From Methylobacterium sp. (GTDB lineage Bacteria; Pseudomonadota; Alphaproteobacteria; Rhizobiales; Beijerinckiaceae), in contig PERO01000021.1 of NCBI GenBank assembly GCA_002928875.1, forward strand, positions 1-64,000: a stretch of 64,000 nt of DNA, in the 5' to 3' direction. The notes under the pieces are model-generated. The model searched no databases and was not told the DNA's origin. It worked only from the letters and a program-made list of their open reading frames with translations. Shown one piece after another: positions 1-64,000 of the stretch. Position 1 is the first letter of the stretch, and every line of letters starts with the position of its first letter. The position numbers were made by a program, and so were the translations under genes.

Positions 1-1065
1 ACCGAGGATCGGGTTGCCCTGCACCACCGGTGCGCCGGAGGCCGCGTTGAAGCGGGCCGCGCCGGAGACCGAGTCGAAGGCGCCGGTGCCGTTGAGAACG
101 GTGACCGCATTGCCGTCGAGGTTGCGCAGCGCGATGCGGAACTGGCCGGTGCCGGACTGCACGAATTCCGCCTTCACGCCCGAGTTCAGGGCATTGATTT
201 CGGAAATCACGGCGTCAAGGTTCTTTGCCGTCGTCGTGGACCAGGTGCGGGCCACGCCATCCGCGCCGAGGAAGCTCAGCGAGGTGCCGGCGGCAACCGA
301 CGAGGCGTTGAAGGTCGAAGCGGTGGAAACCGCACCACCCGTGCCGAAGCGCAGGCCATACGGGGTCGATCCGCCGAAGCCCGTCGGGCTCGCCGTGCCG
401 TTCGCGAACTTCGAGGCCACATAGGTGCTGTCATAGCCCGAGCTGATGCCGGTGAGGTCATCAACCACCTGCTGCGAGGAGCGGCCATCGATCGTGAAGC
501 CGGTCTTGCCGTCGGTGGATTCGAGCACGAGGCGCGAGCCGGTGCCGTTCACTTCGAAGCGCATCGTCACGCCAATGTTGGCGTTGTTCAGCGCCTGCGC
601 GACCTGGCCCCACTGGGTCTGGCTGGTCGAGCCGGTGAAGGTGTAGGTGAAGTTCCTGCCCGTATCCGAGGTGATCGACAGGCGCATGCCGGCCGAGGCA
701 CCGTTGACCGCCGTGACTTCGGAGATGTTCGCCGTCGGCGTGGCGGCGATGGTGGTCTGCGAACCCGCGTTGAGTGCGTCCGAGGCCATGGTGTTCATCT
801 GCTGCAGGAGGTTGCGAACCTGCTTCAGGGCGAGATCGGTGGATTCGAGGGTCTTGAGGGCGGTCGAGATGTTGTTGTTAACGCGGCCCAGATTGGCCGA
901 CCGGCTCAGCATCGTCTCCGACATCGTGTACTTGGTGGCGTCATCGGCCGCGCCGAAGATCGCCTTGCCGGTGGCGACGCGCTTCTGGGAGATCTGGAAA
1001 AGGCGGTTCGTGGTCTGGAGAATGTTGACGTTGGCCGCAGTGGCCGCGTTGAAAACGACAGACAT
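1..1065 (-). CDS. Flagellin, 3' end cut off by the window edge
   Basis: Structural subunit of the flagellar filament, secreted by the flagellar type III system. The reading frame stays open for 355 codons from the ATG at 1065 to the window edge. The N-terminus (MSVVFNAATAANVNILQTTN) and the following coiled-coil segment with SQKRVATGKAIFGAADDA and ATKYTMSETML are typical of the flagellin D0/D1 domain. The rest is rich in Ser, Thr, Gly, Asn and Ala, as expected for the variable D2/D3 region. The C-terminal D0 helix lies outside the window. A ribosome binding site (AAGGA) sits 9 bases before the ATG. No neighbouring flagellar gene is visible, so which flagellin paralogue this is cannot be said. 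Confidence 0.93.
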   Translation of the reverse strand, partial: MSVVFNAATAANVNILQTTNRLFQISQKRVATGKAIFGAADDATKYTMSETMLSRSANLGRVNNNISTALKTLESTDLALKQVRNLLQQMNTMASDALNAGSQTTIAATPTANISEVTAVNGASAGMRLSITSDTGRNFTYTFTGSTSQTQWGQVAQALNNANIGVTMRFEVNGTGSRLVLESTDGKTGFTIDGRSSQQVVDDLTGISSGYDSTYVASKFANGTASPTGFGGSTPYGLRFGTGGAVSTASTFNASSVAAGTSLSFLGADGVARTWSTTTAKNLDAVISEINALNSGVKAEFVQSGTGQFRIALRNLDGNAVTVLNGTGAFDSVSGAARFNAASGAPVVQGNPILG

Positions 1066-1570
1066 GAGATGCGTTCCTTCTGATCGCATGTGAATGTTTA
1101 GGATATATTGCCCGCGTAATTCTACTTGGTGCGATATACCTCGTTGTCGGGCAGCACGTCTGTGCCGCGAGGCGATCTAACGCCAGGCGTCTTGCACAAA
1201 TGGTTTCGAAATCCCGCGTCCATCTGACCCGAAAAATGAATAGTTATCAGAAGCTTGCTGCTGTGCCCGCAGGAAGATTTCCCGGCAGGCCGGCGCCGGA
1301 ACGGATGAATCCTGACGCAACGGAACGCACCCGCAGAACGATAATCGTGCTTAACGGAAGCTTTCATTCCTGTATTCTGGAGACAATTCAGAAGTTATCT
1401 CATGTACACTTCATCAATCCGCGCGCCTTCTATTCTTGACGCTGGATCCACCTCCGACGGGACTTGAGCATCCGCGCCGGCTCGCGCATTCTGCCCCGAG
1501 CCGGACCGACGCTGCGCCACCGCCTCTCGGCAGCCCCAGAAACCGGAAAACGTTAAGTGGACACCCCGGA
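1066..1570. other. Intergenic region between flagellin and hyi
   Basis: About 505 bases lie between the divergent flagellin and hydroxypyruvate isomerase genes. The 1200-1440 part is visibly richer in A and T than its surroundings. The short open frames here have no recognisable protein character. I searched the flagellin side for a -24/-12 promoter and found only a candidate with wrong spacing (TGGCGTTAGATCGCC). A promoter must lie here, but I cannot place it. Confidence 0.5.
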
Positions 1571-2341
1571 ATGCCGCGCTTTTCCGCCAATCTCGGTTTC
1601 CTCTGGACCGATCGCCCGCTCCTCGAGCGGATCGATGCGGCGGCACGCGCGGGGTTTCGCGCCGTGGAACTGCACTGGCCCTACGAGGTGCCGGCGAAAG
1701 CCCTGCGCATGCGGCTCGTCGAGACGGGGCTGACGCTCGTCGCGCTGAACACGCCGGCGGGAAGCCGGCCGGGCGATTTCGGCCTCGGCGCCGTGCCCGG
1801 TCGCGAGGCGGAATTTCGCGGCGGTTGCGGACAGGCGATTGCCTATGCGCTGGATGCCGGCGCCGGCGCGATCCATGTCATGGCGGGCCTCGTGGCGGCG
1901 GAAAACCGCGCGCATGCGCGATTGACCTTCCTCGACAACCTGCGCGCCATTCTCCCCGCGGCGGAAAAGGCGGGCCTGACCCTGCTGCTGGAGCCGATCA
2001 ACCATCGGGATCGGCCGGGTTATTTCTACGATCGCATCGCGGAAGCCGTGGCGATCGTCGAGGCGCTGGGCAGCCCGGCCGTGAAGGTGATGTTCGATTG
2101 CTACCATGTCGGGATCACCGAGGGCGATGTTCCCGGCTTGCTGGAACGGCATTTCGGCCGGATCGGCCATATCCAGATCGCGGCGGTGCCAAGCCGTGCC
2201 GAACCCGACGAGGGCACGCTCGATTACGCGAGCGTCTTCGCCACCCTGGACCGGCTGGGCTATGCGGGCTGGGTCGGCGCGGAATACAAGCCGCGCGGCG
2301 ACACCGATGCCGGCCTCGGCTGGATGCCCGGCCGCCCGTGA
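1571..2341 (+). CDS. hyi: Hydroxypyruvate isomerase family TIM-barrel protein
   Basis: Predicted to interconvert hydroxypyruvate and tartronate semialdehyde, or a related 2-oxo/hydroxy acid such as a tetronate (Hyi/OtnI family of the AP endonuclease 2 superfamily). The 256-residue protein opens with MPRFSANLGFLW, the typical Hyi start. It carries the metal-site segments LLLEPINHRDRPGYF and VKVMFDCYHVGITEG, then HIQIA and a C-terminal GAEYKPRG. A frame opening at 1436 would add 45 residues unlike the family, so the ATG at 1571 is preferred. The gene stands alone and converges with the next operon. Substrate is unproven; Hyi and OtnI cannot be separated by eye. Confidence 0.85.
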   Translation: MPRFSANLGFLWTDRPLLERIDAAARAGFRAVELHWPYEVPAKALRMRLVETGLTLVALNTPAGSRPGDFGLGAVPGREAEFRGGCGQAIAYALDAGAGAIHVMAGLVAAENRAHARLTFLDNLRAILPAAEKAGLTLLLEPINHRDRPGYFYDRIAEAVAIVEALGSPAVKVMFDCYHVGITEGDVPGLLERHFGRIGHIQIAAVPSRAEPDEGTLDYASVFATLDRLGYAGWVGAEYKPRGDTDAGLGWMPGRP

Positions 2342-2366
2342 CGCACGGCCGCTTGTGACGCTCAAC

Positions 2367-3710
2367 TTAGGCGGGAACGAAGCCCGTTTCCATGGCGCGG
2401 CGGAGGCGGAAGGCGGCGCTGTTCTCGTCGATCAACACATCGGCATAGGTCACGGGCATGCCATCCTTCACCGGGCGGATCAGCTTCGCATGCTGGGACA
2501 GTCCCAGCGGCAGGAAGCCATTCGGGACTGACATCGCCGCCGGCCGCAACCCGCCCGCAACGGTCGCACCGCCCTCCCCGTCGAGGATTTCCCCCGCCGC
2601 GAGATCGCGCTTGGCAATCGCCGCGACATCGCCCCGGAAGCTCGTCGCCACGCCCGTCGCCTCGGCGCGAAGGCCGACCGAGGCCACCGAAATCGGCAGT
2701 TCCAGCCCGATCAGATGCCAGCGCTTGTAGAGCGCGGAATAGCGGCCGGTCTCGTCGGTCACGACCTTGTATTCCTCGAAGCAGTTGCGCACGTAATCCG
2801 TGTCGCCCCGGAAGCAGACCCACACGCCCATCCGCACATCATAGGGGATGGGGGTGCCGTCGAGCGTGAGGGAAGACAGCACCTCGACCATCCCCTCGCG
2901 TTCCAGTGCGCCGCCGAGCGATCGCGGGCGCATCAAGGCGGGGATGTCCTCCGCCGAGCCGGGCGGATAGGCGAGGCCCTCGCTGGGGACATCGAGGCCG
3001 GTCGCATTGGCGATCGCCGCGCATTCAATCGCCGGTTTAGAACCATCGAGGAAGGCATTGAACATCTTGGGATTGAGGCGCCCGCGTTCGGCCTGCTCGC
3101 GGCTGAGTCCCCAATGGTCCCAGACGGTTTCGGGCGTCGATTTGCGGTATTGCGGCAGCCATTTATGGCCCCGCCCCGCCGCCACCACGGTGAAGCCGCA
3201 GGCGCGCGCCCAATCCACGAGATCGCAGGTCAAAGCCGGCTGGTCGCCATAGGCCATGGAGTAGATCACACCCGCTTCCGCCGCCTTCGCCGCGAGGCCG
3301 GGGCCGCAGAAGGCATCGGCCTCGACCGTCACGTTGATGACGTGCTTGCCCGCGCGGAAGGCCATCAGGCAATGCTCGACGGCCGCAACCGGATTGCCCG
3401 TGCATTCGATGACGATCTCCACCGCGGGATGGGCCACCAGCGCCGCCGCATCGTCGCCGATATGCGTCTTGCCGGTGCGGGCCGCGTCGTCGAGGCCTGC
3501 CGCGTCGCAGCGCTCGGGTTTCCAGCCGACGAAAAGCAGGTTCGAGCGGGCATTCGCGGGGTTCAGGTCCACCACGCCGACGAGATGGATGCCCGGCAGC
3601 TTCAGCAATTGCGCCAGGAACATCGAGCCGAATTTGCCCGCGCCGATCATGCCGACACGGATGGGCTTGCCGGCTTCGGCACGTTGGGTGAGCTTGGCAA
3701 ATAGGTTCAT
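2367..3710 (-). CDS. NAD(P)-binding oxidoreductase with C-terminal SAF domain (COG4091-type)
   Basis: A 447-residue cytoplasmic protein of the 'predicted homoserine dehydrogenase with SAF domain' type. The N-terminal Rossmann motif is VGMIGAGKFGSMF (about residues 19-31). A middle catalytic-like domain follows, and a SAF domain (AIAKRDLAAGEILDGEGG) covers roughly the last 80 residues. The reaction is not established for this family. It is the last gene of the seven-gene biuret/BMP operon, 85 bases after the preceding stop, so it may process a carbon skeleton or aldehyde from the imported compound. A perfect palindrome (3726-3739) lies just upstream of the ATG. Family call is good; function is unknown. 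Confidence 0.8.
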   Translation of the reverse strand: MNLFAKLTQRAEAGKPIRVGMIGAGKFGSMFLAQLLKLPGIHLVGVVDLNPANARSNLLFVGWKPERCDAAGLDDAARTGKTHIGDDAAALVAHPAVEIVIECTGNPVAAVEHCLMAFRAGKHVINVTVEADAFCGPGLAAKAAEAGVIYSMAYGDQPALTCDLVDWARACGFTVVAAGRGHKWLPQYRKSTPETVWDHWGLSREQAERGRLNPKMFNAFLDGSKPAIECAAIANATGLDVPSEGLAYPPGSAEDIPALMRPRSLGGALEREGMVEVLSSLTLDGTPIPYDVRMGVWVCFRGDTDYVRNCFEEYKVVTDETGRYSALYKRWHLIGLELPISVASVGLRAEATGVATSFRGDVAAIAKRDLAAGEILDGEGGATVAGGLRPAAMSVPNGFLPLGLSQHAKLIRPVKDGMPVTYADVLIDENSAAFRLRRAMETGFVPA

Positions 3711-3725
3711 CGGCGGGGCTTTCCT

Positions 3726-3739
3726 GTTTCGCGCGAAAC
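3726..3739. repeat. Perfect 14-bp palindrome before the SAF oxidoreductase
   Basis: GTTTCGCGCGAAAC reads the same on both strands and lies 16-29 bases upstream of the ATG at 3710. It could be an operator or form an RNA hairpin near the ribosome binding site. A looser copy of the same arms, GTTTC-6-GAAAC, occurs at 32884-32899. Function is unknown. Confidence 0.5.
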
Positions 3740-3795
3740 CGGATCACCATCGCGGATTCTGCGCGGGCGGGAAATGCAAATCCGCAGGGGTGGCT

Positions 3796-4464
3796 TCAGC
3801 CCAGCGCCGCCTCGAAATCGGCGAGCTTCGCGGTCCAGCCGACGATGCCGCCCTGCGCGCGGATCATCGCAAGCGTCGCGGCCTTGAAGGCGGGAAAATA
3901 GCTCTCGGTTGCCTCCTCGATCAGCAGGCATTCATAGCCGCGATCATTGGCTTCACGCATGGAAGTCTGCACGCAGACCTCCGTCGTCACGCCCGCGAAG
4001 ACGAGATGCGTGATGCCGCGCGCTTCCAGCATCGCCTGCAGATCCGTGCGGTAAAAGGCGCCCTTCCCCGGCTTGTCGATCTCGATTTCGCCGGCGATCG
4101 GCGCACATTCCGGCAGGATCGCATTGCCCGCCTCGCCCTGCACGAGAATGCGCCCCATCGGGCCCTGATCGCCGATCCGGAGGCCCGGCGCGCCGCGCTG
4201 GCGCTTCGCCGGCGGGCAATCCGAGAGGTCGGGCCGGTGGGATTCGCGCGTGTGGATCACCGGCCAGCCCCTGGCGCGGAACAGCGCGAGAAGCCGCGCC
4301 ACCGGCGCAATCGCCGGGCGCAGGGTCGAGACATCGTTGCCGAGCGCTTCACCAAAGCCGCCGGGCTCGATGAAGTCGCGCTGCATGTCGATGACGATCA
4401 GCGCCGTGCGCCCCGGCGTTAGCGGGAAGGGGCCGGGCTCGGCGGGGATCGAAATCGCGTCCAT
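3796..4464 (-). CDS. Isochorismatase-fold cysteine hydrolase (biuret/triuret hydrolase paralogue)
   Basis: A 222-residue amidohydrolase of the isochorismatase fold. The triad Asp26 ([10 protein letters not shown]), Lys131 (IDKPGKGAF) and Cys164 ([12 protein letters not shown]) lines up with that of BiuH encoded two genes upstream. It keeps [12 protein letters not shown] and IRAQGG near the C-terminus. Its ATG overlaps the stop of the preceding ABC ATPase gene (ATGA), so the two are translationally coupled. Longer frames would extend it, but the coupled ATG at 4464 fits the family length. Likely substrates are biuret-like compounds; triuret hydrolase (TrtA) activity is an attractive guess because trtA and biuH have been reported close together, but the sequence alone does not prove it. 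Confidence 0.87.
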
Positions 4465-5996
4465 CAATGCCCTCCCCCGGCCATATGCGCGCCGATGGTC
4501 GCGCGGTCGGTTTTCCCGATTTCCTCGACATAGGTGATCTGACCCCCGGACATCACCGCCACGCGGTCCGAAAGCGAAAGGATTTCGTCGAGATCTTCCG
4601 AGACGAGCAAAACCGCTGCACCCCGGTTGCGCTGATCCATGATCTGCGCGCGGATTTCCGCCACGGAAGCGAAATCGAGCCCGAAGCAGGGGTTCGCGAC
4701 GATCAGCACATCGACATCGCCCGAGAGTTCGCGCGCGAGCACGCTGCGCTGCACGTTGCCGCCGGAGAGCGCGGCGATGGGCGCATCCGGCGACGGCGTC
4801 TTCACGCGATATTTCGCGATGAGTTCCTCCGCCTGCTTGCGCATCGGCGCGGGCGACAGCCACCATTTCAGCGAAGCAATCGGCGGCCGGTCGAACGAGC
4901 GGAAGGCCATGTTCTCGGCGACCGACATGCGCGGCACGGTGGCGTTCTTCAAGGGCTCTTCCGGCAGGCCGAACACCTTGAGGCGCGCCATGCTCGCGCG
5001 GTTCGGCAGGTAATCCTCGCCATGGATCGCGAGCTGTCCGAGCCGCATCGGGCGCTGGCCGGAAAGCACCTCGACCAGCGCGCTCTGGCCATTGCCCGAG
5101 ACGCCGGCAATGCCGACGATCTCGCCCGCGCGGATCTTCAGGTTGATCGCCTCGATCGCCGGGCGGCCGTCATCGGCATCGGCGAAGACCCCGGCGATAT
5201 CGAGCACCACGGGCTTGTTCTGATGCGCCACGCGATCGGCACGTTCGCGGATCGGCGTGTCGCCGATCATCATGGAGGACATGCTCTCGACCGACGTGTT
5301 CTTCACCACGCCATTGCCCGCGAAGGCGCCCTTGCGCAGAACCGTGAGATCATCCGCGAAAGCCGTGACCTCGCGGAACTTGTGGGTGATCATCAGCACG
5401 GTCACCTCGCCGCGCCGGGTCATGTCGCGCAGAAGGCCCAGAACCTCGTCCGCCTCGCCAGGTGTCAGCACGGAGGTCGGCTCGTCGAGGATGATGAAGC
5501 GCTGATCGAGATAAAGCTGCTTCAGGATTTCCAGCTTCTGCTTCTCGCCCGCCGAGAGCAGCGCGACCGGCCGGTCGAGCGGCGCGCGGAACGGCATGCG
5601 ATCGAGGAAGGCCGCGAGCGCGGCATTCTCCTCGGCCCAGCGGATGATCATCTTGCCTTGGGGGCGCGAGATCACGAGGTTCTCCGCCCCCGTCAGCGAG
5701 GGCACCAGCGTGAAATGCTGGTAGACCATGCCGATCCCCGCCTCGGCGGCCTCTTTCGGGTTGCGGATGGCGCGCTCGCGGCCATCGACCAGCACCTGGC
5801 CGGCATCGGGCTGGTAGAAGCCCATGATGCATTTGACGAGCGTGGATTTGCCCGCGCCATTCTCGCCGAGCAGCGCATGGAACGAGCCCGCCGGCACCTT
5901 CAGCGACACATCGTCGAGCGCCACCAGCGAGCCGAAGACCTTGCGCATGCCGATGGCTTCGAGGCCAATGGCGCGGGGAGCAGACGTCGCGCTCAT
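4464..5996 (-). CDS. BMP-type ABC importer, double ATP-binding protein
   Basis: A 510-residue protein with two fused ABC ATPase domains, the arrangement of nucleoside (NupO/YufO-like) and sugar importers. Domain one has Walker A GENGAGKS, Walker [12 protein letters not shown] and the region [12 protein letters not shown]. Domain two has GVSGNGQS and [15 protein letters not shown]. The start [12 protein letters not shown] at 5996 overlaps the stop of the upstream biuret hydrolase gene by four bases. It would power the two permeases at 6680-8727 fed by the binding protein at 8765-9877. The hydrolases placed within this transporter operon suggest import of biuret, triuret or another ureido compound rather than a nucleoside. 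Confidence 0.92.
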
Positions 5997-6670
5997 GGCA
6001 GCCCCGCGATCAGCATGCCGGAGTTCGCAACCGCGCCGAAAACCCCGCCCTGCATCGTCACCATCTTGATCGCGGCGTCGTGGTTGCCCCTGTCGGTCGC
6101 GCCGCAGCAATCCTCGAGCAGCAGGCATTCGAAGCCGCGATCATTGGCCTCGCGCATGGTGGTGTGCACGCAGACATCCGTGGTGATGCCGGCGAGGATG
6201 ATGTTCTGGATGCCGCGCTGGCGCAGGATCATCTCGAGATCGGTCGCGCAGAACGAGCCCTTGCCGGGCTTGTCGATGATCGTTTCGCCCGGCAGCGGCG
6301 CGAGTTCGGGGATGATTTCCCAGCCCGGTTCGCCGCGCACGAGGATCTTCCCGCACGGGCCGGGATCACCGATGCCGGCGCCGATCCGCTGCGAGCGCCA
6401 GCGCTTGTTCGCCGGCAGATCCGAGAGGTCGGGCCGGTGCCCCTCGCGGGTATGGATGATCCAGTAGCCCTTCGCGCGCATGGCTTCGAGCACGCGCTGG
6501 ATGGGTTCGATGGGCGCGCGCGTGAGCGAGAGATCATAGCCCATTGCATCGACATAGCCGCCCTTGCCGCAGAAATCGGTCTGCATGTCGATCACGATCA
6601 GCGCGGTATTCGCGGGGCTGAAGGCGCCGTTATACGGCCAGGGATAGGGGATGGCGGGGAGCGTGGGCAT
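5993..6670 (-). CDS. biuH: Biuret amidohydrolase (BiuH)
   Basis: Hydrolyses biuret to allophanate and ammonia; allophanate hydrolase, which would finish the job, is not in this window. The 225-residue sequence closely follows the Rhizobium biuret hydrolase as I recall it: YPWPYNGA near the N-terminus, [40 protein letters not shown] and [14 protein letters not shown]. The triad falls at Asp28, Lys134 and Cys167, each 8 below the rhizobial Asp36/Lys142/Cys175. Gln207 in [11 protein letters not shown] matches the substrate-recognising Gln215. It sits between a permease gene and the ATPase gene of a BMP-type importer, so uptake and hydrolysis are made together. A sigma-54 promoter heads the operon. 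Confidence 0.92.
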
Positions 6671-6679
6671 TCTCTCTCC

Positions 6680-7603
6680 TCACCGCGTCAGCGCGAGTTC
6701 GCCCGGCGCATCCCTCAGCGCCTTCTTCGAGCCGGCCGAGCCGATCATTAGGAGAAGCGTGAGGATGTAGGGAGCGGCGTTGAAGAAGTAATAGCCTTGC
6801 GTGATGCCGATCGCCTGCAGCGAGGGGCCGAGCGCGCCGGCGGCACCGAAGAGCATCGCCGCGACCATGCAGCGGATCGGGTCCCAGCGCGCGAAGATCA
6901 CCAGCGCCACCGCCATCAGCCCCTGCCCGGAGGAGAGGCCCTCGTTCCAGCTGCCGGGGTAATAGAGCGAAAGGAACGCGCCACCCACGCCTGCGAGGAA
7001 GCCACCGCAGGCGGTCGCGATGAGGCGGATCAGCATCACCGGATGGCCAAGCGCGCGCGCCGCCGCCTCGCTGTCGCCGGTGACGCGCAGGATGAGGCCG
7101 GGCCGCGTGTTCTTCAGCGCCCAGGCGAGGAAGAACGCGAGCGCGATGCCGATGAGGAAGAGCGGGTTGATCTGCAAGGCCTGCGCGATCTGCGGATTGT
7201 CGCTCCAGAAACCGAGCGGAATCGACGGCAGGCGCGGCGCGCTCGGCTGGATATAGGCCTTGCCGAGGAAGAACGCGATGCCGAGGCCGAAGAGCATCAG
7301 CGCGATGCCCACCGCGATGTCGTTCACCTTCGGCAGCCGGCAGATCAGCGCGTGGAGCGCGCCCATCATCATGCCGGCGCAACCCGCGACCAGCAGCCCC
7401 AGCCAGGGCGAGCCGGTGTGATAGGAGATCGCATAGCCGCTCATCGCGCCGAGCACGAGCGTGCCCTCGAGCCCGAGATTGATGCGCCCCGAGCGTTCCG
7501 TCAGCATTTCGCCGAGGGCGACGAACAGGAAGGGCGTCGAGACGCGGATCGCACCGCCCAGCATGGCGATCAGTACGGTGGCCAGCGCGGAGGAGCCGTC
7601 CAT
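6680..7603 (-). CDS. BMP-type ABC importer permease (second subunit)
   Basis: A 307-residue inner-membrane permease of the BPD_transp_2 family (YufQ/NupQ type). It has about eight to ten hydrophobic spans and the diagnostic segment MLTERSGRINLGLEGTLVLGA near residue 30. GDSEAAARALGHPV in the middle is the cytoplasmic loop that contacts the ATPase. The ATG overlaps the stop of the preceding permease gene by four bases. It would pair with the 374-residue permease to form the channel for the substrate hydrolysed by BiuH. Confidence 0.92.
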   Translation of the reverse strand: MDGSSALATVLIAMLGGAIRVSTPFLFVALGEMLTERSGRINLGLEGTLVLGAMSGYAISYHTGSPWLGLLVAGCAGMMMGALHALICRLPKVNDIAVGIALMLFGLGIAFFLGKAYIQPSAPRLPSIPLGFWSDNPQIAQALQINPLFLIGIALAFFLAWALKNTRPGLILRVTGDSEAAARALGHPVMLIRLIATACGGFLAGVGGAFLSLYYPGSWNEGLSSGQGLMAVALVIFARWDPIRCMVAAMLFGAAGALGPSLQAIGITQGYYFFNAAPYILTLLLMIGSAGSKKALRDAPGELALTR

Positions 7604-8727
7604 CAGGTGCGCTCCGTGCGGATCGTCGGGTTGAAGAGGCGGAAGCGGCCATAGAGCGTCTCGCTCGCGAGCAGCACGAGGACGGTCAGGCCCTGCAACA
7701 GCAGCACGCTCGCATCCGGCAGGCCCATGCGGCGCTGGATGATGCCTCCCGCCGCCGCGATGCCGCCGAAGAGGATCGCCACCGGAATGATCGCCAGCGG
7801 GTTATGCCGCGCGAGGAACGCCACGAGAATGCCGGTGAAGCCATAGCCGGCGGCGAGCGAGGCATTCGCCTTGCCATGCACCGCCGCGACCTCGAAATAC
7901 CCCGCGAGGCCCGCGCAGATTCCCGCGATCATCGCGGCGCTGACGATCAGCTTCCCCACCGGCAGGCCTTGCGCCAATGCGGCGCGCGGATTGCCGCCGG
8001 CGATGCGGCAGGCGAAACCGTAGGTCGTGCGCTGCATCAGCACATAAAGCAGCAGGCAGGTGAGAACCGCTGCCGCAAGCCCCCAATGCACATCGATGCC
8101 GGGGATCTTCCCGATCATCGTCTCGGGCAGCATGGTTTTCGTGGAGGGCTTGTTCGGGTCGGCGGGGTCGCGCAAGGCGCCCTCGACGAAGAAATTCATG
8201 ATCGCGATGGCGATGTAGGAGAGCAGCAGCGTCGAGATCGTCTCGTTGACGCCGCGATAGTAGCGCAAGCCCCCCGCCAGACCGATCCAGAACGCTCCGG
8301 CGGCCATCGCCACCATCAGCATCAGCGCATGCATCACAAGCGGGTTCGTCGTCCCGATCATCGGCACAGCCACGGCGGCCGCCGCGAAGCCGCCGAGCAC
8401 CAGCGCGCCCTCCCCGCCGATCATCGTGAGGCCGAGCCGGGCGGGGATCGCCACGGCGAGTGCTGCGAACATCAGCGGGGCCGCGCGCAGCAGCGTGTTC
8501 GACCACGAGAACGGCGTGCCGAAACCGCCGAGCCAGATCAGGCTGTAGAACTGGACCGGCGATTTCCCCAGGATCAGCAGGAAGATCGAGAACAGACCGG
8601 CCGAGATCAGCAGCGCCAGAAGCGGGATCGCCACCGCCTCCGCCCCGCGCCTGAAACGCGCGAGGCGCTCGCCTCCCGCGCGGTTGCTCGCTGTCATGCC
8701 GGCCGGAACGGTCACAGGCTGGTTCAT
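7603..8727 (-). CDS. BMP-type ABC importer permease (first subunit)
   Basis: A 374-residue inner-membrane permease of the YufP/NupP type. A first membrane span (VAIPLLALLISAGLFSIFLLIL) follows a short charged cytoplasmic N-terminus (ERLARFRRGAEA). PARLGLTMIGGEGALVLGGFA is the family's conserved segment, and GGNPRAALAQGLPV is the loop that docks on the ATPase. It is the second gene of the operon, 37 bases after the binding-protein gene. Family assignment is firm; the substrate is inferred from the co-encoded biuret hydrolase. Confidence 0.92.
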   Translation of the reverse strand: MNQPVTVPAGMTASNRAGGERLARFRRGAEAVAIPLLALLISAGLFSIFLLILGKSPVQFYSLIWLGGFGTPFSWSNTLLRAAPLMFAALAVAIPARLGLTMIGGEGALVLGGFAAAAVAVPMIGTTNPLVMHALMLMVAMAAGAFWIGLAGGLRYYRGVNETISTLLLSYIAIAIMNFFVEGALRDPADPNKPSTKTMLPETMIGKIPGIDVHWGLAAAVLTCLLLYVLMQRTTYGFACRIAGGNPRAALAQGLPVGKLIVSAAMIAGICAGLAGYFEVAAVHGKANASLAAGYGFTGILVAFLARHNPLAIIPVAILFGGIAAAGGIIQRRMGLPDASVLLLQGLTVLVLLASETLYGRFRLFNPTIRTERT

Positions 8728-8764
8728 GGCGATCGGCCCCGGTCCGGGCGCGCTTTCGCGCCGG

Positions 8765-9877
8765 TCAGGTGATCGAACCCACCACGCCTTCCGCGAGGAA
8801 GTTCATGCCGTCGAGCACGCGGTCGAAATTGTCGTAGCTCGCATTGGGCAGCACGACATTGCCCTTGTTGTCCTTCACCGGACCTTTGAGGATCGGCTTG
8901 TTCGCCTTGAGATCGGCGATCGCCGCTTCCGCCGCCTTGCGCGCGGGCTCCTCGGCGCCGGCCCCGAAGGCGGTGTTGCGCACCATGTCCTTGTCATAGC
9001 CGCCGAAGACCAGGTTCGGAACGGGCTGACCCTTGGCGATCGCCTCGGCGAAGATCTTGTAGATCGTTTCCCACTTGTATTCCGCGCCGGTGATGAAGCC
9101 CTTGGGCGCCAGCGGCGCCTGGCTCGCATTGTGGCCCAGCGACTTGATGCCCCGGCGCTCGGCGGTCTCGATCACGACCTTCGGGCTGTCGACATGGCAG
9201 GTGAGGATATCGCAACCCGCGCCGATCAGCGCGTTCGCGGCTTCCGCCTCGCGCACGGGCAAGGCCCAGTCGCCGGTGAAGATCACCTGCAGCGTCGCGT
9301 TGGGGTTCACCGAGCGCGCGCCCCAGAGCACGGAATTGATGTTGCGCAGCACGCTGGAAATGGGCTTTGCCGCCACAAAACCGATCTTGTTCGACTTGGT
9401 CGAGAGGCCCGCCGCGACACCGTTCACGTAATGCGCCTGATCGAGATAGCCGAAATAGCTGCCGGCATTGTCCGGATGCTTGCCCTTCTCCCAGAGCGGC
9501 GCGGCATGGCGCAGCGTGACCTTGGGATACTTCTTCGCGACATCCACCATGAAGGGATTGAAATAGCCGAAGGAGGTCGCGAGGATCAGGTTCGCGCCTT
9601 CGAGATTGATCATGGATTCCATGGACTTCGCCACGGCGGCCGTCTCCGGCACATTCTCTTCCTCGATGACCTTCACGCCCGGCGTCGCCTTCAGCGCACC
9701 GATGGAAACCGCATGCGCCTGGTTCCAGCCGAAATCATCCTTCGGGCCGACATAGACGATGCCGATCGTGACGCCCGACTGGGCGCGCGCGAGGCTCGGG
9801 AAGCCCAATGCCGCAGCGGCCGTGCCGGCGGCGGCGGTTTGCAGGAACGAGCGGCGGGAAAAGGTATCGAACGGCAT
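8765..9877 (-). CDS. BMP-family ABC substrate-binding protein
   Basis: A 370-residue periplasmic receptor of the basic membrane protein (BMP/PnrA) family, usually binding nucleosides, here probably a ureido compound. The N-terminus MPFDTFSRRSFLQTAA, with its twin-arginine motif and AxA-type end (SLARAQSG), indicates Tat export. VGPKDDFGWNQAHAVS and GYDKDMVRNTAFGAG are typical family segments. A start 11 codons upstream is possible, but MPFDTF places the signal correctly. It is the first gene of the operon, about 48 bases from the predicted sigma-54 start site. Confidence 0.92.
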   Translation of the reverse strand: MPFDTFSRRSFLQTAAAGTAAAALGFPSLARAQSGVTIGIVYVGPKDDFGWNQAHAVSIGALKATPGVKVIEEENVPETAAVAKSMESMINLEGANLILATSFGYFNPFMVDVAKKYPKVTLRHAAPLWEKGKHPDNAGSYFGYLDQAHYVNGVAAGLSTKSNKIGFVAAKPISSVLRNINSVLWGARSVNPNATLQVIFTGDWALPVREAEAANALIGAGCDILTCHVDSPKVVIETAERRGIKSLGHNASQAPLAPKGFITGAEYKWETIYKIFAEAIAKGQPVPNLVFGGYDKDMVRNTAFGAGAEEPARKAAEAAIADLKANKPILKGPVKDNKGNVVLPNASYDNFDRVLDGMNFLAEGVVGSIT

Positions 9878-9934
9878 GGCCTGGCCCCCTGGATCGGAAC
9901 GCCAGCACAACCGATTGGCTGGCCCTGTCAGTCA

Positions 9935-9950
9935 GGCAAAGCACGTGCCA
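9935..9950 (-). promoter_or_regulatory. Sigma-54 (-24/-12) promoter of the biuret operon
   Basis: On the minus strand the sequence reads TGGCACG-TGCT-TTGC-C, matching the RpoN consensus TGGCACG-N4-TTGCW at every fixed position except the last. The GG and GC pairs have the required ten bases between them. Transcription would start near 9925, leaving about 48 bases to the ATG at 9877. Sigma-54 with NtrC normally means induction under nitrogen limitation, which fits an operon for using biuret as a nitrogen source. Confidence 0.85.
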
Positions 9951-10053
9951 TCCGCGCGCCTCGCGGGGCGGATCGTGAAACCGGCGGCCAATCGCGTGGA
10001 TCCCGAACGATCCAGTCGCTCGGCCTTGCATACAATTTGGCAGCCACTGCGCG

Positions 10054-10098
10054 CTTGTTGATCGTGATGACCAATTCTTGTTCGATCACCGAACCAAG
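10054..10098. repeat. Two imperfect copies of a 21-bp element upstream of the sigma-54 promoter
   Basis: CTTGTTGATCGTGATGACCAA (10054-10074) and a relative beginning CTTGTTCGATCACC and ending GAACCAA (10077-10097) lie about 100-170 bases upstream of the predicted start. The second also forms an inverted repeat with arms CTTG-TTCG and CGAA-CAAG. The position suits an enhancer (NtrC or a pathway activator), but the sequence is not a clear NtrC site. Confidence 0.3.
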
Positions 10099-10128
10099 GC
10101 CGCAAGCCCCGCGCAGCTTTCCCGTGCC

Positions 10129-10542
10129 TCACACCCGGGTGCCGGCGGAATCGACATGCTTCGCCGCCACATCCGCGAGGCAGGCGCACAATTCGGCCGG
10201 GTCGAACGGCTTCTGCAGAACGGCACACGGCGCGTAGCCCAGGCGCACGCTGCCCGCGCCATAGCCGGTCGCGAACACGTATGGAATGCCGCGGCGGGCG
10301 AGTTCGTCGGCGATCGGATAGGAATCCTCGCCGTTGAGGTTCACATCGAGCAGCGCGATATCCACCGCCTCCTCCGCGAGGAGGCGCAAGGCGACCGCGA
10401 CGCGCGAAGCCGGTCCGACGATCCGGCAGCCGTGATCGCCCAGAATGTCCTCGATCAGCATCGCGATCATCATCTCGTCCTCGACGACGAGAATGCGGCA
10501 TCCGGCGAGCGCGGGCAGTGTCGTATCCATTCGGTCGCTCAT
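10129..10542 (-). CDS. Single-domain response regulator (receiver domain only)
   Basis: About 137 residues, consisting of one receiver domain. The acidic pocket is VVEDEMM, the phosphoacceptor Asp is in IALLDVNLNG, and the conserved Lys is in VLQKPFD. The segment VFATGYGAG resembles the 'FAT GUY' single-domain regulators that tune the alphaproteobacterial general stress response. No output domain is present. Starts at 10608, 10542 (MSDRMD) and 10530 (MDTTLP) are all possible; 10542 is a compromise because no ribosome binding site decides it. It is divergent from a stress-protein gene across a two-sided EcfG-type promoter, which supports a stress role. Confidence 0.87.
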   Translation of the reverse strand: MSDRMDTTLPALAGCRILVVEDEMMIAMLIEDILGDHGCRIVGPASRVAVALRLLAEEAVDIALLDVNLNGEDSYPIADELARRGIPYVFATGYGAGSVRLGYAPCAVLQKPFDPAELCACLADVAAKHVDSAGTRV

Positions 10543-10624
10543 GCCTCTCGGTGATGCGCGGATGCAGTCCAATTCCTCCTCATCTGTGCGCGGGCCGGTC
10601 GCCGGCAAGGCTCGGAGCGCGTTA

Positions 10625-10644
10625 CTTGCGTAAAATTTCGCAAG
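10625..10644. repeat. Inverted repeat in the stress promoter region
   Basis: CTTGCG-TAAAATTT-CGCAAG has perfect six-base arms around an AT-rich centre. It directly abuts the left half of the GGGAAC/GTTCCC element. It lies just downstream of the predicted start for the leftward transcript, so it could be a repressor site or an early RNA hairpin. Confidence 0.4.
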
Positions 10645-10673
10645 GGAACCAAGCGCCGCCTTTGCGTGTTCCC
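10644..10673. promoter_or_regulatory. Two-sided EcfG/RpoE2-type general stress promoter
   Basis: GGGAAC and GTTCCC form a perfect inverted pair 18 bases apart. Read on either strand this gives GGAAC-N19-TT, the RpoE2/EcfG promoter pattern, so each half is the -35 element for one direction and the -10 for the other. The rightward start would lie near 10677, ahead of the stress-protein ATG at 10710. The leftward start would lie near 10640, ahead of the response regulator. Confidence 0.6.
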
Positions 10674-10709
10674 CACCCGCGTCGCAACTTTTGCAGGACA
10701 GGACAAGCC

Positions 10710-11183
10710 ATGGAACACAATGCGAAACACGCCTGGGAGATGATCAGCAAGCTCGATATCTGCACCCTCGTTTCGAAGGGCGAACAGGGCTTCACCGGGC
10801 GGCCGATGTCGTCGATCCCGCGACCGGACCAGCAGGCGATCTATTTCATTTCGGTGGCCAACAGCCCGCAGATCGCCGAGATTTCGGCCCATCCGACCGT
10901 GTTCCTGGCCTATGGCGACGGCGCGAAGAACTTCCTCTCCACCGAGGGCGATGCGACGATTTCCACCGATCGCGAACTGATCGCCGAACTCTGGAACCCC
11001 GGCGCGCAGGCTTTCTGGCCGGAGGGTCCGGAAAAGGCTCCGGTCTCGGTCATCACCGTCACGCCTCGGCGGGGCGAATACTGGGAAGGCTACAACGCCG
11101 CCGTCTCGGCCGCGAAATTCGTGTTCGCGCTGGCGACCCGGACCAAAGCCGAAATGGGCGAAAACCGAACGTTCCGAATCTGA
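10710..11183 (+). CDS. General stress protein 26-like, pyridoxamine 5'-phosphate oxidase-fold protein
   Basis: A 157-residue protein with the split-barrel FMN-binding fold (COG3871). Segments MSSIPRPDQQAIYFIS, HPTVFLAYGD, WNPGAQAFWPEGPEKAPVSVI and ITVTPRRGEYWEG are typical of this group, whose members bind flavin but mostly have no proven reaction. The ATG at 10710 (MEHNAKHAWEMI) gives the normal length; frames opening further upstream cross the promoter. The EcfG-type promoter upstream fits a stress-induced role. Confidence 0.88.
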   Translation: MEHNAKHAWEMISKLDICTLVSKGEQGFTGRPMSSIPRPDQQAIYFISVANSPQIAEISAHPTVFLAYGDGAKNFLSTEGDATISTDRELIAELWNPGAQAFWPEGPEKAPVSVITVTPRRGEYWEGYNAAVSAAKFVFALATRTKAEMGENRTFRI

Positions 11184-11523
11184 TGCGGGCGCGCCCTCGC
11201 GCTTCGCTTGAGCGCTGGTGGAGCGCTGGCCGGAGACAGCCGGCGCCCCGCCCTGCGGTGGTTCGAACGCCGGTTGCGGAAATCCGGCGACGGGTTCCGG
11301 CCTGTGGACGAGAACGCAGCGGAGATCGGCACGGCTGGCGTCTGTGTTTTGCCGATCCGAAACAGGCAACGCAGAAATACGTGGATATTGCTACGCGGTT
11401 CTTTGTTGAAACAAGGACGAATACACCTCAGTCACCCGTTTGTTCACCGCCCGCTCCGCATCCCGAAAATCTCGTACCGATTTTACCTCTACTTTCAACC
11501 CGGCGAACCCGACACAGCTTTGC
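11184..11523 (+). other. Intergenic region before the trehalose operon
   Basis: About 340 bases between the stress protein and otsB. The stretch 11340-11520 is less GC-rich than the coding sequence around it and probably holds the otsB promoter. I found no GGAAC-type stress promoter, -24/-12 element or Pho box here. GGAAC occurs only inside otsB itself. No gene is visible. Confidence 0.5.
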
Positions 11524-12270
11524 ATGGAACTCCGATCCGGATTACCAAAGCCGCCCCCGCTGGCGCATGATCAATCCATCCTGCTCGATTTCGACGGCAC
11601 ATTGGTCGAACTCGTTTCGCGACCGGACGCCACCACGGTCGATCCCGATCTGCACGGACTGCTGGCGCGGCTGCACCATCGCTTCGCCGGGCGCGTGGCG
11701 ATCGTAAGCGGCCGCTCGATTCCGCAATTGCAGGCGATGCTGGGCGCGAGCGCGCGCGGCCTGACGCTGATCGGCAGCCACGGCGCCGAACGCCTGTCCC
11801 GCAGTGGCGAATGGCGCGGACCGCCCCGCCTGCCGACCTTTGCCGAAGTGGCACGCGAACTGGCCGCGAGCTTCGCGGGCCGCAACGGCGTGATCATCGA
11901 GGAAAAGAGCTTCGGCGTCGCGGTGCATTACCGGCTGGCCCCCGCGGCGGAAGCGGAAGCGCAAGCGCGCGTCGACCGGTTCGCCCGGCATCACGGCCTC
12001 GCCGTGCAAGAAGGCAAGATGATGGTGGAACTGCGCCTTCCGGGGCATGACAAGGGCACGGCTATAGCCGATCTTCTGCAAGATCCGGCGTTCAGGGGCC
12101 GCAAGGCGTTCTTCCTCGGCGACGACCTGACCGACGAGCCCGGTTTCGTGGCCACGGCGGAACATGGCGGCGCGGGCATCCTCGTCGGTCCGGCGAGGGC
12201 CACGGCGGCGCAATATCGCCTCGACGGCGTCGGGAGCGTCCGCCGCTGGCTTCAGGAGGGCGCTGCATGA
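11524..12270 (+). CDS. otsB: Trehalose-6-phosphate phosphatase
   Basis: Removes phosphate from trehalose 6-phosphate to give trehalose, in the cytoplasm. A HAD-superfamily enzyme of 248 residues with motif I ILLDFDGTLVEL, AIVSGRS, GSHGAER and the motif IV acid cluster FLGDDLTDEPGF. The ATG at 11524 (MELRSGLPKPPPL) places motif I about 20 residues in, normal for the family; frames from 11440 add an unlikely Arg/Ser-rich leader. Its last four bases overlap the start of the GH15 gene, and otsA follows, so synthesis genes are co-transcribed. Confidence 0.93.
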   Translation: MELRSGLPKPPPLAHDQSILLDFDGTLVELVSRPDATTVDPDLHGLLARLHHRFAGRVAIVSGRSIPQLQAMLGASARGLTLIGSHGAERLSRSGEWRGPPRLPTFAEVARELAASFAGRNGVIIEEKSFGVAVHYRLAPAAEAEAQARVDRFARHHGLAVQEGKMMVELRLPGHDKGTAIADLLQDPAFRGRKAFFLGDDLTDEPGFVATAEHGGAGILVGPARATAAQYRLDGVGSVRRWLQEGAA

Positions 12271-14063
12271 CCGCGACGCTCGACCTCTGGCCCATCGGTA
12301 ATTGCCAGGTTTCCGCCCTTATCGACCGGCAGGGCCGCTTCGTCTGGGGCTGCATTCCGCGCGTGGATGGCGATCCTGTTTTCTGCGCCCTGCTCGGCGA
12401 CGTGCGCCCGGAAGCGACGAACCCGAGCGGTTTCTGGACGATCGAACTCGAAGGCGTCGCCCGCACGCGCCAATCCTACTGGCGCAACACCGCCATTCTC
12501 GCCACCCTCCACGAGGACCACGAGGGCAATGCCATCGAGGTGGTGGATTTCTGCCCGCGATTCCGGCGCCACGAGCGGATGTATCGCCCGGTGGCATTCG
12601 CGCGGATCGTCAGGCCGCTGGCCGGCAGCCCGCGCATCACGGTGCGCCTGCGACCGGCGCACAGCTATGGCGCGGGGACACCCGAACGCACGCGCGGTTC
12701 GAACCACATCCGCTACAGCATGCCGGGACACACCCTGCGCCTCACCACGACCGCGCCGGTCGGCTTCATCGAGGAGGAGCGCGCGTTCCGGGTGGAGCGG
12801 CCGCTGCATTTCTTCCTCGGCCCCGATGAAAGCTTCGAGGGCAACCTCGCGGAGGGTCTGCAGGGCATGCTGACGCGCACGCGCGACGAATGGTGCCACT
12901 GGGTACGCGGGCTCGCGACACCGCTCGAATGGCAGGAGGCGGTGATCCGCTCGGCCATCGCGCTGAAGCTCTGCCAGCACGAGGAGACCGGCGCGATCGT
13001 CGCCGCGCTGACCACCTCCATCCCGGAGCATGCCGGTTCGGGCCGCAACTGGGATTACCGCTATTGCTGGCTGCGGGACGCCTATTACACCGTGCAGGCG
13101 CTGAACCGCCTCGGCGCGCTCGACGTGCTGGAAGGTTATCTCGAATATCTGCGCAACATCGTGGACAACACGCGGGGCGGCACCATCCAGCCGCTCTACG
13201 GCGTCGATGGCGAGGATATCCTGCCGGAAAGCACGGCGCCGGCGCTGCCGGGCTATCGCGGCATGGGGCCGGTGCGCTTCGGCAACCTCGCCTACCGGCA
13301 GGTGCAGCACGATGCCTATGGGCAGATCATCCTGTCGAACGTGCAGGCCTTCTTCGATCACCGGCTGTTCCGCATGGCGGGGGTCAGCGATTTCCAGGCG
13401 CTGGAGGCGATCGGCGAACGGGCCTGGCGCGCCTATGACCAGCCCGATGCCGGCATCTGGGAGCTGCGCACGCGCAACCACGTCCACACCTATTCCGCCG
13501 CGATGTGCTGGGCCGCCTGCGACCGGCTTGCCAATGCGGCCCTCGCGCTCGGCCTCGAGGATCGCGCGGTATTCTGGCGCGAGCGGGCAAGCATCATGCA
13601 TGACCGGATCGAACAGGCCGCATGGCGCCCCGGGACGAACCGGATCTCGGCGACCTTCAGCGGCGACGATCTCGATGCGAGCCTGCTGCAACTGCTCGAC
13701 CTGCGGTTCCTGTCGCCGAACGATCCACGCTATCTCGGCACGCTCGAAGCGGTGGAGAAGGGGCTGCGGCGCGGCGCGCATATGCTGCGCTACAACACCG
13801 AGGATGATTTCGGCCTGCCGGCGACTGCCTTCAATGTCTGCACCTTCTGGCTGATCGAGGCGCTGCATCTGACCGACCGCACCGAGGAAGCGCGCCAGCT
13901 CTTCGACGAGATGATCGCGCGGCGCACCGCGGCCGGGCTGCTCTCCGAGGATATCGACCCCGCGACGGGCGAACTCTGGGGCAATTATCCGCAGACCTAC
14001 TCGCTGGTGGGGCTCATCAACTGCGCCGCCCTGCTGTCCAAACCCTGGAGAACGCTGCGATGA
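12267..14063 (+). CDS. Glycoside hydrolase family 15 protein (glucoamylase/trehalase type)
   Basis: A 598-residue protein with the bacterial GH15 layout: an N-terminal beta-sandwich (IGNCQVSALIDRQGRFVWGC) and a C-terminal alpha/alpha barrel with NWDYRYCWLRDAYYTVQALNRLG near residue 260. No signal peptide, so it is cytoplasmic. Known activities in the family are glucoamylase, trehalase and related glucosidases. Lying between otsB and otsA with ATGA overlaps on both sides suggests an alpha-glucoside or trehalose-turnover role beside synthesis. Substrate specificity cannot be read from the sequence. Confidence 0.9.
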   Translation: MTATLDLWPIGNCQVSALIDRQGRFVWGCIPRVDGDPVFCALLGDVRPEATNPSGFWTIELEGVARTRQSYWRNTAILATLHEDHEGNAIEVVDFCPRFRRHERMYRPVAFARIVRPLAGSPRITVRLRPAHSYGAGTPERTRGSNHIRYSMPGHTLRLTTTAPVGFIEEERAFRVERPLHFFLGPDESFEGNLAEGLQGMLTRTRDEWCHWVRGLATPLEWQEAVIRSAIALKLCQHEETGAIVAALTTSIPEHAGSGRNWDYRYCWLRDAYYTVQALNRLGALDVLEGYLEYLRNIVDNTRGGTIQPLYGVDGEDILPESTAPALPGYRGMGPVRFGNLAYRQVQHDAYGQIILSNVQAFFDHRLFRMAGVSDFQALEAIGERAWRAYDQPDAGIWELRTRNHVHTYSAAMCWAACDRLANAALALGLEDRAVFWRERASIMHDRIEQAAWRPGTNRISATFSGDDLDASLLQLLDLRFLSPNDPRYLGTLEAVEKGLRRGAHMLRYNTEDDFGLPATAFNVCTFWLIEALHLTDRTEEARQLFDEMIARRTAAGLLSEDIDPATGELWGNYPQTYSLVGLINCAALLSKPWRTLR

Positions 14064-15424
14064 GCCGGCTGATCGTGATCTCGAACCGGGTGCAGGTGCC
14101 GAAAGGCGACGACGAGGGCGCGCAAGGCGGGCTCGCGGTCGCGCTTTTCGCCGCGTTGCGCCGGCAGAACGGCATCTGGTTTGGCTGGTCCGGCGAGACG
14201 GGCGAATCGCGCGAACTGCGTTTCGAAACCAACGCGGATGTCACGACCGCGGTCATCGACCTCTCCGAACAGGATGTCGAGGAATACTATAACGGCTACG
14301 CGAACCGCACGCTCTGGCCGCTCTTCCATTACCGCCTCGATATGGCCGAGCACGAACGCGATTATCAGGGCGGCTACCAGCGCGTGAACCGCTCCTTCAG
14401 CGAGATCATCGCGCCGCATATCGAGCCGGACGACCTGGTCTGGGTGCATGATTACCACCTCATTCCGCTCGGCAGCCTGCTGCGCGAGCGGGGCGTGACG
14501 AACCGGATCGGCTTCTTCCTGCATATCCCCTGGCCGCCCAAGCGCCTGCTCACCGCCCTGCCCGAGCATCAGGCGCTGGTCGAGACGCTGTTCGCCTATG
14601 ACATGGTCGGTTTCCAGACCGAGGAATGGCTCGATTCCTTCCGCGATTACGTCACCAACAACATGGAGGCGACGATCGACGGCGACCGCATCACCGTCGG
14701 CGAGCGCACGATCCGCGCCATCGCCTGCCCCATCGGCATCGATGCGCAGGATTTCGTGGCGTCGCTGTCGAGCGAGGACGCGACCTCGACCCATGCCCGC
14801 ATGGTCGAAAGCTCGAATGGCCGCGATCTCATCGTCGGCGTGGACCGGCTCGATTATTCGAAGGGCCTGCAGGAGCGCTTCACCGGCTACGAGCGCTTCC
14901 TCAGCACCCATCCCGAGCGCGCGGCGCGGGTCTATCTGCTGCAGATCGCACCGCCGACCCGCGAAGCCGTGCAGAGTTATCGCGACATCCGCGCCGTGCT
15001 CAACGCCCAATCCGGCCTGATCAACGGCACGCATGCCGATATCGACTGGGTGCCGCTGCGCTATGTCAATCGCGGGCATTCGCGGAGCATGCTCGGCGGC
15101 ATCTACCGCGCGGCACGGATCGGGCTCGTGACCCCCTTGCGCGACGGCATGAACCTCGTCGCCAAGGAATACATCGCCGCGCAGGACCCGGACGATCCCG
15201 GCGTGCTGATCCTGTCGCAATTCGCCGGCGCGGCCGCCCAGCTCGATCAGGCCATCCTCGTGAACCCCTACAGCGCCGACGACATCGCGGAGGCCATCGA
15301 ACGGGCGCTCTCGATGCCGCGCGAGGAGCGCATCGCGCGCTGGCGCCCGATGTTCGAGAGCGTGATGGCCGAGGACGTGACCTGGTGGCTGGCCCGCTTC
15401 ATCGATGCGCTGAAGGAGGCCTGA
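14060..15424 (+). CDS. otsA: Alpha,alpha-trehalose-phosphate synthase
   Basis: Transfers glucose from a nucleotide sugar to glucose 6-phosphate to form trehalose 6-phosphate (GT20). The 454-residue protein begins [16 protein letters not shown] and has [44 protein letters not shown] and [14 protein letters not shown], all classic OtsA blocks. The ATG overlaps the GH15 stop. With otsB two genes upstream, this completes the OtsAB route, a common osmotic and desiccation defence in alphaproteobacteria. It is the last gene of the operon; a Pho box for the next unit starts 10 bases after its stop. Confidence 0.95.
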
Positions 15425-15433
15425 GCGGGGTTC

Positions 15434-15451
15434 CTGTCATGACAGCGTCAA
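15434..15451 (+). promoter_or_regulatory. Candidate Pho box before the first oligopeptide-type permease
   Basis: CTGTCAT-GACA-GCGTCAA: a perfect consensus PhoB half-site followed, at the correct 11-base spacing, by a weaker one (four of seven matches). It also contains the 12-base palindrome CTGTCATGACAG. It ends 22 bases before the ATG at 15474, so there is little room for a -10 box and start site; this makes it the least certain of the four boxes. Confidence 0.55.
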
Positions 15452-15473
15452 GCAAGGCCCGTTCTATGGGTCG

Positions 15474-16409
15474 ATGCCCGGCTTCGTCGCGATCAAGATT
15501 CTGCGCGCGCTCGTCACGCTGCTGATCTGCGTGACGGCGGTCTTCGTCGTGCTGCGCCTCGCCGGCGACCCGGCGGACATGCTGCTACCAGAGGACACGC
15601 CGGCCGAGATCAAGGCGGAATACCGCCAACGCTGGGGCCTCGAAGGCTCGATCCCTGAGCAATTCGGCCGCTACATGGTGGCGCTGGCCCGGGGCGATCT
15701 CGGCGTCTCCTTCGCCGATGGCCGGCAGGCCGCCGAGGTGGTGTTCGAGGCCATGCCGAACACATTCCTGCTCGGGCTCTCGGCCATCCTGCTCGCGCTG
15801 ATGCTTGGCCTGCCCGCCGGGCTCATCGCCGCCCTTCGCCACAACGGCACGGTGGATCGCCTGCTGATGGCCATCGCCGTGGCCGGGTTCTCGATCCCCA
15901 GTTTCTTCTTCGCGATCCTGCTGATCCTCACCTTCTCGCTCACCCTGCGCTGGCTGCCCGCCGCCGGCACGGACACGCTGTGGCACATGATCCTGCCGAC
16001 TCTCGCGCTGTCGGCGGCTTTGGTGGGCAAGCTCGCGCGCTACACGCGAACGGCGATGCTCGACGTGCTCGGCCAGCCCTATATGCGCACCGCGAAAGCG
16101 AAAGGTCTGCGGCACAGCGCCGTGATGCTGCGCCATGCGCTGCCGAATGCCGCGGTGCCGATCCTGATGTTCCTCGGCATCGAGATCGGCCTGATCCTGA
16201 CGGGCGCCGCCGTGGTCGAAACCATCTTCGCCTGGCCGGGCCTCGGGCGGTTGCTCGTCTCTTCCGCTGCCGCGCGCGACCTGCCCGTGGTGCAGGGCGT
16301 GATCCTGCTCGTCGCTTTCGTGATCGTGCTGTCGAACCTCGCCGTCGACATCCTGCATGCGATGCTCGACCCGCGCATCGAGCTGATCCGCCGGAATCCG
16401 GCCACGTGA
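15474..16409 (+). CDS. Oligopeptide-type ABC permease, DppB-like (set 1)
   Basis: A 311-residue inner-membrane permease of the DppB/OppB family. The N-terminal span is followed by FVVLRLAGDPADMLLPEDTP, and a periplasmic loop contains QFGRYMVALARGDLGVSFADG. The ATPase-contact loop includes RTAMLDVLGQPYMRTAKAKGL, and VVETIFAWPGLGRLLV lies near the end. The adjacent gene encodes its DppC partner, but this set has no ATPase genes of its own. The DppD/DppF pair at 22444-24437 probably serves it. A Pho box precedes it. Confidence 0.92.
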   Translation: MPGFVAIKILRALVTLLICVTAVFVVLRLAGDPADMLLPEDTPAEIKAEYRQRWGLEGSIPEQFGRYMVALARGDLGVSFADGRQAAEVVFEAMPNTFLLGLSAILLALMLGLPAGLIAALRHNGTVDRLLMAIAVAGFSIPSFFFAILLILTFSLTLRWLPAAGTDTLWHMILPTLALSAALVGKLARYTRTAMLDVLGQPYMRTAKAKGLRHSAVMLRHALPNAAVPILMFLGIEIGLILTGAAVVETIFAWPGLGRLLVSSAAARDLPVVQGVILLVAFVIVLSNLAVDILHAMLDPRIELIRRNPAT

Positions 16410-16429
16410 GCAGCGTGGAGGCCTCGCCC

Positions 16430-17281
16430 ATGCGGATGGTCGCGCGTGCCCCGCGGCCGGGCATGCCATGGCCCATCCGGCTGGCCGCCGGTTTCCTCGT
16501 CGCGATAACGCTCGTGGCCCTGCTCGCGCCGCTGATCGCGCCTTATGATTTCGCGACGCAGAACCTCGCGCGGCGCCTGCGCCCGCCGGTCTTCTGGGGC
16601 GGCGAATGGGCCCATCCGCTCGGCACGGACAATCTCGGCCGGGACATTCTCTCCCGCCTGATCTACGGCATCCGCACCTCGATCGCCGTGGCGCTTGCCG
16701 GCACGCTGATCGGCGCGGTGACGGGCACGTTCCTCGGCTATATCGCCGCCCGCTTCCGGGGCTGGCTCGACGAAGCCATCATGATGCTCGTGGATGTGCA
16801 GGCGGCGCTTCCGGCCTTCTTCATCGCCATCGCCTGCATCGCGCTGATCGGCACGGAGATCTGGATCTTCGTGGTGCTGGTTAGCCTCGAGGGCTGGGAG
16901 CGCTACACGAAGCTGGTGCGCGGGCTCGTGCTCTCGCAGATGGGCGCGGGCTACATCCGCGCGGTGGAGGCGCTGGGCGCGGGCCGCCTGCGCATCGATC
17001 TCCGGCATGTCTTGCCGAACATCGCCGCCCCGCTCATCGTGCAGATGTCGATCACCTTCCCGTGGGTCATCCTGCTGGAATCGACCCTGTCGTTCCTGGG
17101 GCTCGGCATCCAGCCCCCCGGCACCTCGCTCGGCCAGATGCTCGGCGCGGGTCGCAACTACTTGCTGCAGGCGTGGTGGATCGCCGTTCTGCCCGGCGCG
17201 CTGATCTTCCTGACGACCCTTTCGATGAGCCAGTTCGGCGACTGGCTGCGCGACGTGCTCGACCCCACGCTGGATCGCTGA
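16430..17281 (+). CDS. Oligopeptide-type ABC permease, DppC-like (set 1)
   Basis: A 283-residue permease of the DppC/OppC family. It shows the usual N-terminal span and GTDNLGRDILSRLIYGIRTS, then the ATPase-contact loop GYIRAVEALGAGRLRIDLRHVL and FLGLGIQPPGTSLGQML. The ATG at 16430 has an excellent ribosome binding site (GGAGG, 8-base spacing). A GTG at 16406 overlapping the dppB stop is an in-frame alternative. It pairs with the 15474 permease. Confidence 0.91.
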   Translation: MRMVARAPRPGMPWPIRLAAGFLVAITLVALLAPLIAPYDFATQNLARRLRPPVFWGGEWAHPLGTDNLGRDILSRLIYGIRTSIAVALAGTLIGAVTGTFLGYIAARFRGWLDEAIMMLVDVQAALPAFFIAIACIALIGTEIWIFVVLVSLEGWERYTKLVRGLVLSQMGAGYIRAVEALGAGRLRIDLRHVLPNIAAPLIVQMSITFPWVILLESTLSFLGLGIQPPGTSLGQMLGAGRNYLLQAWWIAVLPGALIFLTTLSMSQFGDWLRDVLDPTLDR

Positions 17282-17295
17282 AGCGCGTTCCGGCG

Positions 17296-17324
17296 GCGTC
17301 ATGAAGCCGTCAAGCGAGTGTCAC
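17296..17324 (+). promoter_or_regulatory. Pho box with three phased repeats
   Basis: Three seven-base units at exactly 11-base intervals: GCGTCAT (17296-17302), CCGTCAA (17307-17313) and GTGTCAC (17318-17324). Each matches the PhoB unit CTGTCAT at five of seven positions, all keeping the GTCA core. It ends 61 bases before the binding-protein ATG at 17386, a normal position for a PhoB-activated promoter. Confidence 0.7.
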
Positions 17325-17385
17325 CCGCGCGTCGTTTCGTTGGCCTACCGGATCGGCATTCCCGCCGAAGCCGGAGCTGAACGCC

Positions 17386-18945
17386 ATGACCATCTCGCGC
17401 CGCACCTTCACGCAGGCCGGCCTTGCCGCGCCCTTCATCGTCACCGCGCCGAATGCCTTCGCCCAGAGCGATCGCCGGCCGGTGCTGACCGTGGCCGTGG
17501 CCGAATTGCCCAAGGTGCTGGAGCCGGCGCTGGAACTGAACAATGTCGGCACCCGCGTCACCTATTCGGTGTTCGACACGGTCATTCGCCGCGATTTCAG
17601 GGGCTCGCCCGATGGCGGCGGCTCGAAACTGCTGCCGCATCTCGCGACGAACTGGTCGCGCGAGGATGCGCAGACGCTGCTCGTCACCTTCCGCAACGAC
17701 GTGCGCTTCCATAACGGCGACCGCATGACCGCCGAAGATGTCGCCTACACCTTCCGGGAAGGCCGCCTCTGGGGCGAGAAGCCACAAATCCCCGGCGGCC
17801 GCGCGTATTTCGGCACGCTGGCCGGCGTCGAGGCCGTGGACCAGAACACCGTGCGCTTCAGGACCCGCGTGCCAGATGTGCTGCTGGAACAAAGGCTGGC
17901 GTCCTGGTGCTCGTGGATCGTGAACAAGCGGCATTACGAGCAGGTCGGCATGGAAGGCTTTGGCCGCAACCCCGTCGGCACCGGCCCGTTCCGCTTCTCC
18001 CGGATGAAATCCAACGAGTTCATGGAGTTCGAGGCGTTCGACGATTACTGGATGGGCCGCCCCAGCGCGCGCCGCGTGATTTTCCGCGAAGTGCCGGAAC
18101 TGGCGACGCGCGTGGCCGGGCTCGTCTCGGGCGAGTTCGACCTCATCACCAATGTGCCGCCCGACCAGATCGAGGTTCTGAACCGCTATCGCGATATCGA
18201 GCCGCGCTCCGTGGTGCTGGCGAACAGCCACCTGCTGACCTTCGATGCCCGCTCGCCGCAAACCAGCGACAAGCGCATCCGCAAGGCGCTTTCGGTCGCG
18301 ATCGACCGCAAGAAGCTCGTGGACAGCCTCTGGCTCGGCAAGGCGGCGATCCCCGCTTCGCACAATTACCCGGAATATGGCGACATGTTCCTCGAAGGCC
18401 GTGGCCTGCCGTTTGATCCGGCCCGCGCGAAGGCGCTGCTTTCGGAAGCCGGCTACAAGGGTGAGCCGATCACCTACCGCACCCTGCCAAACTACTACAC
18501 CGGCGCGCTGGATGCGGCGCAGATCATCGTCGAGATGTGGAAGGCCGTCGGCATCAACGCCCAGCTTCAGGTGGTCGAAAGCTTCGCGCAGATGCAAGCC
18601 GCCGGGCAGCAGGTGGGCAACACCTCGAATTCCACGCGCCTGCCCGATCCCATGGGCGCTTTGTGGGTCTCCTGGGGCCCGGCTTCGGAGTTCCAGCGGA
18701 GCAAGGCTTTCGGCGAGGCCGATGCCGCGCCGTTCAACGCCATCGGTCGCCAGCTCGAGGCCGAGACGCGCGCGCCGGAGCGCAAGGCGCTCTTCGCGAA
18801 GATGCTCGATGCCTGGGAGGATGCCTGCCCCGGCACGATCCTCTACCAGCCGCTCGAAACCTATGGCGTGAAGAAGAAGATCGGCTGGAAGCCGTACAGC
18901 TTCTACTTCATGGACCTGCGCGCCGATAACCTCAGCTTTGCGTGA
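17386..18945 (+). CDS. Oligopeptide-type ABC substrate-binding protein (first of two)
   Basis: A 519-residue periplasmic receptor of the SBP_bac_5 (DppA/OppA) family. The N-terminus MTISRRTFTQAGLAAPFIVT ending in NAFAQ is a twin-arginine-type signal. Family features include LLPHLATNWS, VRFHNGDRMTAEDVAYTF, GTGPFRFSRM and RKALSVAIDRKKLVDSL. Members bind peptides, opines, nickel, glutathione or sugars. Here a triple-repeat Pho box precedes the gene and a metallophosphoesterase gene overlaps its end, so a phosphorus-containing ligand is more likely than a peptide. That is inference. Confidence 0.92.
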   Translation: MTISRRTFTQAGLAAPFIVTAPNAFAQSDRRPVLTVAVAELPKVLEPALELNNVGTRVTYSVFDTVIRRDFRGSPDGGGSKLLPHLATNWSREDAQTLLVTFRNDVRFHNGDRMTAEDVAYTFREGRLWGEKPQIPGGRAYFGTLAGVEAVDQNTVRFRTRVPDVLLEQRLASWCSWIVNKRHYEQVGMEGFGRNPVGTGPFRFSRMKSNEFMEFEAFDDYWMGRPSARRVIFREVPELATRVAGLVSGEFDLITNVPPDQIEVLNRYRDIEPRSVVLANSHLLTFDARSPQTSDKRIRKALSVAIDRKKLVDSLWLGKAAIPASHNYPEYGDMFLEGRGLPFDPARAKALLSEAGYKGEPITYRTLPNYYTGALDAAQIIVEMWKAVGINAQLQVVESFAQMQAAGQQVGNTSNSTRLPDPMGALWVSWGPASEFQRSKAFGEADAAPFNAIGRQLEAETRAPERKALFAKMLDAWEDACPGTILYQPLETYGVKKKIGWKPYSFYFMDLRADNLSFA

Positions 18946-19823
18946 CGAACCAGACCATGACCAGGACCATGACGATCGTGCAGGTATCGGATACGCATCT
19001 CTCCGAGACGCACGCCTATTTCATCGACAATTTCCGCGTCTTCGCGGATGACATGGCCGCGCTGAAGCCGGATCTCATCGTGCATACCGGTGATGTCAGC
19101 TTCAATGGCCCGGCGCGGCCGGCGGATCTCGCCTTCGCCCGCCGGCAGCTCGACAGCCTCGGCATCCCGATGCTCGTCCTCGCCGGCAACCACGATATCG
19201 GCGAGGCGCCGCGCCATTCGCGCCTCAACCAGCCGCTCGACGAAGCGCGCCTCGCGGCCTGGACCGACGCGTTCGGCCCGCTGTTCTGGCGGCACGACCT
19301 GCCCGGCTGGCGACTGATCGGCCTCGATACGGCGCTGATGGCCTCCGACCGCCGGGAGGAACGCGAGCAGATCGCCTTCCTCGACGACGCGCTGTCCACC
19401 CTCGAGGGACGCAAGGCGATCGTCTTCATGCACATGCCGCCCTTCCAGGACGATCCCGAAGACCCGCGCCCCACCACATCGGCGGTGCCGTTCGAGGCGC
19501 GAGTTGCCCTGCTCGACCGCCTCGAACAGGGCGGCGTCTCGGTCATCGCCTGCGGGCACCTGCATGTCTATCGCCAGCTCGTCCATCGCGGGATGGAGAT
19601 CGTCTGGGCGCCGACCACCGCGATGGTCAGCATCGAGAAGCAGTTCCGCCACTGGCAGGTCTGGACGCGCCCCGGCTATCTCGTCTGGCGCATCGAGGGC
19701 GCGGCAATCAGCCACGAACTGGTCGAGCCCCGCCTGATGATCGGGATGGACACCTCCCGATGGACCGAAATCGGCGGCACCACCACCAACATGCCCGAGC
19801 GGCCGTTGCGCCGCTTCGCCTGA
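18942..19823 (+). CDS. Class III-type metallophosphoesterase (CpdA/Icc-like phosphodiesterase)
   Basis: A 293-residue cytoplasmic dimetal phosphoesterase. Metal-binding motifs appear in order: VSDTHL, HTGDVSF, LAGNHDIG, FMHMPP and CGHLHVYRQL. It resembles CpdA, GpdQ and related phosphodiesterases. A GTG at 18942 overlaps the binding-protein stop (GTGA), with ATG at 18957 as an alternative. No signal peptide is present. Its place between two transporter halves under Pho boxes suggests it cleaves an imported phosphodiester, such as a glycerophosphodiester, to release usable phosphate. Substrate is unproven. Confidence 0.9.
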   Translation: MTNQTMTRTMTIVQVSDTHLSETHAYFIDNFRVFADDMAALKPDLIVHTGDVSFNGPARPADLAFARRQLDSLGIPMLVLAGNHDIGEAPRHSRLNQPLDEARLAAWTDAFGPLFWRHDLPGWRLIGLDTALMASDRREEREQIAFLDDALSTLEGRKAIVFMHMPPFQDDPEDPRPTTSAVPFEARVALLDRLEQGGVSVIACGHLHVYRQLVHRGMEIVWAPTTAMVSIEKQFRHWQVWTRPGYLVWRIEGAAISHELVEPRLMIGMDTSRWTEIGGTTTNMPERPLRRFA

Positions 19824-19860
19824 TCGTCTTTCGCATTTCTCTCCCAACACCGAGGCCAAC

Positions 19861-20688
19861 ATGCATTCCTCCAAGCCCCTCCCCGTTCTCGGCTGCGCCG
19901 TTCCGCTCTCCGGTCTGCGCATGCACCGGGACTGGATCCTCGAGAAGCAGCGCGATCTCGAGATCCAGGATTTCTTCTGGGCCGAAATCCTCAACGGGGA
20001 CTGGTCGGGCCTTGCGGCCGAGGTGAAGAAGGAACTCGATGGCTATCGGGGCCGGCTCGGCATCCACGGCCCGTTCTGGGGCTTCACCATCGCCTCGAAG
20101 GACCCGGATGTCCGCGCCATCGTCGAAAAGCGCATGCATCAGGGCCTCGATGTCTGCGCAGCCCTCGGCGCGACGCAGATGGTCATCCATTCGCCCTACA
20201 CCACCTGGGATTACAACAACCTCGATTACAATGTCGGCGCGCGCGACGAGGTGATCGAGCGGACCCACCAGACCATCGGCTCGGCGGTGAAGCGCGCGGC
20301 CGAGATGGGCTGCGAACTCGTCATCGAGAACATCGAGGACAAGGATGCCCATGCCCGCGTGGCGCTGGCGAAGAGCTTCGACAGCCCGGCCGTGAAAGTC
20401 TCGATCGATACCGGCCACGCGAATTACGCCTATGGCTCCACCGATGGCCCGCCGGTCGATTACTTCGTGCATGCCGCCGGCGAGATGCTCGCGCATGTGC
20501 ACCTTCAGGATACGGACGGCCACGCCGACCGGCACTGGAAGCCGGGCGAAGGCACGATCCCGTGGACCGAGGTGTTCCGGGCGCTGGCGCGGCTCGAGGC
20601 GAAACCGCGTCTCATCCTCGAACTGCGCCACAAGGAGGAGATCCGCGCCGGCGCGGATTATCTCACCCGCCTCGGCCTCGCGGAGTGA
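19861..20688 (+). CDS. Sugar phosphate isomerase/epimerase family TIM-barrel protein
   Basis: A 275-residue AP endonuclease 2-superfamily TIM barrel (XylE/IolE-like). Likely metal ligands are in GIHGPFWGF, MVIHSPYTTW, LVIENIEDKDA, VSIDTGHANYA, HVHLQDTDGHADRHWKPGEGTI and LILELRHKEE. It follows the phosphodiesterase gene by 37 bases in the same direction. A working idea is that it processes the sugar or polyol part released from the imported phosphodiester. No exact substrate can be read. Confidence 0.87.
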   Translation: MHSSKPLPVLGCAVPLSGLRMHRDWILEKQRDLEIQDFFWAEILNGDWSGLAAEVKKELDGYRGRLGIHGPFWGFTIASKDPDVRAIVEKRMHQGLDVCAALGATQMVIHSPYTTWDYNNLDYNVGARDEVIERTHQTIGSAVKRAAEMGCELVIENIEDKDAHARVALAKSFDSPAVKVSIDTGHANYAYGSTDGPPVDYFVHAAGEMLAHVHLQDTDGHADRHWKPGEGTIPWTEVFRALARLEAKPRLILELRHKEEIRAGADYLTRLGLAE

Positions 20689-20713
20689 TGCGCGGCGTGA
20701 TGCTTCGCCGGCT

Positions 20714-20731
20714 GCGTCATCCACCTGTCAA
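20714..20731 (+). promoter_or_regulatory. Pho box before the second binding protein
   Basis: GCGTCAT-CCAC-CTGTCAA: two PhoB half-sites with correct 11-base spacing, matching the consensus at five and six of seven positions. It lies 88 bases before the ATG at 20820. A weak -10-like TCTAGA follows at 20740-20745. This makes 20820-26247 a second Pho-controlled transcription unit. Confidence 0.7.
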
Positions 20732-20819
20732 CGAGACGGTCTAGAGCAGGATCGTAGCGCGTCCCCGCCGAGTTCCGGGCGACGCGGCGATCAGGTTCAT
20801 CAACCGAACGAGGGTTTCC

Positions 20820-22451
20820 ATGCCTTTCACCCGTCGCACCCTCGTGGGTGCAGGCGCGACTGCGCTCGCCGCCACCGGCCTTCCGCGCTTCGCCATCGGC
20901 CAGGCCGACAACCGCCCGTCGATCACCATCGCGGTGCAGAAGATCGCGAACTCCAACACGCTCGATGTCCTGCGCGAGCAGTCGAATGTCGGCGAGCGTG
21001 TGTTCTACACCTCGCTCTGGGAGCCGCTGATCTCGAAGGATTGGCTGGGCAAGCTCGCGCCGCGCCCCGGCCTCGCGACCGAGTGGAAGCGCATCGACGA
21101 CCAGACCGTCGAACTGAAGCTCCGCCAGGGCGTGAAGTTCCACAATGGCGCGGAGATGACGGCCGAGGACGTGGTCTTCTCCTTCGGCCGCGAGCGCATG
21201 TTCGGCAACAGCGAAGCCAAGAACCGCACCACGCTGCAGGCCTTCGAGCGCATTCCCACGCCGCGCCCCGGCAAGGAACTGCCGCCGGAAATCATCGCGG
21301 TCGCCCGCCGCTCCTGGCCCGACCTGCTGCGCGTCGAGGCGGTGGACCGCTACACCGTCCGCTTTTTCAACGCGACGCCCGACGTGACGCTCGAGGGACG
21401 CCTCGCCCGCTACGGCTCCGATATCATGAGCCGGAAGGGCTGGGAGGATGCCGCCTCCTATCTCGACTGGGCGCGCCAGCCCGTCACCACCGGCCCCTAC
21501 AAGGTGGTGGAGTTCAAGCCCGACAACATGCTCGTGCTCGAGGCGCATGACGAATACTGGGGCGGCCGCCCGCCGCTGAAGCGCATCCGCTTCGTGGAAG
21601 TGCCGGAAGTGCCGAGCCGCATCGCCGGCCTGCTCTCCGGCCAGTACCAGTTCGCCTGCGACATCCCGCCGGACCAGATCGCGCAGATCGAGAAGAACGC
21701 GGCCTTCGAGGTGCAGGGCGGCACGATCCTGAACCACCGTCTCACGGTGTTCGACAAGAACCACCGCCAGCTCCAGAACCCGCTGGTGCGCCGCGCCTTC
21801 ACCCATGCCATCGACCGGCAGGCGATCGTCGACTCGCTCTGGGCCGGCCGCACCGTGGTGCCGAAGGGCCTGCAATGGGATTATTACGGCGACATGTTCC
21901 ACGCCGACTGGTCGGTGCCGGAATATAACCCGAAGCTCGCGCAGGATCTCCTGAAGCAGGCGGGCTACAAGGGCGACCCCATCCCCTATCGGCTGCTCAA
22001 CAACTACTACACCAACCAGAACGCCACCGCGCAGATCCTCGTCGAGATGTGGCGCTCGGTGGGCCTCAACGTCCAGATCGAGACCAAGGAGAACTGGACG
22101 CAGATCATGGAGCGTGGCGAAGCCCGCGCCATCCGCGACTGGTCGAATTCCGCGCCGTTCTCCGATCCGGTCTCGTCGATCGTGAACCAGCACGGCCCGA
22201 ACGGCCAGCAGCAGCAGATCGGCGAATGGACCAATGCCGAGATGAACCAGCTCTGCGAGTTCCTCGAGACCTCGACCGATCGCGCCAAGCGCAAGCAGGC
22301 TTTCCGCCGCATGCTGGAGATCTGCGAGCGGGAAGACCCGGCCTATACCGTGCTGCACCAGAACGCGACCTTCACGGCCAAGCCGAAATCGTTGAAATGG
22401 CAGGCCTCCCCGGCCTTCGCCATGGATTTCAGGCCCGGAAACTATGTCTGA
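20820..22451 (+). CDS. Oligopeptide-type ABC substrate-binding protein (second of two)
   Basis: A 543-residue SBP_bac_5 receptor with a Tat-type leader (MPFTRRTLVGAGATALAATG, then RFAIGQ). It shares segments with the first receptor at 17386: ITIAVQKIANSNTLDVLREQSN, VKFHNGAEMTAEDVVFSF and IDRQAIVDSLWAG. The two are clearly paralogues but differ throughout. The gene overlaps the dppD-like ATPase start by eight bases and heads a complete importer operon under a Pho box. Confidence 0.92.
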   Translation: MPFTRRTLVGAGATALAATGLPRFAIGQADNRPSITIAVQKIANSNTLDVLREQSNVGERVFYTSLWEPLISKDWLGKLAPRPGLATEWKRIDDQTVELKLRQGVKFHNGAEMTAEDVVFSFGRERMFGNSEAKNRTTLQAFERIPTPRPGKELPPEIIAVARRSWPDLLRVEAVDRYTVRFFNATPDVTLEGRLARYGSDIMSRKGWEDAASYLDWARQPVTTGPYKVVEFKPDNMLVLEAHDEYWGGRPPLKRIRFVEVPEVPSRIAGLLSGQYQFACDIPPDQIAQIEKNAAFEVQGGTILNHRLTVFDKNHRQLQNPLVRRAFTHAIDRQAIVDSLWAGRTVVPKGLQWDYYGDMFHADWSVPEYNPKLAQDLLKQAGYKGDPIPYRLLNNYYTNQNATAQILVEMWRSVGLNVQIETKENWTQIMERGEARAIRDWSNSAPFSDPVSSIVNQHGPNGQQQQIGEWTNAEMNQLCEFLETSTDRAKRKQAFRRMLEICEREDPAYTVLHQNATFTAKPKSLKWQASPAFAMDFRPGNYV

Positions 22452-23430
22452 GAACCGTGCCTCTCTGGTGAGCCTGAAGGGGCTCACCGTCTCCTTCGAT
22501 GGCGTGCGTGTGCTGCACGGCGTCGATCTGGAGGTCGCCGCCGGCGAGGCCGTGGGCCTTGTCGGCGAAAGCGGTTCGGGCAAGTCGGTGACCTGGCTCG
22601 CGGCTCTCGGCCTGCTGCCGCGCAAGGCGCAGGTTTCCGGCAGCGCCACGCTCAAGGGTATCGAACTGATCGGCGCATCTCCCCGCGTGCTCGACAGCGT
22701 GCGCGGCGGGCGGATCGCGATGATCTCGCAGGACCCGGCCTCGGCGCTGAACCCGGTCTTGCGCGTCGGCAAGCAGATCGGCGAGGCGCTGGCGCTGCAT
22801 CGCGGGCTTTCCGGCCAGGCGCTGCGGGCCGAGGCCCTGCGCCTGCTCGAACTGGTCGGCATCCCCGATGCGCCGCGCCGGCTCGACAGCTATCCGCATG
22901 AATTCTCCGGCGGCCAGAACCAGCGCGTGATGATCGCGATGGCGCTGGCCGGCCAGCCGGAACTGCTCGTCGCGGACGAGCCGACCACCGCGCTCGACGT
23001 GACGATCCAGGCGCAGATCCTCGATCTGCTGCGCGAGATCCGCCGCGAGATGAACATGGCGCTCGTGCTCATCAGCCACGATCTCGGCGTGATCTCCGAA
23101 ACCTGCGACCGCGTGGGCGTGATGTATGCCGGGCGCATCGTCGAGCAGGCCTCGGCCGCGCGGCTGTTCGAGACACCGCAGCACCCCTATACGCAGGGCC
23201 TGCTCGCGTCGCTGCCTCCGCTCGATGGTCCCCGCCGGCGCATGCGATCGATTCCCGGCGTGGTGCCCGATCCGCGTCATCTGCCGATGGGCTGTGCCTT
23301 CGCACCGCGCTGCGACCGCCCGACCTCGCGCTGCCTGCAGGCCCAGCCGATGCTGTCGCCGCTGGAGGCCGGCCACGCCGTCGCCTGCTTCCATCCCGCC
23401 TCCGCCAAGCCGGGCATGCGCGCGGCATGA
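22444..23430 (+). CDS. Oligopeptide-type ABC ATPase, DppD-like
   Basis: A 328-residue ABC ATPase. Walker A GESGSGKS lies near residue 46; the ABC signature is [16 protein letters not shown] and Walker B is [12 protein letters not shown]. The C-terminal oligopeptide-ABC extension contains the cysteine-bearing segment [12 protein letters not shown], which often holds an Fe-S cluster in this family. It pairs with the next ATPase. This single pair is probably shared by both permease sets in the region. Confidence 0.93.
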
Positions 23431-24437
23431 TCGGCCGGACACGCATCGAGCCGCTGGTCTCGGCCGAGAACCTGCGCCGCACCTATCGCAGCCGCAAGGG
23501 CCTGTTCGGCGCGACCACCGATGTCCGCGCGGTGGATTCCGTGAGTTTCGCGGTGATGCCGGGCGAGACGCTCGGCATCGTTGGGGAATCGGGTTCGGGC
23601 AAATCCACGATGGGCCGGCTGGCGCTGGGGCTCGAAACGCCCGATCGCGGTCAGGTGTTCTATCGCGGCCTTCCGATGCCGCCGCCCGGCACGGGCGAAT
23701 GGCGCAAGCTGCGACAGAAGATGCAGATGATCTACCAGGATCCGCTGGGAGCGCTCGACCGGCGCCTTCCGGTGCTGACGCAAATCCGCGAGCCGCTCGA
23801 CATCCACCAGCCTGCCGCAGCCCGCGCCAACGAGGAAGCGGCGGCGAAGATGCTCGCACGCGTCGGACTTTCGCCCGAACAGGGCGCGCGCTACCCGCAT
23901 GAACTCTCCGGCGGGCAGCGTCAGCGCGTGGTGCTCGCCCGCGCCCTGATGACCCGACCGGATTTCCTCGTCTGCGACGAGCCCGTCTCGGCGCTGGATG
24001 TTTCCATTCAGGCGCAGGTGGTGAACCTGCTCGCCGATCTGCAGGCGGAATTCGGCCTGGCGATGCTGTTCATCAGCCATGACCTGCGCGTGGTGCGGCA
24101 GATCTCGAACCGTGTTGCCGTGATGTATCTCGGCCAGTTCGTCGAGGAAGGCAGCGCCGACGATCTCTTCGCCGAGCCGCTGCACCCCTATACCCGCGCG
24201 CTGGTCTCCGCCGCGCCGCAGGCCCGCAGCGCGGGCAAGGCCGAGCGCGTGGTGCTCGCCGGCGAGCCGCCGAACCCGGCCCGGCGCCCGGCCGGCTGCG
24301 CCTTCCACCCGCGCTGCCCCGTCGCGCGGCCGGAATGCCGTGTCACCGCGCCGGAACTCCGCTCGGTCGGCCCCGCGCGACGCGTTGCCTGCCATGCCGT
24401 CGAGGCGGAAATCCTCAGCTTCGGCGAGGTGGCCTGA
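23427..24437 (+). CDS. Oligopeptide-type ABC ATPase, DppF-like
   Basis: A 336-residue ABC ATPase. Walker A is [17 protein letters not shown], the signature ELSGGQRQRVVLARAL and Walker B FLVCDEPVSALD. The C-terminal segment CAFHPRCPVARPEC is the oligopeptide-ABC extension. The ATG overlaps the stop of dppD by four bases, and its own stop shares a base with the start of the next permease gene. Confidence 0.93.
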   Translation: MIGRTRIEPLVSAENLRRTYRSRKGLFGATTDVRAVDSVSFAVMPGETLGIVGESGSGKSTMGRLALGLETPDRGQVFYRGLPMPPPGTGEWRKLRQKMQMIYQDPLGALDRRLPVLTQIREPLDIHQPAAARANEEAAAKMLARVGLSPEQGARYPHELSGGQRQRVVLARALMTRPDFLVCDEPVSALDVSIQAQVVNLLADLQAEFGLAMLFISHDLRVVRQISNRVAVMYLGQFVEEGSADDLFAEPLHPYTRALVSAAPQARSAGKAERVVLAGEPPNPARRPAGCAFHPRCPVARPECRVTAPELRSVGPARRVACHAVEAEILSFGEVA

Positions 24438-25378
24438 TGGCGCGCTTCCTTCTCCTGCGGATCGTGCGGGCGCTGGTGACGATCGTTCTGGTGGTAACCT
24501 TCGCCTTCGTCGTCCTGCGCCTCTCCGGCGATCCGGCGCAGATCATCCTCGGCCCCGAGGCACCGCCCGAAGCGATTGCGGCCTTCCGCAAGGCCTGGGG
24601 ACTCGATGATCCGATCTGGCTGCAATACCTGAATTATTTCGGCGCGATCGCGCAGGGCGAACTCGGGCGATCGATGCGCGACGGGCGCAGCGCCATCGTG
24701 CTGGTCACCGAACGCATCCCGCTGACACTGGCGCTCACGGTGCCGGCGCTCATCCTGAAACTGGGGATCGGCATCCCGGCGGGCATCTACGCGGCCTTGC
24801 ATCGCGGCTCGCTTGCCGATCGCATCGTCATGGCGCTGGCGGTCGCGGGCTTCACGGTGCCGAGTTTCGTGCTGGGGCTGACCTTGGTGCTGGTGTTTGC
24901 CGTGCAACTCGGCTGGCTGCCTTCCGGCGGGCAGGACAGCTGGCGACACGCCATCCTGCCGATCCTGACACTCGGCATCGGCGGCGCGGCGGTGCTCGCG
25001 CGGTTCACGCGCTCGGCCATGCTGGAAGTTCTGGGCCAGCCCTATATCCGCGCGGCGAGCGCCAAGGGCGTGCCGTGGCATCAAGTGATCTGGAAGCACG
25101 CGCTGCCCAACGCCGCGATCCCCACGGTGACGATCGTCGGCTTCATGGTCGGCACGCTGATCGCCGGCGCGGTGGTGGTGGAGAGCGTGTTCTCCTGGCC
25201 CGGCGTGGGGCGGCTGCTGGTGGTGGCGGTGGCGAACCGCGACCTCGCGGTGGTGCAGTGCATCCTGCTGCTGGTGGCCGCGACGATGGTCGTTTCGAAC
25301 CTGATCGTCGATTTCCTCTACGGCTTCCTCGATCCCCGCCTGCGGTCGGGCGCGGAAACGGCAAAGGCCGAGACATGA
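24437..25378 (+). CDS. Oligopeptide-type ABC permease, DppB-like (set 2)
   Basis: A 313-residue DppB-type permease. It begins MARFLLLRIVRALVTIVLVV, then FVVLRLSGDPAQIILGPEAPPE, ARFTRSAMLEVLGQPYIRAASAKGV and VVESVFSWPGVGRLLVV. It is strikingly similar to the permease at 15474, suggesting the two sets arose by duplication of one importer. Its ATG overlaps the dppF stop (TGATG). Confidence 0.93.
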   Translation: MARFLLLRIVRALVTIVLVVTFAFVVLRLSGDPAQIILGPEAPPEAIAAFRKAWGLDDPIWLQYLNYFGAIAQGELGRSMRDGRSAIVLVTERIPLTLALTVPALILKLGIGIPAGIYAALHRGSLADRIVMALAVAGFTVPSFVLGLTLVLVFAVQLGWLPSGGQDSWRHAILPILTLGIGGAAVLARFTRSAMLEVLGQPYIRAASAKGVPWHQVIWKHALPNAAIPTVTIVGFMVGTLIAGAVVVESVFSWPGVGRLLVVAVANRDLAVVQCILLLVAATMVVSNLIVDFLYGFLDPRLRSGAETAKAET

Positions 25379-26247
25379 CGGACCAGACCCTTCCCGCCGC
25401 GACAGCGGGCGAGCCGATCGAACACAGCGCCCGTGCCCGCCGCATTCCGCTCCTCGTCTGGATCGCGATCGGCTGGCTCGTCGCCATGGTGATCATCGCG
25501 CTCTTCGCCGAAGCGCTCGCGCCCTATCGCTACACCGCGCCGGATCTGCGCAACCGCCTCGCCCCGCCCGGCCACGCCCTGCACTGGCTCGGCACGGATG
25601 AACTGGGCCGCGACGTACTCTCGCGGCTTTTCATTTCCATCCAGATCTCGCTGCTGATCGCCTTCGGCGCATCGCTGATTTCCGCCGCCCTGGGCACGAT
25701 CCTGGGCTTTCTCGCCGCCTATTTCCGGGGCTTCATCGAGCAGGTCGTGCTGATGCTCGCGGATTTCCAGGCCTCGATGCCATTCCTGATCCTCGCGCTC
25801 TCGGTGCTCGCCTTCTTCGGCACCTCGCTGGTGCTGCTGGTCTGCCTGATGGGCCTGTTCGGCTGGGAGCGCTATGCCCGCATCGCGCGGGGGCTGGCGA
25901 TCTCGGCGAACGCGCAGGGTTATGCCGCGGCGGTCGGGCAGCTCGGCGCCTCGCCGTTCCGCATCTACCTGCGCCACGTGCTGCCGAACATCGCCTCGAC
26001 CCTCATCGTGATGATGACGCTGGTCTTTCCGGAGGTGATCCTGCTCGAAAGCGCCCTCTCCTTCCTCGGCCTCGGCGTGCAGCCGCCGGTGACGAGCCTC
26101 GGCAACATGGTGGGCTATGGCCGCGAATACATCACCCGCGCGCCGTGGATCATGCTCGCGCCTGCGGTGACCATCGTGCTGACGACCCTGGCCGTGTCGA
26201 TCCTCGGCGATCACCTGCGCGACAAGCTCGACCCCACCCTGCGGTGA
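25375..26247 (+). CDS. Oligopeptide-type ABC permease, DppC-like (set 2)
   Basis: A 290-residue DppC-type permease with LGTDELGRDVLSRLFISIQIS, RYARIARGLAISANAQGYAA and FLGLGVQPPVTSLGNMVGYG. It closes the operon that starts at 20820 and overlaps the previous gene by four bases (ATGA). Only nine bases separate its stop from the convergent phnE-like gene, with no visible hairpin terminator. Confidence 0.93.
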   Translation: MTDQTLPAATAGEPIEHSARARRIPLLVWIAIGWLVAMVIIALFAEALAPYRYTAPDLRNRLAPPGHALHWLGTDELGRDVLSRLFISIQISLLIAFGASLISAALGTILGFLAAYFRGFIEQVVLMLADFQASMPFLILALSVLAFFGTSLVLLVCLMGLFGWERYARIARGLAISANAQGYAAAVGQLGASPFRIYLRHVLPNIASTLIVMMTLVFPEVILLESALSFLGLGVQPPVTSLGNMVGYGREYITRAPWIMLAPAVTIVLTTLAVSILGDHLRDKLDPTLR

Positions 26248-26256
26248 GGCCGGGCC

Positions 26257-27045
26257 TCAGATCAGCCGCTTGCGGATGACGTTCGACACCTGCTCCACCG
26301 CAATCACCAGCGCGAAGATCGCGAGGATGATGGTGCAGGCCGTGTCGTAATCGAAGAGATCGAAGGCGACTTTCAGTTCCACGCCGATGCCGCCGGCCCC
26401 GACAAGGCCGAGGATCACCGAGCCGCGCACGGCCTTCTCGAGACTGAAGAGCGAGGTCGCGACGAACGAGGGCAGCGCGAGCGGCACCACGGCCGAGAAG
26501 ATCAGCCCCGTGCGCGTGGCGCCGATGGTCGAGAGCGCCTCCTGCGGGCCCTTGTCGGCTTCCTCCATCGCTTCGGCGAAGAAGCGGCCGGCAAAGCCGA
26601 TCTTGTCCACCATGATGGCCATCACGCCTGCAGCCGGGCCGAGGCCGACGGCGATGACGAAGAGCAGCGCCCAGACGAGATCCGGCACGGTGCGAAACAG
26701 CGCGATCAGCGCCCGTGACGCATGCTTCAGCACCGGGTGCGGCGACAGGCCCTCCGCCGCGAGCACGGCGATGGGAAAGGCGAGGATCAGCCCCAGGATG
26801 CAGCCGACCAGCGCCATCTGGAACGTCACCAGCAACTGCTCGAGAATGCGCGGGAGGCGTTCGAGATCGGGCGGGAACATCCGCTCCAGCATCGAGCCGA
26901 GCGCGGGAATGCCGCGCACCATGCGCTCCCAGGAAAGGCCCACGCTCGAAAACGACCAGAGGATGAAGGCCAGCACCACGACGAGCATCGTGAAGGCGAG
27001 CGCGTTCGGCCGCTCCCAGCGGGCCGGTGCCGATGTTTCAGCCAT
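26257..27045 (-). CDS. phnE: Phosphonate-type ABC permease
   Basis: A 262-residue inner-membrane permease of the PhnE family. It has the characteristic RIPDVLW-like segment ALFRTVPDLVWALLFVIAVGLGPAAGVMA (split here by membrane spans), then KGPQEALSTIGATR and GLVGAGGIGVEL. The ATG at 27045 overlaps the phnC stop by eight bases. Frames extending upstream run into phnC and are rejected. Last gene of the phnM-phnD-phnC-phnE unit. Confidence 0.92.
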   Translation of the reverse strand: MAETSAPARWERPNALAFTMLVVVLAFILWSFSSVGLSWERMVRGIPALGSMLERMFPPDLERLPRILEQLLVTFQMALVGCILGLILAFPIAVLAAEGLSPHPVLKHASRALIALFRTVPDLVWALLFVIAVGLGPAAGVMAIMVDKIGFAGRFFAEAMEEADKGPQEALSTIGATRTGLIFSAVVPLALPSFVATSLFSLEKAVRGSVILGLVGAGGIGVELKVAFDLFDYDTACTIILAIFALVIAVEQVSNVIRKRLI

Positions 27046-27868
27046 GGTTGGCAGTGTCCCTGTCCGTTTCGGCCGGCGGGCGCTCGAAAAACGCGCGAAG
27101 CTGTTCCGCATGCGCCACGCGGCTGTCGAGTTCGAGCGTGACGATCCCGTCGGCCAGCCCGACGATCCGGTCCGAGAAGGCGAGCGTGTGCTCGATGCGA
27201 TGTGAGATCACCACCAGCGCGAGGCCCTTGTCATGCGCGAGGCTGTAGAGCAATTCCATCAGCGCGCGCCCGGCGCGCGGGTCGAGGCTGGCATCGGGTT
27301 CGTCGGCGAGAACGAGTTCCGGCCGCTGCATCAGCATGCGGGCGATGGCCACGCGCTGCGATTGCCCGCCCGAGAGCGAATCCGCCCGCTGAAGAGCGCG
27401 ATCGGCGAGGCCCACGGCGGCGAGGCACGCCATGGCCTCGTCGCGGATCGCGGCCGGTGCGAGCGCGTGGTGCCAGGTCCGCGGGCCGCTCATCCGGGCC
27501 TGCACGCCATGGATGACGTTGGTGAGCACCGACAGGCGACCCACGAGATTGTGCTTCTGGAACACGAAGCCCACGCGGGAGCGGAACGCCTTCAAGGCCT
27601 TCCGGTCGAGCCCGCGAACCTCCTGATCCAGCACCGTCACCGTGCCGGCATCGGGCTCGACGAGCCGCACGATTGAACGCAGCAGGGTCGACTTGCCCGT
27701 GCCGTTCGCGCCGATGAGCGCGGTGACCTCGCCGGGGCGCGCCTCGAACGTGACATCGCGCAGGATCTGGCGTGCGCCGAAACGCTTGGCGAGCCCGGAT
27801 ACGAAAAGAACCGGAGGCGCGCGGGGCGCCTCCGGTTCCGGGGAGAGACGATGAGCCAGCGCGGTCAT
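27038..27868 (-). CDS. phnC: Phosphonate-type ABC ATPase
   Basis: A 276-residue ABC ATPase of the PhnC family. Walker A is GANGTGKSTLLRSIVRL, the signature SLSGGQSQRVAIARML and Walker B LVLADEPDASLD. PhnC-like features are GFVFQKHNLVGRLSVLTNVIHG and ISHRIEHTLAFSDRIVGL. The ATG at 27868 (MTALAHRL) lies seven bases before the phnD stop codon, consistent with one transcript. It powers the PhnE permease for phosphonate or phosphite-like substrates. Confidence 0.92.
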   Translation of the reverse strand: MTALAHRLSPEPEAPRAPPVLFVSGLAKRFGARQILRDVTFEARPGEVTALIGANGTGKSTLLRSIVRLVEPDAGTVTVLDQEVRGLDRKALKAFRSRVGFVFQKHNLVGRLSVLTNVIHGVQARMSGPRTWHHALAPAAIRDEAMACLAAVGLADRALQRADSLSGGQSQRVAIARMLMQRPELVLADEPDASLDPRAGRALMELLYSLAHDKGLALVVISHRIEHTLAFSDRIVGLADGIVTLELDSRVAHAEQLRAFFERPPAETDRDTANHG

Positions 27869-27875
27869 GCCGCGC

Positions 27876-28763
27876 TCAATTGCCGATGAACTGCGTGAAT
27901 TCGCGCACGCCGACATTCACGAACATCTTGCGGACGGGATCGTAATCGCGATCCGACACCGTGTACTGGAAGCTGCCGCCGATGAACTTGGCGTTCTCCT
28001 TCGTCGAGGTGATGGCCGCGAGCAGCGTCGGGCCATGGTCGCGGAAGGTCTTGCGGACGGCTTCCACCACTTCGGGCTTCACCTTGGCCGAGGCGACGAT
28101 CAGGTCGTTGGGCAGGTTCGCGCCATCGCCCAGCGTGCGGAACTTGCGGTTGGGGAAGGCCTTGGTGATGCGCTCGAGATGCGTCTGGTTCATGCCGATG
28201 GCGGCGATGTCATTGCGCAGCAGCGCTTCGGCCGCGACGTTCAGCTTCAGGAAGACCGGCTCGTAATCCTTGGCGTAGCCGAGGCCGGCATCGGCGAGGA
28301 TCGTCGCCGGCGCGAGATGCTGCGAGGTCGAACCGATCTCGCCGAACGAGACCTTCTTGCCCTTGAGATCGGCCAGCGAGCGGATCGGGCTCTCATCCGG
28401 CACGACGATCGAGGACCGATAGTTCGGGCGCTCCCACACCACCACGGGCACGGCCTTCAGGCGCGCGTTGAACACCACATATTCCGCCGGGCCGGTGAGA
28501 ACGAAATCGACCTGGCCCGCATTCATCGCTTCCACGGCGGCGGTGCGACCCGAGACGGGGAAGAAATCGACGCGCAGGCCGGAAATCTTCTCGAAGGCCT
28601 CCTTGAAGGGGCCGAATTCACGCTGAAGGGATTCGAGGCCGTCGACATCGGTCACGGCGAAGCGGATCTTCTCCTGCGCCATCGCGGGCGCGGCAGAAAA
28701 CCCTGCAGAAAGCCCGGCGAGGCCGGCAACCAGCAGGCTGGCAAGGGAACGGCGTGAGAACAT
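27876..28763 (-). CDS. phnD: Phosphonate-type ABC substrate-binding protein
   Basis: A 295-residue periplasmic receptor of the PhnD/PhnD-like family. The signal peptide ends at PAMAQ. The mature part has FGPFKEAFEKISGLRVDFFP, VDFVLTGPAEYVV and VSFGEIGSTSQHL, which form the anion pocket seen in this family. Some relatives bind phosphite or methylphosphonate instead of aminoethylphosphonate. It lies 21 bases downstream of phnM in the same direction. Confidence 0.91.
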   Translation of the reverse strand: MFSRRSLASLLVAGLAGLSAGFSAAPAMAQEKIRFAVTDVDGLESLQREFGPFKEAFEKISGLRVDFFPVSGRTAAVEAMNAGQVDFVLTGPAEYVVFNARLKAVPVVVWERPNYRSSIVVPDESPIRSLADLKGKKVSFGEIGSTSQHLAPATILADAGLGYAKDYEPVFLKLNVAAEALLRNDIAAIGMNQTHLERITKAFPNRKFRTLGDGANLPNDLIVASAKVKPEVVEAVRKTFRDHGPTLLAAITSTKENAKFIGGSFQYTVSDRDYDPVRKMFVNVGVREFTQFIGN

Positions 28764-28784
28764 GGGAGGCTCCTTGTCGGGGGT

Positions 28785-29972
28785 TCAGGCCACGCGGCGC
28801 GCGGCGGCTGCCGCGCCCGCCTGGGCCAGGATGCGATGCGGTTCGGTGAGATGGACGACGCGGCCATCCGCGATGGTCGCGACGATATCGAGGCCGCGCT
28901 CGGCCATGCGCACGAGCGCGAGATCGCCGCGCAGGCCCGCCCGGATCGTCCCGCGATCCGTGAGGCCGAGCGCCTCGGCCGGGTGGGCCGACACCAAAGC
29001 CCAGGCGGCGGCGAGGGTCATCGTGCGGTCCTTCGTGAGTGCGAAGACCGCCTGGCGCAAAGCGGGGTAGAAGTAATCCGAGGCGAGAATTGTGCAGAAC
29101 CCGCGCGCGACCATCTCGCCCGCAGCCGGGCTGCCACTGTTCTGGCTGCCGCCGCGCACGATGTTCGGCGCACCGAACACCACATGCTCGTGGGCGGCGA
29201 TCGCCTCGCGCGCCACATCGACGACCTTGGGAAATTCCGCGATGCGGCTGCCGAGCCCGCGATAGAGGAAGCGATCCTCGAGATGCCGGTCGTCATGCGA
29301 CAGGATCGGCAGCCCGGCGATCCGCGCCGCCTCGGCGATCCGCGCGATGCTCGCCGGCACCTCGCCGGCCCGGTTGATAGTCCGTTCGACCAGCGCGAGA
29401 TAGGCGTCGCGATCGAGGCCCGTCCGCTCGATCATGCGGCCGAGCTTGCTGGACCTGCGCTCCACCTGGCGGGTGATGTCGTCCATATGGTCGTTGAAGG
29501 CGAGCGCGGTCAGCTTTCCGCCCGCGATCCATTCCAGAACCTGCGCTTCGCCATCAAGGTTGAAGATCTCGTGGCGGAGGTGGAAGCGGTTATCGGCCGC
29601 GAGCTGTCCGCGCGCGTCGTCGAGCCCTTCGATGAGGCGCGCCGCCGTCTCCATGCTGCGCAGGCCCGGCTCCCAGGAGCAGGTCACCGCATGGCAGGCG
29701 GTGGTGATGCCGTTGACGACGAGCTGGCGATCGGTTTCCTGCAGCGCGAGCGGAAGCGGGAAGCGCACGCCAGGGCGCGGCTCGATCTGCCGTTCGAAGG
29801 CATCGCCATGGATATCGACGATGCCCGGCAGCACCATCAGCCCGCCGGCATCAATCGTCAGGCCGGAAGCGGCCGGGGCGTCCAGCGCGATCGCGCCCTC
29901 GCGGATCGTCACCGCGACGGCCTCGAAAGTCGAGCCGACGAGAACCTGCCCGTTCAGAATGTTCAGCGCCAC
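28785..29972 (-). CDS. phnM: Alpha-D-ribose 1-methylphosphonate 5-triphosphate diphosphatase
   Basis: In the C-P lyase pathway PhnM removes diphosphate from ribosyl-phosphonate triphosphate. The 395-residue amidohydrolase-superfamily protein has the metal motif DIHGDAFERQIEPRPGVRFP, then HDDR and LASDYFYPALRQ. The start is GTG at 29972, with AAGGGGAGGG just upstream. The other C-P lyase genes (phnG to phnL) are absent here, so they must lie elsewhere or this PhnM serves a different route. A Pho box lies 62 bases upstream. Confidence 0.91.
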   Translation of the reverse strand: MALNILNGQVLVGSTFEAVAVTIREGAIALDAPAASGLTIDAGGLMVLPGIVDIHGDAFERQIEPRPGVRFPLPLALQETDRQLVVNGITTACHAVTCSWEPGLRSMETAARLIEGLDDARGQLAADNRFHLRHEIFNLDGEAQVLEWIAGGKLTALAFNDHMDDITRQVERRSSKLGRMIERTGLDRDAYLALVERTINRAGEVPASIARIAEAARIAGLPILSHDDRHLEDRFLYRGLGSRIAEFPKVVDVAREAIAAHEHVVFGAPNIVRGGSQNSGSPAAGEMVARGFCTILASDYFYPALRQAVFALTKDRTMTLAAAWALVSAHPAEALGLTDRGTIRAGLRGDLALVRMAERGLDIVATIADGRVVHLTEPHRILAQAGAAAAARRVA

Positions 29973-30033
29973 TCCACCCTCCCCTTGCCTGTCGGGGGTT
30001 AGGAGATCGCTGTGACGGCGCGATTACGCCCTC

Positions 30034-30051
30034 ATGTCAGTGCCGTGACAG
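30034..30051 (-). promoter_or_regulatory. Pho box of the phnM-phnDCE operon
   Basis: On the minus strand CTGTCAC-GGCA-CTGACAT gives two PhoB units at 11-base spacing, each with six of seven matches to CTGTCAT. It is 62 bases from the phnM GTG at 29972, in the only gap large enough to hold a promoter. Phosphate-starvation control is the normal regulation of phn genes. Confidence 0.8.
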
Positions 30052-30071
30052 GCCGCTTCCGGCGCAGGTCC

Positions 30072-31325
30072 TCAGGCGAAGCGCTGGTCATAGGCGAGCA
30101 CGGCCTCGAGCAGCACCTGCGCGCCGGCCCCGCATTCCTCGAGCGTCGTCGATTCCGCCTCGTTGTGGCTCACTCCGCCCGCGCAGGGCACGAAGATCAT
30201 CGTGGTGGGCGCAACGCGCGCGATATAGGCCGCGTCATGCCCCGCGCCCGAGACCATGTCGCGCATGCGATAACCCGATTTTTGCGCGCCCGCGCGCACG
30301 CAGGCAATGAGATCGGGGTGGAAGCGCACGGCCGGGTTCTTCCAGATGCGCTTTTCCTCGAAGGTGAGGCCCAGGGGCTCCAGCACCTTTGGCAGGGACG
30401 CGCGGAATTCCTGCTCCATCGCATCGAGCACGGCATCATCCTTGTGGCGCAGATCGACCGAGAAGAACACCTCGCCCGGCACGGTGTTGCGCGAATTGGG
30501 CTTCACTTCCATCAGGCCCACGGTGCCCACGGCATCCGGCGCATGCGCCATCGCAACCTGATGCACCGCCTCGACCATGCGGGATGCGCCGAGCAGCGCG
30601 TTCTTGCGCAAGTACATCGGCGTCGCGCCGGTATGGGCGGATTGGCCCATGACCGTCACCTCGTACCAGCGCATGCCCTGCACGCCGGTCACGACGCCGA
30701 TCATCTTCTCCTCCGCTTCGAGGATCGGCCCCTGCTCGATATGGAGTTCGAACATCGCGCCGATCTTCCGCTGGCCCACGGGCTCCGTGCCCTTGTAGCC
30801 GATGCGCTCGAGTTCGGAGAGGAACACCTTGCCGTCGCGATCCTCGCGGGAATAGGCGAAATCCCGGGTGAACGCGCCCGCGAACACGCCCGAAGCAAGC
30901 ATGGCCGGCGCGAAACGCGCGCCTTCCTCGTTGGTCCAGTTCACGATCTCGATCGGCGCATTCGTCTCGAAGCCGGCGGCGTGGAGCGTGCGCAGAACTT
31001 CCAGCGCGGCCAGCACGCCGAGCACGCCATCGAACTTGCCGCCGGTGGGCTGCGTGTCGAGATGGCTGCCCATGCAGATCGGATCGAGATCATGGCGACG
31101 GCCCGGGCGGCGCGCGAACATGTTGCCGCAATCATCGATGGTCACGGTGCAACCCAGGGCCTCACAGGCCGCCTTGAACCAGTCGCGCACCGCGCGGTCT
31201 TCATCCGAGAGCGTGAGACGGTGGATGCCGCCCTTCTCGTTCGCGCCGATCTTCGCCGTTTCCATCAGGCTGTCCCACAGCCTCTGCGGATTGATGACGA
31301 GGTTCGTGGCACTGGCCATATTCAT
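30072..31325 (-). CDS. M20-family Zn-dependent amidohydrolase (beta-ureidopropionase / N-carbamoyl amino acid hydrolase type)
   Basis: Predicted third step of reductive pyrimidine breakdown: N-carbamoyl-beta-alanine to beta-alanine, CO2 and ammonia. A 417-residue enzyme of the AtzC/HyuC/AllC group with two-metal motifs MGSHLDTQPTGGKFDGVLGV, NWTNEEGARFAP, ELHIEQGPILE and VSGAGHDAAYIARV. Its ATG overlaps the dihydropyrimidinase stop by four bases, placing it directly after the second-step enzyme. N-carbamoylase of another amino acid or allantoate hydrolase is possible, but context favours ureidopropionase. Last gene of the operon. Confidence 0.9.
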   Translation of the reverse strand: MNMASATNLVINPQRLWDSLMETAKIGANEKGGIHRLTLSDEDRAVRDWFKAACEALGCTVTIDDCGNMFARRPGRRHDLDPICMGSHLDTQPTGGKFDGVLGVLAALEVLRTLHAAGFETNAPIEIVNWTNEEGARFAPAMLASGVFAGAFTRDFAYSREDRDGKVFLSELERIGYKGTEPVGQRKIGAMFELHIEQGPILEAEEKMIGVVTGVQGMRWYEVTVMGQSAHTGATPMYLRKNALLGASRMVEAVHQVAMAHAPDAVGTVGLMEVKPNSRNTVPGEVFFSVDLRHKDDAVLDAMEQEFRASLPKVLEPLGLTFEEKRIWKNPAVRFHPDLIACVRAGAQKSGYRMRDMVSGAGHDAAYIARVAPTTMIFVPCAGGVSHNEAESTTLEECGAGAQVLLEAVLAYDQRFA

Positions 31326-32779
31326 GGGACGACATCCATCTTGCGATCAACCGGCCGCGGCGCGGAGATTTCCTTCCAGGTCGCGTTGGCGACATGCGCC
31401 GCCGGAAAAGCCGGGCGGGCCACGAAATCGCCGTCGCCCTTCTCGGCGCGCAGATCGCCATCCTTCCAGGCGATCTTGCCCCGCGACAGGGTGATCCACG
31501 GCACGCCCGTGCATTTGTAGCCCTCGAAGACGTTGTAATCGATGCGGCTGACCTGCTTCTTCGCGCGGATGGTCTTGGTCGCGGCCGGGTCCCAGATGAC
31601 GAGATCGGCATCGGCGCCCACCGCCACCGCGCCCTTGCGCGGGTAGATGTTGAGAATGCGCGCGATATTCGTCGAGGTCACCGCGACGAATTCCTCCTTC
31701 GTGAGCCGCCCGGTGCCCACTCCCGCGGTCCAGAGTACGGGCATGCGATCCTCGAGGCCGCCGGTGCCATTCGGGATCATCCGGAAATCGTTGCGCCCGA
31801 TGCGCTTCTGCTCGCTCGTGAAGGAGCAATGGTCGGTCGCGACCACCTGCAGCGAGCCCGCCTGCAGGCCGGCCCAGAGCGAGTCCTGATGCTTCTTCGG
31901 CCGGAAGGGCGGCGACATAACGCGGCGCGCGGCATAATCCCAATCCTTGTTGCGGTATTCGTCCTCGTCGAGCACGAGATGCTGGATCAGCGGCTCTCCA
32001 TAGACGCGCTTGCCCGACGCGCGCGCCCGGGCGATCGCCTCATGCGATTCCCGGCAGGAGGTGTGCACCACGTAGAGCTGCGAACCGGCCATGTCGGCGA
32101 TCATGATCGCCCGGTTGGTGGCCTCGCCCTCCACTTCCGGCGGCCGCGAATAGGCATGACTCTCGGGCCCCGTGGCGCCCTTGGCCATCAGCATTTCCTG
32201 CAGGCGGAAGACCACGTCACCGTTCTCGGCATGCACCATCGGCAGGGCACCGAGCGCGGCGCAGCGGCTGAACGAGTTGTAAAGCTCGTCATCATTCACC
32301 ATCAGCGCGCCCTTGTAGGCCATGAAATGCTTGAAGGTGTTGATGCCATAGGTGTTCACCACCGTGTCCATCTCGTCGAAAACCTGTTTCGACCAGCTCG
32401 TCACGGCCATGTGAAACGAGTAATCGCAGGCCGCCTTCTCGCTCTTGTGCCGCCAGGCCTGATAGGCCTTGAGCATGCTCTCGCCCGGCGCGGGGATGCA
32501 GAAATCGACGATCATCGTCGTGCCGCCGGAGAGCGCGGCCTTCGTACCCCATTCGAAATCATCCGCCGAGACGGTGCCCATGAACATGAGCTCCATATGC
32601 GTGTGCGGATCGATGCCGCCCGGCAGGATATCGCAGCCGCCGGCATCGATGACCTCGGCGCCGCGCGGTTTTGCGAGGTTCTCGCCGACCGCGACGATTC
32701 GGCCGTCCTCGATCAGCACATCGGCGCGCTTGGAATGATCGTGATTGATGACGGTGCCGCCGCGAATGAGCATGGCCAT
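31322..32779 (-). CDS. hydA: Dihydropyrimidinase (hydantoinase)
   Basis: Opens dihydrouracil to N-carbamoyl-beta-alanine in the cytoplasm. The 485-residue amidohydrolase has the dizinc motif PGGIDPHTHMEL, the carbamylated-lysine region TFKHFMAYKG, MVHAENGD, YVVHTSCRE and VATDHCSF. The ATG at 32779 (MAMLIRGGTVINH) is chosen because GGGAAG lies 6-7 bases upstream. The gap to the binding-protein gene upstream is 124 bases and contains two palindromes. In rhizobia the equivalent is called pydB. Confidence 0.93.
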   Translation of the reverse strand: MAMLIRGGTVINHDHSKRADVLIEDGRIVAVGENLAKPRGAEVIDAGGCDILPGGIDPHTHMELMFMGTVSADDFEWGTKAALSGGTTMIVDFCIPAPGESMLKAYQAWRHKSEKAACDYSFHMAVTSWSKQVFDEMDTVVNTYGINTFKHFMAYKGALMVNDDELYNSFSRCAALGALPMVHAENGDVVFRLQEMLMAKGATGPESHAYSRPPEVEGEATNRAIMIADMAGSQLYVVHTSCRESHEAIARARASGKRVYGEPLIQHLVLDEDEYRNKDWDYAARRVMSPPFRPKKHQDSLWAGLQAGSLQVVATDHCSFTSEQKRIGRNDFRMIPNGTGGLEDRMPVLWTAGVGTGRLTKEEFVAVTSTNIARILNIYPRKGAVAVGADADLVIWDPAATKTIRAKKQVSRIDYNVFEGYKCTGVPWITLSRGKIAWKDGDLRAEKGDGDFVARPAFPAAHVANATWKEISAPRPVDRKMDVVP

Positions 32780-32818
32780 GGCTTTTCTTCCCCGAAATGA
32801 CGGCTTTTTTCTCGGATT

Positions 32819-32828
32819 CACTCGAGTG
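32819..32828. repeat. Palindrome upstream of dihydropyrimidinase
   Basis: CACTCGAGTG is a perfect ten-base palindrome, extending to 14 bases (TTCACTCGAGTGGA) with one mismatched pair. It lies 40-49 bases upstream of the hydA ATG in the gap between two genes of the same operon. It could be an operator for an internal promoter. It does not resemble a RutR site. Confidence 0.3.
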
Positions 32829-32883
32829 GATGCCTTGCGCATCCCGTTGGGCAATCGGCCGCGGCGATTTCCCGCCACGGCCT

Positions 32884-32899
32884 GTTTCAAGCGCGAAAC
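32884..32899. repeat. Inverted repeat GTTTC-6-GAAAC
   Basis: GTTTCAAGCGCGAAAC lies just past the 3' end of the binding-protein gene, upstream of hydA. It shares both arms and the following ACCGG with the palindrome at 3726-3739. Meaning unknown; it may be chance. Confidence 0.3.
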
Positions 32900-32903
32900 C
32901 GGC

Positions 32904-33893
32904 TTATTTCAGCGCGGCGTCGATGATCGCATGGCTCCAGGCGCCGACCGGCTTCTTCGAGATGACTGGAGCCTCGCCGCCCGCGCCGAGCAGGGTCGCG
33001 ACGGTGCGCTCGTAATCGGCGGGGTCGAGCTTGCCGTTCGAGCCGGCGGTGAGCTTGTTGATCTCGCCCATCATGCGCTTCTGGTGATGTTCCTTCTGCG
33101 CGCCGGACGTGTCGTTATCGAGCACGATCTTCGCGGCTTCGTCCGGGTTGGCGCGGGCATAATCCCAGCCCTTCATCGCCGCGCGGACGAACTTCGCCAT
33201 GCGTGCCTGGAAGGCCGCATCCGAGAGGCGTGATTCCAGCACATAGAGGCCGTCTTCCATCGTGGAGACGCCCTGGTCGGTATAGTTGAAGACCACGAGA
33301 TCGTCCGGCTTCAGGCCGGCATCGATCACCTGCCAGTATTCGTTATAGGTCATGGTCGAGACGCAGGCCGCCTGCTTCTGGATCAGCGGATCGACGTTGA
33401 AGCCCTGCTTGATGACCTTCACGCCGCCGGCCGAACCATCGGTCTTCAGGCCGAGCTTCGCCATCCAGGCCATGAAGGGGTATTCATTGCCGAAGAACCA
33501 GACGCCCAGCGTCTTGTCCTTGAAATCGGCCGGGGTCGCGACGCCCGAATCCTTGCGGCAGGTCAGCATCATGCCCGAGCGCTTGAAGGGCTGGGCGATG
33601 TTGACCAGCGGCACGCCCTTCTCGCGCGCGGCGAGCGCAGCCGGCATCCACTCGACGATGACATCCGCGCCGCCACCCGCGATCACCTGCGGGGGCGCGA
33701 TATCCGGTCCGCCCGGCTTGATCGTGACGTCGAGGCCCTCGGCCTTGAAGAAGCCCTTGTCCTTCGCGACGTAATAGCCGGCGAACTGCGCCTGCGTGAC
33801 CCATTTCAGCTGCAGGGTCACGCGTTCCTGCGCGCTGGCCGGCAGCAGGGCGCCCAGCATCAGCGCCGCTCCGACAACGAAACTCTTTCTCAT
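32904..33893 (-). CDS. NMT1/THI5-like ABC substrate-binding protein, probably for a pyrimidine
   Basis: A 329-residue periplasmic receptor of the NMT1/SsuA superfamily, with a Sec signal MRKSFVVGAALMLGALL ending PASAQ. The segment LQLKWVTQAQFAGYYVAKDKGFF is characteristic of members that bind thiamine pyrimidine precursors and other pyrimidines. GVWFFGNEYPFMAWMAKLG and CVSTMTYNEYWQ match the ligand-pocket region. It stands between the permease genes and dihydropyrimidinase, so uracil, dihydrouracil or a carbamoyl amino acid is the likely cargo. Confidence 0.9.
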   Translation of the reverse strand: MRKSFVVGAALMLGALLPASAQERVTLQLKWVTQAQFAGYYVAKDKGFFKAEGLDVTIKPGGPDIAPPQVIAGGGADVIVEWMPAALAAREKGVPLVNIAQPFKRSGMMLTCRKDSGVATPADFKDKTLGVWFFGNEYPFMAWMAKLGLKTDGSAGGVKVIKQGFNVDPLIQKQAACVSTMTYNEYWQVIDAGLKPDDLVVFNYTDQGVSTMEDGLYVLESRLSDAAFQARMAKFVRAAMKGWDYARANPDEAAKIVLDNDTSGAQKEHHQKRMMGEINKLTAGSNGKLDPADYERTVATLLGAGGEAPVISKKPVGAWSHAIIDAALK

Positions 33894-33947
33894 TTCCGCT
33901 CTCCCTTGTTGGTCCGCGCTCCCCGCGCGGATGTGGCAGTCACGTCG

Positions 33948-34940
33948 CTATTTCTGCCGGTTGGAGGGGTGCCAGAAGGTCACCCGCCGCTCGACAAGAA
34001 CCAGGATGGCATAAAAGGACGATCCCGCGACGGCCGCAATCGCGATCGTCGCCCAGACCATGTCGAGCGCCATGCGCCCGACCTCGGTGGAAATCCGGAA
34101 GCCCATGCCGACGATGGGCGTGCCGAAGAACTCGGCCACGATCGCGCCGATCATCGCGAGCGTCGCGTTGATCTTCAGGGCGTTGAACAGGAAGGGCATC
34201 GCGGCGGGCAGCCTGAGCGCAAGCAGCGTGCGCAGCCAGCTCGCGCCATAGGAATGCATCAGGTCGCGCTCGAGCGGGCCAGCCGCCGCAAGCCCCGCGA
34301 CCGTGTTCACGAGCATGGGGAAGAAGGTCATCACCACGACGACCGCCGCCTTCGAGGGCCAGTCGAACCCGAACCACATCACGAGGATCGGCGCGATGCC
34401 GATGATCGGCAGGGCCGAGATGAAATTCCCGATCGGCATCAGCCCGCGCCGCAGGAAACCGAAGCGGTCGCAGGCGAGCGCGATCAGGAAACCGGCGAGC
34501 GAGCCCATGATCCAGCCGGGAATGACCGCGCGGATCACGGTCTGCACGAAATCCGCGCCGAGCGTGGGCAGCGAACCGGCGATCCGCGCGCCGATCAGCG
34601 AGGGCGGCGGCAAGAGCACGGTGGGCACGCGCAGGCCGACGCAGATCACCTCCCAGAGGAACACCAGCGTGAGGCCGAACAGGACCGGGATGCCGAAACC
34701 GGCCGCACGGGCAAAGCCGGTGCGCATCCGGTCCGGCACGGCGCTCCAATGGTGATTTGCCCCCCACAGTAGCATCCAGGCGACGAGCGTGGTGATCCAA
34801 AGCGGTACGCCGCCCCCGCCATGCGCGAGGAGCAAGGCGACGATGGCGCTCGCCATGCCGGCGACGACGAGCAGCAGGATGCGCCGCACCGGCATCGCCT
34901 CGCCTGTCCTTGTCGCGCCTGTCCTTGTCGTGCCCGTCAT
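33948..34940 (-). CDS. SsuC-type ABC permease (second of pair)
   Basis: A 330-residue inner-membrane permease of the BPD_transp_1/SsuC family. It carries the ATPase-contact loop MHSYGASWLRTLLALRLPAAMPFLFNALK and ends with RVTFWHP. The ATG at 34940 overlaps the upstream permease stop. The first residues (MTGTTRTGATRTGEA) come from a 15-base tandem repeat, and a second ATG at 34895 (MPVRRILLL) gives a more conventional N-terminus. Partner of the 34937-35860 permease. Confidence 0.9.
   Translation of the reverse strand: MTGTTRTGATRTGEAMPVRRILLLVVAGMASAIVALLLAHGGGGVPLWITTLVAWMLLWGANHHWSAVPDRMRTGFARAAGFGIPVLFGLTLVFLWEVICVGLRVPTVLLPPPSLIGARIAGSLPTLGADFVQTVIRAVIPGWIMGSLAGFLIALACDRFGFLRRGLMPIGNFISALPIIGIAPILVMWFGFDWPSKAAVVVVMTFFPMLVNTVAGLAAAGPLERDLMHSYGASWLRTLLALRLPAAMPFLFNALKINATLAMIGAIVAEFFGTPIVGMGFRISTEVGRMALDMVWATIAIAAVAGSSFYAILVLVERRVTFWHPSNRQK
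34902..34931 (-). repeat. 15-bp tandem repeat at the permease N-terminus
   Basis: Two copies of gcctgtccttgtcg(c/t) lie at 34902-34916 and 34917-34931, followed by a partial third. On the coding strand they give the repeated peptide TGxTR. The repeat sits between two alternative start codons, so copy-number change would lengthen or shorten the leader. Confidence 0.6.
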
Positions 34941-35852
34941 CGCCGCGCCCCCATCGCCTTGAGGGTGAGGCGCTCGGCGAGGCTCACGAGCGCGAGCAGC
35001 AAAGCCGCGAGGATCGCCGCCATGAAGAGCGCCGACCAGATCTGCACGGTCTGGCCGTAATAGCTTCCGGAGAGCAGCCGCGCACCGAGCCCCGCCTGCG
35101 CGCCGGTCGGCAATTCGCCGACGATCGCACCGACAAGGCTGATCGAGATCGAGACCTTCAGCGAGGCAAAGAGAAACGGCAGGGCCGCCGGCCAGCGCAG
35201 CTTCGTAAAGGTGACGCTGCGCGAAGCGTTGTAGGTGCGCATCAGGTCAAGCTGCATGCTGTCGGCCGAGGAAAAGCCCTTCACCATGCCGATCGTGATC
35301 GGGAAGAAGGAGAGATAGGCCGAAATGATCGATTTCGGGATCAGGCCCGTCAGGCCGATGGAGCCGAGCGCCACGATGATGATCGGCGCGATCGCGAGGA
35401 TCGGGATCGTCTGCGAGGCGATGATCCAGGGCATCAGGCTCTTCTGCAGCACGCGCGAATGCACGATGGCAATGGCGAGCCCGATGCCGAGGAGCGCGCC
35501 AATCGCGAAGCCCACGAGCGTCGCCGAGAGCGTCACCCAGGCGTGGAACAGCAGGTTGCGGGGGTTGAGCACCATGCCCTCCGCCGTCTGGCGAAAGAGG
35601 CGCGTGCCGAGGGTCGAATTGTAGAGTTCGACGATCACCTGATGCGGCGCGGGCAGAACCGGCCGCTCCAGCCCCCACGCGACGAGATAGCGTTCGCCGA
35701 GGCCCTGCACATTCGCGAGTTGCGGCAGCACCGCATTCATCGGCGGGCAGGCGAGATACCACACGACGAGGATCAGCGCGGTGAGCGTAACGACCGGCAC
35801 GAAGGCGCCCTCGCCGCCCCGCAGGATCACGCGCGACGCCGTGCCAATCCGC

Positions 35853-35860
<8 letters not shown>
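34937..35860 (-). CDS. SsuC-type ABC permease (first of pair)
   Basis: A 307-residue inner-membrane permease. The N-terminal span TLTALILVVWYLACPP is followed by a long periplasmic loop, then HAWVTLSATLVGFAIGALLGI and the loop MRTYNASRSVTFTKLRWPAALPFLFASLK. It overlaps the ATPase gene upstream by eight bases and the second permease by four. The pair of unequal permeases with one ATPase matches importers of pyrimidine-like compounds such as thiamine precursors. Confidence 0.91.
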
Positions 35861-36626
<766 letters not shown>

Positions 36627-36696
36627 GCCCGTGGTCACGCACCTTCTCCCCAATTCCGGCTTGGAACCGCTACCGGTCCCGCCGCGTCTCCCCATG

Positions 36697-36712
36697 AGCA
36701 AGCGCCGTGCCG
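36697..36712 (-). promoter_or_regulatory. Sigma-54 promoter of the pyrimidine import/catabolism operon
   Basis: The minus strand reads CGGCACG-GCGC-TTGC-T, differing from the RpoN consensus only at the first base, with ten bases between GG and GC. Transcription would start near 36686, about 60 bases before the ATG at 36626. The E. coli rut operon is likewise NtrC-activated and RutR-repressed, so this arrangement makes sense. Confidence 0.82.
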
Positions 36713-36759
36713 CCTCATGCCGCCGCCCCGCACCCCGCTTTGCCCGCGCGATGTTCGTC

Positions 36760-36786
36760 CTGACCAGGAATTGACCACCTGGTCAG
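36760..36786. promoter_or_regulatory. RutR operator with three half-sites
   Basis: TTGACCA-CC-TGGTCAG (36771-36786) matches the RutR consensus TTGACCA-N2-TGGTCAA at all but the last base. A further TGACCA at 36761 makes a larger perfect inverted repeat: CTGACCAGG (36760-36768) and CCTGGTCAG (36778-36786). The element lies between the divergent rutR-type gene and the pyrimidine operon. It ends 63 bases before the regulator ATG and lies about 75-100 bases upstream of the operon's predicted start. Confidence 0.88.
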
Positions 36787-36849
36787 AAATCGTGCAAGCT
36801 CCCGCTTGAGCCTTTCCGCGGAATCACGCGCGGCAGACAGGACCGGACG

Positions 36850-37497
36850 ATGCCCGCGACAAACCGCCTTGCCGCTCTCGCATCCCCCTCGCAAGCCGGA
36901 AAGACCCGCGGCGGCGAGGCGAATGTCGAGCGCATACTCGATGCCGCATTGGCGGTTTTCGCTGTGGATGGCTTTGCCGGCGCGCGCATCGATGCCATTG
37001 CCGAGCGCGCCGGCCTCTCGAAGCCGAACCTGCTCTATTACTTCCGCACCAAGGCGGATCTCTATCTCGCGGTGCTCCGCCGCACGCTCGACATGTGGCT
37101 CGTGCCGCTCGCCGAGATGGACACGCAATCCGATCCCGTCGCGGCGCTGACCGGTTATGTCACCCGCAAGCTCGAATATGCGCGCGATTATCCCGAAGCG
37201 TCGCGGCTCTTCGCTATGGAGGTGATGCGCGGCGCGCCGATCCTCAACGCCGTTCTGGAAAACGACCTGAAGCGCCTCGTCGCCTCGCGCTCGGCCCTGC
37301 TGACGCGCTGGATGGAGGCCGGTCACCTGCCCCGCCGCGATCCGGTGCATCTGCTCTTCATGATCTGGGCGACGACACAGCATTACGCCGATTTCTCCAC
37401 CCAGGTGCAGGCCTTGACGGGCCGCACGCTGGAAGACCCCGCCTTCTTCGCCGAAGCGCGGCGCACCGTGCTGCTTGCCGTGCTCGGTCGCGCCTGA
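36850..37497 (+). CDS. rutR: TetR-family pyrimidine regulator, RutR-like
   Basis: A 215-residue repressor with an N-terminal TetR helix-turn-helix (ILDAALAVFAVDGFAGARID, IAERAGLSKPNLLYYFRTKADLY). The C-terminal ligand domain has RLFAMEVMRGAP and LLFMIWATTQHYADF, the pattern of RutR, which senses uracil and thymine. Near-consensus RutR operators upstream of its own gene and upstream of preT support the identity. It is convergent with preA and divergent from the pyrimidine operon. Probably self-regulated through the 36760-36786 site. Confidence 0.9.
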   Translation: MPATNRLAALASPSQAGKTRGGEANVERILDAALAVFAVDGFAGARIDAIAERAGLSKPNLLYYFRTKADLYLAVLRRTLDMWLVPLAEMDTQSDPVAALTGYVTRKLEYARDYPEASRLFAMEVMRGAPILNAVLENDLKRLVASRSALLTRWMEAGHLPRRDPVHLLFMIWATTQHYADFSTQVQALTGRTLEDPAFFAEARRTVLLAVLGRA

Positions 37498-37512
37498 GCG
37501 GGACATCGCGCC

Positions 37513-38841
37513 TCAGTTCGTCGCGTATTTCGCCGGGCGCGGATCTTTCGCGTTCGGGTTGTTCGGGTGCTCGACCCAGGTGCGGTGCCCGCCGACCTTC
37601 AGCCCCGTGCGCCGGTCGATCTCGCCCTCCGCGAGCGGCACCATGGTGATGCAGTTCTCGACCGGGCAGACCACCGCGCAGAGATTGCAGCCGACGCATT
37701 CCTCCTCGATCACCTCGAAATGCCGCTTGCCGTCGAGCATGCTGGTGATCGCCTGGTGCGAGGTATCCTCGCAGGCGATGTGGCAACGCCCGCACGAGAT
37801 GCAGAGATCCTGGTCGATGCGCGCCTTCACCACGTAATCGAGGTTGAGATGCTGCCAGTCGGTGACCTTCGGAACGGCGCGGCCGACGATTTCCTCGACG
37901 CGCGTATAGCCCTTCTCGTCCATCCAGGCGGAGAGACCGGCCTTCATCTCCTCGACGATGCGGAAGCCATAGACCATCGCGGCGGTGCAGACCTGCACAT
38001 TGCCGGCGCCGAGCGCCATGAATTCCACCGCATCGCGCCATTTCTCGATGCCGCCGATGCCGGAAATCGGCAAACCGCGCGTCTCGGCGTTGCGGGCGAT
38101 TTCCGCGACCATGTTCAGCGCGATGGGCTTCACGACCGGGCCGCACATCCCGCCATGCGTGCCCATGCCCCCGACCGGCGGCCAGGGCGTCATCGCGTCG
38201 ATATCGACGCCCATCATCGAATTCACCGTGTTGATGAGCGACACGGCATCCGCCCCGCCCTTCTTCGCGGCCTCGGCCGGGCGGTTGATGCTCGCGACAT
38301 TGGGCGTGAGCTTCACGATGACCGGCATGCGCGTGTGCTGCTTGCACCAGCGGGTGACCATTTCGATATATTCCGGCACCTGCCCCACGGCCGAGCCCAT
38401 GCCGCGCTCGCTCATGCCGTGCGGGCAGCCGAAATTCAGCTCGACGCCATCGGCTTCCGTTTCCTCCACCGCGGCGAGGATGTTCTTCCAGCTATCCTCG
38501 GTGCAGGGCACCATCAGCGAGACAACAAGCGCGCGGTCCTTCCAGTCGCGCTTCACCTGCTTGATCTCCTGCAGGTTCACCTGCAGCGGCCGATCGGTGA
38601 TGAGTTCGATGTTGTTGAAGCCGATCACGCGGCGATCCTGCGCGTGGATCGCGCCATAGCGCGGGCCGGAGACGTTCACCACAGGCGGGCCATCCTCGCC
38701 GAGGGTCTTCCAGACCACGCCGCCCCATCCGGCCTTGTAGGCGCGCACGACGTTGTAGGCCTTGTCGGTCGGCGGTGCCGAAGCGAGCCAGAACGGGTTG
38801 GGCGAGGAAATGCCGGCGAAGGTGGTGCGAAGGTCAGCCAT
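37513..38841 (-). CDS. preA: NAD-dependent dihydropyrimidine dehydrogenase, PreA subunit
   Basis: Reduces uracil or thymine to the dihydro form together with PreT, the first step of the reductive route. The 442-residue protein has the dihydroorotate dehydrogenase-like FMN barrel (NPFWLASAPPTDKAYNVVRAY, ELNFGCPHGMSERGMG, VKLTPNV, GIGGIEKWRDAVEFMALGA). A C-terminal 2x[4Fe-4S] ferredoxin domain follows (CISCGRCHIAC, CVGCNLCAVVCPVENC). It lies four bases after preT in the same direction. Confidence 0.95.
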   Translation of the reverse strand: MADLRTTFAGISSPNPFWLASAPPTDKAYNVVRAYKAGWGGVVWKTLGEDGPPVVNVSGPRYGAIHAQDRRVIGFNNIELITDRPLQVNLQEIKQVKRDWKDRALVVSLMVPCTEDSWKNILAAVEETEADGVELNFGCPHGMSERGMGSAVGQVPEYIEMVTRWCKQHTRMPVIVKLTPNVASINRPAEAAKKGGADAVSLINTVNSMMGVDIDAMTPWPPVGGMGTHGGMCGPVVKPIALNMVAEIARNAETRGLPISGIGGIEKWRDAVEFMALGAGNVQVCTAAMVYGFRIVEEMKAGLSAWMDEKGYTRVEEIVGRAVPKVTDWQHLNLDYVVKARIDQDLCISCGRCHIACEDTSHQAITSMLDGKRHFEVIEEECVGCNLCAVVCPVENCITMVPLAEGEIDRRTGLKVGGHRTWVEHPNNPNAKDPRPAKYATN

Positions 38842-38845
38842 GGTC

Positions 38846-40201
38846 TCACGCCTTTCCGTTGGAGGTCAGGAAGTCATGGATGGAGCGGGCGGCGCGCTTG
38901 CCGTCCTCCACCGCCGCGACGGTGAGATCGAGCCCGCCCGCCACGCAGTCGCCGCCGGCCCAGACGCCGGACAAGGTCGTTTTCCCGGTCGCGTCGACCG
39001 CGATCCGCCCCTTTTCGAGCGCGAGGCCCGCACCGGCGAAATCATTCGCCACCAATGTCTGGCCGATCGCGACAAGCACCTGATCGGCGGGGATCGTCAC
39101 CATCTCGCCCGTGCCGGCGAGCATGCCGTCGCGCGTCACCGTGTATTCGAAGACCACGCCCGAGACATCGCCGCCATCCTGTTCGATGCGCACGGGCCGG
39201 AGGTTGGGGCGGATCAGCACGCCGCGGGTCTGCGCCACTTCCTGCTCGTAGGCGGAGGCACCCATCTCCGCCTGGCTGCGGCGATAGGCGATCGTCACCT
39301 GTTCGGCCCCGACGAGCTTCGCCTGCACGGCGGCGTCGATCGCGGTCATGCCGCCGCCGATCACCACGACATGCCGGCCCACCGGCACCTGCGACTTGTC
39401 CGGCATCTGCCGCAGCCGCGCGATGAATTCGACCGCATCCTCGATGCCGCCGATGTTGTCGCCGAGGCCCAGCGCGTTCGTGTCGCCGAGGCCCATGCCG
39501 AGGAACACCGCATCGAACCGCGATGCCAGCTCGGCGAGGCTCACATCCCGCCCGAGCGCCTTGCCGTATTCCACCGTGATGCCACCCACCGCGAGGATGT
39601 AATCGAGTTCACGCTGAGCAATGTCGTTCGTCGCCTTGTAGGCGGCGATGCCGAATTCGTTGAGCCCGCCGCCTTTCGCCTGCGCCTCGAGGATGGTGAC
39701 GCGATGCCCCTCGCGGGCCAGCGCATGGGCGCAGGCGAGGCCCGCCGGCCCTGCGCCCACCACGGCGACCGTCTTTCCGGTCGGCTCGCCCGCCTTGTAG
39801 AACTGCTTGCCGGCCGCGAAGGCGGCGTCCGTGGCGTGGCGCTGCAGCCGCCCGATTTCGACCGCGCGCGTCTCCGACGTCTCCTTCACGCAGGCGCCCT
39901 CGCAGAGATTTTCCGTGGGGCAGACGCGGGCGCACATCGCACCCATGATGTTCGCGTCGAGGATGGTCTTCGCCGCGGCGACCGGCTGGCCATTGGCGAT
40001 CTGGCGGATGAAGAGCGGGATGTCGATGCCCGTGGGGCAGGCCGTGACGCAGGGCGCGTCATGGCAAAAGAGGCAGCGTTCGGCGGCGACCCGCGCCTCG
40101 TTCGGCCGCAGGGGTGCGACGAGATCGGAGAAATTCGCGGCACATTGGGCGGCTGAAAGCCTCCCGGCCCGGATATCCGTCGTCAGCGTTTCCCCGTCCA
40201 T
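38846..40201 (-). CDS. preT: NAD-dependent dihydropyrimidine dehydrogenase, PreT subunit
   Basis: Supplies electrons from NAD(P)H to PreA. The 451-residue glutamate-synthase-small-subunit-like flavoprotein has N-terminal Fe-S cysteines (CLFCHDAPCVTACPTGID, CARVCPTENLCEGACV), an FAD-binding VAVVGAGPAGLACAHAL and an NAD-binding VVVIGGGMTAIDAA. The C-terminal SGVWAGGDCVAGGLDLTVAAVEDG is the conserved FAD tail. It is the first gene of the preT-preA unit. A RutR operator lies 91 bases upstream. Confidence 0.95.
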   Translation of the reverse strand: MDGETLTTDIRAGRLSAAQCAANFSDLVAPLRPNEARVAAERCLFCHDAPCVTACPTGIDIPLFIRQIANGQPVAAAKTILDANIMGAMCARVCPTENLCEGACVKETSETRAVEIGRLQRHATDAAFAAGKQFYKAGEPTGKTVAVVGAGPAGLACAHALAREGHRVTILEAQAKGGGLNEFGIAAYKATNDIAQRELDYILAVGGITVEYGKALGRDVSLAELASRFDAVFLGMGLGDTNALGLGDNIGGIEDAVEFIARLRQMPDKSQVPVGRHVVVIGGGMTAIDAAVQAKLVGAEQVTIAYRRSQAEMGASAYEQEVAQTRGVLIRPNLRPVRIEQDGGDVSGVVFEYTVTRDGMLAGTGEMVTIPADQVLVAIGQTLVANDFAGAGLALEKGRIAVDATGKTTLSGVWAGGDCVAGGLDLTVAAVEDGKRAARSIHDFLTSNGKA

Positions 40202-40291
40202 TCCGCGCTCCTCCTGGCCGACGAGCCTGCCCGACGAGATCGCTCCCGGAACTCATCCACAAGGGATCGGCTCGCAACGAAAATTCAGACT

Positions 40292-40307
40292 TTGACCAAA
40301 CGATCAA
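40292..40307. promoter_or_regulatory. RutR operator between preT and the nucleoside importer
   Basis: TTGACCA-AA-CGATCAA has one perfect RutR half-site and one with five of seven matches to TGGTCAA. The surrounding 30 bases are unusually A/T-rich for this genome, as expected of a promoter. It lies 91 bases from the preT ATG and 168 bases from the nucleoside-binding-protein ATG, so it could regulate one or both divergent units. Confidence 0.7.
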
Positions 40308-40474
40308 ATTAGCAGAAGCTTGTCAATTGCAGTCCGATGGCTGGCGGTTCGCCGCCGGTCGTTCCCGGATTTGTGCAAAAGAAGAAGCAGGTGATCGACA
40401 GGCCGATTGGGCATGCTAGCTCTAGGAGCGGAGCTTGCGCCCGAGGCGGCGCCATATCCACGGGAGAATCGACG

Positions 40475-41467
40475 ATGAAGCGTTACGCAGTTTCGGCCGC
40501 CTTCGCGGCCCTCATGGCCCTGCCGGCCCATGCGCAGATCAAGCCGGCCATCACGTTCGATGTCGGCGGCAAGTTCGACAAGTCCTTCAACGAGGCGGCC
40601 TATAACGGCGCCGAGGCCTTCAAGAAGAAGACCGGCATCGCCTATCGCGAGTTCGAGATCCAGAACGACGCGCAGCGCGAGCAGGCGCTGACCCGTTTCG
40701 CGCGTGACGGCCATTCGCCGATCATCGCGATCGGCTTCTCGAACGGCTCGGCCCTGAAGAAGGTCGCGGCGGAATTCCCCAATGTCCGTTTCGCGATCAT
40801 CGATTTCGTGGTCGACCTGCCGAACGTGCAGTCGATCGTCTTCAAGGAGCATGAGGGCTCCTATCTCGTCGGCCTGCTCGCGGGCCAGGCCTCGAAGAGC
40901 GGCAAGGTCGGCTTCGTCGGCGGCATGGATATCCCGCTGATCCGCCGCTTCGCCTGCGGCTACGCGCAGGGCGTGAAGGCCGGCAAGGCCAGCGCGGAGG
41001 TCTTCCAGAACATGACCGGCACGACGGGTGCGGCCTTCAACGATCCGCTGAAGGGCGGCGAACTCGCCCGCTCGCAGATCGCGCGCGGCGCGGACGTGAT
41101 CTACCATGCGGCGGGCAATACCGGCGCGGGCGTGCTGCGCGCTGCGGCGGATGCCAACATCCTCGGCATCGGCGTCGATTCCAACCAGAACGGCATCCAT
41201 CCCGGCAAGGTGCTGACCTCGATGCTGAAGCGCGTCGATGTCGCGGTCGAGAAGGTCCTGACCGACGCGAACACCAACCAGTGGAAGCCGGGCGTCACGG
41301 TGCTGGGCCTCGCCGAAGGTGGCGTGGACTGGGCGCAGGACGACAACAACAAGGCGCTGATCACCGCGGAAATGCGCGCGGCTGTCGAGAAGGCCTCGGC
41401 GGATATCAAGTCGGGCGCGGTGAAGGTGCACGACTACATGTCCGACCAGAAGTGCCCGGTGCAATAA
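40475..41467 (+). CDS. BMP-family nucleoside-type ABC substrate-binding protein
   Basis: A 330-residue periplasmic receptor of the BMP/PnrA family. The Sec signal MKRYAVSAAFAALMALPAHA is followed by IKPAITFDVGGKFDKSFNEAAYNGAEAF, the classic nucleoside-receptor opening. GFVGGMDIPLIRRFACGYAQGV and VIYHAAGNTGAGVL complete the pattern. The ATG at 40475 is the only one that gives a clean signal peptide. It heads an importer whose downstream genes all break down nucleosides, which makes nucleosides the likely cargo. Confidence 0.93.
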   Translation: MKRYAVSAAFAALMALPAHAQIKPAITFDVGGKFDKSFNEAAYNGAEAFKKKTGIAYREFEIQNDAQREQALTRFARDGHSPIIAIGFSNGSALKKVAAEFPNVRFAIIDFVVDLPNVQSIVFKEHEGSYLVGLLAGQASKSGKVGFVGGMDIPLIRRFACGYAQGVKAGKASAEVFQNMTGTTGAAFNDPLKGGELARSQIARGADVIYHAAGNTGAGVLRAAADANILGIGVDSNQNGIHPGKVLTSMLKRVDVAVEKVLTDANTNQWKPGVTVLGLAEGGVDWAQDDNNKALITAEMRAAVEKASADIKSGAVKVHDYMSDQKCPVQ

Positions 41468-41495
41468 GCCGCACGGCACGTCCGGTTATCCCCCC

Positions 41496-43031
41496 ATGAC
41501 CAGCCCGGCCATCCGGCTCGTCGGCATCGAGAAGCGTTTCGGGGCGGTTCATGCGAACCGCTCCGTCGATCTCGTGGTCGAGGACGGCACCATCCACGGC
41601 ATCATCGGCGAGAACGGTGCCGGGAAATCCACGCTGATGTCGATCCTCTTCGGCTTCTACGAGGCCGATGCGGGCGAGATCATCGTGCATGGCAAGCCGA
41701 TCCGCATCCGCTCCTCGGCGGATGCGATCGCGGCCGGCATCGGCATGGTGCACCAGCACTTCATGCTCGTGGAAACCATGACCGTCGCCGAGAACGTGAT
41801 GCTCGGCGCGGAAGGCGGCGTCCTGACCGAGGGCGGGCTCGCCAAGGCCCGGGCCGAGATTGTCCGGTTCGGCAGCGAATACGGCATGCAGGTCGATCCG
41901 GATGCGATCGTCGGGGAACTCTCGGTCGGCCTGCAGCAGCGGGTGGAGATCATCAAGGCGCTCTACCGGGGCGCGCAGATCCTCATCCTCGACGAGCCGA
42001 CCGGGGTGCTGACGCCGGCCGAGGCCGAGCAATTGTTCCGGGCGCTTGCGGAATTGCGGCGACAGGGCCGGACCATCCTGCTCATCACCCACAAGCTCAA
42101 GGAAATCATGGCGATCACCGATTCCGTCTCGGTGATGCGGCGTGGCGAGATGGTCGCGCATCGCCGCACGGACGAGACCAGCCCGCAGGAACTCGCGGAG
42201 CTGATGGTCGGCCGCGCGGTGGGCCTGCCGACGCGCACCGGTGGTTCCGTTCCGAGCGACATTTTGCTCGATGTGCGCGGCCTCACGGTCGCCGATCCAC
42301 GCGGCGTCGTGCGCGTGCATGACCTCTCGCTCACCGTGCGCGCCGGCGAAATTCTCGGCGTCGCCGGGGTTTCCGGGAACGGGCAATCCGAGCTGGTCGA
42401 GAGCCTGTCCGGCATGCTGCCGCGCCGCTCCGGCGAGGTGCTGCTGAAGGGCCAGCCCGTGCCGGCCGAGGCGCATGCCGGCCGGATGCGGGCGCTCGGC
42501 CTTGCGCATGTCCCGGAGGACCGGCATCGCATGGGGCTTGTCACGAGTTTCCCCGCCCATGAGAGCGCGATCCTCGGCCATCAGGGCAGCAGCCGCTATT
42601 GCAAGGGCGTCATCATCGACCGCAATGCCGCCATCCGCGACACCGCGGACAAGATGGCGCGCTTTGACGTGCGCCCGCAGGACCCCTTGCTGAAGACCGC
42701 GAATTTTTCCGGCGGCAACCAGCAGAAGATCGTGATCGCGCGCGAATTTGAGACCGAACCCGATGTGCTCATCATCGCGCAGCCCACGCGCGGGGTGGAT
42801 ATCGGGGCGATCGCCTTCATCCATCAGAAGATTCTCGAGCTGAAGGCCGCGGGCAAGGCGATCCTGCTCGTGTCCGTCGAACTCGATGAGATCTTCGCCC
42901 TCTCCGACCGGATCGCCGTGATGTGCGGCGGGCGGGTGATGGGCGTGCGCCGCACCGAGGAGACCGACCAGAACGAAATCGGCCTGATGATGGCCGGCCT
43001 CGAAGGCGCGACCACCGGGGATGCCGCATGA
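41496..43031 (+). CDS. Nucleoside-type ABC importer, double ATP-binding protein
   Basis: A 511-residue protein with two ABC domains. The first has Walker [34 protein letters not shown] and LILDEPTGVLTP. The second has [29 protein letters not shown] and IAQPTRGVDIGA. It is a paralogue of the 4464-5996 protein of the biuret operon, but its neighbours are nucleoside enzymes. The next permease overlaps its stop by four bases. Confidence 0.93.
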   Translation: MTSPAIRLVGIEKRFGAVHANRSVDLVVEDGTIHGIIGENGAGKSTLMSILFGFYEADAGEIIVHGKPIRIRSSADAIAAGIGMVHQHFMLVETMTVAENVMLGAEGGVLTEGGLAKARAEIVRFGSEYGMQVDPDAIVGELSVGLQQRVEIIKALYRGAQILILDEPTGVLTPAEAEQLFRALAELRRQGRTILLITHKLKEIMAITDSVSVMRRGEMVAHRRTDETSPQELAELMVGRAVGLPTRTGGSVPSDILLDVRGLTVADPRGVVRVHDLSLTVRAGEILGVAGVSGNGQSELVESLSGMLPRRSGEVLLKGQPVPAEAHAGRMRALGLAHVPEDRHRMGLVTSFPAHESAILGHQGSSRYCKGVIIDRNAAIRDTADKMARFDVRPQDPLLKTANFSGGNQQKIVIAREFETEPDVLIIAQPTRGVDIGAIAFIHQKILELKAAGKAILLVSVELDEIFALSDRIAVMCGGRVMGVRRTEETDQNEIGLMMAGLEGATTGDAA

Positions 43032-44128
43032 GCACCGCTCCCGTCTCCCTGCCGCGCTGGGCGGATGTCGTGCTGTTGCCGGCGCTGAATGTGGGGCTTG
43101 CCTTCCTCGCTTCCGGCCTCGTGGTGCTCGCCATCGGCGAAAGCCCCTTCGAGGCGACGGCCCTGCTGCTGCGCGGCGCCTTGGGCCATGCCGAGGGGCT
43201 GGGATTCACGCTCTACTACACGACGAACTTCATTTTCACCGGCCTCGCCGTGGCCGTGGCCTTCCATGCCGGCCTCTTCAACATCGGCGGCGAGGGCCAG
43301 GCGATGCTGGGCGGTATCGGCGCGGCGATCGCGGCCCTGGCTCTGGGCGCATTGCCGGGGATTATCGCCCTGCCCATGGCGATCCTCGCGGCGGCTTTGT
43401 TCGGCGCGGCCTGGGCGGCGATTCCCGGCTGGCTGCAGGCGAAGCGCGGCAGCCATGTGGTCATCACCACGATCATGTTCAACTTCATCGCGAGCGCGCT
43501 GCTTGTCTATCTGCTCGTCGATGTCTTCCGGCCCACCGGCATGATGGAACCCTCCTCGCGAGTCTTCGCGGCGGGCGGAAAGCTGCCTTTCCTGCACGAC
43601 ATCGCCGCGAGCCTCGGGATCAAGCTGCCGAAATCGCCGCTGAACCTCTCCTTCGTGCTGGCGCTGGTCTCGGCGCTGGCCGTGTGGGTGCTGATCTACC
43701 GTTCGCGCCTCGGCTACGCGATCCGCACTGTCGGCGCGAACCCGACCGCCGCGCGCTATGCCGGCATCTCGCCCGAGCGCATCACCATTCTCGCCATGGC
43801 GATTTCCGGCGCGCTTGCCGGGATGATGGCCGTGAACGAGATCCTCGGCGTGCAGCATCGTCTGCTGCTGGCCTTCACCGCCGGCTACGGCTTTGTGGGC
43901 ATCGCGGTGGCGCTGATGGGGCGCGGCCACCCGTTGGGCATCATCTTCGCGGCCTTGCTGTTCGGCGTGCTCTATCAGGGCGGCACCGAACTCGCCTTCG
44001 ACAAGCCGAACATCTCGCGCGACATGATCGTGGTGATCCAGGGGCTGGTGATCCTGTTCGCGGGCGCGCTGGAATTCATGCTGAAGCCGAGCCTCGCGCG
44101 GCTTCTCGCGCGGAAGGGAGGCGCGTGA
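43028..44128 (+). CDS. Nucleoside-type ABC permease (first subunit)
   Basis: A 366-residue inner-membrane permease of the YufP/NupP type. It has about ten hydrophobic spans, AFHAGLFNIGGEGQAMLGGI (the family signature), KRGSHVVITTIMFNFIAS and the ATPase-contact loop GANPTAARYAGISPERI. ATGA overlap with the ATPase gene; its own stop shares one base with the next start. Confidence 0.93.
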   Translation: MSTAPVSLPRWADVVLLPALNVGLAFLASGLVVLAIGESPFEATALLLRGALGHAEGLGFTLYYTTNFIFTGLAVAVAFHAGLFNIGGEGQAMLGGIGAAIAALALGALPGIIALPMAILAAALFGAAWAAIPGWLQAKRGSHVVITTIMFNFIASALLVYLLVDVFRPTGMMEPSSRVFAAGGKLPFLHDIAASLGIKLPKSPLNLSFVLALVSALAVWVLIYRSRLGYAIRTVGANPTAARYAGISPERITILAMAISGALAGMMAVNEILGVQHRLLLAFTAGYGFVGIAVALMGRGHPLGIIFAALLFGVLYQGGTELAFDKPNISRDMIVVIQGLVILFAGALEFMLKPSLARLLARKGGA

Positions 44129-45099
44129 TGGAAAGTTACCTGCTCGCCCTCGGCATTCTGGATTCGAGCACCCGGCTCGCCGTGCCGCTGCTCTGCGCCT
44201 GCCTCGCGGGGCTCTATTCCGAGCGGGCCGGCGTCGTCGATATCGGCCTCGAGGGGAAGATGCTCGGCGCGGCCTTCGCCTCGGCCACCACCGCGCTCGC
44301 CACCGGCTCGGCGATGCTGGGGCTGATGGCGGGCATTCTCGTGTCGCTGGTGCTGGCGCTGGTGCACGGTTTCGCCTGCATCACGCAGCGCGGCAACCAG
44401 ATCGTCACGGGGATCGCGATCAACGTGCTCGTCGCCGGGCTGACGGCCCTGCTCGGCCATGTCTGGTACAATCAGGGCGGGCGCACGCCCTCGCTCGAAG
44501 GGGATGCGCGCTTTAACGAGATCACCCTGCCGCTCGCCGACACGCTGGGCGCGATCCCGATCCTCGGCCCGTTCTATGCGGAGGTGATTTCGGGGCATGC
44601 GCTGCCGGTTTATCTCGCCTTCCTCGCGGTGCCGCTCACCTGGTATCTGCTCTATCGCACGCGCTGGGGCCTGCGCATCCGCGCGGTGGGCGAGAACCCT
44701 GCAGCGGTGGATACGGCGGGCATTTCCGTGCCGCGCCTGCGCTATTCGGCGGTGCTGGCCTGCGGGCTGCTCTGCGGCATCGGCGGGACCTACATGGCGG
44801 TGGCGCAGGCCGCGAGCTTCCTGCCGCACATGACCGCGGGCAAGGGCTTCATCGCGCTGGCGGCGCTGATCTTCGCGAAATGGCGGCCGGTCGGCGCGTT
44901 ATGGGCCTGCCTGCTGTTCGGGCTTCTCGATGCGACGGCGATCCGCCTGCAGGGCGTGACGCTGCCCGGCATCGGCGAGGTGCCGGTGCAGGCGATCCAG
45001 GCCCTGCCCTATCTGCTGACGGTCATCCTGCTCGCGGGCTTCGTCGGCCGGGCAATCCCGCCGAAGGCAAGCGGCATCCCTTACGTGAAGGAACGGTGA
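44128..45099 (+). CDS. Nucleoside-type ABC permease (second subunit)
   Basis: A 323-residue permease of the YufQ/NupQ type. It starts MESYLLALGILDSSTRLAVP; LYSERAGVVDIGLEGKMLGAAF is the family segment and GENPAAVDTAGISVPRLRY the ATPase-contact loop. The ATG at 44128 is preferred over an overlapping GTG at 44125 because GGGAGG is well spaced from it. Completes the importer before the catabolic genes begin. Confidence 0.93.
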   Translation: MESYLLALGILDSSTRLAVPLLCACLAGLYSERAGVVDIGLEGKMLGAAFASATTALATGSAMLGLMAGILVSLVLALVHGFACITQRGNQIVTGIAINVLVAGLTALLGHVWYNQGGRTPSLEGDARFNEITLPLADTLGAIPILGPFYAEVISGHALPVYLAFLAVPLTWYLLYRTRWGLRIRAVGENPAAVDTAGISVPRLRYSAVLACGLLCGIGGTYMAVAQAASFLPHMTAGKGFIALAALIFAKWRPVGALWACLLFGLLDATAIRLQGVTLPGIGEVPVQAIQALPYLLTVILLAGFVGRAIPPKASGIPYVKER

Positions 45100-45101
45100 G
45101 C

Positions 45102-45530
45102 ATGGCTCGGATCGATGGCACGGGTGGCCCGCTGGAGGCGCTTTTCGACGCCGCGAGGCTGGCTTTCGAGCGCGCCTATGCGCCCTATTCGCGCTTCTCG
45201 GTCGGCGCGGCGATCCTCGGCGAGGACGGCCGGATCTACGCCGCGCCGAATGTCGAGAACGCCGCCTATCCGGCCGGAACCTGCGCGGAAGCCGGGGCGA
45301 TCTCGGCGATGATCGCGGGCGGCGCGCGGCGCATCGCCGAACTGGTGGTGGTGGGTGCCGGCGAAGGGCTCTGCACGCCTTGCGGCGCCTGCCGCCAGCG
45401 CATCCGGGAATTCGCCGATCAGGAATGCCTGATCCACATCGCCGGGCCCGAGGGCATCCGCGCGAGCTTCACGCTCTCGACCCTCCTGCCCTATTCCTTC
45501 GGGCCGGAAAACCTGGATGGCGGAGCCTGA
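45102..45530 (+). CDS. cdd: Cytidine deaminase
   Basis: Converts cytidine and deoxycytidine to uridine and deoxyuridine with release of ammonia. The 142-residue homotetramer-type enzyme has AYAPYSRFSVGAAI, NVENAAYPAGTCAEAGAI (Zn Cys and catalytic Glu) and CTPCGACRQRIREF (two more Zn cysteines). It starts two bases after the permease stop with GAAGGA upstream. It feeds uridine into the downstream phosphorylase step. Confidence 0.95.
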   Translation: MARIDGTGGPLEALFDAARLAFERAYAPYSRFSVGAAILGEDGRIYAAPNVENAAYPAGTCAEAGAISAMIAGGARRIAELVVVGAGEGLCTPCGACRQRIREFADQECLIHIAGPEGIRASFTLSTLLPYSFGPENLDGGA

Positions 45531-45532
45531 CG

Positions 45533-46327
45533 ATGGAGGCCCTGTCGATCATCCGCCGGCAGGCGGGCGAAAAGCCAGTCGAGGCGGGCATCGTGCTGGG
45601 CTCCGGCCTCGGCCAGCTCGGCGACGCGGTGACGGAGGCCGTCTCGATCCACTACGAGGCCCTTCCCGGTTTCCCGAAAGGCGGCGTTTCCGGCCATCAG
45701 GGCCGGCTGATCATCGGCGGGCTCGCGGGGCGGCGCGTCGCGGTGTTCTCGGGCCGCGAGCATTATTACGAGCATGGCAACCCGGCCGCGATGCGCCCGG
45801 CGCTCGAAGCCTTGCAGGGCCTCGGCGCCTCCACGCTGATCCTCACCAATGCCGCCGGTTCGCTGCGCAGCGCGGTCGGCCCGACCTCGATCGTCGTGCA
45901 TTCGGATTACGTGAACTGGTCCGGCCGCAATCCGCTGATCGGCGAGGCCGGCGATGCGCGCTTCGTCGACATGCGCGACGCCTATGACCCCGCCCTGCGC
46001 GCGACATTGCGCGACGTGGCGGCGCGCGAGGGGATTCCGCATCACGAAGGCGTCTATTTCTGGTTCTCCGGCCCGACCTTCGAAACGCCAGCCGAGATCC
46101 GCGCGATGAAGATCCTCGGCGCCGATCTTGTCGGCATGTCGACCGTGCCGGAAGTGATCCTCGCCCGGCGGCTCGGCCTGCGCGTGGCCGCGCTCTCGAT
46201 GGTCACGAACCTCGCGGCGGGCTTCGAGGGGGCGGAAATCTCGCATCACGACACGAAGGCCGTCGCCGCCAAGGGCAGCGCCGCGATGATCCGCATGATC
46301 AAGGGTTTGCTGGAGACGGGCCTATGA
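45533..46327 (+). CDS. punA: Purine nucleoside phosphorylase (trimeric type)
   Basis: Cleaves purine nucleosides with phosphate to base and (deoxy)ribose 1-phosphate. The 264-residue PNP family-2 enzyme has the phosphate-binding GIVLGSGLGQLGD, SGHQGRLIIG, FSGREHYYEHG, LILTNAAGSL, FSGPTFETPAEIRAMKILGADLVGMSTVPE and SMVTNLAAG. Two bases separate it from cdd; deoC overlaps its stop. Inosine, guanosine or broader specificity cannot be told apart by eye. Confidence 0.93.
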   Translation: MEALSIIRRQAGEKPVEAGIVLGSGLGQLGDAVTEAVSIHYEALPGFPKGGVSGHQGRLIIGGLAGRRVAVFSGREHYYEHGNPAAMRPALEALQGLGASTLILTNAAGSLRSAVGPTSIVVHSDYVNWSGRNPLIGEAGDARFVDMRDAYDPALRATLRDVAAREGIPHHEGVYFWFSGPTFETPAEIRAMKILGADLVGMSTVPEVILARRLGLRVAALSMVTNLAAGFEGAEISHHDTKAVAAKGSAAMIRMIKGLLETGL

Positions 46328-47100
46328 GCACCGAAGCCGAGAAGGCCCTGGCCCGCCGCGCTCTTGCGCTGCTCGATCTCACCGAACTCGGCGACGAGGC
46401 GGGCGAGGCCGAAGCCGCTGCTTTGTGCGAGAAGGCGAAGGGCCGCGATGGCGTTCCGCCGGTCGCGGCGGTCTGCGTCTGGCCCCGGCATGTGGCCCTC
46501 GCGAAGACGCGGCTCGCGGGCACGGGCATTCGCATCGCGACGGTCGTGAATTTCCCCTCGGGGCAGGAAACCCTGCCGGACGTGCTCGCGATGATGCAGG
46601 CAGCGCTCGAAGCCGGCGCGGACGAGATCGATCTCGTGATGCCCTGGCGGGCCTTCCTCTCCGGCGACGAGGCTGAGGCCGAGCGCATGATCCGTGGCGT
46701 GAGGGCCACCCTGCCCGCCGGTCGCCTTCTGAAGGTCATCCTCGAATCGGGCAGCTACCCCGATGCGGCCTCCATCCGCCGCGCGGCCGATCTCGCGATC
46801 CGTTGCGGCGCGCATTTCATCAAGACCTCGACCGGCAAGGCCGGCACGGGCGCGACGCCGAATGCCGTGCGCGCCATGCTGAACGCGATTCTCGCCGTGC
46901 CCCGTTCCGTGGGCCTGAAACCCTCCGGCGGCATCCGCACGCTCGCCGATGCGGGCGCCTATCTCGCGCTCGCCGATGACAGGATGGGTCCGGGCTGGGC
47001 GACGCCGGAAACCTTCCGTTTCGGCGCTTCCGGCCTGCATGATGCACTCGCGGCCGTGCTTTCGGGCGAGGCGGCCACAACCAGCAGCAAGGCATATTGA
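46324..47100 (+). CDS. deoC: Deoxyribose-phosphate aldolase
   Basis: Splits 2-deoxyribose 5-phosphate into acetaldehyde and glyceraldehyde 3-phosphate. The 258-residue class I aldolase has the Schiff-base lysine in HFIKTSTGKAGTGATPNAV, plus VNFPSGQETLPDVL, EIDLVMPWRAFLSG and VGLKPSGGIRT. ATGA overlap with punA. It completes deoxynucleoside breakdown with deoA and deoB. Confidence 0.95.
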   Translation: MSTEAEKALARRALALLDLTELGDEAGEAEAAALCEKAKGRDGVPPVAAVCVWPRHVALAKTRLAGTGIRIATVVNFPSGQETLPDVLAMMQAALEAGADEIDLVMPWRAFLSGDEAEAERMIRGVRATLPAGRLLKVILESGSYPDAASIRRAADLAIRCGAHFIKTSTGKAGTGATPNAVRAMLNAILAVPRSVGLKPSGGIRTLADAGAYLALADDRMGPGWATPETFRFGASGLHDALAAVLSGEAATTSSKAY

Positions 47101-47101
47101 G

Positions 47102-48430
47102 ATGTTCCTGCCCCAGGAAATCATCCGCAAGAAGCGCGATGGCCAGACGCTCGGCGAAGCCGAGATCGGTTTCCTCATCACCGGCCTCGTCGATGGCCGT
47201 GTCACCGGCATGCAGGCCGCCGCCTTCGCCATGGCCGTCTTCCTGAACGGCATGAACCGCGACGAGGCCGTGGCGCTGACCCGCGCGATGACCCGCTCCG
47301 GCACCGTGATGAACTGGGATTCCCTAGCCCTGCCCGGCCCGGTGCTCGACAAGCACTCGACCGGCGGCGTGGGCGATCTCGTGAGCCTGATCCTCGCGCC
47401 GGCGGTGGCGGCCTGTGGCGGCTTCGTGCCGATGATTTCGGGGCGCGGCCTCGGGCATACGGGCGGCACGCTCGACAAGCTCGAATCCATCCCCGGCTAT
47501 TCCACGCGGCCCGATCCGGCGCAACTCGGCCGCACCGTGCGGGAAATCGGCACGGCGATCATCGGGCAGACCGAGGATCTCGCGCCGGCCGACAAGCGCC
47601 TCTACGCGATCCGCGACGTGACGGCGACGGTGGAATCCATCCCCCTCATCACGGCGTCGATCCTCTCGAAGAAGCTCGCGGCGGGTCTTGCGGGCCTCGT
47701 GATGGATGTAAAGACCGGCTCCGGCGCCTTCATGGCCTCGCTGGAAAAATCCCGCGCGCTCGCCGAAAGCATCGTCGCGGTGGCGAATGGCGCGGGACTG
47801 AAGACCACCGCGCTCATCACCGACATGAACCAGCCGCTGGCCCCCGCCGCCGGCAATGCGGTGGAGGTGATGAACGCCATTCAGAACCTCACCGGCGTGC
47901 GCGAGGATCGTCGCCTGCTCGACGTGACCATCGCGCTCGGTGGCGAGATGCTCGCGACGGGCGGGCTCGCGGCGAGCCCCGAGGAGGGTCGCGGCAGAAT
48001 CGCCACCGCCATCGAAAGCGGGAAAGCCGCCGAGATTTTCGGCCAGATGGTCGCGGCTTTGGGCGGTCCGTCCGACCTGATGGCGAAACCCGAGGCGCAT
48101 CTCGCCGCGGCTCCGCTCGTCCGGCCGGTTCTCGCCGGCGAGGCGGGGCACGTCACCCGCATCGACACGCGCGCCATCGGCCTCGCGGTCGTGGCGATGG
48201 GCGGCGGACGCACCCGCGCCGAGGATGCGATCGACCATGCCGTCGGCCTGACCGACCTCGCCGAACTCGGCACGACGGTCGAGCGGAATACGCCGCTCGC
48301 GCTGGTACATGCGCGCAGCGATGCGCAGTTCGAGGCGGCGGCGCGCACCATTCGCGCGGCCTATGCCATCGGCGACGGACCGGCGCCGGAAGATCCCCTG
48401 ATTGCCGAGCGCATCACGGTTTCCGCATGA
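47102..48430 (+). CDS. deoA: Thymidine phosphorylase
   Basis: Phosphorolysis of thymidine and deoxyuridine to the free base and deoxyribose 1-phosphate. The 442-residue enzyme begins [17 protein letters not shown] and has [15 protein letters not shown], the pyrimidine-phosphorylase signature [36 protein letters not shown] and [12 protein letters not shown]. It produces the uracil and thymine that the URC-like and reductive routes would consume. Confidence 0.95.
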
Positions 48431-48443
48431 GAGCGGTGCTGAC

Positions 48444-49661
48444 ATGAGCCGTGCCTTGCTCATCGTGCTCGATTCCGTGGGCATCGGCGGTGCGCCGGAT
48501 GCCGCGCGCTACGGCGACGCGGGCGCGAACACGGTCGGGCATATCGCGCTGGCCTGCGCTTCCGGAAAAGGCGACCGGCCGGGCCTGCGCAAAGGCCCGC
48601 TGCACCTGCCGAACCTCGTCGCCCTCGGCCTCGGGGAAGCGATCCGCCTGGCTTCCGGGCTCGCCGCGCCGGGGCTCGCGGGCACGCCGAGCATGGGCCT
48701 CCATGGCGCGGGCACGGAGACTTCCAACGGCAAGGATACGCCCTCCGGCCATTGGGAAATCGCCGGCTTCCCCGTGGATTTCGAATGGGGTTACTTCCCG
48801 CATACCGAGCCGTGCTTTCAGCCTTGGCTGATCGCGGAATTCCTCGCGAAAACCGGCCTGCCCGGCATCCTCGGCGACAAGCACGCCTCGGGCACCGAGA
48901 TCATCGAAGAATTTGGCGAAGCCCATCTCGCGAGCGGCAAGCCCATCCTCTACACCTCCGCCGATTCCGTGCTGCAGATCGCCGCGCACGAGACGGTGTT
49001 CGGCCTTGCGCGGCTCTACGAGATCTGCGCGGTGATGCGCGAACTCACGCGCACTCTGGCCATCGGTCGCGTCATCGCCCGGCCCTTCCTTGGCGAGACG
49101 CGCGGCGCCTTCCAGCGCACCGCCAACCGCAAGGACTGGGCGATCGAACCGGCCGAGCCGACGATCCTCGACCGATTGACCGGGGCGGGCCGCAAGGTCA
49201 TCACCATCGGCAAGATCGGCGACATCTTCGCCCATCGCGGCACGGGCGAGGAGATCAAGGCGGCGGGGAACACGGCCCTGCTGGACGCCGCGCTCACCGC
49301 TTTCGAGCGGCTGCCGGAGGGCGGGCTCGTTTTCGCGAACCTCATCGATTTCGACGTGGAATATGGCCACCGGCGCGACGTTCCGGGCTATGCTGCGGCC
49401 CTCGAAGCCTTCGATCGGCGCATCCCGGAGATCATGGCCCGGCTCCGGACAGACGATCTCGCCATCATCACCGCCGACCACGGCAATGATCCGACCTGGC
49501 GCGGCACGGACCACACCCGCGAGCGCGTGCCGATCCTTGCCTTCGGGCCGGGGATCGCGGCGCGTTCGATCGGCGTGCGCGACAGCCTCGCGGATATCGC
49601 GGCGAGCCTCGCGCACCATCTCGGGCTCGAGGCGGGCAGGAAAGGCACATCTTTTGCGTAA
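48444..49661 (+). CDS. deoB: Phosphopentomutase
   Basis: Moves phosphate between C1 and C5 of ribose or deoxyribose, linking the phosphorylases to DeoC and the pentose phosphate pathway. The 405-residue alkaline-phosphatase-superfamily enzyme has metal ligands in [39 protein letters not shown] and [19 protein letters not shown]. Fourteen bases after deoA. Confidence 0.95.
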
Positions 49662-49733
49662 GCGATCGGCAGGACAGGCTTGGCCGACGGCCAGAGCAGC
49701 AAGCGAAACGTTTCCGGGGCGGGAGGCAAGGGC

Positions 49734-50993
49734 ATGACAGGCAACCGCAAGGGCCATATCCGCATCACATCGCATCCCGAGCCGGGGACCTCGGCCACCC
49801 GTCACCCCATCGCCTGGGGATCGCCGGACCCCGCGAAGCGCGGGCCGATCATCGGCACGGTCTCCCGCCCGCAGGATCGCAACGTGATCGGCGCGCATGG
49901 CGGGGCCTATTCGCTCTATCGTGCGCTGGCGGTCTCGGCCGGGGCGCTGAATGCGCAGGCGCGCGCGGATTTCACCAACACCGAACCCGCTGCCGAGATC
50001 GGCCCGCATCCGCAATGGGGCGAAGCGGGCAAGATCGTCTCTCTTGATCCGTTCGGCCATCGCGTTACGGAATATTACGCCCGCGAGATGGCCGAGGGCC
50101 TCGATATCCGCCCGACCATCGCCATCACCAAGGCGCGTTTGCACCTGCCGGAGATCCGCGAGGCGATGGCCAAGGGCGCGCTCAAGCCCGATGGCGAGAT
50201 CCTCAAGGAAAAGGGCGATGTCGCCGTCACCAAGATCGCGATCGATCCGGTCTGGTGGCTGCCGGGCATCGCCGAGCGCTTCGGCACCACGGAAAAGGCC
50301 CTGCGCCGCACACTCTTCGAGGAAACGGGCGGCATGTATCCCGAACTCGTGACGCGGCCGGACATGCAGGTGTTTCTGCCGCCGATCGGCAACATCACGG
50401 CCTATATCATGGGCGATGCAGCCGCCCTTGCGAAGCCCAAGACGCGCATCACCTGCCGCGTGCATGATGAATGCAACGGCTCGGATGTGTTCGGCTCGGA
50501 TATCTGCACCTGCCGGCCCTATCTCATCCACGGCATCGAGGAATGCGTGCGCGCCGCGCAGAACAAGGGCGTGGGGCTCATCGTCTACAACCGCAAGGAA
50601 GGCCGGGCGCTCGGCGAAGTCACGAAATTCCTCGTCTACAACGCGCGCAAGCGGCAGGAAGGCGGCGACCAGGCCGCGACCTATTTCGAACGCACGGAAT
50701 GCGTGGCCGGCGTGCAGGATGCGCGCTTCCAGCAATTGATGCCGGATGTGCTGCACTGGCTCGGCATCACGCATATCGAGCGGTTCATATCCATGTCGAA
50801 CATGAAGTTCGATGCCCTTGTGAATTCAGGGATTTCCATCGGTGAGCGCGTGCCCATCCCGGATGGGCTCATCCCCGACGACGCCAATGTCGAGATGGAA
50901 GCGAAGAAGGCCGCCGGCTATTTCGCGCCGGAAGGCGCACCGGACAAGGCGGCTCTGGAGCAGGTGATCGGCCGTGACCTCAAGAACTTCTGA
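49734..50993 (+). CDS. GTP cyclohydrolase II-like protein of the URC pyrimidine pathway (Urc1-like)
   Basis: A 419-residue RibA-superfamily protein, about twice the length of RibA owing to an N-terminal extension of some 200 residues. The zinc site C-x10-C-x-C is intact (Cys247, Cys258, Cys260 in CNGSDVFGSDICTC). YNRKEGRALGEVTKFLVYNARK replaces RibA's YLRQEGRGIG region. Stand-alone proteins of this type occur as URC1 in yeasts and bacteria, where they are required for uracil breakdown, presumably by opening the ring of UMP. DUF1688 and upp genes follow immediately, which matches that pathway and not riboflavin synthesis. Exact reaction not known to me. Confidence 0.88.
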   Translation: MTGNRKGHIRITSHPEPGTSATRHPIAWGSPDPAKRGPIIGTVSRPQDRNVIGAHGGAYSLYRALAVSAGALNAQARADFTNTEPAAEIGPHPQWGEAGKIVSLDPFGHRVTEYYAREMAEGLDIRPTIAITKARLHLPEIREAMAKGALKPDGEILKEKGDVAVTKIAIDPVWWLPGIAERFGTTEKALRRTLFEETGGMYPELVTRPDMQVFLPPIGNITAYIMGDAAALAKPKTRITCRVHDECNGSDVFGSDICTCRPYLIHGIEECVRAAQNKGVGLIVYNRKEGRALGEVTKFLVYNARKRQEGGDQAATYFERTECVAGVQDARFQQLMPDVLHWLGITHIERFISMSNMKFDALVNSGISIGERVPIPDGLIPDDANVEMEAKKAAGYFAPEGAPDKAALEQVIGRDLKNF

Positions 50994-52203
50994 GGCCGAT
51001 GCGCTTTTGAGCGCGGCCGCCGTGCGCACGAAGGCGCGCCGGCTGTTTGAACGCGCCAAGGCGGATCACCTGACGCATTTCCGGCTCGACCTTGCGCGCC
51101 TGCCCGGCCTGGCGCGCGAGGTCGCGGCCGTCACGCGGCGGGCCTATCCCACGCTCGACGTGCCGTTCCATGCGCGCTGGCGGCATTTCACCCATGCCGG
51201 GCGCGACCGCTGGGCGGAGTGCGACGCGGCGACATCATGGCCCAGCCCGGCCGAGCGTGCCCGCGCGGCTTTCGATCTCGTGATCGTCTCGGTGCTGCTC
51301 GATGCCGGTGCCGGCGCGGCCTGGCTTTATCGCGACCCGCTGAACGGCATCGCCATTGGCCGCTCCGAGGGGCTCGCGCTCGCGAGTTTCGACATGTGGG
51401 CGGCGGGCGCCTTCTCGGACGACCCGGACAATCCCCTGCGCGCCGATGCGGGGCGCCTCGCGAACCTCACGGTGGAAGCGCTGGCCGAAGGCTTTCAGGC
51501 CGGGCCGGAGAATCCGCTGGAGGGTCTCGAGGGCCGTGCCAGGCTCATCAACGCGCTGGGCCATGCGGTTCTGGCCGACCCCGCCTTGCGCGATGCGGCG
51601 GGCAAGGCCCGGCCGGGCGCGCTGTTCGACGTTCTGGCGCAGGGGCGCACCACCCTCCCCGCCTCGGAGATCCTCGCGGCCGTGCTGCGGCATTTCGGGC
51701 CGATCTGGCCGTCGCGCCTCACGCTGGAGGGCGTGCCGCTCGGCGACACCTGGCGGCACCCGTTGCTGGATGACGGGACGCCGACCGGCGCGCTCGTGCC
51801 CTTCCACAAGCTCTCGCAATGGCTCTCCTACTCGCTGATCGAGCCGATGCAGGCCGCCGGCATCACGGTCACGGATATCGATGGCCTCACGGGCCTTGCG
51901 GAATACCGCAATGGCGGGCTCTTCCTCGATGGCGGGGTGATCGTTCCGAAGGATGCGGCGATCCTCACGGCCGATCACGCACCGGATTCAAGCGTCATCA
52001 TCGAATGGCGCGCGCTCACCGTGGCGCTGCTCGATGACATCGCCCCGCTGGTGCGCGAGGCTCTGGGCGTCGCCGAGGCCGCGTTTCCGCTCGCGCGCGT
52101 GCTCGAGGGCGGCACCTGGGCCACAGGCCGCAAGCTCGCGCGCGAACGCCGGGCCGATGGCAGCCCGCCGCTCCGCATCGTGAGCGATGGAACCGTGTTT
52201 TGA
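50974..52203 (+). CDS. DUF1688 family protein (Urc4-like)
   Basis: A 409-residue protein of the DUF1688 family, whose yeast member URC4 is needed for the second pyrimidine-degradation route but has no assigned reaction. Conserved-looking segments are VPFHARWRHFTHAG, DLVIVSVLLDAGAGAAWLY, GRSEGLALASFDMWAAGAFS, VPFHKLSQWLSYSLIEPMQ and LFLDGGVIVPKD. It starts with GTG at 50974, 20 bases inside the previous gene, so the two are translationally coupled. No signal peptide or membrane span. Proposed intermediates include ribosylurea; this protein may act on one of them. Confidence 0.87.
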   Translation: MTSRTSEADALLSAAAVRTKARRLFERAKADHLTHFRLDLARLPGLAREVAAVTRRAYPTLDVPFHARWRHFTHAGRDRWAECDAATSWPSPAERARAAFDLVIVSVLLDAGAGAAWLYRDPLNGIAIGRSEGLALASFDMWAAGAFSDDPDNPLRADAGRLANLTVEALAEGFQAGPENPLEGLEGRARLINALGHAVLADPALRDAAGKARPGALFDVLAQGRTTLPASEILAAVLRHFGPIWPSRLTLEGVPLGDTWRHPLLDDGTPTGALVPFHKLSQWLSYSLIEPMQAAGITVTDIDGLTGLAEYRNGGLFLDGGVIVPKDAAILTADHAPDSSVIIEWRALTVALLDDIAPLVREALGVAEAAFPLARVLEGGTWATGRKLARERRADGSPPLRIVSDGTVF

Positions 52204-52216
52204 ACTGAGACCACGA

Positions 52217-52232
52217 GGCTTCGCGCGAAGCC
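52217..52232 (+). repeat. Perfect 16-bp palindrome / hairpin before upp
   Basis: GGCTTCGCGCGAAGCC is a perfect palindrome 22 bases before the upp ATG and 14 bases after the DUF1688 stop. As RNA it forms a tight stem. It could protect or attenuate the upstream message. There is no T-run after it, so it is not a standard terminator. Confidence 0.55.
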
Positions 52233-52254
52233 CCTCGAAGACAGGACAGAGACC

Positions 52255-52884
52255 ATGCAGGGCGTCACCATCGTCAAACACCCCCTCGTGCAGCACAAGC
52301 TCTCGCTGATGCGCGACAAGACCCGCTCGACCTCCGGTTTTCGCCGGCTCGTGCGCGAGATCGCCATGCTGCTGGCCTATGAGGTGACGCGCGAATTGCC
52401 GATGACCACGCGCCAGATCGAGACGCCGCTGCAGACCATGGATGCCCCGACGATCGACGGCAAGAAGCTGGTGCTGGCGCCCATCCTGCGCGCGGGCATC
52501 GCGCTGTCCGATGGCATGCTGGAGCTGATCCCCTCGGCGCGCGTCGCGCATATCGGCCTCTATCGCGACCACGAAACGCTTGAGGCGGTGGAGTATTTCT
52601 TCAAGGCCCCGCACGATCTCGCCGACCGGCTGGTGATCGTCACCGACCCCATGCTCGCGACCGGCAATTCCGCCACCGCCGCCATCGAGCGGCTGAAGGC
52701 GCGCGGGGCGCATGACATCCGCTTCGTCTGCCTGCTCGCCGCCCCGGAAGGCATCGCGCAGATGCAGGCGCAGCATCCTGACGTGCCGATCTGGACGGCG
52801 GCGATCGACGAGCGGCTCAATGAAAAGGGCTATATCGTGCCGGGCCTCGGCGATGCCGGCGACCGCATCTACGGGACGCATTGA
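52255..52884 (+). CDS. upp: Uracil phosphoribosyltransferase
   Basis: Makes UMP from uracil and PRPP. The 209-residue enzyme has [37 protein letters not shown], the PRPP loop [21 protein letters not shown] and the uracil-binding [16 protein letters not shown]. Normally a salvage enzyme, but here it follows the Urc1-like and DUF1688 genes. In yeast URC6 is a uracil phosphoribosyltransferase needed for uracil catabolism, so it likely primes uracil for breakdown. Confidence 0.95.
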
Positions 52885-53041
52885 GCAGCCGGTCCAACGC
52901 ATCCGCGCGGCTGGAAAAGACCGTTGATTGCCGGCTTTCTATCCGGCTTCGGCCCTTCCAATGGGCGTGGAACCGGGTCTACATTCGAACCGAAATCGAG
53001 GGACCGAAGCGGTGCCCGCTGACATCCGGGAGTTCACGAGC

Positions 53042-54589
53042 ATGAGCGAGATCAACAGGCGCGACGTCTTCAGGATTGCCGTGGCGGGCGGGTTGGCCGC
53101 GACGACGATCATCGCCGGCAGCGCCGAGGAAGCGCTGGCGCAAGCCGCGAGCCAGGGCGCGACGCCGACCTTCCGGCTGCTGCTCGTCAATGACATTTAC
53201 AAGATGAACGAGGTGGCGAAGAAAGGCGGCTTCGCACGCCTCGCGGCCATCGCGCGGGCGGAGAAGGCTGGCCCCGTGCCCTGCTTCTATGCCCATGCCG
53301 GCGACATGTATTCGCCCTCGCTGATGTCCGGTTTCGACCAGGGCGCGCATACGGTGGAACTTCTGAACGTGGTGCCGCCCGATGTCTTCGTGCCCGGCAA
53401 CCACGAATTCGATTTCGGCAAGGACAATTACCTGAAGCGCCGCGCGGAATCGAAGTCGCTGTTCATGGCGGCGAACCTGCGGAACGCGGATGGCTCGCCA
53501 TTGCCCGGCCACGAGGATCGCAGGATCTTCGAGATGGGGCCGATCAAGCTCGGCGTCTTCGGCGTGGCGCTCGCCAACACGCCGCTGATGTCCTCGGCAC
53601 AAGGGTTCACCTTCAGCGATGAAATGGCCGCGGTGCGCGAGCAATCGAAGGCCCTGCGCGATGCCGGCGCGGATATCGTCGTCGCCGTGACCCATACCGA
53701 TTTCACCCGCGACCTCGAGATCGCCCGCTCGCGCCTCGTCGACGTGCTGCTGACCGGCCACGACCACGATCTGCGCATCTCCTACGACAACCGCGTGGCG
53801 ATGGTGGAATCGGGCGAGGAAGGCGAATATGTCACCGCCATCGACATGTATTGCATCATCGGCGAACGCGACGGAAAGCGCACCGTGACCTGGCGGCCGG
53901 TGTTCCGCGCGATCGATTCCGCGCTCGTCGAGCCCGATCCGGCAGCACTCGCCATCGTGAAGAAATACGAGGCGGAACTCTCGAAGGAACTCGACGTCAA
54001 TATCGGCACCACGGCCGTGGCGCTCGACAGCCGCTCGGCCACCGTGCGCAGCCAGGAAGCGGCGATCGGCAATCTCATCGCCGATGCGATGCGCGTCTCG
54101 ACCGGGGCCGATGTGGCGATCACCAATGGCGGCGGCATCCGCGCGAACAAGCAATATGCGCCGGGCGCGACGCTGACACGCCGCGACATCCTCTCCGAAC
54201 TGCCCTTCGGCAACTCGACCGTGATGGTCGAGATCACCGGCAAGGACATCAAGGACGCGCTGGAGAACGGCGTGTCGCAGGTCGATAACCGCGCGGGGCG
54301 CTTTCCCCAGGTCTCGGGCCTCAGCTTCACCTATGATCCGAAGGCGCCCGCGGGCAGCCGCGTGCTCTCGATCGAGGTTGCCGGCAAGCCCATCGACCCG
54401 GCGGCGAAATACAAGGTTGCGTCCAACGACTTCATGTTCGGCGGCGGTGACGGCTACGCGGCCCTCGGGCGCGGCCGCACGCTGATCGGCAAGACCGACG
54501 GCACGCTGATGGCCAATGTCGTGATGGTGCATGTGCGCAAGCTCGGCACCGTCAATATCGGGGTGGAGGGGCGCATCGTCGCGAAATGA
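53042..54589 (+). CDS. Periplasmic 5'-nucleotidase / 2',3'-cyclic phosphodiesterase family protein
   Basis: Predicted to dephosphorylate extracellular nucleotides so the nucleosides can be imported. A 515-residue two-domain protein of the UshA family. The Tat-type leader is MSEINRRDVFRIAVAGGLAA, ending EALAQ. The N-terminal metallophosphatase domain has AHAGDMYSP, VPGNHEFDFG, VAVTHTDF and LLTGHDHDL; the C-terminal domain has IADAMRVSTGADVAITNGGGIR and VASNDFMFGGGDGY. The first metal motif reads NDIYKM, with Tyr where UshA has His. GGGAG lies nine bases before the chosen ATG. Confidence 0.9.
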   Translation: MSEINRRDVFRIAVAGGLAATTIIAGSAEEALAQAASQGATPTFRLLLVNDIYKMNEVAKKGGFARLAAIARAEKAGPVPCFYAHAGDMYSPSLMSGFDQGAHTVELLNVVPPDVFVPGNHEFDFGKDNYLKRRAESKSLFMAANLRNADGSPLPGHEDRRIFEMGPIKLGVFGVALANTPLMSSAQGFTFSDEMAAVREQSKALRDAGADIVVAVTHTDFTRDLEIARSRLVDVLLTGHDHDLRISYDNRVAMVESGEEGEYVTAIDMYCIIGERDGKRTVTWRPVFRAIDSALVEPDPAALAIVKKYEAELSKELDVNIGTTAVALDSRSATVRSQEAAIGNLIADAMRVSTGADVAITNGGGIRANKQYAPGATLTRRDILSELPFGNSTVMVEITGKDIKDALENGVSQVDNRAGRFPQVSGLSFTYDPKAPAGSRVLSIEVAGKPIDPAAKYKVASNDFMFGGGDGYAALGRGRTLIGKTDGTLMANVVMVHVRKLGTVNIGVEGRIVAK

Positions 54590-54678
54590 AGCGGCCTCGT
54601 GCCGGCCGCCCCGTCTTGCAAGCGCGGATCGCGCTCGCCCGTCTCCCATCAAACCCGAACCAGCGACGAAGGCCTGTC

Positions 54679-55218
54679 ATGAAAAACGCAACCATCGCCA
54701 TGGCCCTTGCGGCCGCACTGGTGGTCGGAGCCTGCAGCGGCGCGCAGGAAGCCGTCCAGACCTCCATCGACCGCACCGTGCTGGGCACGCTGGTGGGCCG
54801 CCCCTATGCCACGGCCACGGCGCCGGGGCCTGACCTGCCCTTCGCGCCGTCCCGCGAGCCCCCTTACGGCCGCCAGTTCTCGACCACCACCCTCGCGGAT
54901 GGCTCGCGGCTCTATCGCCACATGATCCGCGACATCGGACAGCGGACCAGCACCAATTTCCTGGGCCTGCGCTCGTCCGAGAGCGTGCAATATTCCTATC
55001 GCCTGATGTATTTCCGCGTCGATCCGGCCGGAACCATCGTCGAGATCGCCAACGGCTTCTGGCTCGGCGAAAGCGAACGATGCGTGGGATATGTCGGCAA
55101 CATCTTCCAGACCTGCGAAAATCCGCAGGCTTTGGCCGCGGATGTCGCGTTTTTCGACAGCCTCGTGCGCACCGCCGACGGGCGCCCCGTGACCATGGCC
55201 TGGCTGAAGACGCCCTGA
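54679..55218 (+). CDS. Hypothetical lipoprotein
   Basis: A 179-residue protein I do not recognise. The leader MKNATIAMALAAALVVGACSG has a lipobox (VGAC), so the mature protein would be anchored to a membrane by Cys19. The rest is soluble, with SRLYRHMIRDIGQRTSTNFLGLRSSESVQYSYRLMYFRVD and two later cysteines (RCVGYVGNIFQTC) that could form a disulfide. It is 89 bases after the nucleotidase gene in the same direction and may or may not share its transcript. Confidence 0.75.
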   Translation: MKNATIAMALAAALVVGACSGAQEAVQTSIDRTVLGTLVGRPYATATAPGPDLPFAPSREPPYGRQFSTTTLADGSRLYRHMIRDIGQRTSTNFLGLRSSESVQYSYRLMYFRVDPAGTIVEIANGFWLGESERCVGYVGNIFQTCENPQALAADVAFFDSLVRTADGRPVTMAWLKTP

Positions 55219-55231
55219 GGCGCGCGGCATT

Positions 55232-55266
55232 CGGATCGGGCCGGCAGAAGCCAGACGCCCGGTCCG
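55232..55266. terminator. Candidate hairpin between convergent genes
   Basis: CGGATCGGGC (55232-55241) and GCCCGGTCCG (55257-55266) form a ten-pair stem with one G-U pair and a 15-base loop. It starts 13 bases after the lipoprotein stop, in front of the convergent NHL gene. No T-run follows, so termination is only suggested by position. Confidence 0.35.
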
Positions 55267-55284
55267 GCTCTGATGCGCCGGCCC

Positions 55285-56154
55285 TCAGGCCTCGATGGGC
55301 ACCAGCCGCGTGATGCGGCTCGGGTTGGATTCCGCCAGCAGGAGCGAGCCGTCGGGCATCCCGTACAACCCGTGCGCCCCGTTCAGCATGGGCCGGGCAC
55401 GACCGATGCGTCTGCCATCGGCCGCGAGGCAGGTGAGGCTCGGCGTCTCGTCCGTTACGTAAAGCCGGCCGGCCGCATCGCCCCAGATCGCGACCGGGCG
55501 GCGGAAGCCCGGCCATTCCGCGAGGAACAGCCCCTCGGGGTCGAAGACCTGCAGCCGATGGTTCGAGCGGTCGATCACCACCAACCGTCCGTCAGGCAGG
55601 CACCAGATCCCGTGCGGTTCGGCGAACTGGCCCGGCCCCGAACCGAAACTGCCCCATGTCGCGATGTGGCGCCCATCGGCGGCAAAGCGGTGGACATGCC
55701 AGCCCGCATAGCCATCGGAGACGTAGATCTCGCCGGACGGCGCGATCGCCAGATCCGTGGGATGGTTGAACGGCTGATGCGGCACCCCGCGCCGGCCGAT
55801 GCCGCCGATGCGCTGCCCCTCGGGCGAGAAGATGATGATCTCGTGCATGTCGCGATCCACGACGAAGATCCGCCCGTCGGGATGCGCCGTGAGGCAATGG
55901 CTGTCGGCGATCTCCGCACCGCCATAGGCCGAGAGGTACGTCCCGTGGGCATCAAGCACGATCACGCGCGGATCATCGGGATCGACCAGCGGATCATGGC
56001 GCAGCAGCACATGCACGCGTCCGTCCGGCCCGACGGTGACGTCCGACACCTTGCCGGAATTCGCGGGCCACGCGCCAAAAGGCCGTTCGACCCGGAAGAG
56101 ACGATCCCCCAGGGCGACGGTCAGGGCGTGAAGCGGCGGCGCGGTGCGGGCCAT
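55285..56154 (-). CDS. NHL-repeat beta-propeller protein
   Basis: A 289-residue protein made almost entirely of NHL/six-bladed-propeller repeats. Blades are marked by VGPDGRVHVLLRHD, AHPDGRIFVVDRDMHEIIIFSPEG, IAPSGEIYVSDGYAGWHVHRF, LPDGRLVVIDRSNHRLQVFDPEG and GDAAGRLYVTDE. Similar proteins are often named peptidylglycine monooxygenase-like, but no copper-monooxygenase domain is present. No signal peptide. It starts three bases after the deacetylase stop and so probably shares the transporter transcript. Role unknown. Confidence 0.82.
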   Translation of the reverse strand: MARTAPPLHALTVALGDRLFRVERPFGAWPANSGKVSDVTVGPDGRVHVLLRHDPLVDPDDPRVIVLDAHGTYLSAYGGAEIADSHCLTAHPDGRIFVVDRDMHEIIIFSPEGQRIGGIGRRGVPHQPFNHPTDLAIAPSGEIYVSDGYAGWHVHRFAADGRHIATWGSFGSGPGQFAEPHGIWCLPDGRLVVIDRSNHRLQVFDPEGLFLAEWPGFRRPVAIWGDAAGRLYVTDETPSLTCLAADGRRIGRARPMLNGAHGLYGMPDGSLLLAESNPSRITRLVPIEA

Positions 56155-56156
56155 GA

Positions 56157-57062
56157 TCAGGCGCCGGGATAGGGATGCGTCGCGGCCCAGTGCCGGGCGA
56201 TGTCGAGGCGGCGCGTCACCCACACCCCCTCTTGCGTCATCACGTAGTCGAGGAAGCGCTCGAGGCCCACGGCACGCGCGGGGTGGCCAATGAGCCGCAT
56301 GTGCAGGCCCACGGACATCATCTTCGGTTGGGTGGCACCCTCGCGATAGAGCATGTCGAAGGCATCCTTGTGCCATTCGAAGTAATCATTCGAGGTCGCG
56401 AACTGGCCGCAGAACTTGCCGTCATTGTTCGTCAGCGAATAGGGCACCACGAGATGCGGCTTGCCCGAGACGGTTTTCCAGTACGGCAACTCGTCGTCAT
56501 AAGCATCTGAATCGTAAAGGAAACCGCCCTCCTCCACCACGAGACGGCGCGTGTTCACGCTCGGCCCGTAGCGGCAATACCAGCCGAGCGGGCGCGCGCC
56601 GAGCGTCTCGCGGAGCGATGCGACAGCCAGCCGGATATGCTCGCGCTCCTCCTCCTCGCTGAGCAGGAAATGCTTGATCCAGCGCCAGCCATGGCAGCAG
56701 CAATCGAAATCGGCCGCGCGGATGGCCGCGGCAGCCTGCGGATTGCGCTCGATCGCGAGCGCGCAGCCGAAGATGGTCATCGGCAGGTTGCGCTCCTGGA
56801 AGAGACGCATGAGCCGCCAGAAGCCGACGCGGCTGCCATAGGCGAACAGGCCCTCCCCCGCGAGGTCACGGCCCGGCACGTTCTGCTGGAGGCCATGCGC
56901 CTCGGTGAGGCCGGTTTCGGTGAAATCCTCGCCATCATGGATCGACGGTTCCGAGCCCTCCTCGTAATTCATCACGAAGTTGAGGGCGATGCGGGCATCG
57001 CCGGGCCAGCGGGGATGCGGCGGGTTCGCGCCATAGCCGATCAGATCGCGGTCATCCGTCAT
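56157..57062 (-). CDS. Polysaccharide deacetylase-fold amidohydrolase, PuuE allantoinase-like
   Basis: A 301-residue NodB-fold enzyme most like the PuuE group of cofactor-independent allantoinases and related ureide hydrolases. It begins DLIGYGANPPHPRWPGDARIAL and has FVMNYEEGSEPSIHDGE, CCCHGWRWIKHFLL, GWYCRYGPSVNTRRLVVEEGGFLYDSDAYDDELPYW and GLHMRLIGHPARAVGL, all typical of that group. Cytoplasmic. It follows a spermidine/putrescine-type permease gene by two bases, so the importer probably carries its substrate. Allantoin is one option; another cyclic amide or N-acyl amine is equally open. Confidence 0.85.
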   Translation of the reverse strand: MTDDRDLIGYGANPPHPRWPGDARIALNFVMNYEEGSEPSIHDGEDFTETGLTEAHGLQQNVPGRDLAGEGLFAYGSRVGFWRLMRLFQERNLPMTIFGCALAIERNPQAAAAIRAADFDCCCHGWRWIKHFLLSEEEEREHIRLAVASLRETLGARPLGWYCRYGPSVNTRRLVVEEGGFLYDSDAYDDELPYWKTVSGKPHLVVPYSLTNNDGKFCGQFATSNDYFEWHKDAFDMLYREGATQPKMMSVGLHMRLIGHPARAVGLERFLDYVMTQEGVWVTRRLDIARHWAATHPYPGA

Positions 57063-57063
57063 G

Positions 57064-57888
57064 TCACATGCTCATCCGCCGGGTCAGGTTGGTCAGCCGG
57101 TCCATCACGATCATCAGGATGAGAACGACCACGATCAGCGCGCCGGACATCGCCGCGACGCGTACATCCAGCGTCGTCTCCATCATGCCCCACATGCGGA
57201 TGGGCAGCATGTTGGTGCGCGCGGTCGATAGGAAAAGCGAGACCGGCACGTTGTCCATCGACGAGACGAAGGCGAGGAAAGCGCCTGCCGCGATGCCCGG
57301 CGCGATGATCGGCAGGGTGATGCGCCGGAACGTGTAGAGGCGCCCGGCGCCGAGGCTTGCGGAACTCTCGTGCAAGGCCGGATCGAGTTGCGTCAGGCTC
57401 GCGAGCGTCGTGCGGAAGATGAACGGCGCGATCACCACGATATGCCCGGCGATCAGCAGGTTCAGCGAAGGGCGGAAGCCGAGGATCGAGAAATACATCA
57501 GCGTCGCGAGCCCGAATGCCAGCCCGGGCAGCACGAGCGGCGACAGGAAACCCGCTTCGAGCAGGCGTGCCGAGGCGCGGCTCGCCCGGTTCAGCGCGAG
57601 CGCGGCCAAGGTCGCCAGAACCGCGCCGATGGCGGTTGCGCAGGCCGCGACCCACAGCGAATTCCACAGGGCCACATGCACATGGCGCGAACGGCCGGGA
57701 TCGAGCAGCGCCTCGTACCAGCGCAGCGAGAGGCCCGGCGGCGGAAAGCGCAGCACCGTGGACGAGGTGAGCGAACTCACCAGAACGATCAGCACCGGCA
57801 CGACGAGGATCGCGAGACCCGCAAGGGCCAGTGTCCCCATCACCACGCCATAGAGACGATCGGAGGGCGTGTTGAGCTGGCGGGCCAT
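57064..57888 (-). CDS. Spermidine/putrescine-type ABC permease, PotC-like
   Basis: A 274-residue inner-membrane permease. It shows SLRWYEALLDPGRSRHVHVALWNSLWVA, the ATPase-contact loop HESSASLGAGRLYTFRRITLPIIAPG and FLAFVSSMDNVPVSLFL. It shares one base with the stop/start junction of the previous permease at 57888. Second permease of the importer at 56157-60921. Confidence 0.92.
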   Translation of the reverse strand: MARQLNTPSDRLYGVVMGTLALAGLAILVVPVLIVLVSSLTSSTVLRFPPPGLSLRWYEALLDPGRSRHVHVALWNSLWVAACATAIGAVLATLAALALNRASRASARLLEAGFLSPLVLPGLAFGLATLMYFSILGFRPSLNLLIAGHIVVIAPFIFRTTLASLTQLDPALHESSASLGAGRLYTFRRITLPIIAPGIAAGAFLAFVSSMDNVPVSLFLSTARTNMLPIRMWGMMETTLDVRVAAMSGALIVVVLILMIVMDRLTNLTRRMSM

Positions 57889-58739
57889 CAGGCGGTCCTC
57901 GCGAAGCGGCCGAGGGTCGCGAAGGCGGTGACCCCGGCGAGAACGGCGACGAGCAGGGTGACGGAAGCCACGGCCGCGAACGGCCAGTTATAGACCACCA
58001 TCGCCTGCTGCCAGATCAGCGTCGGCAGATAGACGAGGCGCGCGCCGCCGATCACCGTCTGCGAGATGAAGGCCGTGGTGGCCGACGCGAAGACCAGCGT
58101 GGCGCCGGCGATCCAGCCCGGCAGCGACAAGGGCAGGATGACCTTGCGGAAGGTGCGCCAGCGCGAGCTTCCCAGCGCACGGGAGGCATCCGAGAGACTG
58201 GGATCGATCTGCCCCATCACGGTGATCAGCGGCAGCAGCATCAGCGGCATCTCGATCTGCGTCAGCGCGATCACGAGGCCGAGTTCGGTCTGAAGGAGGT
58301 TCAGCGGCGCGCTCGCGAGCCCCAGCGCCAGCAAAGCCTGGTTCAGCACGCCCTCGCGGCTGAGAATGACGATCCAGGCGAAGGTGCGAATGACGACCGA
58401 GGTGAGAAGCGGCAGGAGAATGATGAAGAGCAGCAGCCTTTGCAGGCGCGGCCCGCTGGCCACGAAGACGAGCGCGATCGGATAGGCAAAGAGCGTGGTG
58501 ACAGCCACCGCGAGCAATCCCAGCCGCAGGGTGTCCCACACCACGCCCCGGTAGAAGGGATCGCCCCAGAACTTCGTCCAGCTCGCTGTCGAGAAGCCGC
58601 CGAGATTGTCATCGACGGAGAACGACATCACCAGCAGGATCAGGAGCGGCGCGGCAAAGAAGGCGAGATAGGTGAACCCGAGCGGTGCCGCGAGGCGCCA
58701 CTCTATCCCTGTCGTCCCTGCATGGGCCGTGCCGCTCAT
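57888..58739 (-). CDS. Spermidine/putrescine-type ABC permease, PotB-like
   Basis: A 283-residue inner-membrane permease. The N-terminal span GFTYLAFFAAPLLILLVMSF is typical, then FYRGVVWDTLRLGLLAVAVTTLFAYPIAL and the loop LSDASRALGSSRWRTFRKVILPLSLPG. Nine bases downstream of the binding-protein gene. With the PotC-like partner it forms the membrane channel. Confidence 0.92.
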   Translation of the reverse strand: MSGTAHAGTTGIEWRLAAPLGFTYLAFFAAPLLILLVMSFSVDDNLGGFSTASWTKFWGDPFYRGVVWDTLRLGLLAVAVTTLFAYPIALVFVASGPRLQRLLLFIILLPLLTSVVIRTFAWIVILSREGVLNQALLALGLASAPLNLLQTELGLVIALTQIEMPLMLLPLITVMGQIDPSLSDASRALGSSRWRTFRKVILPLSLPGWIAGATLVFASATTAFISQTVIGGARLVYLPTLIWQQAMVVYNWPFAAVASVTLLVAVLAGVTAFATLGRFARTA

Positions 58740-58748
58740 CGCCGGGCC

Positions 58749-59777
58749 TTACTTCGTGATTTCCTTGTTGAAGCGCTCGATCCAGGCCGCGCGCTGCGGA
58801 TTGATCACGTTCCAGTCATGCGTGACCATCTTCGCCACTTCATCGAGCGACTTGATGTCGAGGTTGTCGGTGAGCTTCACGTCCTTGTTCACGGGAACCA
58901 TGTTGTAGGGCGAGAGCTGCAGCTTCGATTGGGCATCGGCGCCGATCACGGTGTCGATGTATTTGTGGGCGGCGTCGCGGTTCTCCGAGCCCTTCACGAT
59001 GTGCAACGTGGTCGAGAAGGTGATGGCGCCGCTTTCCGGTGCGAGGAAGGCGATGTCCACGCCCTTGGCCTTCAGCGTCGCCGCGTTGTTGGTGTTCGTG
59101 TACATCAGGTCGATCTGCCCCTGCTGGAACAGGCCGGGCAAGGCCGCAGGCGTCGAGACGGCCGCCACCTTCGGCAGCACTTCCTTCAGCTTCTTGAAGA
59201 TCGGCTCGATATCCGTGGCCGAGCCCCCGAAGGCCTTGGCCATCTCGACGAGGGAGACCGTGCCGAATGTCGTCTGGAATCCGGTGAGGCCGAGGCGCTC
59301 GACATAGGGCGATTCAAAGAGTTGCGCCCAGGTTTTCGGCGGATTGGGGATCTTCTTCGGGTTGTAACAGATGCCGACGATCTGCACGTTCACCGTCACC
59401 GCGTCGGCCGCGATCATGCCGGCAGGCAGTTTTCCGGCATTGGTGAGCTTGGAGGCATCGATCGGATCGAAGAGGCCCGCCTGGCGCGCCGCTGCCGCCG
59501 GGCCGGGATCGAGCACGAAGCAATCGAAGGGCGGAACGCCGCGCGCCGCGCGCACCTTCGTCACCTGGTCGACAGCCCAGAGCGTGTCGAAGGCGACATC
59601 GATACCGTGCTTCGCCTTCACCTGCGGGGCGACGATCGCGCGGTAAGCCTCATCCCAGGTGCCGGGATAGATCGCGGCGCTGAGCGAGCCCGAGGCGCGG
59701 GCGGGAAGCGGCAAGCTGGCCGCAGCACCGAGGGCCACGGCCCCCTTGAGTGCGGCGCGACGGGTGAGATCAGTCAT
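58749..59777 (-). CDS. Spermidine/putrescine-type ABC substrate-binding protein
   Basis: A 342-residue periplasmic receptor of the PotD/SBP_bac_1 type. The ATG at 59777 gives a Tat-like leader MTDLTRRAALKGAVALGAAA ending PARASG; the mature part has AIYPGTWDEAYRAIVAPQVKAK and CYNPKKIPNPPKTWAQLF. A frame extending upstream to 59951 adds unlikely sequence that overlaps the ATPase gene. Ligand may be a polyamine, another amine or the ureide handled by the PuuE-like enzyme. Confidence 0.91.
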   Translation of the reverse strand: MTDLTRRAALKGAVALGAAASLPLPARASGSLSAAIYPGTWDEAYRAIVAPQVKAKHGIDVAFDTLWAVDQVTKVRAARGVPPFDCFVLDPGPAAAARQAGLFDPIDASKLTNAGKLPAGMIAADAVTVNVQIVGICYNPKKIPNPPKTWAQLFESPYVERLGLTGFQTTFGTVSLVEMAKAFGGSATDIEPIFKKLKEVLPKVAAVSTPAALPGLFQQGQIDLMYTNTNNAATLKAKGVDIAFLAPESGAITFSTTLHIVKGSENRDAAHKYIDTVIGADAQSKLQLSPYNMVPVNKDVKLTDNLDIKSLDEVAKMVTHDWNVINPQRAAWIERFNKEITK

Positions 59778-59811
59778 GATGGGCTCTCCTTCAGCGGAAA
59801 AGCGCGTCGCG

Positions 59812-60921
59812 TCATGCGGCGGGCCGGGGGAAAAGAACGGGTCGGGCATGCGCCGCGAGCCCGCAATGCAATGTCGTCGTGAGGTCGAGCGGCGCGCCGG
59901 GCCGGCGGGGCGCGGCGACCTTGAAGGCTTCGCCCGCACTCGTCTCGACATCGTGGATGAGCTCGCCGCCGATCGGCAGGCTGAGCTTCAGCCGCACCGG
60001 CATTGTGCCCGGCATGGGCTGCGGAGAGAGCGTCAGCTGCTCCGGCCGGATCGTGACCAGCACCGGCTCGCCCGTCGCGAAGCGCTTGCGGCTCGGCACC
60101 TGCCACAAGGTTCCACCCGCGAGCCGGACGCCATAGCCGTCGCCTTCGGCTGTCTCGACCGAACCGGCAAAGCGGTTGGAGGAACCGATGAAATCATTCA
60201 CGAAAAGCGTCTCGGGTTCGTCGTAGATCGCCACGGGGCTGCCGAGCTGCTCGATCTTCCCGCGGCTCATCACCGCGATGCGATCGGCGATCGACATCGC
60301 CTCGTCCTGGTCATGCGTCACCATGATGGCGGTGAGCCCGAACTGGCGCTGCAGGCGCTTGATCTCGATCTGCATGTCGAGTCTGAGATTCTTGTCGAGC
60401 GCCGCGAACGGTTCATCGAGCAGCAGGATGCGGGGGCGCACCGCCAGTGCGCGGGCGAGCGCCACGCGCTGCTGCTGCCCGCCGGAAAGCTGGCGCGGCT
60501 TGCGATCGCCGAAGCCTTCCATGCGCACGGTCGCGAGCATCTCCTTCACCCGCTCGCGGCAGGTGGCCTTGCTCGCGCCGCGCGCTTCCAGCCCGTAGGC
60601 GATGTTGTCCGCCACAGTCATGTGCGGAAAAAGCGCGTAATTCTGGAAGACGATGCCCACTTCGCGCCGGTTGGGTGGCAGCGGATCCACCACGCGATCC
60701 CCGATGATCACGCGGCCCGAGGTCTGGTTGATGAACCCGGCGACGATGCGCAACAACGTGGATTTTCCGCAACCCGAGGGGCCGAGCAGCGCCACAAGCT
60801 CGCCCGCGCGCACCTCGAGCGTCACCTGATCGACCGCAACAGCATCGCCATAGCTGTGCGACACCGCATCGAGCGTGAGCGGCTGGCTGGCGGGAGCGGG
60901 TTGTGGCGTTGAAGACTGCAT
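59812..60921 (-). CDS. Spermidine/putrescine-type ABC ATPase, PotA-like
   Basis: A 369-residue ABC ATPase. Walker A is GPSGCGKSTLLRIVAGF, the signature QLSGGQQQRVALARAL, Walker B ILLLDEPFAALD and the switch MVTHDQDEAM. A C-terminal TOBE domain follows (VLVTIRPEQLTLSP). The ATG at 60921 (MQSSTPQPAPAS) is about 30 bases from the predicted sigma-54 start site. First gene of the six-gene unit ending at 55285. Confidence 0.92.
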   Translation of the reverse strand: MQSSTPQPAPASQPLTLDAVSHSYGDAVAVDQVTLEVRAGELVALLGPSGCGKSTLLRIVAGFINQTSGRVIIGDRVVDPLPPNRREVGIVFQNYALFPHMTVADNIAYGLEARGASKATCRERVKEMLATVRMEGFGDRKPRQLSGGQQQRVALARALAVRPRILLLDEPFAALDKNLRLDMQIEIKRLQRQFGLTAIMVTHDQDEAMSIADRIAVMSRGKIEQLGSPVAIYDEPETLFVNDFIGSSNRFAGSVETAEGDGYGVRLAGGTLWQVPSRKRFATGEPVLVTIRPEQLTLSPQPMPGTMPVRLKLSLPIGGELIHDVETSAGEAFKVAAPRRPGAPLDLTTTLHCGLAAHARPVLFPRPAA

Positions 60922-60962
60922 CGGCGGGGTCGGCTGTTTCGTGGCGGTCGGCTCCGGTGCAC

Positions 60963-60977
60963 GCAACCGCCGTGCCA
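60963..60977 (-). promoter_or_regulatory. Sigma-54 promoter, leftward polyamine-type operon
   Basis: The minus strand reads TGGCACG-GCGG-TTGC, a perfect RpoN core with correct GG-N10-GC spacing. Start site near 60951, about 30 bases before the ATG at 60921. Confidence 0.85.
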
Positions 60978-61159
60978 GAGATTGTCGCCCGCAATGCCGG
61001 CGATCCCGCAACATCCGCAGGCACATTGTCTACAAAGCGCGGTTACAGCACGAAATCTGCCGTTTTTTTAATCAGCTCACGGATTGGTATGCCGATCCAT
61101 GCGCCGCAACGCGCCCGGAAAGCACGGGAAAGTCACCGCCGCCCCCGTCCGGACCGATC

Positions 61160-61175
61160 CGGCACGCGCCTTGCA
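61160..61175 (+). promoter_or_regulatory. Sigma-54 promoter, rightward polyamine-type operon
   Basis: CGGCACG-CGCC-TTGC-A matches the RpoN consensus except for the first base, with correct GG-N10-GC spacing. Start site near 61186, about 45 bases before the ATG at 61231. It supports that ATG over the one at 61084, which would lie upstream of the promoter. Confidence 0.82.
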
Positions 61176-61230
61176 GCATCTTCGGGCAGAAAACAGGCGG
61201 AATACGCCGCCCGAACGCCCGGAGGCGCCT

Positions 61231-62289
61231 ATGACATCCCATTCTGGTCACGGATTTTCGCGTCGCGATGCGCTCAAGACCGGCCTCGCCGCCGGCATCG
61301 CGACGATTGCCGCACCCGGCATCCTGCGGGCGCAGGCCCCGCGCGAACTCGTCATCGGCGGCGCGGCGAGCCACAAGCCGTGGGTCGAGACCCATGTGAT
61401 GCCGTTCTTCGAGAAGAAATACAATTGCAAGATCAACTTCGAGGGCACGCGCAGCCTCGTGAACCTCGAGAAGATGCAGAAGAACAAGGACAAGCCCTAT
61501 CTCTCCATCGTGCAGATGGACGATCCGGTGATGATCCTCGCCGTGAAGGAGGGCCTGCTCGAGCCGATCACCCCGGCCAAGGTGCCGAACATGGCGAAGC
61601 TGAAGCCCGGCACCGTGCACATGGACGGCATGTGGGCGAACTATCTCCAGCCCTGGCAGGGCGTTGCCTACAACACCAATGTCCTGAAGACGCCGCCCGC
61701 GGCCTGGGCCGAGGCGCTCGATCCGAAGTTCAAGGGGCGCATCATCGTACCGTCGCTGCAGAACACGGAAGGCTTGCCGAACCTCTTCATGTTCGCGCAT
61801 CTCGCCACCGGCAAGCCGATGGTCGAGGCCTACAAGGAGATCGACGCCGCCTTCAAGGAATTGCAGAAGCTGAAGCCGAACCTGCTGACCGTCTACAGCC
61901 AGATGCCGCAGGCCTTCTCGCTGCTGGAACAGGGCGAGGCCCACATGATCCTCGGCGCCCTCTCCTCCTTCGGCATGCAGCGCCGCCTCGATGGCGCGCC
62001 GATCGGCATGGCCGCGCCGAAGGAAGGCATCTTCCCGGTGCCGTCGGGCATCGCGGTCGTGAAGGGCGGCCCGCATACGGACCTCGCCTTCGCCTATATC
62101 AACGAGCTTCTCGGCTCCGAGGTGCAGTCGAAGATCGCCGGCCCGACCTTCGCCATGCCGACCAACACCGATACTCCGGTGCCGGCGGGCATGCCGACGG
62201 ATGCGAAAATCCACACGATCGACTGGGCCTTCGTGGCCGAGAATCGCACCGAATGGGTGAAGCGCTGGGACCGCGAGATGGCGACCTGA
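61231..62289 (+). CDS. Spermidine/putrescine-type ABC substrate-binding protein
   Basis: A 352-residue periplasmic receptor of the SBP_bac_1/PotD type. The leader MTSHSGHGFSRRDALKTGLA has a twin-arginine motif and ends LRAQA. The mature part has LVIGGAASHKPWVETHVMPFFEKKYNC and TVYSQMPQAFSLLEQGEAHMILGALSSF. Distinct from the receptor at 58749, so the two divergent systems likely take different compounds. Confidence 0.91.
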   Translation: MTSHSGHGFSRRDALKTGLAAGIATIAAPGILRAQAPRELVIGGAASHKPWVETHVMPFFEKKYNCKINFEGTRSLVNLEKMQKNKDKPYLSIVQMDDPVMILAVKEGLLEPITPAKVPNMAKLKPGTVHMDGMWANYLQPWQGVAYNTNVLKTPPAAWAEALDPKFKGRIIVPSLQNTEGLPNLFMFAHLATGKPMVEAYKEIDAAFKELQKLKPNLLTVYSQMPQAFSLLEQGEAHMILGALSSFGMQRRLDGAPIGMAAPKEGIFPVPSGIAVVKGGPHTDLAFAYINELLGSEVQSKIAGPTFAMPTNTDTPVPAGMPTDAKIHTIDWAFVAENRTEWVKRWDREMAT

Positions 62290-62328
62290 GGACCAGGGCC
62301 GCGGCCTCGCCCGCGCCCGTGATCGATC

Positions 62329-63405
62329 ATGTCTGACCCGGCTTTCCTTGATGTGCGGCAGGCGACGAAGAGCTTCGGCGCCACGCGTGTGCTCGATGGC
62401 GTCGACCTCGCGGTTGGGAAGGGTGAGTTCGTCTCCCTTCTCGGGCCGTCGGGCTGCGGAAAAACCACGCTCCTGCGCCTCATCGCAGGGCTGGCGGCGG
62501 CGGATTCCGGCCGGTTCCGCCTCGATGGCCAGGAGATCGCGGCCTTGCCGCCGCACAAGCGCGATGTCGGCGTCGTCTTCCAGAGCTACGCGCTGTTTCC
62601 GCATCTGACGGTCGCGGAAAACATCGCCTTCGGCCTCAAGGCCAAGGGGGCACCGGCGGGTGTGATCGCCGAAACCGTGAAGCAGTTCCTTGGCCTGGTG
62701 CATATGGAGGCGCTGGCCGACCGTTCCGTACGTGCCCTCTCCGGCGGGCAGCAGCAGCGGGTGGCGGTCGCGCGCGCGCTCGCGGTGAAGCCGAAGCTGC
62801 TGCTTCTCGACGAACCCTTCTCCGCGCTCGATCGCAAGCTGCGCGAGACGATGCAGATCGAGCTTCGCCGCCTCCTGCGCGAACTGGCGATCACCGCGAT
62901 CTTCGTGACGCATGATCAGGACGAGGCGCTCATCATGTCCGACCGGATCGCCGTGATGAATCGCGGGCGGATCGAGCAATTCGAGACGCCCGAGGCGATC
63001 TACGCGCGGCCCGCAACGCCCTTCGCGCTGGAATTCGTGGGTCTCTCGACCCGCATCGCCGGCACGGTGACCGCTTACGATGAAGCGGGCTTCGTGACGG
63101 TCGACACGCCGCAGGGCCAACTCGTGGCCCGGGGGCGCTTTGCGGCGGGAAGCCCCGTGCTGCTCGGCATCCGGCCCGAGCGCATCCGGTTCGGGACGGA
63201 GGGCGGCGAAAACCGGATCGCGCCCGTGCTGCGGGATATCGTGTTCCAGGGGGCAAGGGTCCAGGCCCATTTCGTCAGCCCGGATGACCGGCCAATCCTG
63301 ATCGAGACCTCCGCCGCCCTGCCTGCGGGTCTCGCGGCCGGCATGCCCGTGCCGATCTCGTTTGCGGCGGCGGATACCCTCGCCTACCCCGCCGAGGCCG
63401 CGTGA
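62329..63405 (+). CDS. Spermidine/putrescine-type ABC ATPase, PotA-like
   Basis: A 358-residue ABC ATPase. Walker A is GPSGCGKTTLLRLIAGL, Q-loop VVFQSYALFPHLTV, signature ALSGGQQQRVAVARAL, Walker B LLLLDEPFSALD and switch FVTHDQDEAL. A C-terminal TOBE domain contains VLLGIRPERIRF. It follows the receptor gene by 39 bases; the next permease starts at its stop codon. Confidence 0.93.
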   Translation: MSDPAFLDVRQATKSFGATRVLDGVDLAVGKGEFVSLLGPSGCGKTTLLRLIAGLAAADSGRFRLDGQEIAALPPHKRDVGVVFQSYALFPHLTVAENIAFGLKAKGAPAGVIAETVKQFLGLVHMEALADRSVRALSGGQQQRVAVARALAVKPKLLLLDEPFSALDRKLRETMQIELRRLLRELAITAIFVTHDQDEALIMSDRIAVMNRGRIEQFETPEAIYARPATPFALEFVGLSTRIAGTVTAYDEAGFVTVDTPQGQLVARGRFAAGSPVLLGIRPERIRFGTEGGENRIAPVLRDIVFQGARVQAHFVSPDDRPILIETSAALPAGLAAGMPVPISFAAADTLAYPAEAA

Positions 63406-64000
63406 TGAACAGCCTCGCCGGCAACCGGGTGATCTGGCTCGCGGTGCCCGCGCTCGGCTTCCTCGCGATCTTCTACGCCGCGCCGCTGTTCTATCTGCTC
63501 GCGCGCAGCTTCATCGGGCCGAACGGCTTTTCAATCGGGCTTTTCACGGCCTTTTTCGCCGATGCCTACAACTGGCGCGTCATCGGCAACACCCTGCGCA
63601 TCGCGCTGCTGGTGACGCTGGTTTGCCTCACCGTGGGTTATCCCGTCGCCCTGGCCTTGGCGCGTTCGAAGGGGCTCGCGCAGGTGATCCTGCTGACCGC
63701 GATCATCCTGCCGCTCTCCGTGGGTGTGGTGGTGAAGGCCTTCGCCTGGCAGATCGTGCTGCGGCGCGACGGGGCGATTGCGAAGCTGCTGGTCTCCACC
63801 GGCATCTGGGACGAGCCGCAACGCCTGCTCTTCACCGAGCCCGGCCTGGTGATCGGCGCGGCGAATGTGTTCCTGCCCTTCATGATCCTGCCGATCTATT
63901 CGGTGGTGAAGCTCATTGATCCGCGCCTCTGGGAAGCCGGCGCGACGCTCGGCGCGAGCCCGCTCTACCGCTTCCGCAAGATCATCCTGCCGCTGACCAT
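63405..64000 (+). CDS. Spermidine/putrescine-type ABC permease, PotB-like, cut off by the window edge
   Basis: The first 198 codons of an inner-membrane permease. It begins MNSLAGNRVIWLAVPALGFLAIFYAAPLFYLL, then WRVIGNTLRIALLVTLVCLTVGYPVALALA and the ATPase-contact loop RLWEAGATLGASPLYRFRKIILPLT at the edge. The ATG shares one base with the ATPase stop. Its PotC-like partner presumably lies just outside. Confidence 0.92.
   Translation, partial: MNSLAGNRVIWLAVPALGFLAIFYAAPLFYLLARSFIGPNGFSIGLFTAFFADAYNWRVIGNTLRIALLVTLVCLTVGYPVALALARSKGLAQVILLTAIILPLSVGVVVKAFAWQIVLRRDGAIAKLLVSTGIWDEPQRLLFTEPGLVIGAANVFLPFMILPIYSVVKLIDPRLWEAGATLGASPLYRFRKIILPLT

Follow-up and report, generated by a model that had tools for sequence, protein, structure and literature searches.

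Ten genes lie on the plus strand at 15474-26247 of the window, the whole 64,000-nucleotide (64 kb) stretch of DNA that was analyzed, at the positions given in the original prediction. Their products are two permease pairs of the Opp/Dpp type, two receptors, a single pair of ATPases, a metallophosphoesterase (MPE), and a TIM-barrel enzyme (Table 1). Pfam families were consistent with the gene calls (BPD_transp_1, SBP_bac_5, ABC_tran plus oligo_HPY, Metallophos, and AP_endonuc_2), so that the predicted set of two receptors, two DppB, and two DppC proteins with a single ATPase pair is indeed present. One DppD and one DppF per two permease pairs were also found in the examined stretches of the orthologous clusters L024, L025, L039, and L040, and the two permease pairs presumably use common DppDF ATPases. 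The host bacterium is a relative of Bosea.

Table 1. Features of the cluster and of its immediate surroundings
Feature	Position	Strand	Remarks
Pho box 1, CTGTCAT-GACA-GCGTCAA	15434..15451	+	before DppB1; joint second-best matrix position; pattern match
DppB1, permease of module A	15474..16409	+	BPD_transp_1; 63-66% in L024, L025, L027, L028, L039, L040
DppC1, permease of module A	16406..17281	+	BPD_transp_1, OppC_N; 4-base overlap with DppB1
Pho box 2	17296..17335	+	before SBP1; half-sites at 17296, 17307, 17318, weaker 17329
SBP1, AccA-family receptor	17386..18945	+	Tat-like start SRRTF (by inspection)
MPE, GpdQ/Rv0805-like	18942..19823	+	Metallophos
TIM-barrel enzyme	19861..20688	+	AP_endonuc_2
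Pho box 3, GCGTCAT-CCAC-CTGTCAA	20714..20731	+	before SBP2; joint second-best score; pattern match
SBP2, second AccA-family receptor	20820..22451	+	Tat-like start TRRTL (by inspection)
DppD ATPase	22444..23430	+	ABC_tran + oligo_HPY
DppF ATPase	23427..24437	+	ABC_tran + oligo_HPY
DppB2, permease of module B	24437..25378	+	BPD_transp_1; 87-89% in L024, L025, L039, L040
DppC2, permease of module B	25375..26247	+	BPD_transp_1, OppC_N
phnE, phnC, phnD, phnM	26257..29972	-	convergent to cluster; outside conserved cluster
Pho box array	30012..30051	-	before phnM; window's best position 30034-, further steps 30023, 30012

Both strands of the window were scanned for a strict two-half-site pattern, YGTCAH-N5-YGTCAH. 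Four matches were found (0.18 expected), all in the three cluster promoters; none of 100 shuffles reached four. We also used a two-half-site matrix, with weights set by hand from the PhoB consensus. The five best of 127,966 matrix positions were 30034-, 20714+, 15434+, 17307+, and 17296+ (scores 18.0, 17.6, 17.6, 15.9, and 15.0), and the sixth scored only 12.0. Within Pho box 2, half-sites 11 bases apart gave matrix scores of 15.0, 15.9, and 11.4 and two pattern matches. When the window was compared with 200 dinucleotide shuffles, its 5 positions scoring at least 14.9 stood against a mean of 0.66 and a maximum of 3. A single position of at least 17.6 was present in 11/200 shuffles; hence what is unusual is how many sites there are and where they lie, not any one score. 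Matrix, shuffles, and strict pattern agree with the prediction that 11-base-phased Pho boxes precede each unit (15434, 17296, and 20714), and PhoB would be expected to bind and control the three promoters.

The agrocinopine receptor AccA allows Agrobacterium to exploit a compound found in plant tumors. AccA is described as contacting the ligand phosphate through Asn54, Ser419, Tyr375, and Tyr376 (PMC4526662). Among solved structures, it is much closer to both cluster receptors than any other: SBP1 matched AccA (4ra1) with an E of 4e-111 and the next non-AccA structure with 7e-31, and SBP2 gave 4e-81 and 5e-34, respectively. A tree of 73 rows placed AccA together with the 58 AccA-like rows in one clade (100/100) that excludes the genome's 14 other receptors of this class. 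Both window receptors keep all four phosphate-holding residues, as do 48 of the 58 AccA-like proteins (at least one is missing in the other 10); the full set occurs in 0/14 control receptors of the genome, the best of which has two of the four. SBP1 additionally retains AccA Y145, W178, and N284, and SBP2 retains N284 and W418. Of the residues anchoring the pyranose O1, Asn284 is thus kept in both, and Glu510, present in only 8/58 AccA-like rows, is replaced by Tyr in SBP1 and by Phe in SBP2. AccA Trp423 is Arg in SBP1 and Pro in SBP2; P423, S430, Q434, and F510 of SBP2 are shared with all 16 rows of its subclade. With Glu510 and Trp423 replaced, the ligand class of AccA is not simply transferable. 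SBP1 and SBP2 diverge at sugar-side positions and are predicted to take different ligands, most likely glycerophosphodiester- or sugar-phosphodiester-like compounds.

These data bear on whether the cluster serves genuine agrocinopine-type (pyranose-2-phosphate) opine scavenging, as does acc of Ti/opine plasmids; an opine-like compound was among the ligands originally proposed. Both receptors are of the AccA family, the tree puts SBP1 on the side of AccA, and pAtK84b has, next to canonical acc, an operon that holds gdpD and a receptor resembling SBP1 (52.6%). We nevertheless consider this very unlikely, given that both receptors carry other residues in place of the Trp423 gate and of Glu510, which in AccA helps to hold the O1 of the pyranose, and that neither GDPD nor a regulator is encoded among the ten genes; the genome's only GDPD match (C10:59960) is on another contig.

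PhoB is encoded in the genome (338 bits against a cut-off of 296.2). The best matrix site of its own pst region (18.4) lies directly before a PstS-type gene, that of its C-P lyase region (17.9) lies before phnG, and the site upstream of its ugp operon reached only 11.9 bits. The corresponding genes of Bosea and same-genus clusters are also preceded by sites, with gaps: those of at least 12.5 bits were found before DppB1 in L024, L025, L027, L028, L039, and L040, and before SBP2 in L024, L025, L039, and L040; before SBP1, a site was found in L025, L027, and L028, and none of at least 12.5 bits in L024, L039, and L040. In 47 loci, 28/68 sites of at least 14 bits fell within zones that cover 4.4% of the stranded sequence; at 15 bits, the same zones held 20/51 sites with the true spacing versus 5/71 for six wrong spacings pooled. 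In the wider family, a site of at least 14 bits preceded any cluster gene in 14 of the 36 loci found via the receptor, and the receptor itself in 9/36 versus 0/14 controls (Fisher p 0.047). In the pAtK84b stretch, the two highest matrix scores (23.9 and 20.6) fell before its two accR-accA units, and before the receptors like SBP1 that three plasmids carry, no nearby site on the same strand reached 12 bits. Pho boxes are common but not general across the wider AccA-like family. The original prediction had remarked that oligopeptide-type importers are not usual Pho genes; there is a precedent in the acc operon, which phosphate is reported to control (Kim et al. 2008 as cited in PMC4086400).

The predicted GpdQ-like metallophosphoesterase was borne out at the level of families and motifs. 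In a profile search, the best match of MPE was 2dxl (E 1.7e-40), which we take to be GpdQ (the structure record says Phosphohydrolase), followed by Rv0805 (6e-34). D17, H19, D51, N83, H164, H206, and H208 are invariant in 27 aligned rows, and the dinuclear metal ligand set (D-x-H, GD, GNH, H, GHxH) is complete. No signal peptide was seen in MPE by inspection, and the phosphodiesterase-family enzymes of the system are without visible signal peptides. The second enzyme had been predicted to be a TIM-barrel isomerase; the barrel stands, but no named isomerase or epimerase model scored above its cut-off (best NCBIfam 39.4 bits, cut-off 300), and the phosphodiesterase CbiR model was likewise under its cut-off (32.8 against 105). 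Its nearest solved relatives are TTHB071 and MJ1311. Nine candidate metal ligands, a set like that of endonuclease IV (H69, H110, E156, D183, H186, H212/H214, D223, H225, and E254), are invariant in 12 rows; in the aligned part, the endonuclease-IV-like motifs also occur in solved proteins without assigned function. Instead of an isomerase, the protein may be a metal-dependent phosphoesterase.

Similar enzymes recur beside AccA-like receptors. An MPE, NPP, GDPD, or PHP gene lies at most 8 kb away in 33 of 49 AccA-like loci, which are related to one another and 9 of which were found through MPE or NPP; counting AP_endonuc_2 barrels, the number is 41/49, with no match to these families in 8. For the 36 receptor-search loci only, the counts are 20 and 28. 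Within the SBP1 subclade (12 rows), MPE is the gene at most 150 bases from the receptor in 8 rows and GDPD is in 4, GDPD replacing the metallophosphoesterase in sister loci. When 347 genomes from the host's order were sampled, own genome included, AccA-like receptors turned up in 52 of them (E <= 1e-60), and 13 of the 36 fetched loci are on contigs over 3 Mb and hence chromosomal. An ordinary peptide importer, Pho-regulated by chance and with unrelated hydrolases, would agree with the Opp/Dpp-type subunits and with the NCBIfam models matching the receptors, all of which score under their cut-offs and so leave specificity unassigned. The receptors, however, group with AccA, apart from the genome's 14 others, and 0 of its 15 other SBP_bac_5 genes have a Metallophos, Phosphodiest, GDPD, or AP_endonuc_2 match within 8 kb; the chance of such an importer appears close to negligible.

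The convergent phnMDCE genes, with their own Pho box, raise the possibility that the cluster imports phosphonate esters or phosphonopeptides for the C-P lyase pathway. By NCBIfam, PhnE is above cut-off, the PhnD-type subfamily just above, the PhnM-type subfamilies above, and PhnC-type below; phnJ and phnG are present in the genome. However, no phn homologue was found in the examined stretches of L024, L025, L039, and L040, the receptors are AccA-type, a phosphate-ester class, and the phn operon already has its PhnD, which makes this function extremely unlikely. On the same contig as the cluster, an orthologue of an NPP-type phosphodiesterase closes the ugpBAEC operon; the NPP gene is inside the cluster in Bosea and outside it in this genome. 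The system thus appears to reach beyond 15434-26247, relatives adding an NPP-type phosphodiesterase.

We conclude that import of intact phosphodiesters followed by intracellular cleavage, as originally proposed, is the best-supported reading: the cluster probably encodes a PhoB-controlled Acc-type importer whose substrates are cleaved in the cytoplasm by enzymes unlike those of Acc, the ligands probably also being other than those of Acc. This reading draws on the AccA-family receptors, their kept phosphate residues, Pho boxes recurring in orthologous clusters, and phosphodiesterase-family enzymes lacking visible signal peptides; the activities and cellular location of the enzymes are predicted from sequence. 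In low phosphate, PhoB would switch the cluster on, and two periplasmic receptors would grip the ligand by its phosphate and hand it to two permease pairs powered by one common DppDF pair. Inside the cell, the GpdQ-like MPE would split the diester, as probably would the TIM barrel and the NPP-type phosphodiesterase encoded with ugpBAEC, releasing phosphate together with an alcohol or sugar that the cell can use.

The cluster resembles acc of Ti/opine-catabolic plasmids in its AccA-family receptors and in having permeases and ATPases of the Opp/Dpp type, as well as in the intracellular phosphodiesterase (AccF in acc) and phosphate control, both predicted for the cluster. Unlike acc, it has two receptors and two permease pairs on one ATPase pair, a GpdQ-like MPE and a TIM barrel where acc has AccF, no regulator gene, and receptors in which Glu510 is replaced. 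We see an even chance that acc of crown-gall plasmids is one branch of a more ancient family of phosphodiester scavengers, encoded mostly on chromosomes in Hyphomicrobiales and related groups and in many cases Pho-controlled. Such a family would combine AccA-type receptors with exchangeable phosphodiesterases whose folds are unrelated (calcineurin-like, NPP, GDPD, PHP, and endonuclease-IV-like), and its Bosea-type members would have two receptors of different ligand class on one common motor. If so, opine feeding was recruited from phosphorus scavenging, which would explain the response of acc to phosphate, and the family offers a testable origin for agrocinopine feeding. It would also represent a little recognized organic-phosphorus route, in which whole phosphodiesters enter via a receptor class usually read as peptide transporters; the signature Asn54, Tyr375, Tyr376, and Ser419 (AccA numbering) could help to tell phosphate-ester from peptide receptors.

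The ugpBAECQ system takes up glycerol-3-phosphate and glycerophosphodiesters, with UgpQ encoded alongside. Import followed by intracellular diester cleavage, as we infer for the cluster, is common to both, and the last gene of the genome's own ugpBAEC operon is the orthologue of the NPP found in Bosea clusters; the transporter is of Opp/Dpp type in the cluster and a sugar-type ABC in ugp. Among enzymes, MPE is like the class III phosphodiesterases GpdQ and Rv0805 in its profile matches and metal set, but in single-sequence comparison its E is only 1e-6, and the activity is presumed. In the xanthosan system XanT-XanP, as described in PMC12807533, an intact sugar phosphodiester is likewise taken up and then cleaved by a phosphodiesterase, although by other protein families, namely a TonB-dependent transporter and a 2H phosphoesterase.

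Among all solved structures, the agrocinopine receptor AccA is by far the nearest to both receptors of the cluster, SBP1 (38% identity to AccA by blastp) and SBP2 (34%). PMC4526662 describes pyranose-2-phosphate as the ligand motif of AccA: Asn54, Ser419, Tyr375, and Tyr376 contact the phosphate, and O1 of the sugar is bound by Asn54, Asn284, Ser419, and Glu510. Both SBP1 and SBP2 retain Asn54, Asn284, Tyr375, Tyr376, and Ser419. All four phosphate contacts were present in 48 of 58 AccA-like proteins and in none of 14 other SBP_bac_5 receptors of the same genome, the best of which had two of the four (C12:27021, one of 15 such genes, was not picked up in this comparison). Alongside this contrast, an ordinary peptide importer, which the Dpp-type permeases and ATPases would fit, is ranked low. 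In a midpoint-rooted maximum-likelihood tree of 73 rows, in which several control branches are long, AccA and the 58 AccA-like rows form a single clade (100/100), with SBP1 inside a 24-row group that contains AccA (95/85) and SBP2 outside that group.

At other positions, SBP1 has Arg423 and Tyr510 (across the 12 rows of its subclade, position 423 is Arg throughout and position 510 is Tyr or Phe), and SBP2 has Pro423, Ser430, Gln434, and Phe510, a combination found in 16 of 16 rows of the SBP2 subclade. The change of Glu510 argues against plain agrocinopines as the ligand. A true opine system, to which the kinship with AccA would point, is ranked low.

The ten genes of the cluster are closely packed on the + strand in the order DppB1-DppC1, SBP1-MPE (metallophosphoesterase), TIM (TIM-barrel enzyme), and SBP2-DppD-DppF-DppB2-DppC2, within a 162-kb contig (C9) of a 3.24-Mb assembly given as 84% complete. 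Overlaps of a few bases join DppB1 to DppC1 and SBP1 to MPE, and also link up the run of five genes that starts with SBP2. Among named genomes, the closest that carry the cluster in full are those of Bosea (locus L024, and locus L025 of Bosea vaviloviae SD260); a further gene, encoding an NPP-type phosphodiesterase (NPP), is found in relatives of the cluster. Module B (TIM, SBP2, ATPases, permeases, and NPP) occurs in the examined stretch of locus L138 without module A (DppBC, SBP1, and MPE), which itself has no ATPases. In two genomes of the same genus, G012 and G002, NPP lies between the modules, which point towards each other; this arrangement suggests two units and not a single ancestral operon. 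One DppD and one DppF stand beside two permease pairs in each of L024, L025, and the orthologous clusters L039 and L040, and we infer that the ATPases are shared. Only 3 of 17 genus genomes (the own genome, G002, and G012) have a close MPE orthologue; the cluster is therefore patchy.

Directly after the cluster, phnE, phnC, phnD, and phnM lie on the - strand, whereas the C-P lyase genes are elsewhere, on contig C1. The position of this phn operon would suit a phosphonate importer, a reading that we rank low; a conserved link between cluster and phn genes was rejected for the examined stretches of L024, L025, L039, and L040. Beyond the phn operon lies what looks like a long pyrimidine and nucleoside salvage stretch, including an amidohydrolase, an M20-type enzyme, a Bmp-type importer, and a pyrimidine nucleoside phosphorylase.

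Coordinates of features in the window, the own genome, and related loci
Feature	Location	Strand	Remark
phnM-D-C-E operon	window 26257-29972	-	preceded by Pho box array 30012-30051, which holds the window's top-scoring site
Apparent salvage stretch	window 30072-48430		
Dihydropyrimidine-dehydrogenase-like pair	window 37513-40201		within the salvage stretch
phnJ	C1:726622		C-P lyase gene
NPP orthologue	C9:119805-121256		own genome
ugpBAEC operon ending in NPP	L110:9297-15232		the NPP is the orthologue of the extra Bosea-cluster gene
Sugar-type ABC operon, MPE relative first	L169 8019-13076		Rhizobium plasmid
Sugar-type ABC operon, MPE relative first	L171 8001-13057		Rhizobium plasmid
Pho box before AccA-like receptor	L134 10538		CTGTCAT-GTGA-CTGTCAT
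Extra acc-like operon of pAtK84b	L166 11893-17953		
Pho site before accR-accA unit	L166 18352		score 20.6
Pho site before accR-accA unit	L166 21372		score 23.9

By sequence, MPE falls among the calcineurin-like enzymes, resembling GpdQ and Rv0805, and its metal ligands are complete. On inspection it appears to lack a signal peptide, since the first metal motif already lies at residues 17-19. TIM belongs to the AP_endonuc_2 family, and 12 aligned orthologues agree without exception at nine positions that match the ligand set of endonuclease IV. The solved proteins closest to TIM are TTHB071 and MJ1311, both of unknown function. The idea that TIM is a simple epimerase was unsupported: these two structures outrank D-tagatose 3-epimerase, and named epimerase models scored far under cut-off. 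The NPP orthologue of the own genome (67%) is on the same contig as the cluster and is the final gene of a ugpB-A-E-C operon (models for UgpC and UgpE above their cut-offs, those for UgpA and UgpB below). In E. coli, the diesterase UgpQ occupies the corresponding last place of the ugp operon. No strong Pho box was found at the own-genome ugp-NPP operon, where the best site scored 11.9. In another genome, G030 (locus L114), TIM and NPP adjoin a similar ugp-type operon. Relatives of MPE (about 35%) come first in sugar-type ABC operons of two Rhizobium plasmids, and this enzyme family stands there beside a second transporter class, outside the AccA-like family.

An enzyme-family gene was found within 8 kb in 41 of 49 AccA-like receptor loci, or 33 without AP_endonuc_2 barrels; the counts by family were NPP 20, MPE 19, TIM 13, GDPD 8, other AP_endonuc_2 4, and PHP 2. 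These 49 loci comprise the window, 36 from the receptor search (L112, L115, and L116-L149, drawn from 70 listed places and mostly higher-scoring; L112 and L115 were also recovered through NPP), three from the plasmid receptor search (L166-L168), and nine from MPE or NPP. The 36 receptor-search loci alone gave 28 with and 20 without AP_endonuc_2 barrels. Because the enzyme queries originated from the loci themselves, we ran the own-genome control a second time, using the Pfam models Metallophos, Phosphodiest, GDPD, and AP_endonuc_2. Of the 15 SBP_bac_5 genes other than SBP1 and SBP2, not one had a match to any of these four models within 8 kb, the closest phosphoesterase match being about 10.5 kb from C12:27021; both AccA-like genes had such matches within 8 kb.

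Within 150 bases of the receptor, the 12-row SBP1 subclade has MPE at eight loci and GDPD, the family of the acc phosphodiesterase AccF, at four. Seven of these MPE loci are either the window itself or came from the search with MPE, so support for the MPE-GDPD exchange comes from L116 and the four loci with GDPD, of which L113 was recovered through NPP. In the SBP2 subclade, 13 of 16 loci carry TIM. The NPP-ugp link, the MPE-GDPD exchange, and the kinship with GpdQ favour glycerophosphodiester-like or sugar-phosphodiester-like compounds as the predicted ligands.

The three Pho sites named in the original prediction (15434, 17296, and 20714) are all present. A strict pattern gave four matches in 64 kb against 0.18 expected, all of them inside these three promoters. 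We also used a matrix of two half-sites, with weights that we set ourselves from the PhoB consensus. Its top five of 127,966 positions were 30034 on the - strand (before phnM) and 20714, 15434, 17307, and 17296 on the + strand, with a gap before the sixth; shuffled windows (200 trials) had a mean of 0.66 such high positions and a maximum of 3, and a single position of at least 17.6 occurred in 11 of the 200. Box 1 (15434) ends 22 bases upstream of the DppB1 ATG (15474), a distance so short that the transcript may be leaderless, with its 5' end at or close to the start codon. Applied to two own-genome regions with phosphorus genes, the matrix placed its top site of 19.5 kb before a PstS-type gene (18.4) and before phnG (17.9). 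The PstS-type label comes only from a TIGR02136 match below cut-off (139.5 against 206.6) and a position between PhoR- and PstC-type genes; the PstS model TIGR00975 had no match in the own genome.

In orthologous clusters, sites of at least 12.5 bits precede DppB1 (L024, L025, L027, L028, L039, and L040), SBP1 (L025, L027, and L028; none at this threshold in L024, L039, and L040), SBP2 (L024, L025, L039, and L040), and TIM where it is separate from MPE (L024 and L025); in the fetched loci, genes were called mechanically, and their starts may have been placed too far upstream. Across 47 loci, including L110 and L114, which have no AccA-like receptor, 28 of 68 sites of at least 14 bits fell in zones around cluster gene starts that make up 4.4% of the stranded sequence (binomial p 2e-20; as the loci are related, p-values are descriptive only). 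At 15 bits, the true spacing placed 20 of 51 sites inside these zones, and wrong spacings of 8, 9, 10, 12, 13, and 14 placed 0/4, 0/15, 1/10, 0/14, 2/13, and 2/15, respectively; a reversed control motif placed 2 of 8 (p 0.046).

The wider AccA-like family is mixed for Pho boxes. Fourteen of the 36 receptor-search loci have a site of at least 14 bits before some cluster gene, and nine have one before the receptor itself, compared with 0 of 14 own-genome control receptors (Fisher p 0.047; best control site 9.6). On the plasmid stretches L166, L167, and L168, the region in front of the SBP1-like receptor contained no strong same-strand site. A further genome of the order (L134) has a consensus-perfect box immediately in front of the gene for an AccA-like receptor.

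We propose that, under phosphate hunger, PhoB would bind these boxes and switch on both modules and phnMDCE. The receptors would take hold of the phosphate group of a phosphodiester, which would then enter through the permeases and be cleaved by cytoplasmic diesterases with release of phosphate.

Apart from acc, the papers listed in literature searches, some of them judged by title and abstract opening, included no Pho-regulated importer of phosphodiesters of the AccA-like or oligopeptide type, and none described a system like the cluster. The two best matrix sites of pAtK84b (L166) lie before its two accR-accA units, which agrees with the phosphate control reported for acc (Kim et al., 2008, as cited in PMC4086400). 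Beside canonical acc, this plasmid has an extra acc-like operon with a receptor 52.6% identical to SBP1, two ATPases, gdpD, accD, and accE. The cluster resembles acc in its proposed mode of working, its receptor family, and, judged by the boxes, its phosphate control. It is not acc itself: unlike acc, it lacks an AccF-type diesterase, differs in sugar-side residues, and has two receptors.
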